A stretch of 64,000 nt of DNA from Bacilli bacterium. GTDB taxonomy: Bacteria; Bacillota_I; Bacilli_A; RF39; UBA660. The notes beneath the pieces were generated by a model. It was not told where the DNA came from and did no database searches. It saw only the letters and a list, made by a program, of their open reading frames with translations. The DNA is taken from contig JAFRQS010000032.1 of assembly GCA_017428495.1 (NCBI GenBank), positions 1 to 64,000 on the forward strand. Reading direction: 5' to 3'. A program made the translations under genes and the position numbers. The first letter of the stretch is position 1. Each line of letters opens with the position of its first letter. Positions 1 through 64,000 of the stretch are shown here, one piece after another.

Positions 1-132
1 GCAATAGATAAAGGAATGCCAATAGAGCAAGTTCAACATTTATTAGGACATACCAAAATAGATACAACTCTTCATTATGCATTTGTTAATCAAAATAATG
101 TTAAAATATCTCATAGAAAATACATTTGCTAG
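1..132 (+). CDS. Tyrosine recombinase/integrase, C-terminal end (partial)
   Basis: The reading frame is open from base 1 and stops at 130-132, giving 43 residues; the rest lies left of the window. It contains HLLGHTKIDTT followed by the HY of the catalytic tyrosine, which is the last conserved block of phage-type and ICE-type tyrosine recombinases (the LGH box, then the nucleophilic Tyr). It probably encodes a site-specific integrase. It sits next to short direct repeats and a run of accessory genes, which fits the edge of a mobile element. No further function can be read from a fragment this size. Confidence 0.8.
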   Translation, partial: AIDKGMPIEQVQHLLGHTKIDTTLHYAFVNQNNVKISHRKYIC

Positions 133-167
133 CATACAAGATAACATATAGAAAAACATACAAGATA
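133..167. repeat. Pair of 11-bp direct repeats CATACAAGATA just after the integrase stop
   Basis: CATACAAGATA occurs at 133-143 and again at 157-167. Direct repeats flanking a recombinase gene can be arm-type or excisionase sites, but that role is inferred only from position. Confidence 0.5.
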
Positions 168-185
168 GTTGTTAAGTGCAAATTC

Positions 186-206
186 AAAGTGCAAAATTTG
201 CACTTT
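186..206. terminator. Palindrome AAAGTGCAAA-A-TTTGCACTTT, probable terminator of the integrase
   Basis: A perfect 10-bp inverted repeat around one central base. The A-rich and T-rich ends could act in either direction, but no long T-run follows, so an operator is also possible. Confidence 0.45.
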
Positions 207-239
207 AAACAATAAAAACTATACATTGTAATTAGGTAA

Positions 240-261
240 GAATTAAGCAAGAATTAAGCAA
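240..261. repeat. Tandem duplication of GAATTAAGCAA (2 copies)
   Basis: Two perfect head-to-tail 11-bp units immediately upstream of the promoter of the Fic gene. They could be protein-binding sites or simple slippage; nothing decides between these. Confidence 0.5.
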
Positions 262-267
262 GATGTA

Positions 268-296
268 TTGATAAAATTATATATATGTAGTATAAT
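268..296 (+). promoter_or_regulatory. Sigma-A type promoter of the Fic gene
   Basis: TTGATA (268-273), a 17-bp spacer and TATAAT (291-296), about 30 nt before the start codon. Confidence 0.6.
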
Positions 297-324
297 AATA
301 ACATAAGAATTAGAGGTGATTTTA

Positions 325-1320
325 ATGAACGATTATAAACCCCCATTTACTATTACAAATAAAATGTTAGATTATGTGTCTAGTATAATGGAAAAGATTG
401 GTAAATTAGATAATTATACTAATTTTAACAAAATGCCAGTATTAAGGAGAAATAATAGAATTAAATCTATTCACTCATCACTAGCTATTGAAGCAAATTC
501 TTTATCATTAGGACAAGTAAAAGATGTTATAGCTGGTAGAACAGTTATAGGAACTCAAAAAGAAATTCAAGAAGTAAAAAATGCATATAATGCTTATGAA
601 ATGATTAATAAAGTTGATGTTTATTCTATAAAAGATTTAAAAAAAGTTCATGGCATTATGACATACTTAACAGTAGATGAATCTGGTGAATTTAGAAAAG
701 GGAATGAAGGAGTTTTTGATGAAAAAGGTAATTGTATTCATGTTTGTCCACCACCTGAACAAGTTGATGGATTAATGAAACAGTTATTTGAATGGATAAA
801 AAAGAATAATGATGAAATTCACCCATTAATTTTATCATCCATTTTTCATTATGAATTTGTATTTATTCATCCTTTTTCAGATGGAAATGGTAGAACAGTT
901 AGATTGTGGCAAAATATTTTATTATCTAAATGGAAGGATATATTTGAATACTTACCAATAGAATCGCAAATACATAAATATCAGGATGATTACTATAAAG
1001 CTATCAATAATTGTAATCACAATGTAGAGTCCACTGAATTCATTGAATTTATGTTGAATATGATTGATAAAGTATTAGATGAAGCAATTAGAACTAGCTC
1101 AATTCCAGTAACTGAAACTGGAATAAATATTAACAAACTACTTAGTGTTATGGAATACAATGTTCCGATGACTGCAAATGAAATAATGGATAAATTGGGC
1201 ATTAAATCAAAAGAAACGTTGAGATCAACGTACCTTGATCCAGCAATAAAGGAAGGAGTTGTTTCATTAACAATTCCAGACAAACCAACAAGTAAAAATC
1301 AAATGTATTATAAAGTATAA
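325..1320 (+). CDS. Fic family protein (AMPylation enzyme fold) with N-terminal inhibitory motif
   Basis: Fic domain proteins usually transfer AMP or another nucleotide moiety from a nucleotide onto a hydroxyl of a target protein. The catalytic motif HPFSDGNGR is intact, with its His near residue 182 and the following Asn-Gly-Arg for phosphate binding. SSLAIEAN near residues 50-57 resembles the inhibitory helix that holds class II Fic enzymes off. The C-terminal 70 residues look like a winged helix, common in stand-alone Fic proteins. The start at 325 is chosen because AGAGGTG at 312-318 is its ribosome site; a GTG at 316 lies inside that site. The gene is monocistronic with its own promoter and terminator. 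Targets are unknown. Confidence 0.88.
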   Translation: MNDYKPPFTITNKMLDYVSSIMEKIGKLDNYTNFNKMPVLRRNNRIKSIHSSLAIEANSLSLGQVKDVIAGRTVIGTQKEIQEVKNAYNAYEMINKVDVYSIKDLKKVHGIMTYLTVDESGEFRKGNEGVFDEKGNCIHVCPPPEQVDGLMKQLFEWIKKNNDEIHPLILSSIFHYEFVFIHPFSDGNGRTVRLWQNILLSKWKDIFEYLPIESQIHKYQDDYYKAINNCNHNVESTEFIEFMLNMIDKVLDEAIRTSSIPVTETGININKLLSVMEYNVPMTANEIMDKLGIKSKETLRSTYLDPAIKEGVVSLTIPDKPTSKNQMYYKV

Positions 1321-1325
1321 TAACC

Positions 1326-1348
1326 GAACACAAATGTGTTCTGTTTTT
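1326..1348 (+). terminator. Terminator of the Fic gene
   Basis: GAACACA-AA-TGTGTTC hairpin followed by a C/G base pair remnant and five T. Confidence 0.75.
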
Positions 1349-1432
1349 AGTAATTTTCCGAACTCTTTTCACGTGAAAAATTTTTGAAATATGTGATATA
1401 ATTTATGTAGAATGTTAAGAGGAGTGATAATC

Positions 1433-2092
1433 ATGGATTTAAAAGAAGCAATGAAAAAGAGACATATGGTTCGTAAATATACAGATAAACCTTTGTCAGA
1501 CGAATTAATTAGGAAAATAAATGAAAGAATAGAAATAAATAATAAAAAATATAATCTTAATATGAAACTTATGATTAACAATAACAAAGGTGTAAGTAGT
1601 ATCATGAAGTTAATAATGGCTAAAGGTGTAAATAACTTTATAATTCTTGCGGGAGATGTAAGTGAAAATTTAGATGAAAGATTAGGATATTCTGGTGCTG
1701 ATATAATGTTATATGCACAAACGCTGGGATTAAATACATGGTGGGTTGGTGGAACTTTTAACAGATCTGTAAGAAAGTACGTGGATAATAAAAATGTAAC
1801 TGGAATAATTGCTATTGGATTTGGTCAAACGCAAGGAGTTCCACATAAGTCTAAAAGTGTAGAAGACGTTTCTAAATATAAGGGTTCTACAATTCCTGAA
1901 TGGTTTGTTAATGGAACTGAAAGTGCATTGCTCGCTCCAACAGCTTTAAATAAACAAGATTTCATTTTAATAGGGAATGGCAACAAAGTTAAAATAGAGT
2001 GTAATAATGGTATATTTACAGGAAGCAATGTGGGATTAATAAAATATCATTTTGAATTAGGAGCTGGAAAAGAAAATTTTGAATGGGAATAG
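1433..2092 (+). CDS. Nitroreductase family protein (TM1586-like)
   Basis: An FMN-dependent oxidoreductase fold protein of 219 residues. The N-terminus MDLKEAMKKRHMVRKY is the R-x-S/M-x-R-x-F/Y block that contacts FMN phosphate in nitroreductases. ADIMLYAQTLGLNTWWVGG near residues 90-110 is the typical second conserved block, and the protein ends with a segment (GNGNKVKIE) like putative TM-nitroreductases rather than the shorter NfsB type. The start at 1433 follows AAGAGGAG at a normal distance; an in-frame ATG at 1412 lies upstream of that site. The gene stands alone between a promoter and a weak terminator. Its substrate cannot be predicted. Confidence 0.85.
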   Translation: MDLKEAMKKRHMVRKYTDKPLSDELIRKINERIEINNKKYNLNMKLMINNNKGVSSIMKLIMAKGVNNFIILAGDVSENLDERLGYSGADIMLYAQTLGLNTWWVGGTFNRSVRKYVDNKNVTGIIAIGFGQTQGVPHKSKSVEDVSKYKGSTIPEWFVNGTESALLAPTALNKQDFILIGNGNKVKIECNNGIFTGSNVGLIKYHFELGAGKENFEWE

Positions 2093-2218
2093 TTAAAGAT
2101 GAGTTGATGTTTTAATTAATGTCAGAAACTTTTGATATTCCAATCTGTTCGCAATAGGTTGCTAATGCGAAAACATTAATAAATAGAATAATCGTAAGAT
2201 TAAGATATTACGAACTGT

Positions 2219-2243
2219 TAAGAGGTAGAAATACTTCTTTTTC
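2219..2243 (+). terminator. Possible terminator, about 130 nt after the nitroreductase
   Basis: AAGAGGTA-GAAA-TACTTCTT with one G-U pair, followed by TTTCTT. Apart from this the stretch 2093-2311 shows no gene. Confidence 0.4.
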
Positions 2244-2311
2244 TTATGTACAAAATCGCAGCCTAAACTTATTTTAATAAAAGTGATAATTTGTTTGTAG
2301 AGGTGAAGAAA

Positions 2312-2979
2312 ATGAAAAGAAAGGTAGCAATATATGCTAGAGTTTCAACAGAGCATGAAGCTTTATTTTATGTATGTTATAACAAAAAAACAGACCTAAG
2401 AGTAGATTTAAAGAAGCTTGCGGTATGAAAGAAGTTCAAGAATGGAAGTTGCAATATATGGCTGAATATATTTTTAGAAATCTTACTCAAAATCCTGATA
2501 ATAGAAAACAATTATTTGAAAGATTAATGAAAGGAGTAGATATAGATGTACATCCGGAAATAAAAATACAAGAAAGGATTAATAAATTAAAACAATTAAT
2601 AGAAAAAGAAACAGAAAAGTTTGATAGATTAATAGATACATATTTAGATAAAACAATAGATATAAACTTATATGATATGTTTCAAAAAAAGTTATCAAGT
2701 AGAATAGAGAAATATAAAATAGAAATAATAGAATTAGAAAAGAAATGTGAATCAATTGAACCATTAGAAGTTAGAATTGAGAATGCAAAAAAGAGTATTA
2801 GAAGATTACTTGATATCAACTATAATGGTGTTGATGATAAAATAATAGAAGAATTCGTAGAAAGGATAATTGTTCATAAAGATTACTTTGAATGGAAATT
2901 AAACTTTATGAATGATACAATAAAATTAGAAATAAGCGGAAAAAGCAAAAAAGAAGGATTTTTAATAGAACGCGAATAA
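2312..2979 (+). pseudogene. Large serine recombinase with an internal deletion
   Basis: The reading frame starting at 2312 behind AGAGGTGAAGAA begins MKRKVAIYARVSTEHEA, the N-terminal strand and catalytic Ser (YxRVST) of serine recombinases, then loses similarity and stops at 2428. From 2425 a second frame (184 residues) matches the far C-terminal part of large serine recombinases: long charged coiled-coil helices (about residues 30-140) and an IIEEFVERIIVHKDYFEW end segment. The rest of the catalytic domain, the recombinase domain and the zinc ribbon are missing, so this is a remnant with most of its middle deleted. The overlap ATGA at 2425 would let both pieces be translated, but neither can recombine DNA. 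Confidence 0.75.
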
Positions 2980-2983
2980 TAAT

Positions 2984-3106
2984 AAGTCATTTTAGTCTCA
3001 ATGGAGCGCGAAGGCGCTCCAAATCGGTTTCCTTTGGTTTATGGGTCATAAGCAAATTTGGCTAATAAGAAATAGAATTAAGACTAGTAAAAACTAGTCT
3101 TTTTTG
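2984..3106 (+). repeat. Spacer element copy A, ending in an AAGACTAG terminator
   Basis: Starts AAGTCATTTTAGTCT, contains the hairpin GGAGCGC-GAAG-GCGCTCC (3003-3020), then TAAGCAAAT and TAATAAGAAATA, and closes with AAGACTAGT-AAAA-ACTAGTCTT and T-run (3080-3105). The start, the TAATAAGAAATA block and the terminator recur after the lipoprotein at 4530; start and terminator recur after the deaminase at 3655. Confidence 0.6.
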
Positions 3107-3136
3107 TTATAATAACCATTGAATGGAGAGATAATA

Positions 3137-3655
3137 ATGAATAAAGAATTAGCAGAAGAATTGATTGGAAAATGTGTTACTATTGCCTTAAGTGAATGCA
3201 AGGAAGGACAATATCCACTTGGTGCTATGGTAGTTGATGAAAATGGAGAAATAATTACTTCATTATGTAGTAATTTGAATGCAGGTTATGATGTTTCTGC
3301 TCATCCAGAAATGGTAGCAATAAGACGAGCTTGTGAAATAAAAAAAGATAGATATTTAAAAGGGTGCTATTTAGTTACTACATTAGAGCCTTGTCCAATG
3401 TGTACTTCAGTTGCTATTTGGGCCAAAATGAAAGGAATTATTTTTGGGGCTTCACAAAACGATGCTATAGAATATTCTAACACTCATCCTGAAAGTAAAC
3501 TTTCATGGAGGCAAATAACAGTACCAGCGTCTTATATTATTGAACATGGAACACCCAGATTAGAATTATATGAAAATATACTAGAAGATGAATGTAAGAA
3601 ATTATTAGATGAAGAATATGTAAAAACGAGGAAAAAGATAAAAAAGAATAATTAA
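3137..3655 (+). CDS. Nucleoside/base deaminase (cytidine-deoxycytidylate deaminase superfamily)
   Basis: A zinc-dependent hydrolytic deaminase of 172 residues. The zinc ligands and catalytic Glu are visible as HPEMVAIR (near residue 56) and PCPMC (near residue 85), the H-x-E and P-C-x-x-C signatures. Spacing and the long C-terminal tail resemble guanine deaminase and related free-base or nucleoside deaminases more than tRNA adenosine deaminase, but the substrate cannot be fixed by eye. The start at 3137 follows GGAGAG; the frame is open upstream from a TTG at 3119, which is less likely. It has its own promoter and is bracketed by copies of the spacer element. Confidence 0.85.
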   Translation: MNKELAEELIGKCVTIALSECKEGQYPLGAMVVDENGEIITSLCSNLNAGYDVSAHPEMVAIRRACEIKKDRYLKGCYLVTTLEPCPMCTSVAIWAKMKGIIFGASQNDAIEYSNTHPESKLSWRQITVPASYIIEHGTPRLELYENILEDECKKLLDEEYVKTRKKIKKNN

Positions 3656-3764
3656 TAGTCATTTTAGTCTTGGCTATTCCTAATGAGACTGTGGCACAAG
3701 CCGCAATCAAAGCAAAGAACAATTAATAATTAAGCAATTAAGACTAGAGTAATCTAGTCTTTTT
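3656..3764 (+). repeat. Spacer element copy B, ending in an AAGACTAGA terminator
   Basis: Begins AGTCATTTTAGTCTT straight after the deaminase stop and ends AAGACTAGA-GTAA-TCTAGTCTT plus T-run (3740-3764). The middle differs from copy A, but the two ends are shared. Confidence 0.55.
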
Positions 3765-3837
3765 GTTTAGAAACTTAAAATATTAAGAAAGTGTAAAAAT
3801 ATTCTTTTATATGATATACTATATATGAGGTGAATTT

Positions 3838-4530
3838 ATGATGAAAAAAATGTTATTAATATTATTCTCTTTAATATTATTAATTAATATTACGGGGTGT
3901 AATTCTAAGGAAGAAAAACAAAGTAACACTAAACAACAAGAGCAAAAACAAGAAGAAAAGGAAAATAATAATCAGCAAAGTAATTTAAATAATAATACAT
4001 ATATTAAAGATGATGAGATTATTGAAATTGAAGATGAAGACAATAAATTAATTGAAGATGAAAGAGTTACTGTGGAAAAAGTAATCAATTGTGAAGAATG
4101 TGTATATGCTTATTTTAGTGATGAAGGTGAAAATGCAAAAAAATTAGGTGATACATTATCAGATGATGAATATACTACTGATATAAATAATATTAAAACA
4201 ATGGGTAATAAGCAAAGACACAATTTCTTTGGTTTAGTACTTTCCGGTAATACTATTTCAAAAGCTTATTCATGTATTTTAAAAGATAATAAAATATATT
4301 GTATTCAAGGATCTACAGATGGTGCTTATCATACAAATAATATTAGTATTTTAAATCAAATATTTGGTGTAGATAAATGTAAAACTTTATCAGATGGACA
4401 CAATTATTGGTGTACAGATGGGTATTATAATGGTAATTCTAAAACCTCTGGTTATACTGACCTACATTATGAAACAAGTTGTACAATATATGGAGCAGAT
4501 TCTAATACTGGTAAATTGATTTGCCATTAA
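3838..4530 (+). CDS. Putative lipoprotein of unknown function
   Basis: Residues 1-20 form a lipoprotein signal (charged start, hydrophobic core, lipobox NITGC), so the mature protein should be anchored outside the membrane through its N-terminal Cys. A low-complexity linker rich in Gln, Glu, Lys and Asn follows (about residues 22-75), then a globular part with seven or more Cys residues (ECVYAYFSDEGE, CILKDNKIYCIQGS), which suggests disulfides outside the cell. I recognise no family. TATACT at 3815-3820 and GAGGTG before the start support expression from its own promoter; an ATG one codon later is equally possible as the start. Confidence 0.7.
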   Translation: MMKKMLLILFSLILLINITGCNSKEEKQSNTKQQEQKQEEKENNNQQSNLNNNTYIKDDEIIEIEDEDNKLIEDERVTVEKVINCEECVYAYFSDEGENAKKLGDTLSDDEYTTDINNIKTMGNKQRHNFFGLVLSGNTISKAYSCILKDNKIYCIQGSTDGAYHTNNISILNQIFGVDKCKTLSDGHNYWCTDGYYNGNSKTSGYTDLHYETSCTIYGADSNTGKLICH

Positions 4531-4657
4531 AGACTAGACTATTGGTAAAAAATAGGAAATGAATAAGTCATTTTAGTTAAATAATTGGCTTATGGTTGTA
4601 CAAGCAAATGTGATTAATAAGAAATAAAATGAAGACTAGTAAAATCTAGTCTTTTTT
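4530..4657 (+). repeat. Spacer element copy C, ending in an AAGACTAG terminator
   Basis: An extra AAGACTAG stands at 4530-4537 at the lipoprotein stop. Then come AATAAGTCATTTTAGT (4562-4577), ACAAGCAAAT, TAATAAGAAATA, and the terminator AAGACTAG...CTAGTCTT plus T-run (4632-4657). The first AAGACTAG could compete for the 3' arm of the hairpin. Confidence 0.6.
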
Positions 4658-4681
4658 AATGAATGGTATTGTGACAAACTC

Positions 4682-4711
4682 TTGCAAAGTAAAAATATTT
4701 TTTTGTATAAT
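4682..4711 (+). promoter_or_regulatory. Promoter of the 127-residue hypothetical gene
   Basis: TTGCAA (4682-4687), 18-bp spacer, TATAAT (4706-4711), followed by the ribosome site TAGGAGG. Confidence 0.6.
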
Positions 4712-4730
4712 TTAATATAGGAGGTATATT

Positions 4731-5114
4731 ATGAGAGAAGAAGCTTTAATGCTTAGTGAAGATGAATTGATGTCACTAAATACAATAGATGAAGTCATTA
4801 ATTACATTATTCAATGCGGTAATAATGGAAGGAATGTATATTATGTACATAATGGAGTATCTTTATATTCTTGCGATAATTATTCATTTGATGAGTATTA
4901 TCTATTAGCAACAGGATTATCAAAAAGTGATAAACAAAATTTAGATGAAATTATTTATGGTAAAAATGGAAGCAGAAATGCATCTCATGAAGATTTGGTT
5001 GCATTAACTGATTTGGTTTTGCCTATTTATTCTTATTTAATAAAGATGAATGAACTTTTAGTAGAAGAATTAAAGAATGGTAAACCAAAAACTAATAATG
5101 GTTTTTCTGTATAA
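4731..5114 (+). CDS. Hypothetical acidic protein, 127 residues
   Basis: I do not recognise this protein. It is soluble and acidic, has no signal peptide or membrane segment, and alternates predicted helices with a Tyr/Asn-rich centre (NVYYVHNGVSLYSCDNYSFDEYYL). The start is well supported by TAGGAGG seven bases upstream and by a clear promoter. It stands alone among similar single-gene units. Antitoxin or immunity roles are common for such small acidic proteins in accessory regions, but nothing here shows that. Confidence 0.65.
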   Translation: MREEALMLSEDELMSLNTIDEVINYIIQCGNNGRNVYYVHNGVSLYSCDNYSFDEYYLLATGLSKSDKQNLDEIIYGKNGSRNASHEDLVALTDLVLPIYSYLIKMNELLVEELKNGKPKTNNGFSV

Positions 5115-5213
5115 AAAAAATTAAAAATGTTTATTAGTTTTTTGTGCAATAATCATTATAGATTGAGTTATATTGTTAAATGACAAATTAAAAATAATGA
5201 AGATAGTGATGAT

Positions 5214-5327
5214 ATGGAAAAACCATTTAAAAAACATGAAACTATATTTACTATTGAGCTAATAGTTATTTATGTTTTAGTAAATCCATATAATTTTACT
5301 CTTTTAATTGCTATAATTATCATATGA
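5214..5327 (+). CDS. Possible 37-residue membrane peptide
   Basis: A short frame encoding MEKPFKKHETIF followed by a hydrophobic stretch ending ALLIAIIII-like residues, one membrane segment. In-frame codons upstream (NNEDSDD) also look coding-like, so it may be the end of a degraded gene. There is no convincing ribosome site. The rest of 5115-5364 shows nothing else. Confidence 0.2.
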   Translation: MEKPFKKHETIFTIELIVIYVLVNPYNFTLLIAIIII

Positions 5328-5364
5328 TTAAAATTGTGTAAAATAAATTGTAGAGGTGATAATA

Positions 5365-5775
5365 TTGTCATTAATTAAATGTCCTGAATGTAATAAAGAA
5401 ATAAGTGATACATCTAATACTTGTATTCATTGTGGTTATAAATTAAAAGAAATTTCTAATTTAAGTAGAAATAAAAAAATATTAATTCTATCTGTAATAA
5501 GTATTTTAATAATTTTACTATTTATAATTATTAAAAATGTTAATAAAGGAGAATTACCATATTGTTATGATAATGATTATTTCTATAAGCAAATGCGAGA
5601 TGAAATTTATGATGAATATTGGCAATATGATTTTATAGATATAGAATACTGCGATAGTAGACTTTTAAATGGTGAATTAGATGCATGGTGTCATTTTAAA
5701 TATAAAAAAAATAAAGATAATAATTATGTAGAAAGTGATTTTTCAAAAACATTCTATTGTTCTCATAGTCAATAA
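5365..5775 (+). CDS. Zinc-ribbon membrane protein, 136 residues
   Basis: The N-terminus carries a zinc ribbon, IKCPECNKEI followed 15 residues later by CIHCGYK (two CxxC knuckles), then a linker and one strong membrane segment (about residues 38-58), then an exported tail with four Cys. This arrangement is common in small membrane proteins of Bacillota whose function is unknown. TTG at 5365 is taken as the start because AGAGGTG at 5352-5358 lies the right distance upstream; the GTG at 5356 is part of that site. It ends shortly before a weaker form of the AAGACTAG terminator. Confidence 0.7.
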   Translation: MSLIKCPECNKEISDTSNTCIHCGYKLKEISNLSRNKKILILSVISILIILLFIIIKNVNKGELPYCYDNDYFYKQMRDEIYDEYWQYDFIDIEYCDSRLLNGELDAWCHFKYKKNKDNNYVESDFSKTFYCSHSQ

Positions 5776-5826
5776 GATTTATTTATAAATTATATTGTAT
5801 AAATTAGAAAAATAAAAAGTATTATT

Positions 5827-5852
5827 AAGATTAGGTAAAACTAGTCTTTTTT
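5827..5852 (+). terminator. Terminator of the AAGACTAG family, degenerate copy D
   Basis: AAGATTAG-GTAAAA-CTAGTCTT plus T-run; the C-to-T change keeps a G-U pair. No clear AGTCATTTTAG start precedes it. Confidence 0.65.
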
Positions 5853-5928
5853 ACAATAAAATCTGAGTAAAATGATAATTATATTGTTAAATAATTTTTT
5901 GTGTGATATAACTATTATGGTGATGTAC

Positions 5929-6555
5929 ATGAATAAAAATCATATTTTAAATTGTTTTCCATATTATATTGCATTGGTAATTATAACAGTATTCTTTGGT
6001 GTTATATATATACCATCGCATAGTATTGTAGACACTGGAAGCCTTTTTGCTCAAGCTATTTTTATTGGTATACTTGAAGAGCTTATTTTCAGATATTTCT
6101 TGCAAAATAAAATAGAAAAATTTTTAACAAATAAAGGAAAAAATAGATTATATTCTATTTTTATAACGGCATTAATATTTGGCTTAATTCATATGACTAA
6201 TATTATTCAAATGGATTATAGTTTTGGTAAAGCATTTTTTCAAAGTTTTAATGCTATATTAGCTGGATTATTATATGGCTCAATATATTATAAAGATAAA
6301 AAAATAATTCATGTTATGATATTACATTCTTTATATGATTTTGGCGCTTTTATTAGCAGTCCACTTAATAAGACGATTTTAGGCTTAGGTATATTAGATA
6401 TATTGCTATATCTAATTGAAATAATAGTATTCTTCAAAGTTATTTTTGATATTACTGATTATATGAAAGATAAAAAAAATGTAGTTAATACTATTTATTA
6501 TATTTCATGTATTATTGTATTAATTTGTATGATGTTATATTTTGTAATTATCTAA
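5929..6555 (+). CDS. CPBP (CAAX/Abi) family intramembrane metalloprotease
   Basis: A multi-pass membrane protein with the three conserved CPBP motifs: EELIFR (ExxxR glutamates), FGLIH and HSLYD, which build the active site within the membrane. Family members cleave prenylated proteins, process peptides or confer bacteriocin self-immunity; which applies here is unknown. The start at 5929 is preferred because the frame's first ATG (5872) lies upstream of the likely promoter (TTGTTA then GATATAAC near 5905) and because GGTGATG precedes 5929; this gives 208 residues. No bacteriocin gene was seen beside it. Confidence 0.8.
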   Translation: MNKNHILNCFPYYIALVIITVFFGVIYIPSHSIVDTGSLFAQAIFIGILEELIFRYFLQNKIEKFLTNKGKNRLYSIFITALIFGLIHMTNIIQMDYSFGKAFFQSFNAILAGLLYGSIYYKDKKIIHVMILHSLYDFGAFISSPLNKTILGLGILDILLYLIEIIVFFKVIFDITDYMKDKKNVVNTIYYISCIIVLICMMLYFVII

Positions 6556-6584
6556 AAACAAGTTTGTAACACTTAAGCTCAGAT

Positions 6585-6660
6585 AAAGTCATATTACAAG
6601 CTGTAATAAAGTTAAGAATAGTTAGTAAGAAAAAAGACTAGGTAAAACTAGTCTTTTTTG
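6585..6660 (+). repeat. Spacer element copy E with AAGACTAG terminator
   Basis: AAAGTCATATTAC (a diverged start), AAGTTAAG, TAGTAAGAAA, then AAGACTAG-GTAAAA-CTAGTCTT plus T-run (6634-6659). The T-run runs straight into the -35 box of asnA. Confidence 0.5.
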
Positions 6661-6687
6661 ACAAATTAAGTGTATATATGGTATACT
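6658..6687 (+). promoter_or_regulatory. Promoter of the asnA leader
   Basis: TTGACA (6658-6663), 18-bp spacer, TATACT (6682-6687). The -35 box shares its two T with the terminator of the upstream gene. Confidence 0.65.
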
Positions 6688-6693
6688 AATATT

Positions 6694-6993
6694 GCGTTGA
6701 AGGTGAAAAGTATCCAAAATAGTTATTCGAGTGAGTTAGGTATAGTGTGAACTAATAATAACATTTGGTGAAAGAACACTCCTGAGCAGACTACCGAAAA
6801 GTTAAATCTTAGTAGATTAGTCCGGAAAGCAATCCGTTACCTTATTGCTAGGTTTGTTAGAACTGAAATAAGAGATTACTGTAATAACAAACCGTTTATA
6901 TGTATATATAGATGGTTTTTTAAGTAATAAATTAAGGTGGCACCGCGGATACCCGTATTCGTCCTTATATTGTAGGATGATACGGGTTTTTAT
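6694..6993 (+). promoter_or_regulatory. T-box leader, probably reading tRNA-Asn
   Basis: The T-box core AGGTGGCACCGCG is at 6935-6947, followed by a strong terminator ACCCGTAT...ATACGGGT plus T-run (6951-6991). Upstream is the long Stem I region, with AAC at 6775-6777 in the context GAAAG-AAC-ACTCC, where the specifier is expected; AAC is an Asn codon and the next gene is asnA. Uncharged tRNA-Asn pairing with the specifier and the T-box bulge should favour antitermination. The specifier assignment is my reading, not a folded model. Confidence 0.85.
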
Positions 6994-7014
6994 GTTTGTG
7001 AAAGAAGTGATTTT

Positions 7015-7065
7015 ATGCTGGATAACAATAATAAGAATAATAATACAAAACAAATACTAATATAA
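7015..7065 (+). CDS. Asn-rich leader peptide upstream of asnA
   Basis: A 16-codon frame MLDNNNKNNNTKQILI with six Asn codons in eight consecutive positions, preceded by GAAAGAAGTGA as a plausible ribosome site. It lies between the T-box terminator and asnA. A six-base inverted repeat AGATAG/CTATCT (7069-7090) follows its stop. Ribosome stalling at the Asn run during Asn shortage would be the classic attenuator logic; the hairpin is weak and lacks a T-run, so control of translation or RNA stability is equally possible. Confidence 0.45.
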   Translation: MLDNNNKNNNTKQILI

Positions 7066-7129
7066 AGTAGATAGTACTTACAATCTATCTTAGTTTAAAA
7101 ATAATATATTTAGAAAGAGGTTATAAAAA

Positions 7130-8098
7130 ATGCAAAAGGAATTAAGTTATTTAGAAACATTAAAGGCAATAAATGAAGTAAAAAAATATTTTGAAAAACA
7201 ATTAGAAATGAAATTATCTCTTATGAAGGTCGAAAGCCCATTATTTGTTAAATCCGATTCGGGTTTACAAGATACTTTAACAGGAGTAGAAAAAGGGGTT
7301 AGCTTTAAAAAGGGTAAAGAAAAATTTGAGATAGTTCATTCTCTTGCAAAATGGAAAAGAGATGCACTTGGAAGATATGAATTTCCAATGCATACTGGAT
7401 TATATACTGATATGAAAGCAATTAGAAAAGATGAAACGGTTGATAGTATTCATTCTATGCTTGTAGAACAATGGGATTGGGAAAAGATAATTAGTAAAGA
7501 AGATAGGAATATAGATTATTTAAAAGAGACTGTAAGAGACATTTATGAGGCAGTAAGACAAACACTAATATTTGTTAAACAAAAATATAAATTTATTACA
7601 GTTGATTTACCAAAATCAATATTTTTCATTACTAGTCAAGATTTAGAAGATATGTATCCTGATAAAACTCCAAAGATGCGAGAAGATTTAATTGTTAGAG
7701 ATAAGAAAGCTGTATTTATAATTGGAATAGGTGATAAATTAAAATCTGGTGATTATCATGATTTAAGAAGCCCAGATTATGATGATTGGTCACTAGATGG
7801 AGATTTACTTGTTTTTGATAAAACTATTGATAAGGTAATTGAATTATCTTCTATGGGAATAAGGGTTGATGAAAAATCACTTTTATCGCAATTAGAAAAA
7901 TCTGGTTGTTTAGATAGGCTTGAATTACCCTACCACAAAAAAATTATCAATCGGGAATTACCATATACGATTGGTGGCGGAATTGGGCAGTCAAGAATAT
8001 TAATGCTTTTATTAGAAAAATCCCATATTTCTGAAATTCAAGCTTCAAGTTGGGAAACAGAAACATTAAAGGAATTAAAAGGAAAGAAAGTTTTATAA
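7130..8098 (+). CDS. asnA: Aspartate-ammonia ligase (asparagine synthetase A)
   Basis: Makes asparagine from aspartate, ammonia and ATP (released as AMP and PPi) in the cytosol. The 322 residues match the usual 330 of AsnA, a relative of class II aminoacyl-tRNA synthetases. Family blocks are visible from end to end: YLETLKAINEVKKYFE at the start, KWKRDALGRY near residue 80, GLYTDMKAIRKDE, SPDYDDWSLDGDL, and the final GGGIGQSRILMLLLEK motif-3-like ATP site. AGAGG precedes the start. Expression is likely governed by the upstream T-box and possibly by the Asn-rich leader peptide. It appears to be transcribed alone. Confidence 0.95.
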   Translation: MQKELSYLETLKAINEVKKYFEKQLEMKLSLMKVESPLFVKSDSGLQDTLTGVEKGVSFKKGKEKFEIVHSLAKWKRDALGRYEFPMHTGLYTDMKAIRKDETVDSIHSMLVEQWDWEKIISKEDRNIDYLKETVRDIYEAVRQTLIFVKQKYKFITVDLPKSIFFITSQDLEDMYPDKTPKMREDLIVRDKKAVFIIGIGDKLKSGDYHDLRSPDYDDWSLDGDLLVFDKTIDKVIELSSMGIRVDEKSLLSQLEKSGCLDRLELPYHKKIINRELPYTIGGGIGQSRILMLLLEKSHISEIQASSWETETLKELKGKKVL

Positions 8099-8142
8099 TT
8101 ATCATAATTTATGATACAATTTATTGTAGATAGAGGTGTAAG

Positions 8143-8439
8143 ATGAGCTTGATAATCAATATTTATTATACTGGAGAAAATGGTAGTGCAAGAAAATTTG
8201 CTAATGAAATGATTTCAAATGGAATAGTTGATAGAGTAAGAAAAGAAGAAGGAAATCTTAGATATGAATACTTTTTCCCAATGGCTGATTCGGAGACGGT
8301 CTTACTTATAGATAAATGGATAGATGAAGAGGCATTAAATATACATCATAAATCTGCTATGATGAAAGAAATTGCAGAATTAAGAAAAAAATATGGATTG
8401 AAAATGAGAGTTGAAAAATATAAAGAATTGGAGAGTTAA
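8143..8439 (+). CDS. Antibiotic biosynthesis monooxygenase (ABM) domain protein
   Basis: A 98-residue protein with the ferredoxin-like ABM fold pattern: strand IINIYYT, then a Gly-Asn-Leu-Arg-Tyr-Glu block (EEGNLRYEYFFP), then a DKWIDEEALNIHHKSA stretch with the conserved Trp and His-His. Relatives are small dimeric heme- or cofactor-less monooxygenases (YgiN/HmoB-type) that act on quinols or heme; the substrate here is unknown. GAGGTG precedes the start. It is one base from the following nitroreductase gene, so the two probably form a small redox operon. Confidence 0.8.
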   Translation: MSLIINIYYTGENGSARKFANEMISNGIVDRVRKEEGNLRYEYFFPMADSETVLLIDKWIDEEALNIHHKSAMMKEIAELRKKYGLKMRVEKYKELES

Positions 8440-8440
8440 T

Positions 8441-8947
8441 ATGGAATTTGAAGATATAATAAGAAAAAGAACTTCTGTAAGAAAGTTTAGTGATACAAAA
8501 ATAGACAAAGAAAAATTAGATAAAATATTAGAAGCAGGTAGATTAGCACCTACAGCTAAAAACAACCAACCATTTAAAATATATGTTGTTAATAGTGAAA
8601 ATGGTCTTATGAAAATTGATAATGCTTCAAGGTGTAGATATGGTGCTAAAACTGTTTTAATAATATGTGGCAATAAAGATCAAGCATATCATAAAGGTGA
8701 TTATTCTACTTATGAAATGGATTCATGTATAGTTGCTACTCATATGATGCTTGAGGCAACTAATATTGGAGTAGATAATATCTGGATTGAATCATTTGAT
8801 GAAAATATATTAAGGAATGAATTTAATATACCAAATGAATATATTCCAGTGTGTTTACTTCCTTTAGGGTACAAATCAGTAGATTGTCCAATTAACCCTT
8901 TGCATGAAAAAAGAAAAAATATTGAAGATATAGTAGTATATAAGTAA
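8441..8947 (+). CDS. Nitroreductase family FMN-dependent oxidoreductase
   Basis: A 168-residue protein beginning MEFEDIIRKRTSVRKF (the R-x-S-x-R-x-F FMN-phosphate motif) and continuing with RLAPTAKNNQPF, the canonical A-P-S/T-x-x-N-x-Q-P-W/F motif that binds FMN. The later segment HMMLEATNIGVDNIWIE is the usual helix and strand. It should be a homodimeric flavoprotein using NAD(P)H; the physiological substrate is unknown. The start at 8441 follows GGAGAG; upstream in-frame ATGs lie inside the ABM gene. Transcription is probably shared with the ABM gene. Confidence 0.9.
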   Translation: MEFEDIIRKRTSVRKFSDTKIDKEKLDKILEAGRLAPTAKNNQPFKIYVVNSENGLMKIDNASRCRYGAKTVLIICGNKDQAYHKGDYSTYEMDSCIVATHMMLEATNIGVDNIWIESFDENILRNEFNIPNEYIPVCLLPLGYKSVDCPINPLHEKRKNIEDIVVYK

Positions 8948-9067
8948 TTATGAGAATGTGAAACAATGAAAAGAAATACAATATTAGGTTTGATTATATT
9001 AAATGACATGATGTAATAGAATAAATTTGGATTCAGAAAAAAATAATATACAAACTAATAAATAATA

Positions 9068-9092
9068 AAGACTAGTAGAATCTAGTTTTTTT
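9068..9092 (+). terminator. Terminator of the AAGACTAG family, copy F
   Basis: AAGACTAG-TAGAAT-CTAGTTTT (one G-U pair) plus T-run. The preceding 120 bases (8948-9067) hold no convincing gene. Confidence 0.6.
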
Positions 9093-9108
9093 ATTCAAAA
9101 TATAGATA

Positions 9109-9167
9109 TTTACATTTTTTGATATTAAATATATAATTAGTATGAAAAGTATAACTTGTTATACTTT
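9109..9167 (+). promoter_or_regulatory. Promoter and palindromic operator of the AbrB-ABC operon
   Basis: TTTACA (9109-9114), 17-bp spacer, TATAAT (9132-9137). A perfect inverted repeat AAAGTATAAC-TT-GTTATACTTT lies at 9146-9167, over the expected transcription start and just before the ribosome site AGGAGG. It is the natural operator for the AbrB-like protein encoded next. Confidence 0.65.
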
Positions 9168-9178
9168 AGGAGGCAAAA

Positions 9179-9394
9179 ATGAAAGATAAATTTGTAGGTA
9201 TTGCTAAAGTTGGTGAAAAAGGGCAAATTGTAATACCAAAAGAGGCAAGAGATATGTTTGATATTAAATCTGGGGATTCTGTAATTGTACTTTGTGATAA
9301 AGAAAAAGGGATTGCATTATTAAAAGCTAATGCAATTGAGGACTTATCTGAAAAAGTATTTTCGAATGGAGATAAAAATAATGATAGCAATTGA
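9179..9394 (+). CDS. AbrB/SpoVT-type DNA-binding regulator
   Basis: A 71-residue transcription regulator. Residues 8-45 carry the swapped-hairpin pattern AKVGEKGQIVIPKEARDMFD followed by IKSGD, typical of AbrB, SpoVT and MazE-like proteins, which dimerise and grip DNA with looped hinges. It has almost no C-terminal effector part. The start follows TTAGGAGG and directly abuts a perfect 10-bp palindrome, so it likely represses its own operon. It overlaps the ABC ATPase gene by 14 bases, which implies that it controls the exporter encoded after it. Confidence 0.88.
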   Translation: MKDKFVGIAKVGEKGQIVIPKEARDMFDIKSGDSVIVLCDKEKGIALLKANAIEDLSEKVFSNGDKNNDSN

Positions 9395-10103
9395 AATTAA
9401 AAAATTAACAAAAAACTTTAAAGATAAAATTGCAGTAAATGGAATAGATTTAAGTATCAAACAGGGAGAATTATTTGCACTTTTAGGTACAAATGGTGCA
9501 GGAAAAACAACAACAATAAAAATGTTATCAGGACTTATTTTGCCTACTTTTGGAAGTATTGTAATTGAAAACATGGATATGAAAAAAGATATGTTAAAAA
9601 TTAAGGAAATATTAAATGTTTCGCCACAAGATACAGCTATTGCTCCAAATTTAACTGTAAAAGAGAATTTAGAGTTTATGGCTGGAGTTTATCAAATTAA
9701 TAATAAAGATAAAAAGATAGATGAATTAATTAAACAATTCAAACTTGATGAAGTATTAAATAAAAGAGCAAAAACATTATCAGGTGGATGGCAAAGAAAA
9801 GTATCAATAGCAATAAGCTTAATTAATGATCCTAAAATATTGTTTTTAGATGAACCAACATTAGGATTAGATGTTATTGCAAGAAAAGAATTATGGAAAA
9901 TAATAGAGGGATTAAAAGGTAAAATTACAATTATTTTAACTACTCACTATATGGAAGAAGCTGAAAACTTATCTGATAGAATAGGTATAATGGTAAAAGG
10001 TAATCTTGTGGAAGTGGGAACATCTAAAGAATTAATTAAAAAGACTAAAACTAAGAATTTTGAAGACGCCTTTATATCTATTGCAACAGGAGGTAAACTA
10101 TAA
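9381..10103 (+). CDS. ABC transporter ATP-binding protein
   Basis: The ATPase half of an ABC-2 type exporter, 240 residues. Walker A GTNGAGKTT near residue 38, Q-loop SPQDTA, signature LSGGWQRK, Walker B ILFLDEPTLGLD and switch TTHYMEEAE are all intact. The start at 9381 follows GGAGATAAAA and overlaps the end of the AbrB-like gene; longer in-frame starts have no ribosome site. It shares its stop region with the next gene (9 bases beyond the ribosome site AGGAGG), so the ATPase and permease are made together. The cargo is unknown; drug or lipid export is typical. Confidence 0.92.
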   Translation: MIAIEIKKLTKNFKDKIAVNGIDLSIKQGELFALLGTNGAGKTTTIKMLSGLILPTFGSIVIENMDMKKDMLKIKEILNVSPQDTAIAPNLTVKENLEFMAGVYQINNKDKKIDELIKQFKLDEVLNKRAKTLSGGWQRKVSIAISLINDPKILFLDEPTLGLDVIARKELWKIIEGLKGKITIILTTHYMEEAENLSDRIGIMVKGNLVEVGTSKELIKKTKTKNFEDAFISIATGGKL

Positions 10104-10834
10104 TGAGAATGATTAATTTTGCTAAAAGAAACTTTAAGGAATTAATAAGAGATCCTTTAAGTTTAATATTTGAGATTGCATTACCAATATTTTTACTATT
10201 CATATTTCAGCAAATAAAAATACCAGAAGATTTGTATAAATTAGAAAATTTTACTCCGGGAATAATTATATTTGGGTTTTCTTTTATAACATTATTTACA
10301 TCAACATTAGTAGCAAAAGATAGAGGTTCATCATTGTTGATAAGACTTGGAACTTCACCAATGAAATCAAGTGATTATATTTTAGGATATATATTATCTT
10401 TAATACCAATCATCATTATACAAGATTCATTATTTTTTATAGTTGCTTGTTTATTAGGTTTAAATGTTAGTATAAATATAATATTTACTATTTTAATATC
10501 AATAGTTGTTTCAATATTATTTATAGCATTTGGGATATTAGTTGGTAGTCTAGTAAGTGAAAAAGCATCTGGTGGTGTTGGAAGTGTTATTGTTCAACTG
10601 GCTTGTTTTACTAGTGGAATGTATTTTTCAATGGATTTAATTGGTAAAGGATTTGCTAAGGTATGTGAACTATTACCATTTGAAAGTGCTTTAATTATAA
10701 TTAAAGGAGTATTAAATAGTAATTATGATATTATATCAACAAGAAATATAATTGTATTTATATCTTACACAATAATTATATTAATATCATCAGTAATAGT
10801 TTTTAAAAATAAAATGATTAGTGATAATAAGTAA
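10103..10834 (+). CDS. ABC-2 type transporter permease
   Basis: A membrane protein of 243 residues with about six hydrophobic segments, starting with a short amphipathic stretch (FAKRNFKELIRDPLSL) typical of ABC-2 permeases such as drug exporters. It pairs with the ATPase immediately upstream, whose last codon it overlaps. A substrate cannot be read from the sequence. No partner for a second permease is present, so the complex is probably a homodimer of each half. Confidence 0.88.
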   Translation: MRMINFAKRNFKELIRDPLSLIFEIALPIFLLFIFQQIKIPEDLYKLENFTPGIIIFGFSFITLFTSTLVAKDRGSSLLIRLGTSPMKSSDYILGYILSLIPIIIIQDSLFFIVACLLGLNVSINIIFTILISIVVSILFIAFGILVGSLVSEKASGGVGSVIVQLACFTSGMYFSMDLIGKGFAKVCELLPFESALIIIKGVLNSNYDIISTRNIIVFISYTIIILISSVIVFKNKMISDNK

Positions 10835-10941
10835 TTATAAAGGTAATATAATTATTTAATGTAAAAATTATTATTAAGAAGGAAGTATAATTTTAGAATT
10901 GTCGCGAAAAAAACAAATGATATTTTAAAAGGATGTGTATT

Positions 10942-11229
10942 ATGAAGAGTTATGCTATTATAAAAAATATTATTGATGATAAAGAACTTAATTCTTTAGA
11001 TGCTTTAGAAGAAAAATATAATAAAATTGTAAAACCTGGAATCATTTCAAAAACAACTAAAAAAGCAATTCCTAAAATAGCGATAGGTGCAGGAGCATTA
11101 TTAAGTTCATTAATTGATGGTAAACAAATGAAAACAATACTAGAATATGCAGATATTTTTTATCAAAAAAGATTTATTCTCGAAAAAGAATATAGAATAA
11201 AACATACTAAAAAGTATAAGCAAATATAG
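10942..11229 (+). CDS. Hypothetical protein with a separated C-terminal membrane segment
   Basis: A 95-residue basic protein without a family I know. The centre holds a Gly-Ala stretch (AIGAGALLSSL). The stop TAG at 11227-11229 is followed in the same frame by 24 more codons (to TAG at 11302-11304) that encode a clean membrane segment, IIKIGIISLIIVLAIIIYL. The gene therefore probably once ended at 11304 with a tail anchor and has gained a nonsense codon, or the stop is sometimes read through. The start at 10942 follows AAAGGATG. Confidence 0.55.
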   Translation: MKSYAIIKNIIDDKELNSLDALEEKYNKIVKPGIISKTTKKAIPKIAIGAGALLSSLIDGKQMKTILEYADIFYQKRFILEKEYRIKHTKKYKQI

Positions 11230-11318
11230 ATAATTAAAATTGGAATAATTTCATTAATTATTGTATTAGCAATAATTATATATTTGAATGTGTTATCTAA
11301 ATAGAATTAATTATGGTT

Positions 11319-11343
11319 AAAGACTCTTTGGAGTCTTTTTTTT
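11319..11343 (+). terminator. Strong terminator AAAGACTC-TTTG-GAGTCTTT
   Basis: Eight-base stem, four-base loop and a run of eight T. It lies after the extended end of the interrupted gene, supporting 11304 as the original gene end. Confidence 0.8.
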
Positions 11344-11388
11344 ATGATATGATTATCCTGGAAAAATATAAGATAATTTACAACCCAT

Positions 11389-11510
11389 GAAGGGTCTTCA
11401 TTATTTGGAGCGCCAAGACAGTTAAAAGAAATATACATAGGAGCTAAAGTGCTGATGGGTTTGCAATCATAGGCTCACAAGAAAAAGTAGAAAATTGGAT
11501 AGAGGAATAG
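11389..11510 (+). pseudogene. Remnant of a flavodoxin/FMN-reductase-like gene end
   Basis: Two frames separated by a frameshift near 11450 together read EGSSLFGAPRQLKEIYI, then ADGFAIIGSQEKVENWIEE and a stop. The second part resembles the end of flavodoxin-fold proteins (a final strand and helix). No start codon or upstream part remains. This accounts for most of the 11344-11555 gap. The family assignment is tentative. Confidence 0.35.
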
Positions 11511-11555
11511 TTAGCAATGAAGAATTGATATGATATAATAAAAATGAGGTGTGAT

Positions 11556-12668
11556 ATGAAAAATTATAGAGAAAAGATTGTTATAAGAACTAGTATAATA
11601 AGTATACTATCAAATATTATCCTCGCTGGTTTTAAAGCGTTTGTAGGAGTGCTTGCTAATTCAATTGCTATTATATCTGATGCTGTAAACAATTTAAGTG
11701 ATGCATTATCAAGTATCATAACAATAGTTGGAACTAAGTTGGCAGGTAAGAGTGCCGATAAAGAACATCCATATGGACATGGAAGAATTGAATATATGAC
11801 ATCACTTGTTGTATCAGGAATTGTTTTATATGCTGGTATTACAGCATTTATAGAATCTGCAAAAAAAATTATTCATCATGAGTTTGCTAATTATTCAACT
11901 ATTACGTTAATAGTTTTAATTGCAGGTATAATAGTTAAGTTTATTTTAGGATTATATGTTAAGAAAAAGGGTAAAGAAGTTAATTCAAATTCTTTGGTGG
12001 CAAGTGGATCAGATGCCTTTAATGATGCAATTCTTTCAATTTCAGTATTGGCATCCGCAATTATTTATATGATATTTAATATTAGCTTAGAAGCATATGT
12101 TGGTGTACTTTTATCATTATTTATTATCAAGTCAGGAGTAGAATTAATTAAAGAATCAGTTGATAATATGATAGGAGTTAGAGTTGAAAGTAATTTAGCA
12201 AGGCAAATAAAAAAAGAAATAGTTAAAGAAAAAGATGTTCAAGGAGCATTTGATTTAATACTAAATGATTATGGCCCAGACAAATATTTAGGTTCGGTTC
12301 ATATAGAAGTGTTAGATACATTATCTGTGGCAGAAGTAGATAAAATATCACGTAGAATTACAAAAAGAATTGCAGAAAAATATGGCGTTATACTTCATAC
12401 TATTGGTGTATATTCAGTTAATACAAAAGATAAAAATATAATAAAAATGCAAAAAGACATTTATGATATTGTTTTTTCTCATACTGGTATTTTACAAATG
12501 CATGGTTTTTATGTAGATGAAGAAGAAAAATCAATTAGTTTCGATATTATAATTGATTTTAAAATTAAGGATAGAGAAGAAGAATATAAAAAAATATATG
12601 ATGAGATTCATAATAAATACGAAGATTATAAAATTAATATAACACTAGATGTAGATATAAGTGATTAA
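11556..12668 (+). CDS. Cation diffusion facilitator (CDF) metal efflux transporter
   Basis: A six-helix membrane antiporter that exports divalent metals (Zn, Fe, Mn or Co) in exchange for protons. The metal-site motifs are visible: SDAVNNLSDA in helix 2, HPYGHGR in the loop to helix 3, and SDAFNDA in helix 5. The C-terminal 170 residues form the cytosolic metal-binding domain with HIEV and HTIGVYSV. At 370 residues it is somewhat longer than FieF (about 300), with an extra acidic tail (after about residue 290). The start at 11556 follows GAGGTGTG; TATAAT lies at 11534-11539. It appears monocistronic or joined to the next gene. Confidence 0.92.
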   Translation: MKNYREKIVIRTSIISILSNIILAGFKAFVGVLANSIAIISDAVNNLSDALSSIITIVGTKLAGKSADKEHPYGHGRIEYMTSLVVSGIVLYAGITAFIESAKKIIHHEFANYSTITLIVLIAGIIVKFILGLYVKKKGKEVNSNSLVASGSDAFNDAILSISVLASAIIYMIFNISLEAYVGVLLSLFIIKSGVELIKESVDNMIGVRVESNLARQIKKEIVKEKDVQGAFDLILNDYGPDKYLGSVHIEVLDTLSVAEVDKISRRITKRIAEKYGVILHTIGVYSVNTKDKNIIKMQKDIYDIVFSHTGILQMHGFYVDEEEKSISFDIIIDFKIKDREEEYKKIYDEIHNKYEDYKINITLDVDISD

Positions 12669-12694
12669 TTAAAAATTGAACTGGAGGATTATAA

Positions 12695-13618
12695 ATGAAA
12701 AAGAATGTATTATTAATTGTGCTTGTTATAATATTATTTTTTACTATAGTTGGATGTAGTGTACAAAAAGAAAAAAATGACAATGTAAATTCAAATAATA
12801 AGTCAGTAGTTTTATATTTTTCAGCTACGGGAACTACAAAAAAGATTGCTGAAAGGATAGCTAGAGAGTCAAATAGTGATATTATTAAAATAATTCCTGA
12901 AGAAGAATATAAAAAAGAAGACTTAAATTATAATAGTGATTGTAGAGCAAATAGAGAACAAAATGATAGTAAGTCAAGACCTAAAATTAAGAATGCAATT
13001 GATATCAATAAATATGATACTATATATTTAGGATATCCTATTTGGTGGGGAACAAACCCTAAGATAATATTAACTTTATTAGATACATATGATTTTACAA
13101 ATAAAATTATTATTCCATTTTGTACATCGGGAAGTACTGAAATAAGTGGAAGTGTAGAAGATTTAAGAAAGTATAATCCTAATTTGAATATTAAAGATGG
13201 AAAAAGATTTAGTACAAATGATAGTGATGAGGTAATAAAAGAATTTATAAATAGAAATGAAATAGATAAGTCAAATGAGGTGATTAATTCAGTGAAAATA
13301 ATAATAAATGATAAAGAATATATAATTAAATTGGAAGATAATGAAACAGTAAAGAGTTTTATTAATATATTACCTCAAGAGTTAAATATGAGTGAATTAA
13401 ATGGTAATGAAAAGTATATATATTTAGATAATATATTACCAACAAATTCATTTAATCCTAAAAAAATTAATGCTGGGGATGTTATGCTTTATGGAAATAA
13501 TTGTTTGGTTATATTTTATAAATCATTTGATACATCATATAGCTATACTAAAATAGGTCATATAGATAATTTACCCAACTTAGGAAATAGTAATATAACA
13601 GTTAAATTTGAAAAATAA
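12695..13618 (+). CDS. Flavodoxin-cyclophilin-like lipoprotein
   Basis: Three parts in order: a lipoprotein signal with lipobox TIVGC (residues 1-21), a flavodoxin domain (about 35-185) with the FMN phosphate loop SATGTTKK, YLGYPIWWG and FCTSGSTEI, and a C-terminal cyclophilin-like fold domain (about 195-307; the GDVMLYGNNCLVIFY block is typical). Flavodoxins carry electrons; attached outside the membrane and joined to this domain, it likely takes part in extracytoplasmic redox chemistry. Family knowledge covers the domain pair but not its partner. It follows the CDF gene after 26 bases with GGAGG, so they may be co-transcribed. Confidence 0.85.
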   Translation: MKKNVLLIVLVIILFFTIVGCSVQKEKNDNVNSNNKSVVLYFSATGTTKKIAERIARESNSDIIKIIPEEEYKKEDLNYNSDCRANREQNDSKSRPKIKNAIDINKYDTIYLGYPIWWGTNPKIILTLLDTYDFTNKIIIPFCTSGSTEISGSVEDLRKYNPNLNIKDGKRFSTNDSDEVIKEFINRNEIDKSNEVINSVKIIINDKEYIIKLEDNETVKSFINILPQELNMSELNGNEKYIYLDNILPTNSFNPKKINAGDVMLYGNNCLVIFYKSFDTSYSYTKIGHIDNLPNLGNSNITVKFEK

Positions 13619-13653
13619 CTATTGTATTTGTGATATAATATAGTTAGTGTTAG

Positions 13654-13929
13654 GGAGAATGTAGAGGAAGAAGAATAGGTACTAAATTATTAGGACACTT
13701 TATTAGTAATATGGAAAGAGTAGGATTCAAAGATTATAGATTAGATTGCCTTTTACATAATTTAAGAGCAAAGAATTTATACCATAGTTTAGGTTTTAAA
13801 GAAATGGAAGAAGTAAAAGGCTTTGGGGGCTACGTTAAAGAACCAATAGAAGTAGTTGTATTTAAAAGACATAAAGGTGACTACTTGCCAGAAGAATTCC
13901 AAAAAGAAGAAAAATATGTTGGTATATAA
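13654..13929 (+). pseudogene. GNAT acetyltransferase, N-terminally truncated
   Basis: The open frame begins after a TAG at 13651 and reads RGRRIGTKLL, the acetyl-CoA pyrophosphate loop of GNAT enzymes, then DCLLHNLRAKNLYHSLGF, the usual helix plus Asn-Tyr-GF end. The first half of the domain (strands 1-3) is absent, and a promoter-like TATAAT (13634-13639) stands where it should be. An ATG at 13711 would give 72 residues without the CoA loop. It is best seen as the end of a deleted gene. Confidence 0.65.
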
Positions 13930-13953
13930 AGACTATTATTATAGTCTTTTTTT
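13928..13953 (+). terminator. Terminator AAAGACTAT...ATAGTCTTT with T-run
   Basis: Nine-base stem overlapping the stop of the GNAT remnant, followed by seven T. Confidence 0.75.
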
Positions 13954-13979
13954 ATGCTATAATATTTATAGGTGATGTT

Positions 13980-14420
13980 ATGAAAGAAACTAGACATTTA
14001 GGTGTATATGGTTTAATAATTAAAGATAATAAAATAGCATTAGTTTTAAAGTCTAGAGGTGCATATACTGGTAAATTAGATTTACCGGGTGGTAGTTTTG
14101 AACATGGAGAAAGACCTGAAGTGACATTAAAAAGAGAAATAAAAGAAGAATTAGATGCTGATATAAAAGATTACAAATTATTTGATTCAGAATCTGTTGT
14201 TATAAATTGGGTACATAATGATGTTGAAGAATCTATGCATCATATAGGAATATTTTATATAGTAACTTTAAAAGAGAATAATTTAAAATCCGATTCTGAT
14301 GGTCATGATTCATTAGGTGCAAATTGGTATGACATAAACAAGTTAAAAGAAAGTGATGTATCTCCATTAGTATGGATTGAATTAAATAAATTAAGAGGTG
14401 ATTCATATGATAGAAATTAA
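13980..14420 (+). CDS. NUDIX hydrolase
   Basis: Hydrolyses a nucleoside diphosphate linked to some moiety X. The Nudix box begins GGSFEHGE and continues through REIKEEL near residues 40-63, with all catalytic Glu present; the usual Gly after the last Glu pair is Asp. The 146-residue single domain resembles MutT-like house-cleaning enzymes, but the substrate is open. AGGTGATGTT is the ribosome site. It overlaps the ABC ATPase gene by 14 bases, so it is the first gene of the exporter operon that follows. Confidence 0.9.
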   Translation: MKETRHLGVYGLIIKDNKIALVLKSRGAYTGKLDLPGGSFEHGERPEVTLKREIKEELDADIKDYKLFDSESVVINWVHNDVEESMHHIGIFYIVTLKENNLKSDSDGHDSLGANWYDINKLKESDVSPLVWIELNKLRGDSYDRN

Positions 14421-15111
14421 AAATGTAACTAAAAAATATGGAAATAAGGTAGCAGTAGATAATGTATCTTTTAATGTGGAAGATGGTGAAATATTTGCAT
14501 TTATAGGTCATAATGGTGCTGGTAAAACCACATTAATTAAATCAATGGTAGGCATACATGATTTTGATTCTGGAGATATATTAATAGATGATATGTCTAT
14601 TAAAGATAATCCTGTTGAATGTAAAAAACTAATGGCTTTTGTACCAGACAATCCTGAAACATATGAACATATGAAGGCAATAGATTATATTAACTTTATA
14701 TGTGATATGTATGATGTAGATACAGAAACTAGAGAAAAAAATATTAAAAAATATTCGAAATTATTTGATATGGAAGATAAATTAAATGATACTATTGATA
14801 GTTATTCACATGGTATGAAACAAAAGATAGTATTAATATCCGCTTTATGTCATAATCCTAGAATACTTATTATGGATGAACCATTTGTAGGATTAGATCC
14901 AAAGGCAGTATTTGATATTAAAAAGGTATTAAATGAAATGATTAAAGAGAAGAAAATAGTATTTTATTCAACTCACATATTAGATGTTGCTGAAAAGTTA
15001 TGTTCTAAAGTAGCTATTATAAAAAATGGTAAGTTAATAAAATGTGGTAGTATGAAAGACATTAAAGGTGATAAATCATTAGAAAAAGTATTTATGGAGT
15101 TGGAAAAATAA
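14407..15111 (+). CDS. ABC transporter ATP-binding protein
   Basis: A 234-residue ATPase with Walker A GHNGAGKTT near residue 38, signature YSHGMKQK (a variant of LSGGQ), Walker B ILIMDEPFVGLD and switch STHILDVAE. The start at 14407 follows AGAGGTG inside the end of the NUDIX gene; the GTG at 14398 belongs to that site. The next gene begins in its stop codon and encodes the permease. YSHGM signatures are usual in ABC-2 exporters of Bacillota such as those for lantibiotics or unknown peptides and lipids. The cargo here is unknown. Confidence 0.92.
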   Translation: MIEIKNVTKKYGNKVAVDNVSFNVEDGEIFAFIGHNGAGKTTLIKSMVGIHDFDSGDILIDDMSIKDNPVECKKLMAFVPDNPETYEHMKAIDYINFICDMYDVDTETREKNIKKYSKLFDMEDKLNDTIDSYSHGMKQKIVLISALCHNPRILIMDEPFVGLDPKAVFDIKKVLNEMIKEKKIVFYSTHILDVAEKLCSKVAIIKNGKLIKCGSMKDIKGDKSLEKVFMELEK

Positions 15112-16730
15112 TGAAAAAGTTACATTCATTAATAAAAGCATGTATGAGTAATGATATGTCTTTGTTTAAGATAAAAACAAAGAATAGAAAAGCATCTGTA
15201 TTATTTCCACTATTTTTAGCATTATATTTAATGTTTATAATAGGTACAGCATCTTATGGCTTATTTAAACAATTGTCACCTATGAATCTACAATATGTAT
15301 TACTATCTTTTTTCGTATTTGGAACTTTTATAATGACGCTTATTGAAGGTGTTTATAAAACAAGTTCATTATTATTTAATTGTAAAGATGATTTATTATT
15401 ACTATCACTACCAATAAAAAGAAGAACAGTTTTATTCATAAGAATATTTAAATTCTATATATTTGAATTAATGTTTAACTCATTATTTATGTTACCAGCT
15501 ATGATAGTGTATGTATTCTTTATGAAAACACTTACTGTAACATATATTATAACAAGTATTATTATGCTACTAACTCTTCCAATAATACCAATTGTAATAT
15601 CATGTTTTATTGGTATGATTACATCTAGTATATCAAGTAGATTTAAATATAAAAATGCAATAGAAATAATATTTACTATGATATTTTTAGTATTTATAAT
15701 GATTATTTCATTTCAAATGCAATCTATTACTAAAAATATTATTCAAAATGCTACTAGTATAAATGATGTAATAACAAAAATATATTATCCATCAGGAGTA
15801 TATGCTAAGTTAGTAACTAATTTTAATATTGTTGATTTATTGATATATATCTTAGTTAATATTATTTTATCTATATTATCTATTTATGTATTAGGTAAAT
15901 TTTATTTTAAAATTAATTCTAGATTAAAAAAAGTAGAAACAAGTAATAATGTTAATATTAATGATTTAAATATTAAGTCTAAATCTAAAACTAATTCATT
16001 AATAAAAAAAGAATTAAATACATTTTTTAAAACTCCAGTATTTATTATTAATTCTGGGTTTGGGCTTATAATGTTTATGATAATAACATTTATATTAGTA
16101 TTTAAATTTGATAGTTTAATACCAATTATTACTAATAAAGAAAATGGTTTAGGAATACCTAAAGATTTAATTATGAATAACATATCATTATTAATACTTT
16201 CTATTACAATGCTTACAGGTTTTATGACTTCTATTACTAATTCAGTAATAAGTATGGAAGGTAGAAATATAAATATACTTAAATCATTACCAATAAAAGT
16301 AAAAACAATATTAATGTCTAAAATATATGCATGTTTAATAATAACAACTCCAATATTATTAATTGGAAATATAATATTATTTATTAAATTCAAAATAAGC
16401 ATTATTGAATCAATATTATTACTATTATTAGTAGTATTAATACCATTAGTATCTCATTTTATAGGTATATTAGTCAATTTAAGATATCCTAAATTAGATG
16501 CTGATAATGCTACTGAAATAGTAAAACAAAGTACAAGTTCCTTAGTATCAGTTATGTTAGGCATAATATTTGTTGTAATAAATATTGCAATTATATATTC
16601 ATCAATTAATCATATAAGTTCTATTTTATTACTAATTATTGAAGTAATAGTATACATAATTATAGATATTATTTTATATTTATGTTTAATTAATAAAGGC
16701 GTTAAAAGATTTAATAAGCTATCAGTATAG
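15111..16730 (+). CDS. Large ABC-2 type permease, 539 residues
   Basis: A polytopic membrane protein with roughly twelve to fourteen hydrophobic segments, about double the length of a simple ABC-2 permease. This suggests two fused permease halves. Charged cytosolic stretches follow the first helices (FNCKDDLLLLSLPIKRRT) and recur halfway (MEGRNINILKSLPIKVKT), the paired L-P-I-K motif that marks the start of each half. It is coupled to the upstream ATPase. Long permeases of this kind appear in exporters of unknown substrates in low-GC bacteria. Confidence 0.85.
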   Translation: MKKLHSLIKACMSNDMSLFKIKTKNRKASVLFPLFLALYLMFIIGTASYGLFKQLSPMNLQYVLLSFFVFGTFIMTLIEGVYKTSSLLFNCKDDLLLLSLPIKRRTVLFIRIFKFYIFELMFNSLFMLPAMIVYVFFMKTLTVTYIITSIIMLLTLPIIPIVISCFIGMITSSISSRFKYKNAIEIIFTMIFLVFIMIISFQMQSITKNIIQNATSINDVITKIYYPSGVYAKLVTNFNIVDLLIYILVNIILSILSIYVLGKFYFKINSRLKKVETSNNVNINDLNIKSKSKTNSLIKKELNTFFKTPVFIINSGFGLIMFMIITFILVFKFDSLIPIITNKENGLGIPKDLIMNNISLLILSITMLTGFMTSITNSVISMEGRNINILKSLPIKVKTILMSKIYACLIITTPILLIGNIILFIKFKISIIESILLLLLVVLIPLVSHFIGILVNLRYPKLDADNATEIVKQSTSSLVSVMLGIIFVVINIAIIYSSINHISSILLLIIEVIVYIIIDIILYLCLINKGVKRFNKLSV

Positions 16731-16757
16731 ATTAAGTTAATACTTGATCTTTTTTTA
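16730..16757 (+). terminator. Terminator GATTAAG...CTTGATC with T-run
   Basis: Seven-base stem with one mismatch, six-base loop, eight T. It ends just before TATAAT (16761-16766) of the next exporter operon. Confidence 0.7.
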
Positions 16758-16782
16758 TGATATAATTTTAATAGGTGATAAT

Positions 16783-17652
16783 ATGAGTATTATAGAACTT
16801 AAACATTTAAAAAAATATTATGGAAATAATAGAGGAGTAGAAGATGTATCTTTAAAATTAAATAAAGGTGATATATATGGCTTTATTGGACCTAATGGTG
16901 CTGGTAAATCTACTACTATTAGAACTATTATGGGTTTAATTAATAAGACTAGTGGTAATATTTATTTTAATGGTGAAGAATTAGATTATAATGATGAAAA
17001 TACAAAAAAGAAAATAGGTTATTTACCTAGTGAAATAAATTTATATGGTGATATGACAGTTAAAGAATTATTTGATTATCATGAATCATTTTATAATGAA
17101 GATTTTGATAAGAGAAAAAAAGAATTAGTAAAATTATTAAAAATAGATATAAATAAAAAAATAGAGGATTTGTCATTGGGTAATTTAAAGAAAGTGGGTA
17201 TAGTACTTGCACTAATGCATGAACCACAAGTATTAATACTTGATGAACCTACTAGTGGTCTTGATCCAATTATGCAAAATATTTTTCATGAACTATTATT
17301 AAAAGAGAAAGAAAAAGGTACAACAATATTATATTCATCACATGTATTAAGTGAAGTATCAAATATTTGTGATAGAGTTGGGTTTATTAAAGATGGAAAG
17401 ATCATTAAAGAAGACTCTATTGAAAATATTAGAAAAGAAAATTATACATATTTAAAAATTATATCTAAAGATATAAATAAGATTAAAAAAGATTTGAAAT
17501 TAAAAATATATAAGGAATCTAATAATGAGATAGTATTTATTAATAATATGGATTTTAATACATTAATAAATAAATTAAGTAAATACAATATTGAACATTT
17601 ATTAATAGAAGAAATACCATTAGAAGATTTATTTATGAATTATTATAAGTAG
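16783..17652 (+). CDS. ABC transporter ATP-binding protein
   Basis: A 289-residue ATPase: Walker A GPNGAGKST near residue 39, Q-loop LPSEIN, signature LSLGNLKK, Walker B LILDEPTSGLD and switch SSHVLSEVS. The extra 70 C-terminal residues resemble the accessory tail of BcrA-type and antibiotic-exporter ATPases. The start at 16783 is chosen for its AGGTGATA site; the longer in-frame start would place the promoter inside the gene. The permease follows after eight bases with TAGGTGA. Bacitracin-like or peptide export is plausible by family only. Confidence 0.92.
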   Translation: MSIIELKHLKKYYGNNRGVEDVSLKLNKGDIYGFIGPNGAGKSTTIRTIMGLINKTSGNIYFNGEELDYNDENTKKKIGYLPSEINLYGDMTVKELFDYHESFYNEDFDKRKKELVKLLKIDINKKIEDLSLGNLKKVGIVLALMHEPQVLILDEPTSGLDPIMQNIFHELLLKEKEKGTTILYSSHVLSEVSNICDRVGFIKDGKIIKEDSIENIRKENYTYLKIISKDINKIKKDLKLKIYKESNNEIVFINNMDFNTLINKLSKYNIEHLLIEEIPLEDLFMNYYK

Positions 17653-17660
17653 GTGAATAT

Positions 17661-18452
17661 ATGTTAAAAAGAGAATTTAAAGTAAACTTAAAAAGTTTTG
17701 TAATTTGGTTATCTATTTTAATAGTTATGTTTTTATTTGTTTATTTAATATATCCATATATTATTACAGATGAAACTATGAAAAGTATGGATGAACTTAT
17801 GAAAGTTTTCCCAGAAGAAGTATTAAAAGCTTTTAATATGGATATGACTTCAATTGAAACTGCATATGGATGGTTTAAAACAGAAGGATTTATGTTTATA
17901 TTATTAATTATAGGTTTTTATTCTTCTATATTAGGAGGCAATATATTACTTAAAGAAGAAAATGATAAAACTATAGAGTATTTAGGATCATTACCTATAA
18001 AAAGATCAAAGATAATAACTAATAAAATATTAGTAAGTATTGTTTATATATTATCAATGGTATTAATATTAGGAATATTTAATTATATTGGATTATCATT
18101 AAGTGGTTCTTTTGATCACAAGCAATTTATATTATTAAGTATTACACCAATATTTATTGGATTACCATTATTTGCTATTAATTTATTTATATCAACATTT
18201 TTACATAAAACTAAAGGAATAGTTGGTATAAGTTTGGGTATGGTATTTATATTTTATTTATTTAGTGTATTATCTGAATTATCATCTAATGTAGAATTCA
18301 TTAAATATTTTAGTATTTATACATTAGCAGATACTAGAAATGTTATATCAAATATTTCTATTAATTCTATTAATATAATTATTAGTTTATTAATAACCAT
18401 TGTATTTATAATTAGTACATATATTAGATATAATAAAAAAGAGTTGATATAA
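17661..18452 (+). CDS. ABC-2 type permease
   Basis: A 263-residue membrane protein with six predicted helices and a large extracytoplasmic loop between helices 1 and 2 (about residues 35-75: TDETMKSMDELMKVFPEEVL). This loop pattern is common in permeases paired with BcrA-like ATPases. After helix 2 it carries NDKTIEYLGSLPIKRSK, again the short cytosolic coupling motif. It is translationally linked to the upstream ATPase and is followed 17 bases later by the RsgI-like gene. Confidence 0.87.
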   Translation: MLKREFKVNLKSFVIWLSILIVMFLFVYLIYPYIITDETMKSMDELMKVFPEEVLKAFNMDMTSIETAYGWFKTEGFMFILLIIGFYSSILGGNILLKEENDKTIEYLGSLPIKRSKIITNKILVSIVYILSMVLILGIFNYIGLSLSGSFDHKQFILLSITPIFIGLPLFAINLFISTFLHKTKGIVGISLGMVFIFYLFSVLSELSSNVEFIKYFSIYTLADTRNVISNISINSINIIISLLITIVFIISTYIRYNKKELI

Positions 18453-18469
18453 TTAAGGTAGGAGGATAT

Positions 18470-19837
18470 ATGAAAAAGAAGATATTAATTATAAGCGCAG
18501 TAGTATTAGTGGTTATTTTATTAGTTCTAAGATTTACTGTTTTTGGTGAGAGGTTATCTACAATCACTTTGGATATAAATCCAAGTATTGAACTTAAAGT
18601 AAATAAAAAAGATGAAGTAAAAAGTGTAAAAGCATTAAATGAAGATGCTAAAGAAATTGTTGATTTTAAATTTAATAATATGAAACTTGATGAAGTAGTA
18701 GGTGTTATTGCAGATAATGTAGTTGAAAAAGGGTATGTTAAAGAAGATGAAGTAACAATACTTGTACATAATAGTTATAGTGCTAATAATGAAAAAGTAA
18801 AGGATATTGTAAACAAAAAATTTACTGAAAAAGAAATTGCTACTAATGTTATTGTGGTTGAAAACATAAGTAAGGAAGATGAAAAACTCGCTAAAAAATA
18901 TAATATAAGTCCTGCTAAAGCAGCATATGTTAATCAGATAAAGAAAGAAAATGAGGATATATCTACTGAAAATTTAATTGAAAAAGATGTTAGAGAATTA
19001 GATAATATTAAAGAAACAGGTAATTATTGTGATCCGGGATATACATTAAGAGGTAATGAATGTTTTAAAGAAATTAGTAAAGAACCTGCATCAAAAGGTA
19101 ATGTATGCCCACGTGGTTATTATGAATATGAAGGTAAATGTTATGAAGAAGTAGGCATAGAAGAAAAAGAAGAATTTATATGTGCTGATGGTTTTAGTTT
19201 AAAAGAAGACAAATGTGTACTTACTGAAATTATAGATAGTGAAATAGAATATAAATGTACTACTGGTGAATTAATGAAAAAGGGAGATGTAAATCCTATT
19301 GGTTCAAAAGATAATGATAAATACTATTGTATCGATAAATCTACAGGTAAAGCACCTACATTAAGATGTTTAACTAATAGTGGTCATATAATGATTGGTG
19401 GAGTATGTTATAATGGACCAGCACCTCTTATTAATGGAGGATGCCCTGGTAATGATGTTGCAGTAAATGGTTGGTGTTATTCAAAAGATACATATGATCA
19501 ATATGTATGTCCAGACGGTAATATATATGAAAAATCAAAGAATACATATGTCTCTTTATGTCCAGATACATTTACATATACTGAGCCTGAAATAAAAGGT
19601 TATAAATGCAGCGACGGATTTAAATTGGAAGATAAAAAATGTATAAGAGAAGATATTCAAGATGCATTACATGAAAGATATTGTAAAGATGGATATACTT
19701 TAGTAAATAATGATAGATGTATAAATATGAATAATACTATTGAAAAACAAGATGGATATGTATGTAATAAGGAAGGTAGTATATTAGAAGATAATATGTG
19801 CATTAATTATGAAATATTAGAATCTAAACATTCTTGA
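18470..19837 (+). CDS. RsgI-like membrane protein with a Cys-rich repeat ectodomain
   Basis: Residues 1-25 form one membrane anchor. The next part carries STITLDINPSIEL and ALNEDAKEIV, the hallmark of the extracytoplasmic middle domain of RsgI-type anti-sigma-I factors and related proteins, continuing to about residue 155. From about residue 185 to the end there are seven or more Cys-rich units of the form C-x-G-[YF]-x-L-x(4-6)-C (YCDPGYTLRGNEC, ICADGFSLKEDKC, KCSDGFKLEDKKC and so on). The cytosolic N-terminal domain that binds sigma factor in true RsgI is missing, and no sigI gene is nearby. It may act as a surface sensor or wall-binding protein. It follows the exporter with AGGAGG. Confidence 0.75.
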   Translation: MKKKILIISAVVLVVILLVLRFTVFGERLSTITLDINPSIELKVNKKDEVKSVKALNEDAKEIVDFKFNNMKLDEVVGVIADNVVEKGYVKEDEVTILVHNSYSANNEKVKDIVNKKFTEKEIATNVIVVENISKEDEKLAKKYNISPAKAAYVNQIKKENEDISTENLIEKDVRELDNIKETGNYCDPGYTLRGNECFKEISKEPASKGNVCPRGYYEYEGKCYEEVGIEEKEEFICADGFSLKEDKCVLTEIIDSEIEYKCTTGELMKKGDVNPIGSKDNDKYYCIDKSTGKAPTLRCLTNSGHIMIGGVCYNGPAPLINGGCPGNDVAVNGWCYSKDTYDQYVCPDGNIYEKSKNTYVSLCPDTFTYTEPEIKGYKCSDGFKLEDKKCIREDIQDALHERYCKDGYTLVNNDRCINMNNTIEKQDGYVCNKEGSILEDNMCINYEILESKHS

Positions 19838-19897
19838 TAGATTGTTGAAAATTATTATTGAATATATTATAATTAAATAAGAAGTAATGGTGATAAT

Positions 19898-20785
19898 ATG
19901 ACAGAAGAACAAATTTTAGAAATGTGGAAAAAAGAAATATCAGAAAGTTTTCTTCCTAAAAAGAATAAACCAAATGGTATAGGAGAAATTGAAGGTTTTA
20001 AACAATTAATAGCAGGTATTCCTTTTAAAGATGCAAAAATAAGTACTACAAAAGAAGTAGATACTAAGGTAAGAAGAGAAAGTAAACAATACCCATGCAT
20101 AACAATGTATGTTGGTAAACATTCTGAAGTGGATGGTAATACAAAAGTTGTTTATATTGATTTTGAAGACAAGATAATAATGGAAAAAGAAAATGCATAT
20201 TTTGCAGACTGGTATATGGAGCAAAAAACTGAAGATGGAATTTATGATATTACTATTAAGATTAATAGCCCTGGGGAACTTGGTACTGCCATAGTTAAAT
20301 TTAAACCTAATGCAATTTATGAAAGTGCATATCCTAATATTCCAGTTGAAGAAGTAAAGAGTGGATTGTTGGATAGAAAAGAAGGATTTATAACTCCAAA
20401 TGTTTCAATATCTACAAAGAGTATTCCTGTTAGAGATGAGGATATCCCTAGATTAATCAATAAACTTGCAAAAGAGGGTTTAAAAGAGATTTATGAAACA
20501 GGGTCAATTAGTTTACCTGAAGAAAGTATGGCTGCAGAAGAACCAGCTGTTCAAATTATTGGGCAAGATGAACCAGTAATTGAATCACAACCAGAAGAAA
20601 AAGCTATAGAATTAGATCAAATGGGAATAATTTATGATGCTTTAAAAACATTACAAGAGCATGCAGCTTATTTGTTATCTCAAGAACAATTAGAATTAAT
20701 TGCTAGACTTGATGCAGTAAAGAAAATTAATGAAGAATTTGGTCAAGGACCAATTGGTGTTGAGGATTCTGCCAAATCAAAATAA
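19898..20785 (+). CDS. Hypothetical soluble protein, 295 residues
   Basis: I do not recognise a family. Residues 1-180 look globular, with mixed strands (PCITMYVGKHSEVDG, KVVYIDFEDKII); residues 195-235 form an acidic, Pro- and Glu-rich linker; the last 60 residues are helical. There is no signal peptide or membrane segment. AATGGTGATAAT precedes the start, and TATTATAAT-like promoter bases lie near 19868. The gene has its own terminator, so it is probably monocistronic. Confidence 0.65.
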   Translation: MTEEQILEMWKKEISESFLPKKNKPNGIGEIEGFKQLIAGIPFKDAKISTTKEVDTKVRRESKQYPCITMYVGKHSEVDGNTKVVYIDFEDKIIMEKENAYFADWYMEQKTEDGIYDITIKINSPGELGTAIVKFKPNAIYESAYPNIPVEEVKSGLLDRKEGFITPNVSISTKSIPVRDEDIPRLINKLAKEGLKEIYETGSISLPEESMAAEEPAVQIIGQDEPVIESQPEEKAIELDQMGIIYDALKTLQEHAAYLLSQEQLELIARLDAVKKINEEFGQGPIGVEDSAKSK

Positions 20786-20812
20786 CAATTCAATATGAAT
20801 TGTTATTTTTTT
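20784..20812 (+). terminator. Terminator AACAATTCA-ATA-TGAATTGTT with T-run
   Basis: Nine-base perfect stem immediately after the stop, followed by A then seven T. Confidence 0.85.
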
Positions 20813-20854
20813 ATTTATTTTAAAATTTATGGTATACTTATAATAGGTGATAGT

Positions 20855-21439
20855 ATGAAAGAATTTAAAAAGAGAATAAAGGAAAAAATAAAATTATATT
20901 CAAATGATGAATATTTAGATGGCTATATAAAAAATGAATTTTTATCAGAAGATGGATCTGCAAATATAATGTTAAAATTAAGGGATAAAGATGATTTGTT
21001 TGATTTAAGAACAGTTGGAAATCAGTTGGATGTTAATGAAAGAGTTTATGATTATATAGAAGAAAAATCATCTATGTTAAATAATGATATATTACTTAAT
21101 TTTCATATAATAGATAGTAAATTAAATAAGGAAGAGAAAGAAAAAGTAACAGATATTATAAAAGAACATTATGCTATAGAATTATATAAGATACAGAAAA
21201 AATATAAAAGAAGTAGAATTAAAATATTAAGATTGTTAATAATGGGAATATTGTTTTTCTTTATATATTCATTTATTGCGTATAATACTGAATCAAAATT
21301 ATTTATTGAAGTATTTGGATTTATGTTTTCTTTTACATTATGGGAAGCTTTTGAATATTTAATATATGATATGGTAGACATAAAAAGGGAAAGGGAATCA
21401 ATAACTCAGAAATTACTTATGAATATAGACTTTGAGTAA
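20855..21439 (+). CDS. Hypothetical membrane protein with two helices near the C-terminus
   Basis: A 194-residue protein: about 125 charged N-terminal residues (helical, Lys/Glu-rich) followed by two membrane segments (about 128-145 and 150-168) and a charged tail. No family is recognised. The start at 20855 follows ATAGGTGATAG, with TATACTTATAAT promoter bases just upstream; the frame runs further 5' through the preceding terminator, which argues against a longer start. It stands before the agmatine operon but shows no functional link to it. Confidence 0.65.
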   Translation: MKEFKKRIKEKIKLYSNDEYLDGYIKNEFLSEDGSANIMLKLRDKDDLFDLRTVGNQLDVNERVYDYIEEKSSMLNNDILLNFHIIDSKLNKEEKEKVTDIIKEHYAIELYKIQKKYKRSRIKILRLLIMGILFFFIYSFIAYNTESKLFIEVFGFMFSFTLWEAFEYLIYDMVDIKRERESITQKLLMNIDFE

Positions 21440-21476
21440 CTTTGTGATATAATAAAATTATAATAGGAGGAATAAA

Positions 21477-22379
21477 ATGAGGGTAGTAGTAGCGTTAGGT
21501 GGTAATGCTTTGGGTAGTACAGTACCTGAACAATTGGAAAATACAAAAAAGACAGCTAAAAAATTAGTTGATTTAGTAGAAATGGGACATGAGATAATTA
21601 TTACTCATGGTAATGGGCCACAGGTTGGAGTTATATATAAAGCAATGAGTAATGAGGGATTCCCTTTTGCTGAATGTGGTGCGATGAGTCAAGGATATAT
21701 TGGGTATCATTTGCAACAGGCTATTCAAGCAGAACTTCAAAAAAGAAGAAAGAAAATGAGGATTGCTACAATTATATCTCAAGTTGAAGTTGATAAAAAT
21801 GATTTAGCATTTAAAAATCCAACTAAGCCAATAGGAAATTTTTATACTAAAGAAGAAGCAGAAAAATTATCTAGTGAAGGCTTAGGTGTATATAAAGAAG
21901 ATGCTGGAAGAGGCTATAGAAAGGTAGTACCTTCTCCTATACCAATAAAAATATGCGAATTATCTACAATAGAAAAATCAGTAGAAGGTAAAAATATTGT
22001 CATTACATGTGGTGGTGGTGGAATACCAGTAATTGCCGCTAAAAATGGTTATAAAGGTGTAGATGCAGTAATTGATAAAGATAGAACGAGTTCTCTTTTG
22101 GCAACTAAGTTAAAAGCAGATATATTATTAATACTTACTACTGTAGAAAAAGTATCTATTAATTTTAATATGCCTAATGAGAAGAAACTTAGTAAGTTGA
22201 CATTAAAAGAGGCAAAAAAATATATTGACAATAAAGAATTTAAAGAAGGTTCTATGTTACCTAAAATTGAAGCTTGTATTGAATTTGTAAAAAAATCTAA
22301 TGGTAAGGCAATAATTACATCATTAGCAAAAGCTAAAAGTGCTATTGAAGGTAAGACAGGAACAATTATCGAAAAATAA
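21477..22379 (+). CDS. arcC: Carbamate kinase
   Basis: Transfers the phosphate of carbamoyl phosphate to ADP, yielding ATP, CO2 and ammonia; this is the energy-conserving step of agmatine or arginine fermentation. The N-terminal ALGGNALG nucleotide loop, THGNGPQVG, CGGGGIPV and IDKDRTSSLLA are characteristic, and the 300 residues are close to the usual 310. ATAGGAGG precedes the start. With putrescine carbamoyltransferase, an antiporter and agmatine deiminase encoded downstream, it most likely serves the agmatine pathway (the role called aguC). It has its own terminator-like hairpin. Confidence 0.95.
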   Translation: MRVVVALGGNALGSTVPEQLENTKKTAKKLVDLVEMGHEIIITHGNGPQVGVIYKAMSNEGFPFAECGAMSQGYIGYHLQQAIQAELQKRRKKMRIATIISQVEVDKNDLAFKNPTKPIGNFYTKEEAEKLSSEGLGVYKEDAGRGYRKVVPSPIPIKICELSTIEKSVEGKNIVITCGGGGIPVIAAKNGYKGVDAVIDKDRTSSLLATKLKADILLILTTVEKVSINFNMPNEKKLSKLTLKEAKKYIDNKEFKEGSMLPKIEACIEFVKKSNGKAIITSLAKAKSAIEGKTGTIIEK

Positions 22380-22402
22380 ATTAGTAATAATACTAATTTT
22401 TT
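22379..22402 (+). terminator. Terminator-like hairpin AATTAGTA-ATAA-TACTAATT with T-run
   Basis: Eight-base stem followed by TTTT. It separates arcC from potA, which has its own TATAAT near 22424. Confidence 0.65.
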
Positions 22403-22448
22403 AGTATTGTAAATTTTTATGTTATAATTTATATAATAGAGGTATTGT

Positions 22449-23516
22449 ATGGAGAAGAAAGTTTTAGTTAAATTAGAAAATGTTAGTAAGAGTTTTGGAA
22501 GCGTTGAGGTTATAAAAAACATATCCCTTGATATTTATGAAGGAGAATTTTTGACATTACTTGGACCTTCTGGATGTGGAAAAACTACAATTTTAAGAAT
22601 GATATCAGGTCTTGATGATGTGACTACTGGTAAAGTATACATAGATGATAAAGATATGACTAATGTAGATGCAACAAAAAGAGAAGTAAATACTATATTT
22701 CAAAATTTAGCATTATTTCCTAAAATGACTACAAAAGAAAATATAAGTTTTGGATTAAAAATGAAAAAAGTTGATAAAGCAGAAATAGATAAAAGAGTAG
22801 ATGAAGTAATTAAATTAGTAAAATTACAAGGATTTGAAGATAGGTATCCAAGTGAATTATCAGGAGGGCAACAACAAAGAGTTGCAATAGCGAGAAGTAT
22901 TATAATGAATCCGAAAGTATTATTATTAGATGAATCTTTATGCTCTCTAGATTTAAAATTAAAAAAAGATATGCAAATTGAATTAAAAAGATTACAAAAA
23001 AAATTAGGAATCACATTTATATATGTTACTCATGCACAAGATGAGGCTTTAAGTATGAGTGATAGAATTGCTATTATAAATAATGGAGCAATTGAACAGT
23101 TAGATACTCCAAGTAATATATATAAATATCCAAAAACTTTATTTGTAGCAGATTTTATTGGTGAAGCTAATATAATAAATGCTAAAGTATTAGAAGTAGG
23201 TGATAATGAGATAAAAGTTTCAATGCTTCAAGATCATGTTGTAGACATTAAAGCAGATAGTATATTTGAAAAGAATCAAGAATTAAAATTAGTTATTAGA
23301 CCAGAAAATGTAAGAATATCGAAAAATGAACTTGCTAATGGTATAAAAGGGAGTATAAATGATATTACTTACAGTGGAGATAGTACTAAGTTATTAGTGA
23401 ATATTCCGGGTAGTATAGATATAAAAGTATGTATAAATGATGATAATAAATATGTATATAATGATGAAGTATATGTAAAATTTGATAGTAATTATATAAT
23501 ACCTTTGAGGAAGTAA
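22449..23516 (+). CDS. potA: Spermidine/putrescine ABC transporter ATPase
   Basis: Energises polyamine uptake. It has Walker A GPSGCGKTT near residue 41, signature LSGGQQQR, Walker B VLLLDESLCSLD and switch VTHAQDEA. The Walker B region reads DES rather than DEP, as in some PotA and FutC-type importers. Residues 240-355 form the TOBE regulatory domain (LVIRPENVRIS). The 355 residues match PotA. It is followed after one base by potB and then potC and potD, the complete importer. GAGGTATTGT precedes the start. Confidence 0.93.
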   Translation: MEKKVLVKLENVSKSFGSVEVIKNISLDIYEGEFLTLLGPSGCGKTTILRMISGLDDVTTGKVYIDDKDMTNVDATKREVNTIFQNLALFPKMTTKENISFGLKMKKVDKAEIDKRVDEVIKLVKLQGFEDRYPSELSGGQQQRVAIARSIIMNPKVLLLDESLCSLDLKLKKDMQIELKRLQKKLGITFIYVTHAQDEALSMSDRIAIINNGAIEQLDTPSNIYKYPKTLFVADFIGEANIINAKVLEVGDNEIKVSMLQDHVVDIKADSIFEKNQELKLVIRPENVRISKNELANGIKGSINDITYSGDSTKLLVNIPGSIDIKVCINDDNKYVYNDEVYVKFDSNYIIPLRK

Positions 23517-23517
23517 T

Positions 23518-24372
23518 ATGAAGAAGAATAGTGGATTTAAGTCATTTTTCATATTACCTATAATTATTTATACTTTTGTATTAATACTTTTACCAATAAT
23601 ATATATTTTGTTTTTGAGCTTTTGTACTAGTGATTCTTATGGAGGAATATTATATAATTTTACACTTGATAATTATTTAAATATATTTGATATGACTTAT
23701 ATAAAAATGTTATTAAAATCAAGTTTAATTGCCCTTGTAACAACATTTATATGTATATTAATATCATATCCATTTGCCTTAATATTACGTAATAAGAGTG
23801 AACATATTAAAAATTTAACTACTAAACTAATAATGGTACCATTCTTAACAAATTCACTTATTAGAACTTATGGTTGGATTATATTATTAAGAAAAAATGG
23901 TATTATAAATAAATTTCTTACAAGTTTAGGAATAATAGCATTCCCACTCAATTTAATGTATAACAAATTGGGTATAATTATAGGTATGACGTATACTTTG
24001 TTACCATTTATGCTACTACCGGTTTGTTCTGCTGTATTTGAAATAGATAAGAGCTTAATAGAAGCTGCTAAGGATTTAGGTGCAAAACCATTACAAATAT
24101 TTAAAAATATAATATTACCGCAAACAATATCAGGAGTATTTAATGGCTCATTGATGGTATTTATACCTGCAATAGGATATTTCTTTATAGCTGATATATT
24201 AGGTGGTGGAAAGACTATGATAATTGGTAATTTAATAAAGAATCAATTTTTAACTGCTAGAAATTGGCCATTTGGATCTGCTATAGCTATATTCTTAATA
24301 ATTATTACATTTGCACTAGTTAAAGTATATAAAAAGCTTGGTGGTAAGATGGAAGAATTAGGAGGTCTATAA
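23518..24372 (+). CDS. potB: Spermidine/putrescine ABC transporter permease
   Basis: One of the two channel subunits of the polyamine importer. Six membrane helices are visible in 284 residues; the EAA coupling loop that contacts the ATPase reads EAAKDLGAKPLQIFKNIILP near residues 180-200. RTYGWIILLRKNGIIN is a block typical of PotB. It begins one base after potA and overlaps potC by one base, so all four are translated together. Confidence 0.93.
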   Translation: MKKNSGFKSFFILPIIIYTFVLILLPIIYILFLSFCTSDSYGGILYNFTLDNYLNIFDMTYIKMLLKSSLIALVTTFICILISYPFALILRNKSEHIKNLTTKLIMVPFLTNSLIRTYGWIILLRKNGIINKFLTSLGIIAFPLNLMYNKLGIIIGMTYTLLPFMLLPVCSAVFEIDKSLIEAAKDLGAKPLQIFKNIILPQTISGVFNGSLMVFIPAIGYFFIADILGGGKTMIIGNLIKNQFLTARNWPFGSAIAIFLIIITFALVKVYKKLGGKMEELGGL

Positions 24373-25154
24373 TGAAGCATAAATTGTTAAAAAATTTATT
24401 TATACTCTTAGTATTCTTCTTCCTTTATTTACCAATAATTGTACTTATAATATATTCATTTAATAGTTCTTCAATGAATATACTATTTGAAAATTTTACT
24501 TTTAAATGGTATATAGAATTATTTAAAAATAATGATTTAATTATGTCTTTTGTTAATACACTTATAGTAGCTTTAACAAGTACAATAATATCTACTATAA
24601 TTGGTACTATATCTGCATATGGATTATATAAATTTGATTTTCCACTAAAAAAATTAATCAATAGTTTAATTTATATACCAATAGTAATACCAGAAATAGT
24701 TTTAGGAATTTCACTTTTATCAATATATACACTTATGAAATTAGAACTAGGTATGTTTACAATAATATTATCACACATAGCATTTTCAATACCATTTGTA
24801 ATAGTAAGTGTAAGAAGTGCATTATCTAGTGAAACGGTTTATTATGAAGAAGCGGCAAAAGATTTAGGTGCAAGTAATTTTAAAATATTTAAGGATATAA
24901 TTTTACCTGTAATTATGCCTGGAGTTGTGAGTGGTGCTATTTTGGCATTTACATTATCATTAGATGATGTGGTAATAAGCTATTTTACTGCTGGTCCAGG
25001 AAGTAATACATTACCATTATATATTTATTCTATGATAAAAACAGGTATAACTCCTGATGTAAATGCATTAACAACTATAATGCTAACAATAACTTTTATC
25101 ACACTTACATCTATTGCAGTTATACAAAGTAGAAAGATAAGGAAGAGAATATGA
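24372..25154 (+). CDS. potC: Spermidine/putrescine ABC transporter permease
   Basis: The second channel subunit, 260 residues with six helices. The EAA loop EEAAKDLGASNFKIFKDIIL is near residues 155-175, and FTLSLDDVVISYF is a segment conserved in PotC proteins. It starts at the stop of potB and overlaps potD by four bases (ATGA). The uptake substrate could be putrescine, spermidine or agmatine; its position inside an agmatine-degrading gene set makes the last worth considering. Confidence 0.93.
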   Translation: MKHKLLKNLFILLVFFFLYLPIIVLIIYSFNSSSMNILFENFTFKWYIELFKNNDLIMSFVNTLIVALTSTIISTIIGTISAYGLYKFDFPLKKLINSLIYIPIVIPEIVLGISLLSIYTLMKLELGMFTIILSHIAFSIPFVIVSVRSALSSETVYYEEAAKDLGASNFKIFKDIILPVIMPGVVSGAILAFTLSLDDVVISYFTAGPGSNTLPLYIYSMIKTGITPDVNALTTIMLTITFITLTSIAVIQSRKIRKRI

Positions 25155-26149
25155 AGAAATTAATAATATTATTTATAAGTATATTTTTACTTTGTGGATG
25201 TACAAATAAAAGTTATGATGGTGAAATAAATGTGCTTAATTGGACAAGTTATATACCATATGAAATTATAAGAGATTTTGAAAAAGAATATAATATCAAA
25301 GTTAATTATGGTACTTATTCATCAAATGAGGAATTGCTTGCTAAAATATCTTCTTCAAAAGAAGGTACATATGATTTAATATTTCCAAGTGATTATATGG
25401 TAGAACTTATGATAGATAGGAATATGTTAGATGAAATAGATATTAGCAAGATACCGAATTATTCAAATATTAACTCATTATTTTTAAAACAAAGTTTTGA
25501 TATTGATAATAAATATTCATTGCCATTTTTAGCTGCTACTACAGTAATTACAATAAATAGAGAAACTATAAAAGATAGTATAGTTAGTTATAATGATTTG
25601 TTTAGTAGTAAATATGAAAATGATATAGTTTTATTAGATGATCAAAGGATAGTAATTGGAATGGCTTTACAAGCAAATGGATATTCAATGAATGAAATAG
25701 AAAATGATAAATTAGATAAAGCAAAAGAATGGCTTTTAAAATTAAATAAAAATGTTAAAGCTTTTGATAGTGATAGCCCCAAAACATTTTTAATTACTAA
25801 AGAAGTGGATTTGGGAGTTATGTGGAATGCTGAAGCTATAATTGCTAAAGAACAAAATGATAATATTGAGATAGTATATCCTACTGATGGTTTTGCAATA
25901 AGTTTAGATAATTATACTATTGTAAAAGGAGCTAAAAATAAAGATAATGCTTATAAATTTATCAATTATTTACTTAGAAGTGATGTGAGTAAAAAAATAA
26001 CAGATGAATATCCATATATAAATACTGGATTATATAGCAAGAATGTTTCAGATGAAGAATTATCAAATATTCTATATAATGGTTCATATGTTAAAAATAT
26101 AGGTATGAATATAGCAGCATATGATAGAATTTGGGCAGAAATTAAGTAG
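25151..26149 (+). CDS. potD: Spermidine/putrescine-binding lipoprotein
   Basis: Captures the polyamine outside the membrane and hands it to PotBC. Residues 1-17 are a lipoprotein signal with lipobox LLCGC. INVLNWTSYIPYEIIRDFEKE is split here as NVLNWTSYIP and RDFEKEYNI, both family hallmarks, as are YDLIFPSDYMVE and a later PTDGFAISLDNY. At 332 residues it matches PotD. The gene closes the pot block and is followed 57 bases later by the carbamoyltransferase gene. Confidence 0.93.
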   Translation: MKKLIILFISIFLLCGCTNKSYDGEINVLNWTSYIPYEIIRDFEKEYNIKVNYGTYSSNEELLAKISSSKEGTYDLIFPSDYMVELMIDRNMLDEIDISKIPNYSNINSLFLKQSFDIDNKYSLPFLAATTVITINRETIKDSIVSYNDLFSSKYENDIVLLDDQRIVIGMALQANGYSMNEIENDKLDKAKEWLLKLNKNVKAFDSDSPKTFLITKEVDLGVMWNAEAIIAKEQNDNIEIVYPTDGFAISLDNYTIVKGAKNKDNAYKFINYLLRSDVSKKITDEYPYINTGLYSKNVSDEELSNILYNGSYVKNIGMNIAAYDRIWAEIK

Positions 26150-26206
26150 ACAATTTTAATTAAAAATACTATAATTAAGATATATAGTAGTGGAAGGAGG
26201 TGAAGT

Positions 26207-27175
26207 ATGCAGAGAAATTTCGTAGATACGCAAGATTTTACAAAAGATGAGATTCTAAGAATGAAAGATTTGGGTATTAAAATAAAGAAATATATCAAAG
26301 ATGGTAATTACTTAGATGTTCTTCACCATAAAACTTTAGGTATGATTTTTGAACAAAAATCTACTAGAACTAGAGTATCATTTGAAACAGCTATGGAACA
26401 ATTGGGTGGCCATGCTCAATATTTAGCACCAGGTCAAATTCAATTAGGAGCTCATGAAAGTTTATATGATACAGCTAAAGTTTTAGGAAGGCTTACAGAT
26501 ATCTTAATGGCACGTGTTATTAAACATGAATCTATTGTTACTTTAGCAAAACATGCTGGAGTACCAGTAATTAATGGAATGAGTGATTACAATCATCCAA
26601 CTCAAGAATTAGGAGATTTAATTACAATATTTGAACATAAACCAGCAGGTAAGAGATTTGAAGATTTAAAAATAGTATTTTTTGGTGATGCTACTCAAGT
26701 TTGTGCAAGTTTAGCTATGCTTACTACACATTTAGGTGGTCATTTCGTTCAATATGGACCAAAAGGATTCCAATTGAATGAACATTTTAGAGAAATTTGT
26801 AGAAAGAACTGTGAAGCATCAGGTGGTACATTCTTAATTACTGAAAATGAAGAAGAAGCAGTAAAAGATGCAGACTTTATTTATACTGATGTATGGTATG
26901 GTTTGTATGAATCAGAATTACCTGAAGAAGAAAGAATGAAAATATTCTATCCAAAATATCAAGTAAATATGGATATAATAAAGAAGGCAAGCCCAACTGT
27001 TAAGTTTATGCACTGTCTTCCTGCTACAAGAGGTGAAGAAGTTACTGATGAAGTAATGGATTCAGAATATTCTGTAGTATTTGATGAAGCTGAAAATAGA
27101 CTTACAGCTATGAGAGCGTTACTTGTATATTTTATGGGTAAAGAAGAAGAAACTTTAAAGATTATTGAAGGTTAG
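26207..27175 (+). CDS. ptcA: Putrescine carbamoyltransferase
   Basis: Phosphorolyses N-carbamoylputrescine to putrescine and carbamoyl phosphate in agmatine catabolism. The carbamoyl-phosphate loop STRTR is near residue 52 and the HCLPA loop near residue 269. The decisive feature is DVWYGLYE near residue 230: putrescine enzymes have Y-G-L-Y where ornithine carbamoyltransferases have the SMG loop. GGAGGTGA precedes the start. Neighbouring agmatine deiminase, antiporter and carbamate kinase genes agree with this role (also called aguB). Confidence 0.94.
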
Positions 27176-27184
27176 GAGTAAAAA

Positions 27185-28591
27185 ATGGAAAAGAAGAAAA
27201 AATTTAGATTATTTGATGCCATTTTGGGAACAGTATGTTTAACATTAGTATGTGAATCTGTTATGCCAACTGCCGCAATAGGTAATACTCAATATGCATG
27301 GTGGATATTACTTCTAATAGGATTTTGTTTACCATATGGTATGATTACTGCTGAGCTTGGTACAACTTATCCAAGTGAAGGTGGTATGTATGATTGGGTA
27401 AAAAGAGCATTTGGTCCTAAATGGGCTGGACGTGTTGCATGGAACTATTGGGTTAACTTCCCACTATGGATTGCATCACTTGCTGTAGCAGTTACAGACA
27501 TAATATGCGGAATGTTTAATGTAGAACTTAATATATGGTTGATATTATTAATACAACTTGCATATATTTGGTTAGTAACATTCTTAAGTACAAAAAGAAT
27601 AGGTGAAAGTAAGGGTGTTGTTAACTTAGGAACAGCATTCAAAGTATTCTTATTATTAGGTATTGGTATTTTAGGTATATATACAGTTATTAAAACTGGA
27701 GAAAGTGCTAATCCCATAACAAGTTTTAAAGATTTAATACCAGATTTCTCATTAAATATAGATACTGGTTTACCATTTATTTCAATTATTTTATTTAACT
27801 TTATGGGATTTGAAGTAGTTGGAACATGGGTAGATGATATGGATAATCCTAAAAAAGATATTCCAAAAGCATTAATATTTGGTGGGTTATTAATGGCTAT
27901 ATTCTATATTTTACCAGCAACAGGATTTAATATTGCTTTAAGTCCAGATGTAGTTGGTGAAATGGATCCAGAAAATGTTGTAGAAGTATTAACTGCATTG
28001 TTTGCAGCAGTTGGTATTGGTGCATCTGCACTTAAAGTATTAGTTATAATTGCAGGATTTATGTTTATCTATACATTTATAGCTAATATTGCATCATGGT
28101 CATTTGGTGTTAATTCGGTTGCTAAATATGCAGCAGATGATGGCTCTATGCCAAAAATGTTTAGTAAAACAAATGAAGAAGGTGTTGCTGTAAATGGAGC
28201 TATAATTAATGGAGTAGTTGCATCATTAATAGTTATTGGTGGAGTAGTTGCATCATTAATTAGTGAAGATTTTGAAGCAGGATTTAGTTTGTTCTTCTGT
28301 TTAAGTTGGATTACATTATTAGTTGGTTATATTCCAATGTTTATGGCATTCTTAAAACTTAGAAAAACAGACGCAAATGTAGAAAGACCTTATAAAGTAC
28401 CAGGTGGCAAATTTATGATTAAAGTAGCTGCTATAGTACCATTTATAATTTTAATATTAGGTGTTGTATTTACATTGTTTGGCGATTTCTCATTAGAATA
28501 TATTCAAGATAATATACCATTACTTGCTGGTGTTGTATTATCATTCATAATTGAAGAAATATTAGTAGCAAGAATTAAATCTAAAAAATAA
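27185..28591 (+). CDS. aguD: APC-family agmatine/putrescine antiporter
   Basis: A twelve-helix amino acid/polyamine transporter, 468 residues, expected to exchange external agmatine for internal putrescine. The first helix LGTVCLTLVCESVMPTAAIG and the GGMYDWVKRAFG block are APC-superfamily features; the cytosolic RKTDANVERPYKVPGGK stretch near the C-terminus is also typical. It starts ten bases after ptcA with TTAGGAG. Agmatine substrate is inferred from the gene order with aguA and ptcA. Confidence 0.9.
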   Translation: MEKKKKFRLFDAILGTVCLTLVCESVMPTAAIGNTQYAWWILLLIGFCLPYGMITAELGTTYPSEGGMYDWVKRAFGPKWAGRVAWNYWVNFPLWIASLAVAVTDIICGMFNVELNIWLILLIQLAYIWLVTFLSTKRIGESKGVVNLGTAFKVFLLLGIGILGIYTVIKTGESANPITSFKDLIPDFSLNIDTGLPFISIILFNFMGFEVVGTWVDDMDNPKKDIPKALIFGGLLMAIFYILPATGFNIALSPDVVGEMDPENVVEVLTALFAAVGIGASALKVLVIIAGFMFIYTFIANIASWSFGVNSVAKYAADDGSMPKMFSKTNEEGVAVNGAIINGVVASLIVIGGVVASLISEDFEAGFSLFFCLSWITLLVGYIPMFMAFLKLRKTDANVERPYKVPGGKFMIKVAAIVPFIILILGVVFTLFGDFSLEYIQDNIPLLAGVVLSFIIEEILVARIKSKK

Positions 28592-28596
28592 TTAAT

Positions 28597-28619
28597 AGGG
28601 ATTTCAAAATGAAATCCCT
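28597..28619 (+). other. Intergenic hairpin between aguD and aguA
   Basis: AGGGATTTC-AAAAT-GAAATCCCT, a perfect nine-base stem. It is followed by TATATAAAAAGGAG rather than a T-run, so it is more likely an RNA-stability or partial termination element that sets relative levels of the two genes. Confidence 0.6.
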
Positions 28620-28639
28620 TATATAAAAAGGAGTTTTTT

Positions 28640-29749
28640 ATGAAAAGAATAGAAAAAACTACACCAAAAAAAGATGGTTATAGAATGCCAGCCGAGTATG
28701 AAAAGCATAGTGGAACATACATTATTTGGCCAGAAAGACCAGATAACTGGAGGTTAGGTGCTAAACCTGCTCAAAAAACATTTGTAGAAGTGGCAAGTGT
28801 TATTGGTAAATATGAACCATGTACTGTAGTTGTAAGTGGTTGGCAATATGCAAATGCAAGAGGAATGTTACCAGATTATGTTAAAGTAGTAGAAATGAGT
28901 AATAATGATTCTTGGATTAGAGATTGTGGGGCAACATTTTTAGTAAATGACAAAGGTGGTTTACGTGCAGTAGACTGGAGCTTTAATGCTTGGGGAGGTT
29001 TAGTAGATGGATTATATTTCCCTTGGGATAAAGATGATATGGTTGCACAAAAGATGTGTGAATTAGAAGGTGCTGATAGGTATCGATTAGATGACTTTGT
29101 ATTAGAAGGTGGAAGTATACATGTAGATGGTGATGGAACTGCTATGGTAACTTCAGAATGTTTATTATCAAAAGGTAGAAATCCACATTTAAGTCAAAAA
29201 GAAATAGAACAAGTATTAAAAGATTATTTAAATGTAGAAAAAGTTCTTTGGATACCAAAAGGGATATTTAATGATGAAACAAATGGACATGTAGACAATA
29301 TGTGTAATTTTGTTAAACCAGGAGTAGTAGTACTTGCATGGACTGATGATGAAAATGATCCTCAATATTCAAGAAGTAAAAAAGCATATGAATATTTATC
29401 AAAGGAGAAAGATGCAAAAGGAAGAAAATTAGAAATTCATAAGTTGTTAATTCCTAAGAAGCCAATACTAATAACAAAAGAAGAAAGTTTAGGAGTTGAT
29501 GCTGTTGATGGTACATTACCTAGACAAAAAGGTGATAGAATGGCTGCTTCATATGTTAACTATTATACAGGTAATGGCTTTGTAGCTCTTCCTATATTTG
29601 GTGATGAACATGATAAACTTGCAATAAAGAAATTGCAAGAATTATATCCTGATCGAGTAATTGAGCCAATATATGCAAGAGAGATTCTATTAGGTGGTGG
29701 CAATATTCATTGCATTACTCAACAAGTACCTTTTGTAAAAAAAGATTAA
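28640..29749 (+). CDS. aguA: Agmatine deiminase
   Basis: Hydrolyses agmatine to N-carbamoylputrescine and ammonia, the first step of the pathway completed by ptcA and arcC. The 369 residues have the guanidine-modifying fold. [23 protein letters not shown] (given here in parts: [20 protein letters not shown]) opens the protein, [10 protein letters not shown] carries a substrate Asp, GHVDNMCNF the catalytic His, and GGGNIHC near residues 353-358 the nucleophilic Cys. AAAGGAG precedes the start. Confidence 0.95.
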
Positions 29750-29774
29750 AAAAACAGTTAATAACTGTTTTTTT
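29748..29774. terminator. Bidirectional terminator between aguA and the deacetylase gene
   Basis: AAAAAACAGTTA-A-TAACTGTTTTTTT works for both convergent genes. Confidence 0.85.
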
Positions 29775-30702
29775 ATTTCTTAATCATATTACTTTCATAA
29801 AATAGTGGTAATAATATATATCCATTTTCTTCTAAATAAGTAATCATTTCAGGAAGAATAGCAGTAGTATATCTACTATAATCATGATATAAAATGACTT
29901 CTATTTTTTCATTTATTGTAGAAGTAAAATTATTCCATGTTTCTTCTTTAGAATAAAGCATACCACCATCTCCATCAGAACCATTCCAATCTACATATCC
30001 ATAATGATTTTCTCTTAACTTTTCTACAATAGAACTTTTTAAATTTCTGGCTGTAGAACTACCACCAGGGAATCTAACAATGTTAGTAATATAACCATAT
30101 GCATATTTTTTTACATGTTCTTCTTGATCTTTAACTGCTTTAATAAATGATTCGGCACTACTATATAATCCATATCTTATTGCATGTGTATATGTATGAT
30201 TTGCAATAGTATGTCCTCTCTTAACATATTCTGGATATAATTTAAAGCATTCATATGATTTATTATCATAACAATATGTACCATTTGTAGTAGTAGTAAA
30301 AAATGTTGCTTTAACATTATACTTATCTAAAATATCTAATACCTTATAAGTATTATAATAAGGACCATCATCAAATGTTAAATAAGCAATCTTTTTGTTT
30401 GATTTGCCATTAATAATATCATTTTCTAATTGTTTAATATATTTAAAATATTCTTCTTTAATAAAATTAATTTTATTATCAATATTGCCATAGTCATTAT
30501 AATAATTTTTTAATTCAGTTAACTCTTTTTCTTTATCTTTTTGTTTTGTTTTTAATGAATTATATTCATCTATCATATACTTATCAATACTTGATATTTT
30601 ATTTTTATAATAATATGAGGTATTTAGTAATGAAATAATCAATATTAATAAAATAGTTTCTGTAATTATAAATTTTTTACTTTCTGTAATTCTTTTTCCC
30701 AT
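29773..30702 (-). CDS. Membrane-anchored polysaccharide deacetylase (NodB domain)
   Basis: Removes N-acetyl (or O-acetyl) groups from a cell-wall or capsule polysaccharide outside the cell. One membrane anchor (about residues 12-30) is followed by a coiled coil (40-95) and a NodB domain. The catalytic motifs are in place: TFDDGP near residue 109, HTYTH (metal His pair), RFPGGSS, and DWNGSDGDG followed by ILYHD. The sequence around the first two motifs has an unusual insert (TTTTNGTYCYDNKSYEC) with two Cys. It overlaps the upstream coiled-coil gene by 37 bases, suggesting a two-gene unit. Confidence 0.9.
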   Translation of the reverse strand: MGKRITESKKFIITETILLILIISLLNTSYYYKNKISSIDKYMIDEYNSLKTKQKDKEKELTELKNYYNDYGNIDNKINFIKEEYFKYIKQLENDIINGKSNKKIAYLTFDDGPYYNTYKVLDILDKYNVKATFFTTTTNGTYCYDNKSYECFKLYPEYVKRGHTIANHTYTHAIRYGLYSSAESFIKAVKDQEEHVKKYAYGYITNIVRFPGGSSTARNLKSSIVEKLRENHYGYVDWNGSDGDGGMLYSKEETWNNFTSTINEKIEVILYHDYSRYTTAILPEMITYLEENGYILLPLFYESNMIKK

Positions 30703-30923
30703 ACTTCCAGTATTCCTTTTTTTACATCATCAATTACTATTTTATCTGTTTTATTTTTCATATCTTTAATATCAGTATCTAACTTACTAATATCATTCTT
30801 TAAATTAATTATTTCATCTTTTCTAATATTACTATTTTTATGATAACTATTAATATTCATATATGTATTATAAGATATAAATATTAATATAATAAATGTA
30901 ACAAATACTACTAATTTTTTCAT
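30666..30923 (-). CDS. Small membrane-anchored coiled-coil protein
   Basis: 85 residues: an N-terminal membrane segment (about 4-20) followed by a heptad-like charged region (ILNLKNDISKLDTDIKDMKNK type) to the end. No family is recognised; the layout is like FtsL/DivIC-type or stalk proteins. It starts after AGAGGTAGT on the minus strand. Its 3' end overlaps the deacetylase start, so it may anchor or partner that enzyme, whose own N-terminus has the same anchor-plus-coil plan. Confidence 0.65.
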   Translation of the reverse strand: MKKLVVFVTFIILIFISYNTYMNINSYHKNSNIRKDEIINLKNDISKLDTDIKDMKNKTDKIVIDDVKKGILEVWEKELQKVKNL

Positions 30924-31003
30924 ATACTACCTCTAATATAATTTTAATACCATATGTATTTATTGTAAACAATATTTATGATATATTTAAATAGAGGTGT
31001 AAG

Positions 31004-31630
31004 ATGGAAGAATATATAAATAATGATATTAAACTTAATAAAAAACAATTGATAAGTATAATATGTTTAATAATAGTAATATCAGGTATATTTGGATGGA
31101 TATATGAATTTATATTTTATTATATAAATAGTGGTTTTAAAACCTTTTATATGAGAGGCGGAAACTTTTTGCCATGGATTAATATATATGCATATGGTGC
31201 ATTTATAATATTGTTTTTAACATATAAAAGAAGAAAACATCCATTACAAGTATTTTTAATAAGTATGATATCTACAGGTGTATTAGAGTATTTATCAGGA
31301 TATATACTATATGGAGTATTAGGTTTAACTAAATGTTGGGATTACAATACCGAAATATTAAACTTTGGTAATATAGGTGGATATGTATGTTTAAGAAGTG
31401 TCCTTATATTTGGATTATCGGGATTATTTTTAATATATATATTAGTACCACTACTTATTAAATTGGTACAATCTAAACATATAAATATTATATTAACAAT
31501 AAGTATAATATTGTGTACAATATTTTTATTAGATGAAATATATAATTTAATTTTTACAAAATTATTTCATTTGCCAAAATCTACAAAGATATATAGTAAA
31601 TTAGGATTTAAATATTTGTATTTTAAATAA
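31004..31630 (+). CDS. CmpB-like putative ABC transporter type IV membrane protein
   Basis: A 208-residue protein with five or six membrane helices. It matches the pattern of the family annotated as putative ABC-transporter type IV: GWIYEFIFYY after the first helix, RGGNFLPWINIYAYGA, then EYLSGYILYGVLG with WDYNTEILNFGNIGGYVCLRS split as WDYN and NIGGYVCLR. The family's biochemical role is not established. AGAGGTGTAAG is the ribosome site. It is divergent from the deacetylase pair. Confidence 0.8.
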   Translation: MEEYINNDIKLNKKQLISIICLIIVISGIFGWIYEFIFYYINSGFKTFYMRGGNFLPWINIYAYGAFIILFLTYKRRKHPLQVFLISMISTGVLEYLSGYILYGVLGLTKCWDYNTEILNFGNIGGYVCLRSVLIFGLSGLFLIYILVPLLIKLVQSKHINIILTISIILCTIFLLDEIYNLIFTKLFHLPKSTKIYSKLGFKYLYFK

Positions 31631-31637
31631 ATAGTGA

Positions 31638-31643
31638 TATAAT
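31638..31643 (+). promoter_or_regulatory. -10 box of the SAM riboswitch transcript
   Basis: GTGATATAAT, an extended -10, ten bases before the riboswitch P1 helix. Confidence 0.5.
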
Positions 31644-31652
31644 TTAATTAAT

Positions 31653-31770
31653 CTTATAAAGAGTGATTGAGGGACTAGCCCTATGAAGTCACACCAACCT
31701 ATTAAATTAGGTGGTAATGCTAGATCTATAAGATAACTTTGTGCGCAGGAGTTATCTTGGGCATTTTTTT
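31653..31770 (+). promoter_or_regulatory. SAM-I (S-box) riboswitch with terminator
   Basis: P1 is CTTATA (31653-31658) pairing with TATAAG (31727-31732). Between them are the conserved core AAGAGTGATTGAGGGA, CTAGCCCTATGAAGTC, and ACCAACCTATT...AGGTGGTAATGCTA, all in family order. The expression platform is AAGATAACT...AGTTATCTT (31730-31758) and a T-run at 31764-31770. SAM binding should stabilise P1 and favour termination, so low SAM permits reading of the metK-like gene. Confidence 0.92.
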
Positions 31771-31792
31771 ATTTGATTAGAAAGGAAGTAGT

Positions 31793-32575
31793 ATGATAGA
31801 AAAAGTAAACCCAAGTCATCCTGATAAAGTGGCAGACAGGATAGCTGGTGCATTAGTGGATTTGGCATATGTAAAAAGTAATAATCCTAAAATAGCTGTA
31901 GAAGTATTACTTGGTCATGGGAATTGTCACATAATAATTGAAACAAGTGAAAAATTTAATAAGAGTGAAGTAGAATCTATAGTACGTAGGATAGCAGGTA
32001 ATATGAAATTAGATTTACAAGTTGTAAAACAAGATGTATACCTTGCTAATAACCAAATAGGTAAGCTAAGATGTGGAGATAATGGAATATTTAAAGGTGT
32101 ACCTTTAAATAAAGAAGAAAAAAAATTATCTAGAATAGCAAGAGATATTTATAGAAAGTATCCATATGATGGTAAATATATTTTAGATAAAAATAAATTG
32201 ATTATATGTCAAAGTAATTGCATAAGTGGTGATTTAAAAAATACATATAAAAACGCAATTATTAATCCACTTGGAGAATGGACAGGAGGCATTAATGTAG
32301 ATAGTGGTGCTACAAATAGGAAATTAGGATCTGATATGGCATCTAGTATTACAGGAGGTGGACTGCATGGAAAAGATTTATCTAAAGCAGACGTTTCAAT
32401 TAACATATATGCGTTTTTAAAAGCGCAAAAAGAAAATAAAACAATTAAACTTTCTTGTGCTATAGGTGATGAATACGTAGATGGTAAAACATATGAAGAG
32501 ATAGTAGAAATTGCAAGAGAATATATTAAAATGATAGGAGGATTTGAAGAATTTGCAAAATGGGGATTATATTGA
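31793..32575 (+). CDS. metK: S-adenosylmethionine synthetase, short divergent form
   Basis: Expected to make SAM from methionine and ATP. Recognisable MetK blocks are NPSHPDKVADRIAGALVD near the N-terminus (HPDK loop), LRCGDNGIFKGVP (the GAGDQG ATP loop with changes), GGINVDSGATNRKL and SSITGGGLHGKDLSK, the last corresponding to the GGAFSGKDP loop. At 260 residues it lacks about a third of the usual 380-400, mainly around the middle domain and loop regions. Placement directly behind a SAM-I riboswitch supports a role in SAM supply. Activity of so reduced an enzyme needs a direct test; it might also be a related SAM-family enzyme. Confidence 0.8.
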   Translation: MIEKVNPSHPDKVADRIAGALVDLAYVKSNNPKIAVEVLLGHGNCHIIIETSEKFNKSEVESIVRRIAGNMKLDLQVVKQDVYLANNQIGKLRCGDNGIFKGVPLNKEEKKLSRIARDIYRKYPYDGKYILDKNKLIICQSNCISGDLKNTYKNAIINPLGEWTGGINVDSGATNRKLGSDMASSITGGGLHGKDLSKADVSINIYAFLKAQKENKTIKLSCAIGDEYVDGKTYEEIVEIAREYIKMIGGFEEFAKWGLY

Positions 32576-32579
32576 TAGA

Positions 32580-32747
32580 ATGAATAAATATAAAGCAAAA
32601 GTAAAAAAATTTTTAATGGATAAAAATAATTATACAGAAGAATCAGCAGATGAATTGATGGGACTTTATGAAGATGATTTTAAAGAATTTTTAGATAATG
32701 GTTGGAGCCCAGGATGTGCAGCAACAGCAATGAGGATGGGTTATTAA
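32580..32747 (+). CDS. Small hypothetical protein, 55 residues
   Basis: Charged helical protein ending SPGCAATAMRMGY. It begins five bases after the metK stop, so it is probably translated by coupling; a weak GGGGAT lies 14 bases upstream. The in-frame ATG at 32544 lies within metK and has no good ribosome site. No family is recognised. It shares the SAM-controlled transcript. Confidence 0.55.
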   Translation: MNKYKAKVKKFLMDKNNYTEESADELMGLYEDDFKEFLDNGWSPGCAATAMRMGY

Positions 32748-32755
32748 TAAAAAAG

Positions 32756-32785
32756 TTGTTGTAAATATAAATATTGTGTTATAAT
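32756..32785 (+). promoter_or_regulatory. Promoter of the hisS-aspS leader
   Basis: TTGTTG (32756-32761), 18-bp spacer, TATAAT (32780-32785) in an extended TGTTATAAT context. Confidence 0.6.
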
Positions 32786-32791
32786 ACACTT

Positions 32792-32985
32792 GTAATTTAT
32801 TTTGGAATTAGTAGTAAATGATTTACTAATAGAGAGTTAGTGGTTGGTGGAAACTAATGTAATAGTTTATGAATGACATCCATATATGATAAATCGTTAA
32901 TTACGTTATAATTAAAGTGCACGTTAGTGAAGTAAGGTGGTACCGTCCTATTGGACCCTTATAACTCTTTTGTGCACTTTTTATT
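32792..32985 (+). promoter_or_regulatory. T-box leader of hisS-aspS, probably reading tRNA-Asp
   Basis: T-box core AAGGTGGTACCG (32934-32945). Terminator arms AAAGTGCAC (32914-32922) and GTGCACTTT (32972-32980) with T-run. In Stem I, GAC at 32875-32877 lies in the context GAAT-GAC-ATCC, the expected specifier place; GAC is an Asp codon, fitting aspS. His triplets are not in that position. The specifier call is by pattern only. Confidence 0.85.
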
Positions 32986-32998
32986 TAAAGGAGGAAAT

Positions 32999-34264
32999 AT
33001 GGAAATAATACAAAGACCTAAAGGAACAAATGATGTTTATGATGAAACTGGTAGAACTATTCTTTATATTAGAGATTTAGTAGAGAGTATTGCTAAAGAA
33101 TATAATTATAATTATTTTAGGACACCTACATTTGAAAGAACTGAAGTGTTTAAAAGAGGTGTAGGAGATACCACTGATATAGTTGAAAAAGAAACTTATG
33201 ATTTTGTAGATAGAGGAAATAGAAATATGACCTTAAGGCCTGAAGGTACTGCAGCAGTTGTAAGAAGTATAATTGAAAATAAATTATACGTTAATGGTAT
33301 AAACAAAGTATGGTATTTTATGCCTATGTTTAGATATGAAAGACCACAATCTGGAAGACTTAGAGAACACTTCCAATTTGGATTTGAATCATTTGGAACT
33401 AATAGTCCTTATGCAGATGCTGAAATAATATCTATAGCAGTAAAAATATTAAAGGGTCTTGGACTTAAAGGTATTAAAGTAAACATTAATAGTTTAGGAG
33501 ATATAGAATCTAGAAATAATTATAGAGAAGCATTAAAAGAACATTTTAGACCACATCTAGATAATTTATGTTCTGATTGTAAAGAAAGATTTGATAGGAA
33601 TCCATTAAGAATAATAGATTGTAAAGTAGATAGTGAATTGGAAGTAATAAAAAATGCTCCAAAAATATTAGATTATTTAAATGATGAATCTAAGAAATAT
33701 TTTGAATCCGTTAAAAAGAATTTAGATATACTTGGTATAGAGTATAATGTAAATCCAAATATAGTAAGAGGACTTGACTATTATACTCATACTGTATTTG
33801 AAATAACTGCTGAAATAAAAGATTTTGGAAGTCAAAATGTGTTATGTGGTGGTGGAAGATATAATAATCTTGTGAGCAATCTGGGAGGACCAGAATATCC
33901 ATCTGTTGGATTTGGAATGGGTATTGAAAGACTTATGAATGCTTTGAGTGCAGAAGGAATTGATTTTGGTAAAAAAGAGATTGATGCATATATTTGCTAT
34001 ATAAGTGATAATGAAAAAGATTATGCATTTAAATTATTAAATGAATTAAGGAATAATAATTTAAGATCTGATATGTGCTATACAAATAGGAATTTAAAGG
34101 GTCAATTTAAAGAATGTGATAGTAATAATACTAAATTTGTAATAATTATTGGAGAAGAAGAAAAAAATACTGAAGTTATTACTATTAAGAATAATAATAC
34201 AAAAAAAGAATACAAAATAAATAGAAATGAATTAGTAGAATTTATTAGGAGGAATTATGAGTAA
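32999..34264 (+). CDS. hisS: Histidyl-tRNA synthetase
   Basis: Charges tRNA-His. Class II motifs are present: QRPKGTNDV at the start, motif 2 FRYERPQSGRLREHFQFG near residue 115, the His-specific RGLDYYTHTVFE, and motif 3 GFGMGIERLM. The C-terminal 100 residues are the anticodon-binding domain. The 421-residue length is normal. ATG at 32999 follows AAAGGAGG; an upstream in-frame start would fall within the T-box terminator. It overlaps aspS by eight bases. Confidence 0.97.
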   Translation: MEIIQRPKGTNDVYDETGRTILYIRDLVESIAKEYNYNYFRTPTFERTEVFKRGVGDTTDIVEKETYDFVDRGNRNMTLRPEGTAAVVRSIIENKLYVNGINKVWYFMPMFRYERPQSGRLREHFQFGFESFGTNSPYADAEIISIAVKILKGLGLKGIKVNINSLGDIESRNNYREALKEHFRPHLDNLCSDCKERFDRNPLRIIDCKVDSELEVIKNAPKILDYLNDESKKYFESVKKNLDILGIEYNVNPNIVRGLDYYTHTVFEITAEIKDFGSQNVLCGGGRYNNLVSNLGGPEYPSVGFGMGIERLMNALSAEGIDFGKKEIDAYICYISDNEKDYAFKLLNELRNNNLRSDMCYTNRNLKGQFKECDSNNTKFVIIIGEEEKNTEVITIKNNNTKKEYKINRNELVEFIRRNYE

Positions 34265-35570
34265 GTTAAAATTTTGTGAATTAAAAAATCATTATAATGA
34301 AGAAGTAGTATTAAAAGGTTTTATTGATAATTTAAGAGATTTACAATATGTACAATTTTTAGTACTTAGAGATAGAACAGGTAAAATACAAGTAACCATA
34401 GAAAAGAATGATGATAATAAAGAATTAAATGAAATAGTTTCTAATTTAACATTAGAAAGTGTAGTTACTGTAACAGGTAAATTACTTGAAAATGAAAAAG
34501 TAAAATTAAATGGTATGGAAGTAATACCAACTAGTATAGAAATAAATAGTAGAAGTGAAAATGAACTTCCAATAAATTATAAAGATAAAAATAATACATT
34601 GTTAGACACAAGATTAGATTATAGATTCTTAGATTTAAGAAATGAAAAAAACATTCTTATGTTTAGAGTACAAAGTGCATTTGTACAAGGAATGAGAGAC
34701 TATCTTTATGAAAATGATTTTACTGAAATACATACACCTAAATTAATAGCAGCAGCTTCTGAATCTGGATCAGATGTATTTGAAGTAAAATATTTTGAAA
34801 ATAAAGCTTATCTTGCACAAAGCCCACAATTTTATAAACAAATGGCTATGGCGGCAGGTTTTGAAAAAGTGTTTGAAGTGGCGCCAGCATTTCGTGCAGA
34901 AAATTCTAATACAAATAGACATACGACTGAATTCACATCATTTGACCTAGAGTTTAGTTATATAAAAGATTTTACTGAAGTAATGGATTTGGAAGAAGAA
35001 ATGCTTATAGCAGGGTTAACTAAAGTAAAAGAATTATATGGTGAAAAGATTAAAGAAATGTTTAATGAAGAAATAATAATTCCAACAAGGCCATTCCCAA
35101 GAATAAAATTGCAAGATTTATACAAAGAATTAGAAAAAAGATATGGTTACAATATTCCAACAGAAGATGTAGGAGATATGAATGCAGAAGCAGAAAAATT
35201 AACAGGTAGATTTGCAAAAGAAGTATATGGTCATGAATTTATATTTGTAACTGATTATAGTGCTAAAAAAAGAGCGTTCTATCATATGAGGAAAGATGGA
35301 ATACCTCAAGGATATGATTTGATTTGGAAAGGTATGGAAATAACTACAGGAGCACAAAGAGAACATAGATATGATGTATTAAAAGCTCAATGTGATGAAA
35401 AAGGATTAGGAAAAGATGTAGAATTCTATCTAGAATTCTTTAAGTATGGATGCCCTCCACATGGTGGATTTGCACTTGGAATAGATAGAATTACAATGTT
35501 AATGCTAGGTATGCCAAATTTAAAAGAAACAATGTTCCTATTTAGAGGACCAAATAGGATTACACCATAA
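34257..35570 (+). CDS. aspS: Aspartyl-tRNA synthetase, archaeal/eukaryal type (AspRS2)
   Basis: Charges tRNA-Asp and, if non-discriminating, also tRNA-Asn. At 437 residues it is far shorter than bacterial AspRS (about 590), lacking the GAD insertion. The N-terminal OB fold (LKGFIDNLRDLQYVQFLVLRD split here as GFIDNLRD and FLVLRD), FRAENSNTNRHTTEF (motif 2), GGFALGIDRITML (motif 3) and the end MFLFRGPNRITP are archaeal-type features. Such enzymes occur as second copies in some Bacillota; here it stands in the main hisS-aspS operon. It overlaps hisS, and yvcK begins at its stop. Confidence 0.93.
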   Translation: MSKLKFCELKNHYNEEVVLKGFIDNLRDLQYVQFLVLRDRTGKIQVTIEKNDDNKELNEIVSNLTLESVVTVTGKLLENEKVKLNGMEVIPTSIEINSRSENELPINYKDKNNTLLDTRLDYRFLDLRNEKNILMFRVQSAFVQGMRDYLYENDFTEIHTPKLIAAASESGSDVFEVKYFENKAYLAQSPQFYKQMAMAAGFEKVFEVAPAFRAENSNTNRHTTEFTSFDLEFSYIKDFTEVMDLEEEMLIAGLTKVKELYGEKIKEMFNEEIIIPTRPFPRIKLQDLYKELEKRYGYNIPTEDVGDMNAEAEKLTGRFAKEVYGHEFIFVTDYSAKKRAFYHMRKDGIPQGYDLIWKGMEITTGAQREHRYDVLKAQCDEKGLGKDVEFYLEFFKYGCPPHGGFALGIDRITMLMLGMPNLKETMFLFRGPNRITP

Positions 35571-36523
35571 TGAAAAAGAAAGTAGTAGTTTTAGGTGGTG
35601 GAACAGGAATGTCTAATTTACTTATGGGACTTAAAAATTTCCCATTAGACATTTCTGCAATAGTAACAGTTTGTGATGATGGATCTAGTACTGGCATACT
35701 AAGAGAAGAATTTAATATACCTGCAGTTGGTGATATTAGAAGGGTTTTGGTTGCTTTATCAGAAACAGAACCACTTGTTATGGATTTATTTAATTATAGA
35801 TTTAAAACAACAAGTGATTTAGATGGTCATACAGTTGGTAATCTGCTCTTAACAGCAGCTACTGAAATATGTGGTAATATGTCAGATGGCATTGAAGCGT
35901 TAAGTAAAGTATTAAATTTAAAAGGTAAAGTAATACCACTTACAGAGGATAATGTTACACTAATGGCTAAAATGCAAAATGGAAGTATAGTAGAAGGGGA
36001 ACATCATATTACATTATCAAAAGAAAAAATATTGAAAGTATATTATAAAAAAGCACCAAAAGTTAATGAAGATGCACTAAAAGCAATTAGAGAAGCAGAC
36101 TTGATATTATTTTCAATGGGTAGTTTATTTACAAGTATAATACCGAATTTGCTTGTAAAAGATATAGTAAATGAAATAGATAAGAGTAAAGCAAAAATAA
36201 TGTATGCATGTAATATGATGACGCAACCAGGAGAAACTGATAACTTTAAGGTATCTGATCATGTTAATATGTTAAATAAGTATTTAGGAAAAAGAAAGAT
36301 AGAAATTGTGGTAGCAAATAATTCAAAAATTGATAGAAAAATGGCTAAATTCTATGAAACTACTGAACAAAAAGATCCTGTTATTTTAGATAAAGAAAAT
36401 ATAAAAGTAAAAATAATAGAAGATAATTATGTATATATTACTAAAAATAATTTACTTAGGCATGATAATATAAAATTGGGTTTTGATATATTTTATTATA
36501 TTAATAATAATGGTGTAAGATGA
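35570..36523 (+). CDS. yvcK: YvcK/CofD-like UDP-sugar-binding regulator
   Basis: A protein of the gluconeogenesis-factor family needed for growth on gluconeogenic carbon and for proper cell-wall synthesis in Bacillus; it binds UDP-GlcNAc. VVLGGGTGMSNLL at the start, TVCDDGSSTG, VGDIRRVLVALS and DLILFSMGSLFTSIIPNL are hallmark blocks. It is 317 residues, the usual size. It starts in the aspS stop codon and overlaps the transglutaminase-like gene by four bases (ATGA). The usual neighbours whiA and rapZ are absent. Confidence 0.93.
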   Translation: MKKKVVVLGGGTGMSNLLMGLKNFPLDISAIVTVCDDGSSTGILREEFNIPAVGDIRRVLVALSETEPLVMDLFNYRFKTTSDLDGHTVGNLLLTAATEICGNMSDGIEALSKVLNLKGKVIPLTEDNVTLMAKMQNGSIVEGEHHITLSKEKILKVYYKKAPKVNEDALKAIREADLILFSMGSLFTSIIPNLLVKDIVNEIDKSKAKIMYACNMMTQPGETDNFKVSDHVNMLNKYLGKRKIEIVVANNSKIDRKMAKFYETTEQKDPVILDKENIKVKIIEDNYVYITKNNLLRHDNIKLGFDIFYYINNNGVR

Positions 36524-37800
36524 AAAAATTAACAAGATTAATATTAATAATAGTTTTATCTTTTATTACAAATTGTTATGCAGATAGCATAGTACTTGAT
36601 AATAAGATATCCGATAATAGTGAATTTATAACAGAAGTAGATATAACATCTGTAGATAATATTGATAATTTAAAATATTATAAAAATGTAAAAAAAATAA
36701 ATATTAGAAATGTTGTAATAGATGATATAAGTTTTTTAAATGATTTAAATAATTTAGATAGTATAGTAGTATTTTATAGTAAAGTAAATTTATCAAAATT
36801 AAATAATATTCATATTAAAGAAATGACATTCATAAATTCATACATTGTAAATGATAATTTTACACCATTGATAAATACAAGTATTAAAAGATTGGATTTA
36901 GAAGGTAGTTATGTTACCAGTATTTATACATTAAAAAATATTGTTTCATTAGAAGAACTATATTTAAATTCAATTAGTAATTTAAGAAGTTTGGAACCTA
37001 TCACTAATCTTCCAAAATTAAAGAAATTAGATTTTGGAGGTTCTGAAGAATTAGTAAATAAAAAAGTATTAGATTATATAAGAGAAAAGAATATAGTTGG
37101 TACAAACTATGATGTAACTCAATATATGTTTTTAAATAGAGAGCTAGATACTAAATTAAATGAAATAATTAAAAGTTTAAAATTAGATAATCTAACTGAT
37201 TTAGAAAAAATAAAGAAAATAACTACATATGTTATTGATAATATAAAATATGATGATGATTGTGGAATAAAAAGTAACTGTGAATATAATGAATTAACAT
37301 TTAACATACTTGAAAAAAGTTTGTCTGGTAAAGGAATATGTTACAACTATGCCCATCTTGAAAACAAATTATTAAATATGGTTGGTATTAAATCATACTT
37401 AGTAAGTGGATTTAATAAAACAGGATTAGGGCATGAATGGGTAAATGTATATTTAGATAAAAAATGGTATGCAATTGATCCAACATGGATAGACACTTAT
37501 GTAGGAGAGGACAAGAAATTCAAAACCACTGGCAAGTCAAAATTTTATATGGTTGATTTAGAAGATAAAACTTGGAATAGTTTGCATAAGGCAGATGTAT
37601 TACCATCTAAAATAGTAGAGCCAGAAAAAGAGATAATAGATGAAGTTATAATTGATTCTAATATAACTAAAGCACAAGATAATTATTATACAATATTTAT
37701 AATATCTATAATAATAGTTTGCTTATTCATATTAATAGTAATATATAAAAGAGTAGATAAATTATCTAAAAAAAGGAGAAGAAGGAATGTTAGAAAATAG
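36520..37800 (+). CDS. Secreted, membrane-anchored transglutaminase-like protein with LRR-like repeats
   Basis: Order of parts: signal peptide (1-22); leucine-rich-type repeats (about 40-190; LKYYKNVKKINIRN, TSIKRLDLEGSYV, SLEELYLNSISN, KLKKLDFGG); transglutaminase core (about 215-350) with catalytic Cys in KGICYNYAH (near 274), His in GHEWVNVYL (near 305) and Asp in AIDPTW (near 320); a C-terminal membrane helix (about 390-412) and a Lys/Arg-rich tail. The active site faces outward. Proteins of this build act as wall or surface proteases or crosslinkers; the reaction is unknown. It overlaps yvcK and the kinase that follows. Confidence 0.85.
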   Translation: MKKLTRLILIIVLSFITNCYADSIVLDNKISDNSEFITEVDITSVDNIDNLKYYKNVKKINIRNVVIDDISFLNDLNNLDSIVVFYSKVNLSKLNNIHIKEMTFINSYIVNDNFTPLINTSIKRLDLEGSYVTSIYTLKNIVSLEELYLNSISNLRSLEPITNLPKLKKLDFGGSEELVNKKVLDYIREKNIVGTNYDVTQYMFLNRELDTKLNEIIKSLKLDNLTDLEKIKKITTYVIDNIKYDDDCGIKSNCEYNELTFNILEKSLSGKGICYNYAHLENKLLNMVGIKSYLVSGFNKTGLGHEWVNVYLDKKWYAIDPTWIDTYVGEDKKFKTTGKSKFYMVDLEDKTWNSLHKADVLPSKIVEPEKEIIDEVIIDSNITKAQDNYYTIFIISIIIVCLFILIVIYKRVDKLSKKRRRRNVRK

Positions 37801-38791
37801 TGTATTGACAGAAGAAATAATTAAAAAATTATTAGAGGATAATTACAATTTGAAAGTAGCAAGTGTTGAAAGAATAAATAGAGGTAGTGCAAATATATAC
37901 AATATAGATAATAAGTATATATTGAAAGAATTTAGTAGTGATAGGGAAGTTTCTTCTATAGAAAAAGAATATAATGTAATAAAACATCTTGATAATAAAG
38001 GATTAAAAGTACCTACATATATTGAAACAAAATATGGTAATCCATATATAATATATGAAGGTAGAATAATAATACTTCAAGTGTATCTAGAAGGATATGC
38101 AATGCCAAATAATACAGGAGATTATGCTAAAACAATTGAATCAGCAACTATATTGGGTAAATTAACTAAAGCATTAGAAGATTATGAATTAGATAGTACT
38201 TATAATGATTATCCATCAAAAGAGGCATTAGAAGAAGGCATTGTTAAATTAAGTGATTTAATTAATAAGATTAAAGATGATAATCCATATAAAGATAAAA
38301 TAATATCCGATTTAAAAAGAAGAATAGAAATATCAAAAGAACTATTAGATTTTAATTTTGAAGATATTAAAAAAGTAACATTAAAAATATGTCATGGAGA
38401 TTATTCTGTACAACAATTAATATATAATGATAATGAGGAAACTGCAATAATAGATTTTGAAACAGTAAGAAAAATGCCAATAGATTGGGAAATAATAAGA
38501 AGTTATAGTTATATAGATAAAGAATGTAAAGATGGAGTATTTAATTTAAATACATTTATTGATTATGTTAAAGAAGTAAAGAAATATATTAAATTAACAA
38601 AAAAAGATTTAAAATATATGCCATACATCTATATATTTCAATTAGTATCAAGTACATTTGGTTATAAACAATATAATAATGATTATTCTAAAACGTCTTT
38701 ATTAGATTTTGCATTCTTTAGAACTAATCTATGTAATTACTTATATGATAATTTAGAACTAATATCAAAAGAATTATTAAATATAAAATAA
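37787..38791 (+). CDS. CotS/APH-type small-molecule kinase
   Basis: A kinase-fold protein of 334 residues related to spore-coat CotS and aminoglycoside/choline kinases. The N-lobe reads GSANIYNIDNKYILKEF with the ATP-binding Lys; the catalytic loop is CHGDYSVQQLIY near residue 204 and the metal Asp is in AIIDFE near residue 225. The next block DWEIIRSYSYIDKECKDG is shared almost unchanged with the kinase at 48285-49256. It overlaps the transglutaminase-like gene by 14 bases. The substrate is unknown; sugars, cyclitols and choline-like alcohols are typical for the fold. Confidence 0.88.
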   Translation: MLENSVLTEEIIKKLLEDNYNLKVASVERINRGSANIYNIDNKYILKEFSSDREVSSIEKEYNVIKHLDNKGLKVPTYIETKYGNPYIIYEGRIIILQVYLEGYAMPNNTGDYAKTIESATILGKLTKALEDYELDSTYNDYPSKEALEEGIVKLSDLINKIKDDNPYKDKIISDLKRRIEISKELLDFNFEDIKKVTLKICHGDYSVQQLIYNDNEETAIIDFETVRKMPIDWEIIRSYSYIDKECKDGVFNLNTFIDYVKEVKKYIKLTKKDLKYMPYIYIFQLVSSTFGYKQYNNDYSKTSLLDFAFFRTNLCNYLYDNLELISKELLNIK

Positions 38792-38792
38792 T

Positions 38793-38820
38793 AAACACAA
38801 ATAAATTATTTGTGTTTTTA
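38793..38820 (+). terminator. Terminator after the CotS/APH-like kinase
   Basis: AAACACAAATA...TATTTGTGTTT hairpin with T-run, repeated at 40247-40276. Confidence 0.8.
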
Positions 38821-38830
38821 TTATTAATAA

Positions 38831-38859
38831 TTGAGAAAATAAGATTTTGATAGTATAAT
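38831..38859 (+). promoter_or_regulatory. Promoter of prepilin gene 1
   Basis: TTGAGA (38831-38836), 17-bp spacer, TATAAT (38854-38859), then ATAGGAG before the start. Confidence 0.75.
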
Positions 38860-38883
38860 AAAAATATAAGATAGGAGTGTATT

Positions 38884-40167
38884 ATGAAAAATAGAAAAGC
38901 ATTTACAATAGTTGAATTATTAGCAGTAATAGTAATATTAGCAATAATATTAATAATAGCTGTACCACAGATAATGAATGCAATAAAAATAGCTAAATTA
39001 AAGAGTATAGAAGGTAGTGCAAGATTAATAGCAAAGAATGCAGAAGAAGATTATTATTCACAAAAATTGATAAATAAAAGATATAATGCAACAAGTATAC
39101 CATGCTCTGATGTGGCAAAATTAAGCGATGATTATTCGAGTTGTAGTATTACATATGATAATAGTGGAACGGCAACAGTAACATTAAAGGGAGCATCAGG
39201 TGGTAAGTTTGATAAAATTAAATGTACAGGGACAAAAGCTAATATAAATTGTAGTGAAATAACACCACTTCCAGGATACACTGATGCAGTAGAATTATTA
39301 ACATCTAAAATAGGAACAGGTGGTCTAATAAAAGATGATCATGATGAATTAAGATATCAAGGAGAGACAGTAGATAATTATGTAACATTTAATGATGAAG
39401 TAGCAAAATGGAGAATAGTAGGATTATTTAACGTTGATGGAGAACAAAGAGTAAAATTGGTAAGAAAAGATTCAATATGGAATAATTACTCATGGGATAC
39501 AAGTGATTCATCTGTAAATAGGGGAGAAGGAATAAATCAATGGGGACCATCAGGAACATATGAAGGTGCAGATTTAATGAGAGAACTAAATGGAGATTAT
39601 TTGAATTCAACACTATCAGTAGATGCAAATTGGTATGATGGATCGAATAACTCATTAGGAAGTGAAAATTTCGATAAGAATTATGTATTAAAAGAGAGCG
39701 CACAAGAACTAATAGGAGATGCAACATGGTTCTTAGGCGGAGTAGCATATAATAGTACAGTAACACTAGCAGATGCATATATTCAAGAAAGAGGAGAACA
39801 AGGAAAGATGTGTACACAAGGTGCAACATATTGTAATGATACAGTAACTAGAACATACACATGGACTGGTAAAGTAGGATTAATATATTCAAGTGACTAT
39901 GGGTATGCATCAGGAAATAGTAACTGTGCAACAAACATAGCATCGTATAATCCGTATTGTGATACAAATTGGATGGGTGATTATGGATGGACAATTTCTC
40001 CTCAGCGTGACTCTAGCAGTGCCTTCTATGTGTGGAATGCGGATTCTCTTATGTACGGCGTCGAAGCATCCGTTCCTTGTCCCGTTCACCCATCAGTATA
40101 TTTGATTTCAGGAGTTCAAATGAAAGGCTCTGGTACAACTGCTGATCCATATGTTTTTGCAGAATAA
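38884..40167 (+). CDS. Type IV prepilin-like surface protein 1 with variable C-terminal domain
   Basis: 427 residues. The class III signal KNRKAFTIVELLAVIVILA has the prepilin-peptidase site (A before FT-x-x-E, with Glu at +5) and a long hydrophobic stem helix, so it should enter a type IV pilus or pseudopilus. Residues 30-130 form a small head domain shared with prepilin 2. Residues 140-427 are a second domain with YGWTISPQ and an ending SVYLISGVQMKGSGTTADPYVF, a plan seen in proteins with the variable DUF6273-like end. Within it, 39996-40091 is about twice as GC-rich as the rest. No pilus assembly genes are in the window. Confidence 0.87.
   Translation: MKNRKAFTIVELLAVIVILAIILIIAVPQIMNAIKIAKLKSIEGSARLIAKNAEEDYYSQKLINKRYNATSIPCSDVAKLSDDYSSCSITYDNSGTATVTLKGASGGKFDKIKCTGTKANINCSEITPLPGYTDAVELLTSKIGTGGLIKDDHDELRYQGETVDNYVTFNDEVAKWRIVGLFNVDGEQRVKLVRKDSIWNNYSWDTSDSSVNRGEGINQWGPSGTYEGADLMRELNGDYLNSTLSVDANWYDGSNNSLGSENFDKNYVLKESAQELIGDATWFLGGVAYNSTVTLADAYIQERGEQGKMCTQGATYCNDTVTRTYTWTGKVGLIYSSDYGYASGNSNCATNIASYNPYCDTNWMGDYGWTISPQRDSSSAFYVWNADSLMYGVEASVPCPVHPSVYLISGVQMKGSGTTADPYVFAE
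39996..40091 (+). other. GC-rich, NNY-rich patch: candidate hypervariable region
   Basis: By count, 40001-40090 has 48 G or C in 90 bases (53%) in a genome of roughly a quarter G+C. Codons from CGT at 40005 onward are mostly of the form NNY (CGT GAC TCT AGC AGT, TAC GGC GTC, TCC GTT CCT TGT CCC GTT CAC), unlike the A/T-ending codons on either side. It falls shortly before the conserved VYLISG end block. This is the footprint expected from adenine-targeted mutagenesis of AAY codons or from cassette exchange. Confidence 0.55.
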
Positions 40168-40189
40168 ACAGGTTTATTCCTGTTTTTAT
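40166..40189 (+). terminator. Terminator of prepilin gene 1
   Basis: AAACAGG-TTTATT-CCTGTTT with T-run, overlapping the stop codon. Confidence 0.8.
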
Positions 40190-40197
40190 TTACAAAA

Positions 40198-40447
40198 ATA
40201 TGATAATTTAGAACTAATATCAAAAGAATTATTAAATATAAAATAAAAAACACAAATAAATTATATTTGTGTTTTTATTATTAATAATTGAGAAAATGAG
40301 GTTTTAATAGTATAATAAAAATATAAGATAGGAGTGTATTATGAAAAATAGAAAAGGATTTACATTAGTAGAATTATTAGCAGTAATAACAATATTATCA
40401 GTAATACTTATAATAGCGGTACCACAGATAATGAATACAATTAAAGT
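40198..40447. repeat. Direct repeat copy 2 (kinase end, terminator, promoter, prepilin start)
   Basis: Second copy of 38743-38990. It starts with 46 bases that match the last codons and stop of the kinase gene, although no kinase gene lies here; the terminator (40247-40276) and promoter (TTGAGA 40288-40293, TATAAT 40311-40316) are repeated. It marks a tandem duplication. Confidence 0.85.
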
Positions 40448-41141
40448 TTCAAAATTAGGGGCAATGGAAAGCAGTGCAAAAATAATAGCAAAAGATGCAG
40501 AAAAGAAATATTATATGAAGAAAATGGAAGATAAAAACTATGTGGCTGCTGGAATACCATGTACAGATATAACTAAAATGAGTAGTGATTATGGAAGTTG
40601 CACAATATCATATTCTAATAATGGAATAGCAACAGTAACATTAAAAGGTGCAACTGGTGGTAAATTTGATGGAATAACTTGTACAGGTACAAAAAATAAT
40701 ATGAGTTGTGTTGAAAGAGTTCCAGGTCCTCCAGTGTGGATATATGCATATGGTAATATAACATCAGTAGATCAAGGAGTAGAAAATTATGCAGATTTAG
40801 ATAAACAAATTTTTATAAGATTTAACAAAAATGATTTGAGTGAAAAAAATATATGTATAATGTATAAAAGTGCAGAAAGAAGTGGTGAACCTGCTTGTTT
40901 GGTATCTAAAGATACATATAATACAAGAAATAATGAAAATTCAGAATGGAGTCAAATAGAAGCATTATTTGGTTCAAGTAACTGCGTTGAAGAAGTAAAT
41001 TCTATAAGATGCTATGTTAGTTTACCAGAGTATTGGCAGTGTATTACATCTAGTAATAGTACAAGTTGTACCTTACTAAATCAAAATACAGAAGAAGAAT
41101 GTAGTTTGAAATCTGATGGCACTGTTAGTTGTATTCAATAA
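40341..41141 (+). CDS. Type IV prepilin-like surface protein 2
   Basis: 266 residues. It shares the prepilin signal KNRKGFTLVELLAVI and the first 130 residues with prepilin 1 (for example ATVTLKGA and GGKFDGITCTGTK), then diverges completely into a shorter Cys-containing domain (CIMYKSAERSGEPACL, RCYVSLPEYWQCI). Six or more Cys in the tail suggest disulfides. It looks like a duplicated scaffold carrying a different tip. It has its own promoter and terminator. No variable GC-rich patch is seen in this copy. Confidence 0.85.
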   Translation: MKNRKGFTLVELLAVITILSVILIIAVPQIMNTIKVSKLGAMESSAKIIAKDAEKKYYMKKMEDKNYVAAGIPCTDITKMSSDYGSCTISYSNNGIATVTLKGATGGKFDGITCTGTKNNMSCVERVPGPPVWIYAYGNITSVDQGVENYADLDKQIFIRFNKNDLSEKNICIMYKSAERSGEPACLVSKDTYNTRNNENSEWSQIEALFGSSNCVEEVNSIRCYVSLPEYWQCITSSNSTSCTLLNQNTEEECSLKSDGTVSCIQ

Positions 41142-41150
41142 AATAAATTA

Positions 41151-41177
41151 AAATAGGAACAATGTTCCTATTTTTTT
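41151..41177. terminator. Bidirectional terminator between prepilin 2 and the LysR gene
   Basis: AAATAGGAAC-AAT-GTTCCTATTT with T-run; the LysR gene stops at 41168 within it. Confidence 0.8.
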
Positions 41178-42037
41178 ATTAATCCATTTAAGAAATATGA
41201 TATTGCTATGCTATGATATTTATTATTGTTTGTAAGAGCTACTAATTCTGATTTAGGTAGTTCTTCTTTTACTTTTATTTCATGTATTCCATCTATGTTT
41301 CTACCAAATTCTCTTATAACCATTCCAATTCCAACTCCTGCTTTAACAAAGTCTATTATGAAAGAATTTGATACTACGCTTAAGAAGTTATTAAGTTTAT
41401 GGTTTTGATAGAATTTATTTATTTCTGTAGTATTAACATTTATTATAAAGTTCTTATCTTTAATATCATGTACACTTATTGTCTTATCTAATTTATCCAT
41501 ATAATCATCACTACAGAATAATCCATATGTTAAATCCTCTATTTTATATCTAGTTATATTTGAATATTTATTAACATAGTTATAACTTGAAATTATTATT
41601 GCTATATCTATTGCGCCTTCTTTTATCTTTGTAATTAAGTTATTGTTTGTGTTATCTTCTACATATACGTGTACATTTGGATGCTCTTTTGTATATTTTT
41701 TTATATACTCAATTAAAAACATTCTAAGTACTGTTATAGATGTACCAATTCTTATATTCATTTTACCATCACTGATTATTTCATCCATAACATTTTTTGT
41801 TTCGTCTAATTGAAGCATAAGTGGTTTTACATATGCATAGAGTCTTTCTCCTTCTGTTGTAAGCTTAATACCACTATGGCTTCTGTTAAATAGGCTACTT
41901 CCAATTTCGTTTTCTAATATTTTTATTGTTTTTGTAATAGCAGGTTGCGAAATTAATAATTTTTCAGCAGCTTCTGTGATGCTTTTACTTTCTGCTACTA
42001 TGCAAAAAGTTTTATAGTATTCAAAACTTATATTCAT
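41168..42037 (-). CDS. LysR-type transcription regulator
   Basis: 289 residues: an N-terminal winged helix-turn-helix (FCIVAESKSITEAAEKL, then SQPAITKTIKILENE) and a periplasmic-binding-like effector domain (about 90-289). LysR regulators usually sense a pathway metabolite and control a divergent operon. Here the divergent operon is the nine-gene cluster starting at 42181, and two palindromes lie in between. ACCACCTC on the forward strand gives a GGTGGT ribosome site at its start. The effector is unknown. Confidence 0.93.
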   Translation of the reverse strand: MNISFEYYKTFCIVAESKSITEAAEKLLISQPAITKTIKILENEIGSSLFNRSHSGIKLTTEGERLYAYVKPLMLQLDETKNVMDEIISDGKMNIRIGTSITVLRMFLIEYIKKYTKEHPNVHVYVEDNTNNNLITKIKEGAIDIAIIISSYNYVNKYSNITRYKIEDLTYGLFCSDDYMDKLDKTISVHDIKDKNFIINVNTTEINKFYQNHKLNNFLSVVSNSFIIDFVKAGVGIGMVIREFGRNIDGIHEIKVKEELPKSELVALTNNNKYHSIAISYFLNGLIKK

Positions 42038-42090
42038 ACTACCACCTCAATTTTTATTATATACATATAATTTTAATTGTCAACAGAAAT

Positions 42091-42105
42091 ATAACTAAAA
42101 GTTAT
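42091..42105. promoter_or_regulatory. Candidate LysR box 1: ATAACT-AAA-AGTTAT
   Basis: A 15-bp palindrome containing T-N11-A (42092-42104), the classic LysR recognition pattern, placed in the divergent promoter region. Confidence 0.5.
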
Positions 42106-42107
42106 GG

Positions 42108-42126
42108 ATACATAAAAAATATGTAT
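42108..42126. promoter_or_regulatory. Candidate LysR box 2: ATACATA-AAAAA-TATGTAT
   Basis: A perfect seven-base inverted repeat with a five-base spacer, three bases beyond box 1. Together they could be the recognition and activation half-sites. Confidence 0.4.
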
Positions 42127-42172
42127 TTTTAATTTCAAAAATCATCAGGTATTATGTAAGTAGAGAGGTGAT

Positions 42173-42184
42173 ATGCGCGTATGA
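42173..42184 (+). CDS. Three-codon mini-ORF overlapping the PHP gene start
   Basis: ATG CGC GTA TGA follows AGAGGTG (42164-42170) at the ideal distance, and its TGA overlaps the ATG of the PHP gene as ATGA. The site is better spaced for the mini-ORF than for the gene, so ribosomes may reach the gene by termination-reinitiation. Confidence 0.3.
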   Translation: MRV

Positions 42185-43005
42185 TAGACTTACATATTCA
42201 TTCAAAATTTTCAGATGGTGATAAAACAATTCCAGAGCTTATAGATATGCTTAAAAGAAAAAAAGTTGAATTATTCTCCATAACTGATCATGATAGTGTT
42301 GATAGCTTGAAAGTGCTCGAAAATATTCCAAACATTACTTATATACCAGGAGTAGAGATGAGTGCTGTAAGCGATGGTGTTAAGATGCATATCCTCGGAT
42401 ATGGTATAGATGATAATTCAAAGTTAAAATCTACATGTGAAATTATAAAGAAAACCAGAAAAGAACTTGTACTTGAAATATTAGAAGATTTAATAAAAAG
42501 GGGTTATAAATTTAGTGAAGAAGATCTAAGTTATTTCTATAATAGTGAAAGTTCTTGTATTGGAAAAGTAGAAATATCAAAGTTTTTAGTAAAAAATGGT
42601 TATGCTCTTAGTGTCAAAGATGCATTTTATGAAATATTAGGTAGATATAAAATAGGACCTAGGATAAGGAAAAATGCTGAACAAATAATTGATGAGATAC
42701 ATGAAAAAGATGGTTTAGCAATACTTGCGCATCCTTTTGAAATAGTAAGAAAGCAAGGTGTAGAAATAGCACCAGTAATTGATGAACTTGAATATTATGG
42801 CTTAGATGGTGTAGAGGTTTTTACTACTAAACATAATAAAGAAGAAGAAAAGTATATGTATGATTTGTGTAGAAATAGGGGATTATTGATAAGTGGTGGT
42901 AGTGATTATCATGGACCACTTACTAAGCCTAACATACAAATTTGTGATAGTGTGAAAGGGGATGAAATTAGTGAAAAGATTAAGAAAAAAAGAATTAAAC
43001 ATTAA
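42181..43005 (+). CDS. PHP-domain phosphoesterase (TrpH-like)
   Basis: A metal-dependent phosphoesterase of 274 residues. Motifs of the PHP fold are intact: DLHIHSKFSDGD (metal His pair), ITDHDS, PGVEMSA, LAHPFE and SGGSDYHG. An insert of about 90 residues in the middle matches TrpH/RNase AM-type proteins, which hydrolyse 3',5'-nucleoside bisphosphates; another phosphorylated small molecule is possible given the neighbours. It opens the nine-gene cluster, divergent from the LysR gene, and overlaps the HprK-like gene by about 40 bases. Confidence 0.9.
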   Translation: MIDLHIHSKFSDGDKTIPELIDMLKRKKVELFSITDHDSVDSLKVLENIPNITYIPGVEMSAVSDGVKMHILGYGIDDNSKLKSTCEIIKKTRKELVLEILEDLIKRGYKFSEEDLSYFYNSESSCIGKVEISKFLVKNGYALSVKDAFYEILGRYKIGPRIRKNAEQIIDEIHEKDGLAILAHPFEIVRKQGVEIAPVIDELEYYGLDGVEVFTTKHNKEEEKYMYDLCRNRGLLISGGSDYHGPLTKPNIQICDSVKGDEISEKIKKKRIKH

Positions 43006-44008
43006 TGGAGTTCTCTTTAATATATATACAGAGGATGTTGAGGAAGTAGAGAAATATTTTAGTAATTTTATAATTACATGTAATGAAAAGGTAACTGCTA
43101 CTTATAATATTTATTTTGATAGTGATAAAGATATATTATTATCTTTGATAAGTAATTTTGATAAATCTAAGTCAGTAGTATTGCCTACGTTTAAAAATCA
43201 AATTCATTATAAAAATGGTAATAAGTTTTTAATAGATACAGAAGAATATATGTGTATTAAAACTAATGATAAGAATTATAAAATATTTGGTACAGTAAAA
43301 GGTTTAAGTTGGGTTGTAAGAGAATTATTAATAAGAGAAATGGAAGATAAAGGATACTTTTATATGCATGGTACAGGTATTGAAGTGTTTGATAAAGGAA
43401 TATTGCTATTAGGTAATTCTGGTAGTGGTAAAACAACTTTTATGACCAAGTTAAGTGAATTAGATACTAAAGAAAAATTTATATCTAATGATAGGGTATT
43501 TGTAAAAAATAGAATGATGCATTATTATCCACTTCCAATTATATATGCAATGGGAACTGCGAGAGCAAATAGAAATTTAGATGAATATTTTAGAAGAACT
43601 CAAGCATTAGAAAAAAGAAGGGGAAAAGATTATACTACTTGTGGAGATGGTGCTAAGTGTGATGTGCCATTAAAAGATATTCCAAGAATATTTCCAAATA
43701 TAGAAAATGTGGATAAGAGTAAAATTGATTTGATTGTATTCCCTAGAATAACTGATAGAGAAAGGTTTGAATACTTAAGTAGTGAGGATGCAATAAGAAG
43801 ATTAAGTGAAACTAATTTTACTCCAAATGATAGTGAAAATGAAAGAAAAGAATGGTTAAGATATAGAACAGTACCTATAGAAGAAATAGAAAGAAAGAAA
43901 AAAGAATTTCATCAAGAATTGATAAGTCATATTCCAATTATAGAAGTTGAATATACTAGGGATACTAGTAGTTCATATTTAGAAAAGGTATTAAAGAAGA
44001 CTTTATGA
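42962..44008 (+). CDS. HprK-like kinase 1
   Basis: 348 residues. A P-loop GNSGSGKTTF near residue 158 followed by ISNDRVFV (the Asp of the kinase) and a C-terminal helical part fit the HPr kinase/PEPCK-like catalytic domain. The protein lacks the N-terminal domain and the second signature of true bifunctional HPr kinase/phosphorylase, and carries instead a 140-residue domain of unknown fold. HprK-like proteins in biosynthetic clusters phosphorylate Ser of peptides or small molecules. An inserted stretch DYTTCGDGAKCDVP has two Cys. GTG at 42971, with AAAGGGG at good spacing, may be the true start. Confidence 0.75.
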   Translation: MKLVKRLRKKELNINGVLFNIYTEDVEEVEKYFSNFIITCNEKVTATYNIYFDSDKDILLSLISNFDKSKSVVLPTFKNQIHYKNGNKFLIDTEEYMCIKTNDKNYKIFGTVKGLSWVVRELLIREMEDKGYFYMHGTGIEVFDKGILLLGNSGSGKTTFMTKLSELDTKEKFISNDRVFVKNRMMHYYPLPIIYAMGTARANRNLDEYFRRTQALEKRRGKDYTTCGDGAKCDVPLKDIPRIFPNIENVDKSKIDLIVFPRITDRERFEYLSSEDAIRRLSETNFTPNDSENERKEWLRYRTVPIEEIERKKKEFHQELISHIPIIEVEYTRDTSSSYLEKVLKKTL

Positions 44009-44715
44009 TAAGTGTCATTACAGATGAAGTATCAAGTGATATTGATTCTTTAATAAAAATATTAAAAGATACAAAATTGGAATATGTAGAATTAAGAAAA
44101 ATAAATGATAAATACTTGTTTGAAATAGATGCTGGTGAATTAAAACTAATAAGTAAGAAATTTGAATTGAATAATTATAAAATTTCATTAATAGATAGTC
44201 CTATTGGTAAACATAAATATAGTTATGATAAAGAAGATAAATTAATTATTAAATATATAAATATTTGTAAGATATTTAAATGTAAATATTTGAGAATATT
44301 TACAGATGTTTGTGATTTAAAAAAATATAATGATATAGCAAAAGAAAACAATATAATTTTATTAATTGAGAATGAAAAGGGTACAAAAGGTGAAAGTTAT
44401 ATATATTTAAAAGAATTAATGAATAAAAAGTATAGCAATATAAAATTATTATATGATGCTGAAAATTATTATAGTTTAAATTTAGATTATATAGAAGCTT
44501 TGAGAGTGTTAAAAAATGATATAGTTTATATTCATTTAAGAGATGTTAAAGATAGTAAATTTGTTTATTTATATGATGGTGATATAGATATAGACAAGAT
44601 ATTAAGTATGATTGATAAAGATACAATAGTATCTTTAGAAACACATTTACCAATGTGTAGTGATTTAGAAAAAGAAGTTTTATTTAAAGAGAGTATGAGG
44701 AGGATTTATGAATAA
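44005..44715 (+). CDS. TIM-barrel sugar isomerase/epimerase-like protein
   Basis: 236 residues of the xylose-isomerase-like (AP endonuclease 2) TIM barrel. The metal-site pattern is visible as LLIENEKGT (Glu), LLYDAENYY (Asp), VYIHLRDVKDSK (His, Asp) and a final SLETHLP (Glu, His). Family members isomerise or epimerise sugars, inosose or keto acids. The N-terminal half is shorter than usual. It overlaps both neighbours by four and eight bases. Confidence 0.8.
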   Translation: MISVITDEVSSDIDSLIKILKDTKLEYVELRKINDKYLFEIDAGELKLISKKFELNNYKISLIDSPIGKHKYSYDKEDKLIIKYINICKIFKCKYLRIFTDVCDLKKYNDIAKENNIILLIENEKGTKGESYIYLKELMNKKYSNIKLLYDAENYYSLNLDYIEALRVLKNDIVYIHLRDVKDSKFVYLYDGDIDIDKILSMIDKDTIVSLETHLPMCSDLEKEVLFKESMRRIYE

Positions 44716-46123
44716 GAATTTTTATGGAAATATAGATGATTTAAAAAAGAAATTAGATGGTTTAAAAGTTAGTTATAAGATTAAAGGGGATAAAATAATA
44801 ATAGGTGATGGATATATTAAATTTAAAGAAAAAGAGTTACCTATAAGAAGTTTTTCTGTTACTAGATTTGCAGATCCAGGATTAGAACTTATGGCTGTAG
44901 ATGTGGATTATGATTTAGTAAATAAAATATGTTTAGCATATTCAGATTCTGAAATAGAATCTATTGTAAGAGATATGCCTGTAATAGATTGGTATAGTTC
45001 AAATCATAAGAATACATTAAATAATGTTGCTATTATTTGGAGAGATCACTTTCTTGAAGAAAATGTAGGTTTATTAAATGGTTTTGTAAATATGGGTGTT
45101 AGACCTGAAAATATACTTGCTATCGATAAAGGAGATAGTACAAAGCATAGATTTGAAATAACAGAAACTTTTAAGAAGATGGGATTTAATGTAAGTGTAC
45201 TTGATAATACAGATGTAGATAATGAAAAGTTAATGAAAATTGGTGAAGAATTAATATTTGATTTTATTAATAAAAGAAAAGATTTAAAAGTAGTTGTATT
45301 AGATGATGGTGCTATAGTAACTAAGATATTAGATAAAATACATTTTGATAATGTAGTAGGTGTAGTAGAGCTTACTGAAATGGGATTAAGAAGAATAAGA
45401 CCAAATGAAGATAAATTATTATATCCAGTACTTAATGTTGCAAAGACTAAATTAAAAAGGCATATTACTTATACCGAAATATCTAGCAGTATATTTACAA
45501 GAATAATAGAATTATTGGCAGGAGAAAAATTAGTAGGTAGAAGTGTAGTAATGTGTGGTTATGGGGACTTAGGCGAAATACTTGCAGATAGATTAAGAAG
45601 TTATGGAGTTAGAGTAACAGTAGTAGATGTAGATGTACTAAGACTTATAATTGCAGCTGAAAGGGGCTTTACAACTTATAAAAACTGTTATGATGCAGTT
45701 AAAAATGAAAAACCATTTATGATAGTTGGTGCATCTGGCTATAAGAGTATTAGTGAAGATGTTATTAAAATGCTTCCTGATTATGGATATGTAACAAGTG
45801 GTGCTACTGCTGATCTTCATGCATTTAGAGATTTTGAAGCACGTGGTGAAGTATTTAAGAAAATAGATAAGTATGGAACTCAATATTATGTGTTTGATAA
45901 ACATGTAGATGTATTAGGAAATGGTAGAAGTGTTAATTTATTTGATTCTGAAGCAATTCCTAATAAGAGCAATGATGTATTTAAAGCTGCTCAACTTCTT
46001 ACAGTTTATAATATGATTAATAAAGAAACTCTAGAAAATAAATTGGAAGTAAATATAGTAGATGAATGGATTAGTGAATCAGGCATATTAGATAAATACT
46101 ATAGTTTATATATGGAGAAATAA
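44708..46123 (+). CDS. S-adenosylhomocysteine-hydrolase-like NAD-binding protein
   Basis: 471 residues. The central Rossmann fold VVMCGYGDLGEILADRL near residues 278-294 and the following VTVVDVDVLRLIIAAERGF are arranged as in SAH hydrolase, and GNGRSVNLFDSEAIPN near residue 405 matches that enzyme's closing GRLVNLG block. The N-terminal half includes an AIIWRDHFLEENVGLLNGF stretch like its substrate domain, but the usual catalytic residues are not obvious. It may oxidise and eliminate at a ribose-like or sugar hydroxyl on another substrate. AGGAGG precedes the start. Confidence 0.65.
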   Translation: MNKNFYGNIDDLKKKLDGLKVSYKIKGDKIIIGDGYIKFKEKELPIRSFSVTRFADPGLELMAVDVDYDLVNKICLAYSDSEIESIVRDMPVIDWYSSNHKNTLNNVAIIWRDHFLEENVGLLNGFVNMGVRPENILAIDKGDSTKHRFEITETFKKMGFNVSVLDNTDVDNEKLMKIGEELIFDFINKRKDLKVVVLDDGAIVTKILDKIHFDNVVGVVELTEMGLRRIRPNEDKLLYPVLNVAKTKLKRHITYTEISSSIFTRIIELLAGEKLVGRSVVMCGYGDLGEILADRLRSYGVRVTVVDVDVLRLIIAAERGFTTYKNCYDAVKNEKPFMIVGASGYKSISEDVIKMLPDYGYVTSGATADLHAFRDFEARGEVFKKIDKYGTQYYVFDKHVDVLGNGRSVNLFDSEAIPNKSNDVFKAAQLLTVYNMINKETLENKLEVNIVDEWISESGILDKYYSLYMEK

Positions 46124-47571
46124 TGAAAGATTTTCATATTCATCTTAAAAAAGGTGTAACTGATTATGATGTGATGAAACAGTATATAGATAGGTGCATA
46201 GAACTTGGAATAGATGAAGTAATATTCCTAGATCATGGTAACAGAACATCACCAAATCATAAGCCAGTATTAAATAACAAAAAAATAATAAAAGAGTTTC
46301 TAAAGTTAATAGATAGAGCAAGAAGTGAATATAAAAATATAACTATACATAGTGGTATAGAAACAGATTACTTTCCAGATAAAGAAAAACAAGATAATGA
46401 AATAGAACTTATGAATAGTGGATTTGATTATGTGGTATCTAGTGTACATGGAGTTAAATATCTTAATTTAGATGATACAGGATACTATAAAGCAATGTTA
46501 GATACAGTAAAAAAATATCCACTTAATATACTTGCTCATTTAAAATTATATGATGATTATAAAGAACATGATAAAATTATTAATCAAATATTAAAAGAGT
46601 GTAAAAAGAAAAATGTAATGATGGAAATAAATACTAGTGATAGAAGTATTTGGAATATAGAACAATTAAATTATATGTTAGATTTATTTAAAAAATATGA
46701 TATTAAATACACAATAGGAAGTGATGCACATAAAGTAGGAGAACTAGGTGTAAACTATGATTTAATGTATTCATATTTAGATAATAAAATAAATAAAGAA
46801 GATAGAGAAATAGAGTATAACATAGTGAGTAGAGGAACGGAAAAAAGTGGTTCAAAAGGATATATGGCTATTACTAAGAAAATAAATAATTCAAGATATT
46901 TAATTGTTCAAGGCCATGAAAATAAAAATATAACTTGCTTTAAAGATAGTTTAAAATGTTATGACAATGATATAGAAACAATTGCATTTTCAAGATTTGA
47001 GATGATTGGTGCTTTATCATTAAATAGAATTAATTTTAAAGACGATATATTATTATGTGGATTAGGGAATATAGGAATAGGTGTATTAGTATATTTATTA
47101 GATAATAATTATAAAAATATTGATATATATACAAAGGATATTAAGCCCTATATAAAAAGCATGATAAGAAAGTTGAATAAAAGATATGATTCTAATATTA
47201 AATTAGTAGATGAAATAGAAGAACATGAAACTTATATTGATACTACTGGAGTAAGTTCTGTAATAGAAATGATTTTTAAAGATATCAAGACATTTAAAAC
47301 AATATTTTTAATTGGAACTCCTAGAGAAAGTAAGTATTTTATAGATCCATTATTAATTCATAGGAATAATTTAATGGTAATTGGTGGACATGAATTAAGA
47401 GGAGTAGAAAAGACTGATAGAGTTGAATTATTTGAAAAGTTATTAAAAGTTAATAGTAGTAATGAATTAATAAAACAAATTGTTCACATCAATAGATATA
47501 AAAAGGATATATTTGAAAATATATTGAAAGAAAAAAATCATTTTATAGAGGTGGTAAAATATGACGATTAA
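46123..47571 (+). CDS. PHP phosphoesterase fused to an MDR-type dehydrogenase domain
   Basis: 482 residues. The N-terminal part (1-230) is a histidinol-phosphatase-type PHP domain: MKDFHIHLKKG, FLDHGNR, HSGIETDYF, SSVHGV, ILAHLKLY and GSDAHK. The C-terminal part (about 240-482) resembles the cofactor-binding half of medium-chain dehydrogenases: LLCGLGNIGIGVL, YIDTTGVSS and TIFLIGTPRESK. The catalytic zinc half of an MDR enzyme is not clear. One chain would remove phosphate and oxidise or reduce the same intermediate. I know of no described PHP-MDR enzyme. Confidence 0.75.
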   Translation: MKDFHIHLKKGVTDYDVMKQYIDRCIELGIDEVIFLDHGNRTSPNHKPVLNNKKIIKEFLKLIDRARSEYKNITIHSGIETDYFPDKEKQDNEIELMNSGFDYVVSSVHGVKYLNLDDTGYYKAMLDTVKKYPLNILAHLKLYDDYKEHDKIINQILKECKKKNVMMEINTSDRSIWNIEQLNYMLDLFKKYDIKYTIGSDAHKVGELGVNYDLMYSYLDNKINKEDREIEYNIVSRGTEKSGSKGYMAITKKINNSRYLIVQGHENKNITCFKDSLKCYDNDIETIAFSRFEMIGALSLNRINFKDDILLCGLGNIGIGVLVYLLDNNYKNIDIYTKDIKPYIKSMIRKLNKRYDSNIKLVDEIEEHETYIDTTGVSSVIEMIFKDIKTFKTIFLIGTPRESKYFIDPLLIHRNNLMVIGGHELRGVEKTDRVELFEKLLKVNSSNELIKQIVHINRYKKDIFENILKEKNHFIEVVKYDD

Positions 47572-48316
47572 TATTAAAAATATTTTAATCAATGTAGATA
47601 GCACTTTCGATATAGTCTTTAATAGATTAAAACAATTTGAAATAAGTGATGTTAGTACTGATAATAAGATAATAATTAATGATAATTTGATAGATATATC
47701 TGTGTTAGATTATAAATTAAAGATAAAAGAAAAAATAAATACAACAGATATATATCCAATACTTAATAATTTAATAGCGTATCTTATAAATGATGAAAAT
47801 AATCTATATATTCATTCGGTAGTTATTAGCAAAAATAATAAAGGAATTTTAGTGTTGGGAGATTTTAAAGTTGGTAAAAGTGCACTTGCTATAGAAGCAC
47901 AGAATTATGGATATGAAGTTAATTCTGCAGATCAGACATGGATTAAAACTAATGAGATGGTTCTTGGAAGTTCATTTAATAAGGATAAAAATGGGATATC
48001 ATTTCTAGATAAAAAAAATGTAAATAAAAAGGTAAAATTAGAAAGAATAATTATATTAAAGGGGATATCAACAAATGGAGAATTAAGTATCCAAAAGATA
48101 GAAAATAGAGATTATTATGTTAAGAATATATTTAGATATTCTAATTGGCATTATGATATGCCACTACTTACAAAATATATTAAGCTAAAAGATACAGGGG
48201 AAAAAATATTAAAATTTATAAATAAATTAAATATTGAAGCTTATTTCATTTGTGGTGATGAAAGAAAAATTATGGAGGCTATTTGTGATAGAAAAGAAGG
48301 TATTAAACAAGACTAA
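47561..48316 (+). CDS. HprK-like kinase 2
   Basis: 251 residues, shorter than kinase 1. P-loop GDFKVGKSALA near residues 101-111, then VNSADQTWI where kinase 1 has ISNDRVFV; both have NxxD at the position of the kinase Asp. HSVVISKNNKGILVLG before the loop mirrors kinase 1 (HGTGIEVFDKGILLLG). The two are distant paralogues with different substrates likely. GAGGTGG precedes the start, and the gene overlaps its neighbour on both sides. Confidence 0.65.
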   Translation: MTINIKNILINVDSTFDIVFNRLKQFEISDVSTDNKIIINDNLIDISVLDYKLKIKEKINTTDIYPILNNLIAYLINDENNLYIHSVVISKNNKGILVLGDFKVGKSALAIEAQNYGYEVNSADQTWIKTNEMVLGSSFNKDKNGISFLDKKNVNKKVKLERIIILKGISTNGELSIQKIENRDYYVKNIFRYSNWHYDMPLLTKYIKLKDTGEKILKFINKLNIEAYFICGDERKIMEAICDRKEGIKQD

Positions 48317-49256
48317 AATTAAAAAGATATTTAAAGATTATTATAATATTAAAGTAAATGATATTCAGTTAGTAAGTGGTGGTTCTGCAGAGATATATAA
48401 AGTAGATAATTATATATTAAAGTTATATCAAAAAAAGTATAATGAAGAGCAAATATCAAAAGAAGTAAATGTAATTAATTATTTAAAAAATAGAGAATTC
48501 AAAGTCCCTAATTATTTAAAAACTATTGATGATAAATATTTAGTAAAAGTAGATGATAGATATTTAATTGTACAAGAATTTATAAATGGAATTACCAAGG
48601 ATAAATTTATGGCTACTAAAAAAGAAATAAAAGAATGTGGATATCTTCATGGACTTTTAGTGAAGAATTTAATGGATTATAAAGTAGATGATAAAGAAGA
48701 TGGGAATTGGTATGATTTTAATAGTAATATAGAAAAATTAAATGAAATAATTAAATTAGGTAATAATAAATTAATTGTCTCAGATTTAAGTAAAAAGATT
48801 GAAATGATGAATAGTTTTGAAGATGATTTAAAAGATATAGATAAAATATCATACTATACATCACATGGTGATTTTAGTTATTTACAATTTATATATGATA
48901 AAGGCAAAGTAAATGCAATTATAGATTTTATAAGAGTAAAGAGATTACCAATTGTATGGGAAATAATTAGAAGTTATAGTTATATGGATAAAAAATGTAA
49001 AGATGCAAAAATAGATATTGATAATTTAATTTTATATGTTAAAGAATTTATGAAGAATGTAAAATTAACTAAATATGATTTAAAATATATGCCATATGTT
49101 TATATGTGTCAATTATTTAGAAGTACATATGGATACAAAGAATATTATAAAAAAGATAACAATAATATTTTAGAATTTGCGCACTTTAGGACTCAGTTAT
49201 GTGAATACTTATTTAAGAATAGTAAAGAAATATCAAGGAGGTTAGAAGAATTATGA
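48285..49256 (+). CDS. CotS/APH-type kinase, paralogue of the kinase at 37787
   Basis: 323 residues. N-lobe GGSAEIYKVDNYILKLY with ATP Lys, catalytic loop SHGDFSYLQFIYD, metal site AIIDFIRVKR (the usual Asp is followed by Phe), then WEIIRSYSYMDKKCKD and YMPYVYMCQLFRSTYGY, both shared with the first kinase. It probably phosphorylates a hydroxyl of a small molecule. The start is GTG at 48285, seven bases after TGGAGG; an upstream in-frame ATG (48234) lies deep in the previous gene without a site. It overlaps the HprK-like gene by 32 bases. Confidence 0.87.
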   Translation: MIEKKVLNKTKIKKIFKDYYNIKVNDIQLVSGGSAEIYKVDNYILKLYQKKYNEEQISKEVNVINYLKNREFKVPNYLKTIDDKYLVKVDDRYLIVQEFINGITKDKFMATKKEIKECGYLHGLLVKNLMDYKVDDKEDGNWYDFNSNIEKLNEIIKLGNNKLIVSDLSKKIEMMNSFEDDLKDIDKISYYTSHGDFSYLQFIYDKGKVNAIIDFIRVKRLPIVWEIIRSYSYMDKKCKDAKIDIDNLILYVKEFMKNVKLTKYDLKYMPYVYMCQLFRSTYGYKEYYKKDNNNILEFAHFRTQLCEYLFKNSKEISRRLEEL

Positions 49257-50191
49257 AAGATATTATATTAGTTGGAAGGGGTAAAGCTAGTAGAATACAT
49301 ACTATGTCATATAATAAATTTGAAAAAGTACCTAATTTATATTATGCTGATGTAGATATACCTATAAAAAAGATATTAAAGGATAATAAACTAGATGTCG
49401 ATAATGTAATAGTTGATATTGTAACACCAAAAGAAGTATTTGTAGAAGTAATTGAAACTTGTGAATCATTGGGTTTATATAACATAATAGTAGAAAAACC
49501 ATTTGTAATAGAAGAGGATTTCTTTAAAAAACATCCAAAATTAAATATAGTTATGATTCAAAATTACATATATTCATTAACTACTAATTTTGTTAAAGAT
49601 TATTTAGATAAGAATAAATTAAAAATAAAATCAATAATGACTAATTTTTCTAAAAATAGAATAAATGAAAGTATTAATATGCGTGGTATGAGTAGTAAAA
49701 TAACAGAGAACTATGAAATAGAAGTACCACATCAAGTTTATATTTGTGATTATTTATTGGGTAGTAGAAGTGAACTATTAATGCTTGAACAAAAAGATAT
49801 GCAAAATATTGATAGAACTTTAAAAAATCATGGATATAGTTTCTCAATGCTAAAAAATAAAAACGTAATAATAAGTCATCAATGTGATTTAACATCTAAT
49901 ACTTTGCATAAAGGAATGACAATTTATTGTGAGGATAATGTAGTAATAAGTGTTGAATATTCAATATATGATAAAGAATTAGCGTGTTTAAGAAATAGTA
50001 GAGTAGTTATATATAAAGATAAAAATAAAATAATGGATGCTGAGATTGTTGATGACAATATGTATTATTGTTTAAAAGATTTTTATGAATATTTTAGCGG
50101 TAAAAAGATTAATCCGGTATATAAGAAAAGAATAGAAGATTTTAGTATAATAATGAAAGAATATGCAAGCTTTAGTAGTAAGTATTGCTAG
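49253..50191 (+). CDS. Gfo/Idh/MocA-like oxidoreductase, divergent
   Basis: 312 residues. The N-terminus MKDIILVGRGKASRIHT stands where the GxGxxG nucleotide loop should be but has only part of it. VEKPFVIEED near residue 83 is the EKP motif of Gfo/Idh proteins. The C-terminal half is a mixed sheet domain with an NIDRTLKNHGYSF stretch. These enzymes oxidise or reduce sugar and cyclitol hydroxyls with NAD(P). It overlaps the kinase gene (ATGA) and ends just after the ribosome site of the next gene. Confidence 0.7.
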   Translation: MKDIILVGRGKASRIHTMSYNKFEKVPNLYYADVDIPIKKILKDNKLDVDNVIVDIVTPKEVFVEVIETCESLGLYNIIVEKPFVIEEDFFKKHPKLNIVMIQNYIYSLTTNFVKDYLDKNKLKIKSIMTNFSKNRINESINMRGMSSKITENYEIEVPHQVYICDYLLGSRSELLMLEQKDMQNIDRTLKNHGYSFSMLKNKNVIISHQCDLTSNTLHKGMTIYCEDNVVISVEYSIYDKELACLRNSRVVIYKDKNKIMDAEIVDDNMYYCLKDFYEYFSGKKINPVYKKRIEDFSIIMKEYASFSSKYC

Positions 50192-50199
50192 GAGGAACT

Positions 50200-51519
50200 A
50201 TGAAAGTTACAGTTGCTGGTACTGGTTATGTAGGACTTGTTACAGGTGTTTGTTTAGCACATATAGGTCATGAAGTCACATGCCTTGATGTAGTTGAAGA
50301 AAAAATTGAAATGTTAAAGAATGGTAAAAGTCCAATATATGAACCGGATTTAGAAGATTTAATGTTAAAAAATAAAGATAGACTAAATTTTACAACTAAT
50401 TATAAAAAAGCATATAAAGATGCAGATGTAATATTTATAGGTGTAGGAACACCAGAAAGAATAGATGGTACTGCAAATTTAGATTATGTTAATGAAGTTG
50501 CAAGACAAATTTCTGAATCTATAGATAAGGATACAGTGGTAGTAATTAAATCAACTGTTCCAATAGGTACTAATGATAGAATAGAAGAATACCTAAATGG
50601 AAATATAAAAAATGGTATTAAGGTAAGAGTAGCAAGTAATCCAGAATTTTTAGCTGAAGGAACCGCAGTAAAAGATACTTTATATGCATCTAGAATTGTA
50701 ATTGGTACTGAAGATAAGATTGCTGAAAAGGTACTTAAAGAGTTATATTTACCATTAACAAAAAAGCCATATAATGTGCCATTATTATCTATGGATAGAA
50801 GATCTGCTGAAATGGTAAAATATGCATCAAATGATTTTTTAGCACTTAAAATATCTTACATAAATGAAATAGCTAACTTCTGCGAGAGTGTAGGTGCGAA
50901 TATAAAAAATGTAACATTAGGAATGGGTTATGATCCAAGAATAGGAAATAAATTTTTAAATTCAGGAATAGGGTATGGTGGATCATGCTTTCCAAAAGAT
51001 ACAAAAGCATTACATTGGTTGAGCAAAAGTTTAGATTGTGAACTTAAAACTGTAAAAGCATGTATAGAAGTTAATAAAGATCAAAAATTAAGGTTATTTC
51101 ATAAATTGAAAAATTCATTATATTTGAAGGATTTGGAAGTTGCTATATTAGGTGTTACATTTAAACCAAATACAGATGATTTACGTGATGCTCCTAGTAT
51201 AGATAATGTAGAACTATTACTTGAATATGGTGCTAATGTTACGGTATATGATCCAATAGGACTTGATAATTTTAAGAAAAGATTTAAAGATAGAGTAAAT
51301 TATGCAAGTAGTATTAATGAAGCAATAAAAGATAAAGAAGCTGTAATGATTATGACAGAGTGGAAAGAAATTAAAGAATATGATTTAAATAATTATGTTA
51401 AATATATGAATAAAGCAAATATATTTGATGGAAGAAATTGCTATGATTTAGATGATTTTAAAAATATAGATGCATATTATGTATCTATAGGAAGAAAAGA
51501 TGTAGGAAGTTTAAAATAA
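50200..51519 (+). CDS. UDP-glucose/GDP-mannose-type nucleotide sugar dehydrogenase
   Basis: Oxidises C6 of a nucleotide sugar to the acid with two NAD (UDP-glucose to UDP-glucuronate is the usual reaction). 439 residues with VAGTGYVGLVTGVCLA (NAD loop), IKSTVPIGT, NPEFLAEGTAV, and the catalytic Cys in GYGGSCFPKDT near residue 263; DLRDAPS in the C-terminal domain contacts the sugar nucleotide. ATG at 50200 follows TAGGAGG. It is the last gene of the cluster, with a terminator. The sugar it uses is not certain (Ugd, HasB or TuaD-like). Confidence 0.93.
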   Translation: MKVTVAGTGYVGLVTGVCLAHIGHEVTCLDVVEEKIEMLKNGKSPIYEPDLEDLMLKNKDRLNFTTNYKKAYKDADVIFIGVGTPERIDGTANLDYVNEVARQISESIDKDTVVVIKSTVPIGTNDRIEEYLNGNIKNGIKVRVASNPEFLAEGTAVKDTLYASRIVIGTEDKIAEKVLKELYLPLTKKPYNVPLLSMDRRSAEMVKYASNDFLALKISYINEIANFCESVGANIKNVTLGMGYDPRIGNKFLNSGIGYGGSCFPKDTKALHWLSKSLDCELKTVKACIEVNKDQKLRLFHKLKNSLYLKDLEVAILGVTFKPNTDDLRDAPSIDNVELLLEYGANVTVYDPIGLDNFKKRFKDRVNYASSINEAIKDKEAVMIMTEWKEIKEYDLNNYVKYMNKANIFDGRNCYDLDDFKNIDAYYVSIGRKDVGSLK

Positions 51520-51529
51520 CTTCCTTTTT
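51504..51529 (+). terminator. Terminator AGGAAGTT...AACTTCC at the cluster end
   Basis: Seven-base stem overlapping the last codons of the dehydrogenase, followed by five T. Confidence 0.65.
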
Positions 51530-51571
51530 ATGTAAATTTACCATCATTTGTATTTTCATACATTTTTATGA

Positions 51572-51577
51572 TATAAT
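51572..51577 (+). promoter_or_regulatory. -10 box of the three-gene unknown operon
   Basis: ATGATATAATAAT, an extended -10, with TTTCAT-like sequence upstream. Confidence 0.5.
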
Positions 51578-51602
51578 AATATCGGTATAGTAGGTGAATT
51601 AT

Positions 51603-51761
51603 ATGAGTATGGGAAAAGTAGTAATAGACGGAGTAGAAACTAAGTTTTCATTTGATATTGATGAAGATGAAATTGAAGTCAATGAAAAAAAATTAGATAA
51701 TACTATCGATTTAAAAGAGGTAATAGAAAGCATTAATGGACAGGATACAGAGAGCCAATGA
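51603..51761 (+). CDS. Small acidic protein, 52 residues
   Basis: Starts after TAGGTGAAT, reads MSMGKVVIDGVETKFSF then DIDEDEIEVNEKKLDN and ends NGQDTESQ. It is strongly acidic and has no Cys. The first half looks like a beta hairpin. It overlaps the next gene by 26 bases, so translation is coupled. I recognise no family. It could be a chaperone-like or regulatory partner of the large protein that follows; there is no Cys/Ser/Thr core to make it a lanthipeptide precursor. Confidence 0.65.
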   Translation: MSMGKVVIDGVETKFSFDIDEDEIEVNEKKLDNTIDLKEVIESINGQDTESQ

Positions 51762-53103
51762 TTTCTTGCGTTTAATTGCTGAAATATCAAAAAATGGCAT
51801 ATTAATTGATTCAAACTTAGTATATTCTAATTTAATTACTCTTGGAACCGAAAAAAAATTAATAGATACTTACTTTACTACATGGCAAAACAGGGATGCA
51901 AATAATCCAAATATAGATGTATTTGTACAACCAGATTGGAAATGTTTTTGTCAATTTAAATCAAAAAATGCAACTAGAGACTTTGATGATATGCTTAAAA
52001 TATATATACCCATAGATGAAAGTCATATTTATCATGGCGTAAATAAAATATTTGATTATATTTCTAGAAATAATATATCACATAAATCAAAAGTAGCTAC
52101 TCATACTAGGTTTGATGATTTAGTAATAAGAGTTGATGACGTTGAAGCATTATCGGATATAAGAAAATTTGTAGAAAATGATGGATATATAATTGAAGGA
52201 CTAATACAAACAAATCCATTTGCTATTTCTGATGGTATGATTTCATTCGCATGGGATGGTGATTTATCATATAATAGGGTAGTGTCAGAATGGATTAGTG
52301 AATATATCAATTCGATGCAAAATAATTTGGATGCTATTTCTTATGATTCATTTATTGATTATGTAGGAAAACAATATGAAGAAGTATTCGAACAAGGACA
52401 AGGTATAAATTCATTTTATAGAAGTAGAAAGATTAATAATAGTATTAATGATCTTGTAAATTATCAAAGAATTACAGAGTTATTACTTATATCGCTACAA
52501 AGAGATAGTAAATTATCGGATTTATATAAATTTTATGAGTATGTTAAATCACCGTATAGTAAAACAGAGGCATATGAAAATATAAAAAGACTAAAAAATA
52601 AAGATTCTTTGATAGTAGAAGAAATACCAGATGATGTAAAAGAAGCATTTGATTATGCATTTTTACAAATTTCTACAAAAGAGAGCCCAGAAGCAGCGGT
52701 ATTACGTTTTAAAAAATTTGTAAAAGATGGTAATTATGATTTGTTTACTAGAACTAATGGAGTTAGAGCTCTTATGCAGGAGACAATTAATATTCCTTTC
52801 ATAAATAGAATAATATATGAAGAACAAAAATCAGCGCTCATATCTTCATCTTTAGAAACATTAAAAAAGTATGATACTATTCAATTAGGAAGAGCAATAT
52901 TTGGTGTAGAAAATAATGATTATCGAAGTTTTACTAGTAGTAATGGTGCTAGAGAAAGATTAAGGCTTTGGGTAAGACCAGATGAGGTTTCAAATGTTGT
53001 TAAAAATATATTAATAGAAGAAGGATATACAGATATAAAACCATATGAGGAATATTGGGTATTTATGGAAATGATATCAAAATTAAATGGTAAAAGTAAA
53101 TAA
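51736..53103 (+). CDS. Hypothetical protein, 455 residues
   Basis: No family is recognised with confidence. Residues 60-165 contain KIYIPIDESHIYHGVNKIF, then SHKSKVATHTRFDDLVIRVDD: a lysine in SKVA, then R-x-D-D and V-I-R-V, spaced somewhat like the active region of HopA1-type lanthipeptide and phosphothreonine lyases. That comparison is weak. The rest is helical, with an acidic loop (VEEIPDDVKEAF). No signal or membrane segment. It begins within the small acidic gene and is followed after 10 bases by another unknown gene. Confidence 0.65.
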   Translation: MDRIQRANDFLRLIAEISKNGILIDSNLVYSNLITLGTEKKLIDTYFTTWQNRDANNPNIDVFVQPDWKCFCQFKSKNATRDFDDMLKIYIPIDESHIYHGVNKIFDYISRNNISHKSKVATHTRFDDLVIRVDDVEALSDIRKFVENDGYIIEGLIQTNPFAISDGMISFAWDGDLSYNRVVSEWISEYINSMQNNLDAISYDSFIDYVGKQYEEVFEQGQGINSFYRSRKINNSINDLVNYQRITELLLISLQRDSKLSDLYKFYEYVKSPYSKTEAYENIKRLKNKDSLIVEEIPDDVKEAFDYAFLQISTKESPEAAVLRFKKFVKDGNYDLFTRTNGVRALMQETINIPFINRIIYEEQKSALISSSLETLKKYDTIQLGRAIFGVENNDYRSFTSSNGARERLRLWVRPDEVSNVVKNILIEEGYTDIKPYEEYWVFMEMISKLNGKSK

Positions 53104-53113
53104 TGGAGGAATT

Positions 53114-53806
53114 ATGGGGGAATATTTATATGTAGCAACACAAATACAAGAAGTTATGGCAAATATAGAGGAATATGTAATACCTGAAAATAGAGAGATT
53201 ATCGAGTATCTTTGGGATATGAATATACTTACTACTCAAACTAATAATTATGAAAATGAATTCTCATGGATACAATTAGGGGAACTATCTGAAGAAAATG
53301 AAAAAATATTTTGGAAATTAGTAAATGAAATGATGGATTTAGATGAACGTACAGCGTCTAAGTTTACTACATATAGAGGAATAAGTGTACCAATAGTACC
53401 TGGTACAAGAGGTACATTTGATGATTTTAAATTATTAGTTGATCATTTAAAACCACAAGATGTTCAAAAAGATGGATATATGACAGAAGATGAATTTTTT
53501 ATAAAAATGGGTTTTTCTATGGTTATTGATAATCCAGAGTATGGTAAGGTTCCTGAACCAGAATATGAAGATTATAATGATGTAAAAAAATATCAAGAAG
53601 CTTGTAAAAAGTATAATGATTCATTGATAAGAAGAATAACTGTTGTAGACAGAACTAAAATTACAAAACCAATAGAAGAGTATTTAGAAGAAAATGATTA
53701 TAGCGGATGCTATGATAAAGAAGAAGGGAAAATATTCTATAATCAAAGACTATATGAAGGACATATGAGGTTCAAAAATAAAGAACAACCAAAAAAACAC
53801 CTATAA
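53114..53806 (+). CDS. Hypothetical soluble protein, 230 residues
   Basis: An acidic protein with no recognised family. Blocks such as EFSWIQLGELSEENEKIFW and YRGISVPIVPGTRGTFDDF look like a folded domain rich in Gly and aromatic residues; the C-terminal third is charged. The start at 53114 follows TGGAGGA. It closes the three-gene operon, and its end overlaps a terminator. Function is unknown; co-translation with the 52- and 455-residue proteins suggests one complex. Confidence 0.65.
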   Translation: MGEYLYVATQIQEVMANIEEYVIPENREIIEYLWDMNILTTQTNNYENEFSWIQLGELSEENEKIFWKLVNEMMDLDERTASKFTTYRGISVPIVPGTRGTFDDFKLLVDHLKPQDVQKDGYMTEDEFFIKMGFSMVIDNPEYGKVPEPEYEDYNDVKKYQEACKKYNDSLIRRITVVDRTKITKPIEEYLEENDYSGCYDKEEGKIFYNQRLYEGHMRFKNKEQPKKHL

Positions 53807-53818
53807 AAGGTGTTTTTT
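53794..53818 (+). terminator. Terminator AAAACACCT...AGGTGTTTT with T-run
   Basis: Nine-base stem overlapping the stop of the 230-residue gene, then six T. Confidence 0.8.
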
Positions 53819-53844
53819 GTGTTACAATAAAAAAGGTGATTTTT

Positions 53845-55620
53845 ATGATTAAAGAAAAATTATCATTATTACCTGATAAACCAGGTTGTTATTTAATGAA
53901 AGATAAGAATGGTGTAATTATATATGTAGGTAAAGCAAAGAATTTGAAAAGACGTGTAAATTCTTATTTTAATCGTACTCATACAGGTAAAACAAGTGTA
54001 CTTGTAAGTAATATAGTAGATTTTGAATATATAATTACTAATTCAGAACTTGAATCTTTATTACTTGAAATAAATTTAATTAAAGAATATACACCTAAAT
54101 ATAATGTATTATTAAAAGATGATAAAAGTTATCCATATATAGAACTTACTGATGAAAAAATACCTAGGCTTTTAATAGTAAGACCTAACAAATTAAGAAA
54201 GAAAAATATAAAATTATATGGACCATATCCAAATGTAACAGCAGCTAGGAAAACAATAGAATTATTAAATAGGTTATATCCTTTAAGAAAATGTACTACA
54301 ATGCCTAAAAAAGAATGTTTATATTATCATTTGGGAGAATGTCTTGGTTATTGCATAAATAAAATAGAGGATAATAAAATAAAAGAATTAACTGATGAAA
54401 TAACTAAATTTCTAAAAGGCGATGATACCATAGTATTAACTAAAATAGATAATGAGATGAATGAATGTATAAATAAATTAAATTTTGAAAAAGCAAAAGA
54501 ATTAAAAGAATTAAAAGACTTTATAAATATAACTCTTAGAAAACAATTAATAGATTTGAATGATAATATAGATAGAGATATATTTGGTTATGCAGTATAT
54601 AAAGGTTATATAGCTATACAAGTATTATTCTTAAGAGGTGGAAAATTAGTAGAAAGAAAATCTAGTATTTATCCAATAATTATGGATGAAGTAGAGGATT
54701 TAACACTATATATATGTAGTTTTTATGATAAAAATAATATAAAACCAAAAGAAATATTAATACCTGATATGATAGATGAAAATTTAATAAAAGAAGTACT
54801 TGATATAAATGTATATAAACCAGTTAAAGGTAAGAAAAAAGAATTAGTAGAAATGGCCAATAATAATGCACTAAATGTATTAAAAGAAAAATTCGAACTT
54901 ATTAAAACAAATGATGAAAATGCACTTAATGCATGTATAGAACTTAAAAATTTATTAAATATAGATTCTGCAAATAAAATAGAAGCATTTGATAATAGTC
55001 ACTTGTTTGGAACTTATTCAGTAAGTGGTATGGTAACATTTACTTTAGGTCTACCAGATAAAAACAATTATAGAAAATATAAAATAAATTCTGAACAATT
55101 TGATGATTTCCATGTAATGAAAGAAGTAATATATAGAAGATATTTTAGAGTGCTTATGGATAATTTAGAAAAACCAGATCTAATAATTGTAGATGGTGGT
55201 AAAGCACAAATAACAGCAGCAACAGAAGTATTAAATTCATTAAATCTAAATATACCAATATGTGGACTTGTGAAAAATGATAAGCATAGGACAAGTGAAA
55301 TATTATTTAATAATAAATTATATGAAGTAGATAAAACATCTAATTTATTTCATATGTTAGAAAGAATACAAGATGAAGTACATAATTATGCAATTAGTTA
55401 TCATAAACAAATAAGAAGTAAGGGAGCATTATCATCTATATTAGATAATATACCTGGCATAGGTGATAAAAGAAAAAAGATGTTACTTAAAAAATATTCA
55501 AGTATGAATAAAATGAAAGAAGCAACACTAGAAGAATTAAAAGAAATATTACCAGATGATGTAGCATATAATTTGTATGAATTCTTAAAAGGTGATGAAA
55601 ATGAGAATAGGAGTATTTGA
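53845..55620 (+). CDS. uvrC: Excinuclease ABC subunit C
   Basis: The dual-incision nuclease of nucleotide excision repair, recruited to UvrB-DNA lesions. 591 residues, normal size. The N-terminal GIY-YIG nuclease reads CYLMKDKNGVIIYVGKAKNL with its Tyr and Arg; a Cys-rich segment (CTTMPKKECLYYHLGECLGYC, split: KECLYYH, GECLGYC), a UvrB-binding helix pair (near 195-235), an RNase H-like endonuclease domain (FDNSHLFGT, DGGKAQ) and a final HhH2 (IPGIGDKRKKMLLK) follow. ATG at 53845 is set by AAAGGTG; the GTG at 53836 is inside that site. Confidence 0.96.
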   Translation: MIKEKLSLLPDKPGCYLMKDKNGVIIYVGKAKNLKRRVNSYFNRTHTGKTSVLVSNIVDFEYIITNSELESLLLEINLIKEYTPKYNVLLKDDKSYPYIELTDEKIPRLLIVRPNKLRKKNIKLYGPYPNVTAARKTIELLNRLYPLRKCTTMPKKECLYYHLGECLGYCINKIEDNKIKELTDEITKFLKGDDTIVLTKIDNEMNECINKLNFEKAKELKELKDFINITLRKQLIDLNDNIDRDIFGYAVYKGYIAIQVLFLRGGKLVERKSSIYPIIMDEVEDLTLYICSFYDKNNIKPKEILIPDMIDENLIKEVLDINVYKPVKGKKKELVEMANNNALNVLKEKFELIKTNDENALNACIELKNLLNIDSANKIEAFDNSHLFGTYSVSGMVTFTLGLPDKNNYRKYKINSEQFDDFHVMKEVIYRRYFRVLMDNLEKPDLIIVDGGKAQITAATEVLNSLNLNIPICGLVKNDKHRTSEILFNNKLYEVDKTSNLFHMLERIQDEVHNYAISYHKQIRSKGALSSILDNIPGIGDKRKKMLLKKYSSMNKMKEATLEELKEILPDDVAYNLYEFLKGDENENRSI

Positions 55621-56326
55621 TTCAGGAGTAGGAGGGCTTACTGTACTTAAATCTTTATATGAAAAATATCCAAATAATGAATATTATTATATAGCAGATA
55701 GTAAAAACCTACCATATGGAGAAAAAACAAAAGAAGAATTATTTAGTTATGCATCTAGAATTATAGATTATTTTATATTACAAGATATAAAATTAATAGT
55801 AATTGGTTGTAATACAATATGTTCAACAGTATACAAAGATTTAGAAAATAAATATAAAGATATTACTTTTATTGGAGTAATAGATGCAACAGTAGATTTA
55901 TTTTTAAAATCAAATAAAAAAAATGTATTAGTAATAGCTACTACTAATACTATAAAATCTAATAAATATGAAACAAAAATAAAATGTAAAAACAATAATA
56001 TAATAGTACATAACCTAGCAACACCTAACTTAGTACCATTAATAGAAAATGATTTAGATACAACCAAAGAAATAAATAATATATTATCTAATTATAAAGA
56101 TATAGATAGTATTATTTTAGGATGTACTCACTACAAATTAATTGAAGATAAAATATCAAGTAATATAACATGTATTGATAGTTCTACAGGAGTAATAAAT
56201 GTAATAAATAAATATATCAATAATTCAATTAATAATATTAAAATATATACAACAGGTAATAAAGAAGAATTTAATAAAATATGTAAAAGAATAATGAATA
56301 TTAATGGAGAAAAATTAGATATATAA
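55601..56326 (+). CDS. murI: Glutamate racemase
   Basis: Makes D-glutamate for peptidoglycan from L-glutamate without a cofactor. 241 residues. Substrate loops RIGVFDSGVGG at the start, PYGEKT, the catalytic Cys pair in GCNTICST (near residue 68) and GCTHYKLIE (near residue 172). ATG at 55601 follows AAAGGTG; ATG at 55595 is too near that site. It overlaps uvrC by 20 bases. Presence of murI shows the organism builds a peptidoglycan wall, unlike Mollicutes. Confidence 0.94.
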   Translation: MRIGVFDSGVGGLTVLKSLYEKYPNNEYYYIADSKNLPYGEKTKEELFSYASRIIDYFILQDIKLIVIGCNTICSTVYKDLENKYKDITFIGVIDATVDLFLKSNKKNVLVIATTNTIKSNKYETKIKCKNNNIIVHNLATPNLVPLIENDLDTTKEINNILSNYKDIDSIILGCTHYKLIEDKISSNITCIDSSTGVINVINKYINNSINNIKIYTTGNKEEFNKICKRIMNINGEKLDI

Positions 56327-56341
56327 TGTCTAATTTTTTTA
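56313..56341 (+). terminator. Terminator after murI
   Basis: AAATTAGA-TATATAA-TGTCTAATTT with T-run, overlapping the murI stop. Confidence 0.65.
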
Positions 56342-56372
56342 TTTATAGTTTTAAAAAATATATATGAATGAT

Positions 56373-56456
56373 ATAATAAAAATGATATTAAACATATATA
56401 TCCTCCAGGAAGTGCTAACTAAAAGAATAGAATTTACAATCTATTCTTTTTCTTTT
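56373..56456 (+). ncRNA. Short leader or small RNA before mutL
   Basis: TATAAT at 56373-56378, then ATATATCCTCCAGGAAGTGC and a terminator-like hairpin AAGAATAGA...TCTATTCTT (56424-56450) with a T-rich tail. The transcript would be about 70 nt and ends before the mutL ribosome site. CCTCC is complementary to ribosome-binding sites. It may be an attenuator for mutL or an independent RNA. Confidence 0.35.
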
Positions 56457-56476
56457 ATAATTAAGTTGGTGGTATT

Positions 56477-58228
56477 ATGAGTAAAATTAAAGTAATGGAT
56501 GAGATTCTTGCTAATAAGATTGCAGCAGGAGAAGTAATAGAAAAGTGTGTATCTATAGTTAAAGAATTAGTAGAAAATAGTATAGATGCTAAAAGTAGTA
56601 AGATAAGAATAGATTTATTAAATAGTGGTGTTAATGAGATAAGAGTTACTGATAATGGAATTGGAATGGACTCTGATGATGCTTTACTTGCATTTCAAAG
56701 ACATGCTACTAGTAAGTTATTGAGTGATAAAGATTTATTTAATATTAATTCACTTGGATTTAGAGGTGAAGCATTACCTTCTATTGCATCAGTAAGTGAA
56801 GTTGAATTAAAAACATGTCAAAAAGATGTAGGTACTAGAATTGTAATTAAAGGTGGTAAATTAATTATTAATGAGAAATGTGAAGCTAGAGTTGGTACTG
56901 AAATAATTGTTAAAAAATTATTTTATAATACACCTGCTAGATTGAAACATTTAAGTAGTTTATATACTGAGCTTGCAAATGTAAGTGAGTTTGTAAATAA
57001 AATAGCATTATCTTATCCGTCTATATCATTTACTCTTACTAATGATGGTAAAACATTATTAAATACTGATGGTAGAGGTAGTTTACTAAAGGTTATAAAT
57101 AGTATTTATGGAATTGATATTACAAAAAGAATGGTTGAAGTAAGTGGTAGTGATGATGAATATAGTATAAGTGGATATATAAGCCTTCCAGAAGTGAATA
57201 AAAGTAGTAGAAATCATATGATTACTATTGTAAATGGAAGGATAGTAAGAAATTTAGAAATAAATAAGTGTATTAATGAAGCATATCATACTTATAAACC
57301 AGATGATAGATATCCAATAGTTATATTAAATATTGAAGTTGATACATCATTAGTAGATGTAAATATACATCCTACTAAACAAGATATTAAATTTAGTAAA
57401 TTAGAAGAATTGAAAGAGTTAATTACTAATATTATAATTAATGCATTAAAAGAAAAGATACTTATCCCTAAAATGGAAGAAAAAAGTACTATTCCATTTA
57501 TTAATAAAGTTATTGCAGAAAAAGAAGTTGTTGAAGATAAAAAAGAAGAAATTAAAGAAGAGAAAAAATATGAGGAAGTAACATTAGATTTAGATTATAT
57601 AAAGGAAGAAACTAGCACCTATCAAGAAGAAATAGTGGATAATAAAAAAGTACCAGTTATGTATCCGGTAGGAGTAGTAAGAGGTACATATATAGTGTGT
57701 CAAAATGAGGATGGTATGTTTTTAATAGATCAGCATGCTGCTAATGAGAGAATAAATTATGAGTATTATTATGAATCACTTACTAATAAGACAGAAGTAG
57801 TGAATATGTTAATACCTATTAATTTGGAATTTCCATCTAATGAATATTTAATTATTAAAGAAAATTTAGATATATTAAGAGATATTGGCTTTGATATAGA
57901 AGAGTTTGGTATAAGTTCATTTATAATTAGAAGTCATCCAATATGGTTACCTAAAGGTAATGAAGAATTAGCTATAAAGAAAATATTAGAATTAATTGTT
58001 GAAAAAGAAAAGAATTTTGATAAACAAAGGTTTAATGATAGAGTAGCAGCTACAGTAGCATGTAAAGCTAGTATAAAAGCAAATGATGCGATAAGTATTG
58101 AAGAAATGGAAGTATTAGTAAACAAGTTAAGACAATGTAAAAATCCATATACATGTCCACATGGTAGACCTACAATTATATTTTATTCTAATTATGAGCT
58201 TGAAAAGCTATTTAAGAGGGCGATGTAA
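56477..58228 (+). CDS. mutL: DNA mismatch repair protein MutL (endonuclease type)
   Basis: Couples mismatch recognition by MutS to strand incision. 583 residues. GHKL ATPase motifs: KIAAGEVIEKC, ELVENSIDA, DNGIGM and GFRGEALPS. The C-terminal endonuclease metal motif DQHAANERINYE (near residue 418) is complete, as are ACKASIKAND and CPHGRPT, so it is the nicking type that does not need MutH. mutS is not in the window. TTGGTGG is a weak ribosome site. It overlaps miaA by one base. Confidence 0.95.
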   Translation: MSKIKVMDEILANKIAAGEVIEKCVSIVKELVENSIDAKSSKIRIDLLNSGVNEIRVTDNGIGMDSDDALLAFQRHATSKLLSDKDLFNINSLGFRGEALPSIASVSEVELKTCQKDVGTRIVIKGGKLIINEKCEARVGTEIIVKKLFYNTPARLKHLSSLYTELANVSEFVNKIALSYPSISFTLTNDGKTLLNTDGRGSLLKVINSIYGIDITKRMVEVSGSDDEYSISGYISLPEVNKSSRNHMITIVNGRIVRNLEINKCINEAYHTYKPDDRYPIVILNIEVDTSLVDVNIHPTKQDIKFSKLEELKELITNIIINALKEKILIPKMEEKSTIPFINKVIAEKEVVEDKKEEIKEEKKYEEVTLDLDYIKEETSTYQEEIVDNKKVPVMYPVGVVRGTYIVCQNEDGMFLIDQHAANERINYEYYYESLTNKTEVVNMLIPINLEFPSNEYLIIKENLDILRDIGFDIEEFGISSFIIRSHPIWLPKGNEELAIKKILELIVEKEKNFDKQRFNDRVAATVACKASIKANDAISIEEMEVLVNKLRQCKNPYTCPHGRPTIIFYSNYELEKLFKRAM

Positions 58229-59088
58229 TGATTATAGTAATAATTGGACCGACTGGTGTTGGTAAAACAAAATTATCACTTTCACTAGCTCATAAATATA
58301 ATGCAGAAATAATAAATGCTGATGCCATGCAAGTATATAAAGAAATGAATATAGGTACAGCTAAAGTAGAAGATACTGAAGGTATAGTACATCATTTATT
58401 AAGTATTAGAAGTGTAGATAATCCTTATTCTGTATATGAATATCAAAAAGATGGTAGAAAAGTATTAGATAAATTAATAAATGAAAACAAGATTGTAATA
58501 ATAGTTGGTGGTACAGGATTATATATTAAGGCTTTACTATATGATTATAGATTTAATGATGAAGATAGTAGTGAAGTTTATGATAATCTTTCTAATGAAG
58601 AAATATTAAATGAAATAAGAAAAGCAGAAGATACTGATATACATATAAACAATAGAAAAAGACTTGTAAGAGCTTTAAATAGGATAAAAAATAATAATGG
58701 AACTAGTAATAATGGCAATGAATTATTATATAAGAATGTATATTTTATAGGACTTACTACTGATAGAGATATATTGTATAAAAGAATTAATGATAGAGTA
58801 GATGAGATGGTTAGTGATGGACTACTTAATGAAGTAAAAGATTTATATGATAAAAATATAAATACTATACCTATAAATACAGCTATTGGTTATAAAGAAT
58901 TATATAAATATTTTAATAATGAAATAAGTATAGAAGATGCAATAAATTTAATAAAGAGAAATTCAAGAAGATATGCTAAAAGACAATACACATGGATTAA
59001 TAATAAAATGGATGTTAAATGGTTTGATGTTAATTTTAATGATTTTAATTCTACTATTAAAGAAGTAGAAGAATATTTACAAAAATAA
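58228..59088 (+). CDS. miaA: tRNA dimethylallyltransferase
   Basis: Adds the isopentenyl group to A37 of tRNAs reading UNN codons. 286 residues. P-loop GPTGVGKTKLS, INADAMQVYKEMNIGTAKV (DMAPP pocket), IVGGTGLYIKALLY and a final RYAKRQYTWINNK helix are diagnostic. The mid-domain is slightly short relative to E. coli. It starts in the mutL stop codon, an order (mutL-miaA) common in bacteria. Confidence 0.95.
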   Translation: MIIVIIGPTGVGKTKLSLSLAHKYNAEIINADAMQVYKEMNIGTAKVEDTEGIVHHLLSIRSVDNPYSVYEYQKDGRKVLDKLINENKIVIIVGGTGLYIKALLYDYRFNDEDSSEVYDNLSNEEILNEIRKAEDTDIHINNRKRLVRALNRIKNNNGTSNNGNELLYKNVYFIGLTTDRDILYKRINDRVDEMVSDGLLNEVKDLYDKNINTIPINTAIGYKELYKYFNNEISIEDAINLIKRNSRRYAKRQYTWINNKMDVKWFDVNFNDFNSTIKEVEEYLQK

Positions 59089-59103
59089 GTTTATATTAAA
59101 AAT

Positions 59104-59147
59104 AAAAGTACAAATAATAGAATAATAATTTAGTATTTGTACTTTTT
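59104..59147 (+). terminator. Terminator after miaA
   Basis: AAAGTACAAATA...TATTTGTACTTT, twelve-base stem with a 20-base loop, then TT. The remaining bases to 59220 hold no gene. Confidence 0.6.
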
Positions 59148-59270
59148 GTATGTAATTATATATTTAATTTTAAAATGTAATAAGTACATAATAATTACTT
59201 TTTATTTAGTTAAATCTTTTATTTAGTACTATAATTTGATATAATTATATTGGATGCTAGAGGTGAAATT

Positions 59271-61487
59271 ATGGCAAAGAGAAAAAAGAGAAAAAGTGAA
59301 GAAAAAGAAAGTAAACACGGGTTCGAATTAATAGGACTTTTGTGGATTTTAATATCTATAATTGGTTTTGGTGGTTCTGAGATATTTGGACCTGTTGGTA
59401 AGGTTATATCAAATTTTAGTATATTTCTTACAGGTTCTTTATGGATTGTTCCTTTAATATTTGTGTTTGTATTTGGTGCATATGAAGTAATAAAAAATGA
59501 GAAAATTAAAGCTTTATCACTTAGGTTATTTGGAGTATATTTAGTAGTTATTGGATTACTTGTATTCTGTCATATTAATTATGTTACTAAAAATAATGCA
59601 GAAATTATGGCTACATTAGAAAGTACAGTAGATCAATTATTAAGTGTGTTTGGTAATAATTTAGATCCAAATGGTGGTGGAATTATAGGTGCTGCATTCT
59701 CATTATTGTTTGTGAAATTATTTTCTGTAAAGGGTACTTATATTGTTTCTATATTTTTAATAGTTTGTGGAATAATTATTGCATTTAATATATCTATAAT
59801 TAATATTATTAAGAAGATGTTATCAAATCTTAAGAATATGTCATTTAAAAGGGAATTTAAGAAGCAAGGAATTACAGTTAATGTAGAAGAAGATCATGAA
59901 GATGAAGTAGAAGATTTAACTGGTAAAAAGATTATTAGTAGTTTAGATGAGTTAGATGATAGTAAGGAGGAAGAAGAGCAGGAAGAACTTGAAGCTTCTA
60001 CTATTAGTTATGAAGAGACAGTTGTAGATAATTATGTTCTTCCAGATTTTAGAACTATTTTAAAGAAACCTACTAAGGTTAATAGTAGTGAAAATAAGGC
60101 TGTAATTAGAGAAAATGTAGAAAAACTAGAAAGGGTTCTTAGTGATTTTGATATAGTTGCAAAAGTTGTAGCTATTAATGTAGGGCCATCTATTACTCAA
60201 TATGAAATGGAATTAAAAAGTGGTACTAAGGTTAATAAAGTATTATCAATTTCAAGAGAAATAGCATTAGCTCTTGCAGCAAAAGATATAAGAATACAGG
60301 CTCCAATACCTGGTAAGAGTACCATAGGTATAGAATTGCCTAATAAGACAAGTGTGGGAGTTACATTAAGAGAAATAATGGAAGATATTCCTAAATCTAT
60401 GGAAAGTTCAAAGCTTGCAGTTGCATTAGGTAAAAACATAATGGGTAAGACAATGTTTATGGAGATAAATAAGACACCACACTTACTTGTAGCTGGTGCA
60501 ACAGGTAGTGGTAAATCTGTATGTATAAATTCCATAATAGTTACATTGCTTCTTAGAACTAAGCCGAGTGAAGTTAAAATGGTATTAGTTGATCCTAAAA
60601 AGGTTGAAATGAGTATGTATAATGGTGTGCCACATTTACTTATGCCAGTTGTAACAGATCCTAAAAAAGCAAGTATTGCACTTATGAAAATGGTATCTGA
60701 AATGGAAAGAAGATATAGTTTGTTTGAAGAAACGCGCACTAAGAATATTGGTGATTATAATAAATATGTTGAGGATAGAAGAAGAAACTTAAATGGAAAA
60801 TTTGAAAAATTACCTTATATAGTAATAATAATTGATGAACTTGCTGATTTAATGCTAGTAGCAGCAAAGGAAGTAGAAGATTCAATATTAAGAATTACTC
60901 AAATGGCTAGAGCAGCAGGTATACATTTAATTGTAGCAACACAAAGACCATCAACAGATGTTATTACAGGTATTGTTAAAGCAAATATTCCATCACGTAT
61001 TTCATTTGCGGTTTCATCAAGTATTGATTCAAGAACAATTCTTGATATGACAGGTGCAGAAAAATTACTTGGTAAAGGTGATATGTTATTCTTACCAATG
61101 GGTGAAAATAGTCCTGTTAGAATTCAAGGAGCTTATGTATCCGATGATGAAATAAATAAAGTTATTGATTATGTAGTTGGACAACAAAAGGCTCAATTTG
61201 ATAATAAATTTAATTTGGATGCAACTGCTACTACTATGCATAATGATGATGTAGATAGTAGTGATGTTGATGAAAAAGATGATCCTCTATATAAAGAGAT
61301 TGTTGAATTTGTAGTAAAAACAGGAAAAGCCTCTGCATCTTTACTTCAAAGAAAGTATAAGCTTGGTTATAATAGAGCAGCAAGGATAATAGATTTGTTG
61401 GAAGAAAGAGGTATAGTGGGTCCTCAAAATGGTTCAAAACCTAGAGAGGTTTTAGTTAAGTTAGAAGAAAAAGGTGATGAAGAGTGA
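59271..61487 (+). CDS. ftsK: DNA translocase FtsK/SpoIIIE
   Basis: A membrane-anchored ATP-driven motor that clears chromosome DNA from the division septum. 738 residues: a basic N-tail, four membrane helices (about 20-190), an acidic linker (210-260), then the motor with Walker A GATGSGKSVCINS near residue 409, VDPKKVEM, IIDELADLM (Walker B), RMTGAD-like TGAEKLLGKGDML, and the C-terminal winged-helix gamma domain (SASLLQRKYKLGYNRAARI) that reads KOPS/SRS sequences. ATG at 59271 follows AGAGGTG. A XerC/D-type recombinase lies two genes on. Confidence 0.95.
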   Translation: MAKRKKRKSEEKESKHGFELIGLLWILISIIGFGGSEIFGPVGKVISNFSIFLTGSLWIVPLIFVFVFGAYEVIKNEKIKALSLRLFGVYLVVIGLLVFCHINYVTKNNAEIMATLESTVDQLLSVFGNNLDPNGGGIIGAAFSLLFVKLFSVKGTYIVSIFLIVCGIIIAFNISIINIIKKMLSNLKNMSFKREFKKQGITVNVEEDHEDEVEDLTGKKIISSLDELDDSKEEEEQEELEASTISYEETVVDNYVLPDFRTILKKPTKVNSSENKAVIRENVEKLERVLSDFDIVAKVVAINVGPSITQYEMELKSGTKVNKVLSISREIALALAAKDIRIQAPIPGKSTIGIELPNKTSVGVTLREIMEDIPKSMESSKLAVALGKNIMGKTMFMEINKTPHLLVAGATGSGKSVCINSIIVTLLLRTKPSEVKMVLVDPKKVEMSMYNGVPHLLMPVVTDPKKASIALMKMVSEMERRYSLFEETRTKNIGDYNKYVEDRRRNLNGKFEKLPYIVIIIDELADLMLVAAKEVEDSILRITQMARAAGIHLIVATQRPSTDVITGIVKANIPSRISFAVSSSIDSRTILDMTGAEKLLGKGDMLFLPMGENSPVRIQGAYVSDDEINKVIDYVVGQQKAQFDNKFNLDATATTMHNDDVDSSDVDEKDDPLYKEIVEFVVKTGKASASLLQRKYKLGYNRAARIIDLLEERGIVGPQNGSKPREVLVKLEEKGDEE

Positions 61488-62167
61488 GAGGAGAGAATTA
61501 TTACTTAATATTAGTTATGAAATCTGGCCAATTATATAGAGTTTATCGAAAACCTATAACATTGCGTATGATGGATGAAAGAACTACTAAATATGAAAAT
61601 AAAGATGAACTAGTAAGAACTATAATTGCAAATACAGGTGTCCCAATAAGAATTAGTGATGTATTAAGTGTTAAAATAATGATGCAGCCTAATAAAGAAA
61701 AAGAAGTATATAAAAATGAAAAAGGGCCATTATATAGGAAAGATAATGGAGTACTAAGTATGGATTCTGTTGCTGCTAAATTTGAACTTTTAGCAAAAGA
61801 TAAGTCTTTTGTAAGAAAATTTATAAAAAAATATAAAGGTATTAAAAATTTTAATGGTATTGCATCTTCAATAGAAGCAGCTTTAAATAATGATGAAGAT
61901 TATTTAGAGGATTTGGCTTGTTTGTCAGAAAAATTATTTTCAACATATAAAGGCTCTAGAAATATATATTTAGCAATGAGAGCTTATGAACAAGAAAAGA
62001 AAATGAAGAAACAGAAAAAAGAATTATCAGTATATGATGTATCTGAAGATGAAAAAGAAGAAATGGAGATTGAATATTTAAAAGAACATGAAAGAGAATT
62101 GTTGGATATAGATGATTTTGTTGGTAAGGAAGATTTATCTCCATTTGATGCTCATAAGAAAAAATAG
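61484..62167 (+). CDS. Hypothetical protein downstream of ftsK
   Basis: 227 residues starting with GTG at 61484, overlapping the ftsK stop (GTGA); AAGGTGATG is its ribosome site. The first 75 residues look like a small beta domain (YLILVMKSGQLYRVYRK, VLSVKIMMQP), then a helical, very charged region. No family is recognised. Coupling to ftsK suggests a role near the septum or chromosome segregation, but nothing in the sequence shows it. Confidence 0.65.
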   Translation: MRGENYYLILVMKSGQLYRVYRKPITLRMMDERTTKYENKDELVRTIIANTGVPIRISDVLSVKIMMQPNKEKEVYKNEKGPLYRKDNGVLSMDSVAAKFELLAKDKSFVRKFIKKYKGIKNFNGIASSIEAALNNDEDYLEDLACLSEKLFSTYKGSRNIYLAMRAYEQEKKMKKQKKELSVYDVSEDEKEEMEIEYLKEHERELLDIDDFVGKEDLSPFDAHKKK

Positions 62168-62191
62168 AATTAATGTATATTAATTCTTTTT
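62166..62191 (+). terminator. Terminator AGAATTAA...TTAATTCT
   Basis: Eight-base stem, six-base loop, then TTTT, overlapping the stop of the preceding gene and lying 15 bases before the recombinase gene. Confidence 0.55.
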
Positions 62192-62205
62192 AGTAGGGGA
62201 TTTAT

Positions 62206-63099
62206 ATGACTATAGATGAGTTTATAAAATATTTAAAAATAGAAAAAAATTATAGTAAGTACACAATTATGAATTATGAATTAGATATAAATGATTTTAT
62301 TAGTTTTTGTAATGAAGAAAAAATAAATATATATAAAATTAATTATAATGAAGTAAAAAAATATTTAATTAAATTATATGATAAAAAATATAAAGCATCT
62401 ACTATATCTAGAAAGATAAGTTCATTAAGAATGTATTATAAATTTTTGTATAATAATAAATTTGTAGATAAAAATATATTTAAATATATATCACTTCCTA
62501 AGAAGGAGAAGAGATTACCTAAATATATGACTAATACAGATATAGATGAAATATTTAATATACCTAATATAAAAACGCCAATAGGTCAAAGAAATAGACT
62601 TATTCTGGAATTGTTATATAGTACAGGTATTAGAGTATCTGAATTATGTAATATAAAAATAAATGATATTAATTTTGGAGAAAAGAGCATAAGAATATTA
62701 GGTAAGGGTTCTAAAGAAAGAATAGTATTATATGGTAAACCATGTGAAGAAATATTAGAAAAATATATAGAAGATGGAAGAAAAGTATTATTAAATGGAA
62801 AAAATAATGAATATTTAATAGTGGGAACTAATAAAGGAAATAGATCATTTAGTACTAGAAGTGTAGAATTAATTATTGATGATATAATAAAAAAAGCAGC
62901 ACTTAATAAAAATGTTACTCCTCATACTTTGAGACATACTTTTGCAACTCATTTATTAAATGAAGGCTGTGATATATTAATTGTTAAGGAATTGTTAGGA
63001 CATTCATCATTAGATACTACAGGAATATATACTCATGTTTCTAATGAAAGATTAAGAAAAGTATATTTGAATAGTCATCCTAGAGCAAAAAAAGATTGA
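62206..63099 (+). CDS. XerC/XerD-type tyrosine recombinase
   Basis: Resolves chromosome dimers at dif in concert with FtsK. 297 residues, the usual Xer size. An N-terminal SAM-like core-binding domain (about 1-85) is followed by the catalytic domain: Arg in STGIRVSEL, HTLRHTFATHLL (His-x-x-Arg), LLGHSSLDTT and the nucleophilic Tyr in IYTHVS. The chromosomal setting beside ftsK speaks for a housekeeping Xer rather than a phage integrase. Whether it is XerC, XerD or a single XerS-like enzyme cannot be told by eye. Confidence 0.9.
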   Translation: MTIDEFIKYLKIEKNYSKYTIMNYELDINDFISFCNEEKINIYKINYNEVKKYLIKLYDKKYKASTISRKISSLRMYYKFLYNNKFVDKNIFKYISLPKKEKRLPKYMTNTDIDEIFNIPNIKTPIGQRNRLILELLYSTGIRVSELCNIKINDINFGEKSIRILGKGSKERIVLYGKPCEEILEKYIEDGRKVLLNGKNNEYLIVGTNKGNRSFSTRSVELIIDDIIKKAALNKNVTPHTLRHTFATHLLNEGCDILIVKELLGHSSLDTTGIYTHVSNERLRKVYLNSHPRAKKD

Positions 63100-63157
63100 A
63101 ATAATATTTTATTTGTGTATAATAAAATTTGTAGGAAAATGATGGTAGGTGTTTGGT

Positions 63158-63460
63158 ATGAGTTATATTGTAAAAGGTGGTGCATATATAAATGAAGATA
63201 GATATGCACAAGTATTTATGAGAGCATATAATGAATTAACTCCAATGGAACAGAAAATAATATATGAAGCAAAGGTTAACAATGATAATAGATTGTATTC
63301 TGAATATTTAAAAATAGTTGTTAAGTTAGCAAGTAGTATATTTGATGAGGATGAATCATTAGGAATATTAGTTTATAGAAGAATGCTTCCTAATATAGTT
63401 TTAGAGAGCGATGAAGACGTTAAAGCATTTAATGATAAAATGAAAAGTAAGGTTAAATAA
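63158..63460 (+). CDS. Hypothetical protein, 100 residues
   Basis: A charged helical protein (RYAQVFMRAYNELTPMEQKII, given as two joined helices) with no recognised family, signal peptide or membrane segment. ATG at 63158 follows TAGGTG; the upstream in-frame start at 63149 lies against that site. It probably shares the recombinase transcript or a weak promoter at about 63120. Its end overlaps a bidirectional terminator. Confidence 0.65.
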   Translation: MSYIVKGGAYINEDRYAQVFMRAYNELTPMEQKIIYEAKVNNDNRLYSEYLKIVVKLASSIFDEDESLGILVYRRMLPNIVLESDEDVKAFNDKMKSKVK

Positions 63461-63474
63461 CCTTACTTTTTTAA
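63443..63474. terminator. Bidirectional terminator between the 100-residue gene and prsA
   Basis: AAAAGTAAGGTTA-AA-TAACCTTACTTTTTT; a long perfect stem between convergent genes. Confidence 0.9.
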
Positions 63475-64000
63475 TTTGATTTTTGTTCATTCATATAATG
63501 ATCATATCTAATCTTTAATTCAGCATCATAAATTTTTAATTCATTCTTTTCTCTTAACCAATCTAATGCAAAGATAGATATGTTTTCTGTATTACTAATT
63601 AAATTGTTAATTAATGTATCTTTAATATTATCTTTAGCTTCCTCTAATTTTGGTTTATCTTTTTGATCAGTCTTAAGTATAATATGATATCCAAATTGAG
63701 TTTTTACTGGTTCTTTAGTATATTCATTAACTTTCAATGCTACAGCAGCATCTTCAAATTCTGAAACCATTTCACCTCTATTAAAGTAACCTAAATTGCC
63801 ACCATCAGATGCACTTGAATCTTTAGAGTATTCTTTTGCTAAATCTTCGAATTTTGCACCATCATTTAATTTTTTAATAACTTCTTTTGCAGTAGCTAAA
63901 GCTTTTTCTTCAGCAGCCTTTTTTTCTTCATCAGTCATATCATCAGTAGCTTCAGATTTAATTAGTATGTGACTTGCTTTAATATCACCAATAGTCTTCT
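63471..64000 (-). CDS. prsA: PrsA-type peptidyl-prolyl isomerase (foldase), partial
   Basis: The frame stays open to the right edge, so the N-terminus is outside the window; 63938 is only an internal Met. The visible part is a PpiC/parvulin domain: KASHILIK at the edge, then KFEDLAKEYSKDSSASDGGNLGYFNRGEMV, split here as FEDLAKEYSKD and GGNLGYFNRGEMV, and later FGYHIILK. About 55 helical residues follow (ENISIFALDWLREK). PrsA lipoproteins help exported proteins fold outside the membrane. The lipobox and any second domain cannot be seen. Confidence 0.85.
   Translation of the reverse strand, partial: KTIGDIKASHILIKSEATDDMTDEEKKAAEEKALATAKEVIKKLNDGAKFEDLAKEYSKDSSASDGGNLGYFNRGEMVSEFEDAAVALKVNEYTKEPVKTQFGYHIILKTDQKDKPKLEEAKDNIKDTLINNLISNTENISIFALDWLREKNELKIYDAELKIRYDHYMNEQKSN

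Follow-up and report, generated by a model that had tools for sequence, protein, structure and literature searches.

A run of nine genes in the window, the 64,000-nucleotide stretch of contig JAFRQS010000032.1 from an RF39 Bacilli bacterium analysed here, may well form a cassette that makes a small phosphorylated specialised metabolite of the sugar, cyclitol or nucleoside type; its distribution is sporadic and its spread probably horizontal. In the best-supported reading the compound is made by oxidation and elimination on phosphorylated intermediates, and its class is inferred. The same enzyme set recurs in two phyla, and literature searches on HprK, SAH-hydrolase-like and related combinations returned no characterised cluster or pathway with it, in keeping with the initial annotation, which saw no known counterpart.

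Operon layout and extent

The nine ORFs lie on the plus strand between 42181 and 51519, each touching or overlapping the next, with a widest gap of 8 nt in front of the UDP-glucose 6-dehydrogenase (UGD) gene (Table 1). Most of their start codons are preceded by a Shine-Dalgarno-like sequence. The span, the start divergent from a LysR-type regulator and the terminator-like hairpin at the end, an 8-bp stem followed by a T-run, are all found in the sequence as the initial annotation had described them. In the closest relative (genome G002, locus L008), a 289-residue ORF equal in length to the LysR protein of the window is also divergent and occupies the same place (10219-11088). The family calls hold as well, with uneven strength: PHP (twice), AP_endonuc_2, AdoHcyase_NAD, APH and UGD score above Pfam cut-offs, and others rest on structure or profile comparison.

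Table 1. Features of the cluster and its borders, with window positions and the evidence for each assignment
Feature	Positions	Strand	Evidence
APH2, second APH-like kinase, upstream of the nine genes	37787-38791	+	Pfam APH, 3.3e-9
LysR-type regulator, divergent	41168-42037	-	Pfam HTH_1, 5.5e-18; LysR_substrate, 3.6e-18
Gene 1, PHP phosphoesterase	42181-43005	+	Pfam PHP, 9.6e-7
Gene 2, HprK/PEPCK-fold P-loop kinase	42962-44008	+	AlphaFold model and Foldseek
Gene 3, xylose-isomerase-like TIM barrel	44005-44715	+	Pfam AP_endonuc_2, 1.1e-10
Gene 4, SAH-hydrolase-like NAD-dependent enzyme, distinct family	44708-46123	+	Pfam AdoHcyase_NAD, 5.8e-10
Gene 5, histidinol-phosphatase-like PHP fused to short MDR dehydrogenase	46123-47571	+	Predicted model and Foldseek
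Gene 6, second HprK-like P-loop kinase	47561-48316	+	Pfam Hpr_kinase_C, 0.0026, below cut-off
Gene 7, APH-like kinase (start uncertain, TTG 48234 or ATG 48258)	48258-49256	+	Pfam APH, 1.7e-5
Gene 8, Gfo/Idh-like oxidoreductase	49253-50191	+	Profile-profile match to actinomycete Gfo/Idh domain
Gene 9, UGD, TuaD-like	50200-51519	+	NCBIfam TIGR03026, 2.9e-131
Intrinsic-terminator-like hairpin, operon end	51504-51525	+	8-bp stem, then T-run

The extent of the unit differs from the earlier description, which counted nine genes with three kinases; these families stand, and the second APH-like kinase, APH2, joins them. It adjoins the PHP gene in the Clostridia loci L010 and L013-L015, and within the genus of the window it is present only in the two members that carry the cluster. 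Given this co-occurrence, APH2 belongs to the set, and the unit reaches upstream to it. The genes flanking the cluster in the window are mostly housekeeping.

Conservation of the gene set and its accessory genes

A sister genome and several Clostridia MAGs have the gene order of the window, the PHP-MDR fusion included, and unrelated soil actinomycetes such as Streptomyces, Nocardiopsis, Catenulispora and others carry the same enzyme set in another order, with some copies on plasmids, among them pSCL4 of S. clavuligerus. The neighbourhood is thus conserved, and the treatment of the nine genes as one functional unit is supported, with conservation far beyond chance. The recurring set consists of two to three HprK/PEPCK-fold kinases, an MDR dehydrogenase, a TIM barrel, an APH-like kinase, an SAHH-like protein and a Gfo/Idh oxidoreductase, usually accompanied by a PHP or HAD phosphatase. 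Since gene order differs between the phyla, selection acts on the set and not on inherited synteny.

By a degenerate-pattern scan combined with alignment, the set lies clustered at 9 loci of Bacillota MAGs and in the genomes of 21 Actinomycetota, some of these loci ending at contig edges, and an independent marker, a profile of the MDR protein, adds three more actinomycetes with the clustered set. When the phylum was sampled with the SAHH protein as single query, the window alone was recovered; the degenerate pattern and the MDR profile found more. The MDR marker is rare, occurring in 4/395, 1/391 and 2/395 genomes of samples drawn around and including a known carrier, and the SAHH-like gene is missing from two of the four genomes of the window's genus. 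Such a sporadic distribution fits specialised better than primary metabolism. The set also varies in content: a genome of the same family as the window's (G1327) has a radical SAM enzyme in place of the SAHH-like protein and the TIM barrel; the radical SAM enzyme of the variant at locus L076 is of the MoaA/viperin superfamily.

UGD is present in the window operon, as the initial annotation had it, and was considered as a core member, but it is absent from the G002 cluster and for this reason is a recurrent accessory. A TuaD-like UGD also stands beside the cluster in both L017 and L076, and a UGD of another subtype lies near those of L010, L014 and L015, where it follows the cluster together with a nucleotide-sugar epimerase-like gene. 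These genes suggest an alternative, in which a polymer of the cell surface (capsule, teichoic or teichuronic acid, glycolipid) would be decorated by way of an unusual activated sugar or polyol phosphate made by the cluster. A GT4 glycosyltransferase gene in L012, L016, L076 and several actinomycetes points the same way, as do the GT2, hexapeptide transferase and AMP-binding enzyme of L016 and the appearance of S. aureus TarJ among the structural matches of the MDR domain. However, the set includes no flippase, polymerase or priming transferase, many homologous clusters lack both GT and UGD, and the window's lineage lacks GT4, so a role in surface decoration is the less probable reading, though the strongest of the alternatives. 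The earlier argument that capsule synthesis is unlikely for want of a glycosyltransferase applies to the window's lineage only, because related clusters carry GT4.

Enzyme families and the substrates they suggest

Gene 1 is nearest to the 3',5'-nucleoside-bisphosphate phosphatase / RNase RNM family (NCBIfam NF041577, 7e-35), at 120 bits against an equivalog cut-off of 400. The predicted model of gene 5 (pLDDT 85) matches histidinol phosphatase (2yxo) and glucose/sorbitol-type MDR enzymes in Foldseek, the MDR domain having polyol and glucose dehydrogenases as relatives, and this confirms the PHP-MDR fusion proposed from the sequence. The fusion is also found in L008, L010, L014 and L015, and its two parts are separate genes in L012 and L016.

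The TIM barrel of gene 3 matches IolE, IolI and D-tagatose 3-epimerase structures in profile searches and has four invariant residues, E122, D151, H177 and E212. Art22 is a further structural relative of this barrel; literature searches on that name brought up nothing relevant. The profiles of the Firmicutes and actinomycete barrels do not align, which says little because both are shallow, and the orthology of these barrels is putative, resting on context and a common E-D-H-E spacing. Inositol catabolism shares an IolE/IolI-like TIM barrel and a Gfo/Idh protein with the cluster, and these families, like MDR, are typical of inositol and sugar-acid breakdown; together with LysR control, the PHP phosphatases and the gut habitat of relatives they would fit the degradation of inositol, inositol phosphate or a rare sugar phosphate as a nutrient. 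Gene 3, however, reaches only 21.5 of the 290 bits of the IolE equivalog (TIGR04379), no protein of the cluster is an Iol equivalog, and transporter and aldolase genes are absent from it; no transporter occurs among genes 1-9 or APH2, and none belongs to the set. Three to four kinases spending ATP, the sporadic distribution and the SAHH-like chemistry likewise make a catabolic role unlikely.

Gene 4 belongs to the SAHH superfamily, with PF00670 above its cut-off, an E-value of 4.5e-13 to adenosylhomocysteinases in the PDB, and an invariant GxGxxG motif, Lys186, Asp131 and Glu156. Its family shares the fold and NAD site of S-adenosylhomocysteine hydrolase and retains the equivalents of Lys186, Asp131, Glu156, Asn181 and Asn346 (human numbering). 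Within the catalytic set of the hydrolase (Lys186, Asp190, Asn191, His301, His353), by contrast, only Lys186 is kept, and because the other four are replaced in all 55 of the 55 family sequences, and gene 4 scores 78 against 497.6 bits on the equivalog TIGR00936, identity as an SAH hydrolase is rejected. Its partner gene 8 has no match in a Pfam scan; profile comparison pairs it with the Gfo/Idh domain of actinomycetes (Prob 77, E 2e-5), and its EKP motif and His160 are invariant. Actinomycetes usually have the SAHH-like protein fused to the Gfo/Idh protein, the two forming one polypeptide in most full clusters.

A repurposed SAHH-family protein is also known from the angustmycin A pathway, where AgmF is an NAD-self-sufficient dehydratase of nucleoside sugars, reported to act on an adenosine-like substrate and to conserve the key catalytic residues (PMC8599513), four of which are lost in the gene 4 family. 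That pathway includes a sugar epimerase and a HAD phosphatase (PMC8599513) and differs in having pyrophosphokinase and phosphoallulosyltransferase genes and in lacking HprK-fold kinases, MDR and Gfo/Idh; no phosphosugar pyrophosphokinase, phosphoribosyltransferase-like or phosphoribohydrolase gene is found among the cluster genes. An intracellular nucleotide analogue for defence or signalling, brought to the di- or triphosphate by serial kinases, is suggested by the SAHH fold, the nucleoside-bisphosphate-phosphatase-like PHP protein, the kinases themselves, the Nudix-like genes adjoining several homologous clusters and the radical SAM variant of L076. It is, if anything, rather more doubtful than nutrient breakdown: the adenosine-site residues His353 and Asp190 are lost, the genes flanking the cluster in the window are mostly housekeeping, and none of ten proteins matched a known anti-phage system among the PADLOC models at 1e-3.

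The AlphaFold model of gene 2 (pLDDT 82, pTM 0.81) matches PEPCK (2.8e-8) and HprK (3.3e-4) in Foldseek, and His136, the Walker A glycine-lysine and Asp177 are invariant in 8 homologues. Gene 6 conserves His85, Gly105-Lys106 and Asp124 and aligns with gene 2 in blastp (0.002-0.004). The HprK/PEPCK fold itself was assessed on gene 2, and Pfam HprK matches of the two genes are sub-threshold (24.7 and 17.7 bits against 33.3). HPr kinase and the HprK-related kinases A and B (TIGR04352, TIGR04355) have the P-loop fold, conserved His, Walker A and Asp in common with them, but gene 2 is structurally closer to PEPCK and attains 25.5 of 240 and 30.1 of 200 bits on the HPr kinase and HprK-related kinase A or B (GAK) equivalogs, gene 6 scoring lower still; with scores so far below the cut-offs, identity as HPr kinase or as HprK-related kinase A or B is rejected. 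The APH-like kinase of gene 7 is 43% identical to its L012 copy. The HprK-fold kinases could instead act on proteins or peptides, and reviews of lasso peptides mention HPr-kinase-like proteins (PMC8498205, PMC7533575), but a RiPP whose precursor peptide they phosphorylate is very improbable and already largely refuted: the overlapping genes leave no precursor ORF between them, the remaining enzymes are of sugar type, and the cluster encodes neither a B1/B2 protease nor an asparagine-synthetase-like C protein nor a peptidase-transporter.

Proposed chemistry and significance

Phosphate and NAD chemistry on a sugar-like compound, as first proposed, remains the best inference, and nothing points to the peptide link once offered beside it. 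In puromycin and ADG biosynthesis (Pur10, Pur7, Pur3), phosphorylated intermediates are oxidised, and phosphate is then removed by Nudix and phosphatase enzymes (PMC11641026, PMC9239236). The Nudix-like genes beside several of the homologous clusters fit such a scheme. The puromycin, A201A and ADG clusters thereby resemble the proposed cassette in using an oxidoreductase on a phosphorylated precursor and a Nudix enzyme and monophosphatase to take the phosphate off, but as far as described they have in common with it neither the SAHH-like and TIM barrel genes nor those for MDR and HprK-like proteins, and they use an aminotransferase; no Pur4-type aminotransferase is present among the scanned genes.

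In the cassette, an APH-like kinase would place a phosphate on a hydroxyl of a sugar-like precursor. More phosphate groups, or a phosphate at a second position, would come next from the HprK/PEPCK-fold kinases. An oxidation that depends on NAD and is coupled to beta-elimination or epimerisation may fall to the Gfo/Idh and SAHH-like pair, the TIM barrel may isomerise or dehydrate the keto intermediate, and the short MDR could make a second or last redox adjustment. Phosphate would be removed by PHP (or HAD) phosphatases, beside or fused to the MDR, and in some lineages the product might be extended through UDP-uronate supply and the GT4 glycosyltransferase. The order of the steps is conjecture. 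Neither an exporter nor a self-resistance gene is visible in the window.

Conservation across two phyla with reshuffled order makes it very likely that one class of compound is made or modified. More tentatively, small-genome gut Bacillota and antibiotic-producing actinomycetes may share a biosynthetic class not recognised before. In it, HprK/PEPCK-fold and APH kinases acting in series would build a sugar-like compound bearing several phosphates, and a new SAHH-derived oxidation-elimination enzyme, or a radical SAM enzyme in one relative, would remodel this compound. The gene set defines an SAHH-like family whose active site is rewritten and a PHP-MDR fusion joining two steps, and its members are hidden in public Streptomyces plasmid records as hypothetical protein, AP endonuclease and Gfo/Idh oxidoreductase. 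For gut genomes of 1-1.5 Mb the cluster is a possible route to a specialised metabolite, and the pSCL4 copy, carried by a laboratory strain, offers a direct place to seek the product.

The nine-gene operon and its surroundings

All nine genes described in the initial annotation are found in the window. They begin at the intergenic region from which the LysR gene diverges and end at a hairpin resembling a terminator, with neighbouring genes overlapping or almost touching and Shine-Dalgarno-like sequences ahead of most of them. When the family assignments were tested with Pfam and NCBIfam, sequence-level support was weak for both HprK-like proteins and the Gfo/Idh-like one. The HprK-like assignment being weak, gene 2 was modelled; among solved structures, the model (pLDDT 82, pTM 0.81) is closest to ATP-dependent PEPCK (E 2.8e-8), followed by HPr kinase (3.3e-4). 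In the NCBIfam comparison, gene 2 also weakly matches FomB (1.2e-4), whose kinase type acts on a phosphonate monophosphate. The gene 5 model (pLDDT 85) is a histidinol-phosphatase-like PHP domain fused with an MDR dehydrogenase, and gene 8 aligns by profile with an actinomycete protein's Gfo/Idh domain (E 2e-5). The original limits hold for the nine genes but omit a second APH-like kinase gene, which co-occurs with the cluster; two pilin-like genes and the LysR gene lie between it and the operon.

Features of the window and of related loci
Location	Feature
31793-32575 (+)	S-adenosylmethionine-synthetase-like protein, 260 aa (N-domain 8e-11, C-domain weak), far shorter than usual MetK
37787-38791	Second APH
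38884-41141 (+)	Two tandem type-IV-pilin-like proteins, N-termini near-identical
42181-51519	Genes 1-9: PHP, HprK-like, TIM barrel, SAHH-like, PHP-MDR, HprK-like, APH-like, Gfo/Idh, UGD
51504-51525	Terminator-like hairpin
51736-53806 (+)	Two uncharacterised proteins, 455 aa (Pfam: none) and 239 aa (DUF6108 sub-threshold)
L076:12585-13532 (G1327:C5)	MoaA/SPASM-like radical SAM gene
L016:3586-6083	AMP-binding (CoA-ligase-type) enzyme and alpha/beta hydrolase
L004, NZ_CP030074.1 341650-370852	S. cadmiisoli plasmid: SAHH-like gene with Gfo/Idh, AMP-binding, ABC transporter, radical SAM, asnB, serine hydrolase

Distribution and variation of the gene set

Within the window's genus (G000-G003), the SAHH-like gene occurs only in the window's own genome and G002, and the second APH is confined to members having the cluster. 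An SAHH-alignment scan of 84,980 species gave 52 loci, 9 in Bacillota and 43 in Actinomycetota. The neighbourhood proposed initially recurs: the window order is kept in four Clostridia MAGs (L010, L013, L014, L015), where a second APH, matched by that of the window, lies directly upstream of the PHP gene, and most of the set is present but reshuffled in L012, L016, L011 and L017. Among actinomycetes, 21 of the 43 loci (class A) carry the whole set, or part where the contig is cut, and 22 (class B) the SAHH-Gfo pair only. In plasmids, tblastn with gene 4 matched only Streptomyces and Kitasatospora, several with two HprK-like genes, MDR, TIM barrel, APH, an SAHH-Gfo/Idh fusion and a third HprK-like gene alongside. 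With the MDR profile as an independent marker, three further clusters came to light in actinomycetes and one in the family of the window; the marker's frequencies were 4/395, 1/391 and 2/395 genomes, the samples containing the known carriers.

Because the loci vary, core can be told from accessory genes. The core comprises two HprK/PEPCK-fold kinases together with MDR, APH and Gfo/Idh, and mostly includes a phosphatase as well (PHP; HAD in actinomycetes; both in L012, L016 and L076), and the SAHH-like and TIM-barrel genes are frequent members. The cluster of the same-family relative G1327 (L076) lacks these two and holds a radical SAM gene; no SAHH-like relative was found in that genome, and its only TIM-barrel match is weak, partial and outside the cluster. 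The scaffold-modifying module thus appears exchangeable. The AMP-binding enzyme and hydrolase in the Bacilli locus L016 suggest an acylated product in that version.

Nudix, AMP-binding and hydrolase genes are accessory, as is UGD, which belongs to the clusters of the window, L017 and L076 and occurs as a different subtype near those of L010, L014 and L015. The initial reading of a phosphorylated product stands in outline for a sugar- or cyclitol-type compound, its peptide option being unsupported, and UGD, which the G002 cluster lacks, falls outside the core. Its statement that no glycosyltransferase is included holds for the window lineage, where a search for a GT4 relative of the cluster type found none, but not for L012, L016, L076 and several actinomycetes, in which GT4 is accessory. 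The chief alternative reading is a function in surface glycans.

A distinct SAHH-like family

In PDB and 55-sequence alignments, with human numbering transferred via the phmmer alignment and the known residues of SAHH, equivalents of Lys186, Asp131, Glu156, Asn181 and Asn346 and the NAD motif are invariant; in both phyla, Thr/Val/Gly/Ala stand in place of Asp190, Tyr in place of Asn191, Thr (Ser in one) in place of His301 and Ile in place of His353. The retained and replaced residues therefore define a distinct family, probably keeping NAD-dependent oxidation without the adenosine- and SAH-specific parts. In the midpoint-rooted tree, whose branches are long and whose direction is not readable, the ten Bacillota sequences form a single clade (100/100) distant from actinomycetes, so nothing indicates that the gene passed recently from one phylum to the other. 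The L004 variant branches early.

Class B loci, in which the SAHH-like gene adjoins a Gfo/Idh gene (L018-L021, L023, L026, L029, L030, L032, L033, L035 and others), look from their genes like a further type of biosynthetic cluster, likewise uncharacterised. Three of them were examined (L021, L033, L035): there the pair adjoins radical SAM or B12-type genes and another Gfo/Idh-like gene, accompanied at some loci by a transporter-like gene.

Proposed chemistry

The cluster proteins lack the defining features of SAH hydrolase and HPr kinase, and the cluster those of Iol, lasso-peptide, aminonucleoside and known defence systems; searches of open-access papers, without a database of characterised clusters, found no known counterpart of the gene set. 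The gene set, enzyme families, motifs and co-occurrence are established. APH and the HprK/PEPCK-fold kinases would phosphorylate the substrate, Gfo/Idh and the SAHH-like protein together could carry out oxidation and elimination, and the TIM barrel, related to IolE, IolI and D-tagatose 3-epimerase, may isomerise or dehydrate. Gfo/Idh and TIM-barrel pairs occur in C-glycoside cleavage. MDR, related to polyol and glucose dehydrogenases, would add a redox step, and PHP, HAD or Nudix enzymes would remove phosphate. Precedents are AgmF, an SAHH-family NAD-self-sufficient dehydratase of angustmycin biosynthesis (PMC8599513), and Pur10/Pur7/Pur3, in which oxidation occurs at the nucleotide level and phosphate is removed later (PMC11641026, PMC9239236). 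In mechanism, the cluster would resemble sugar or nucleoside pathways with phosphorylated intermediates.
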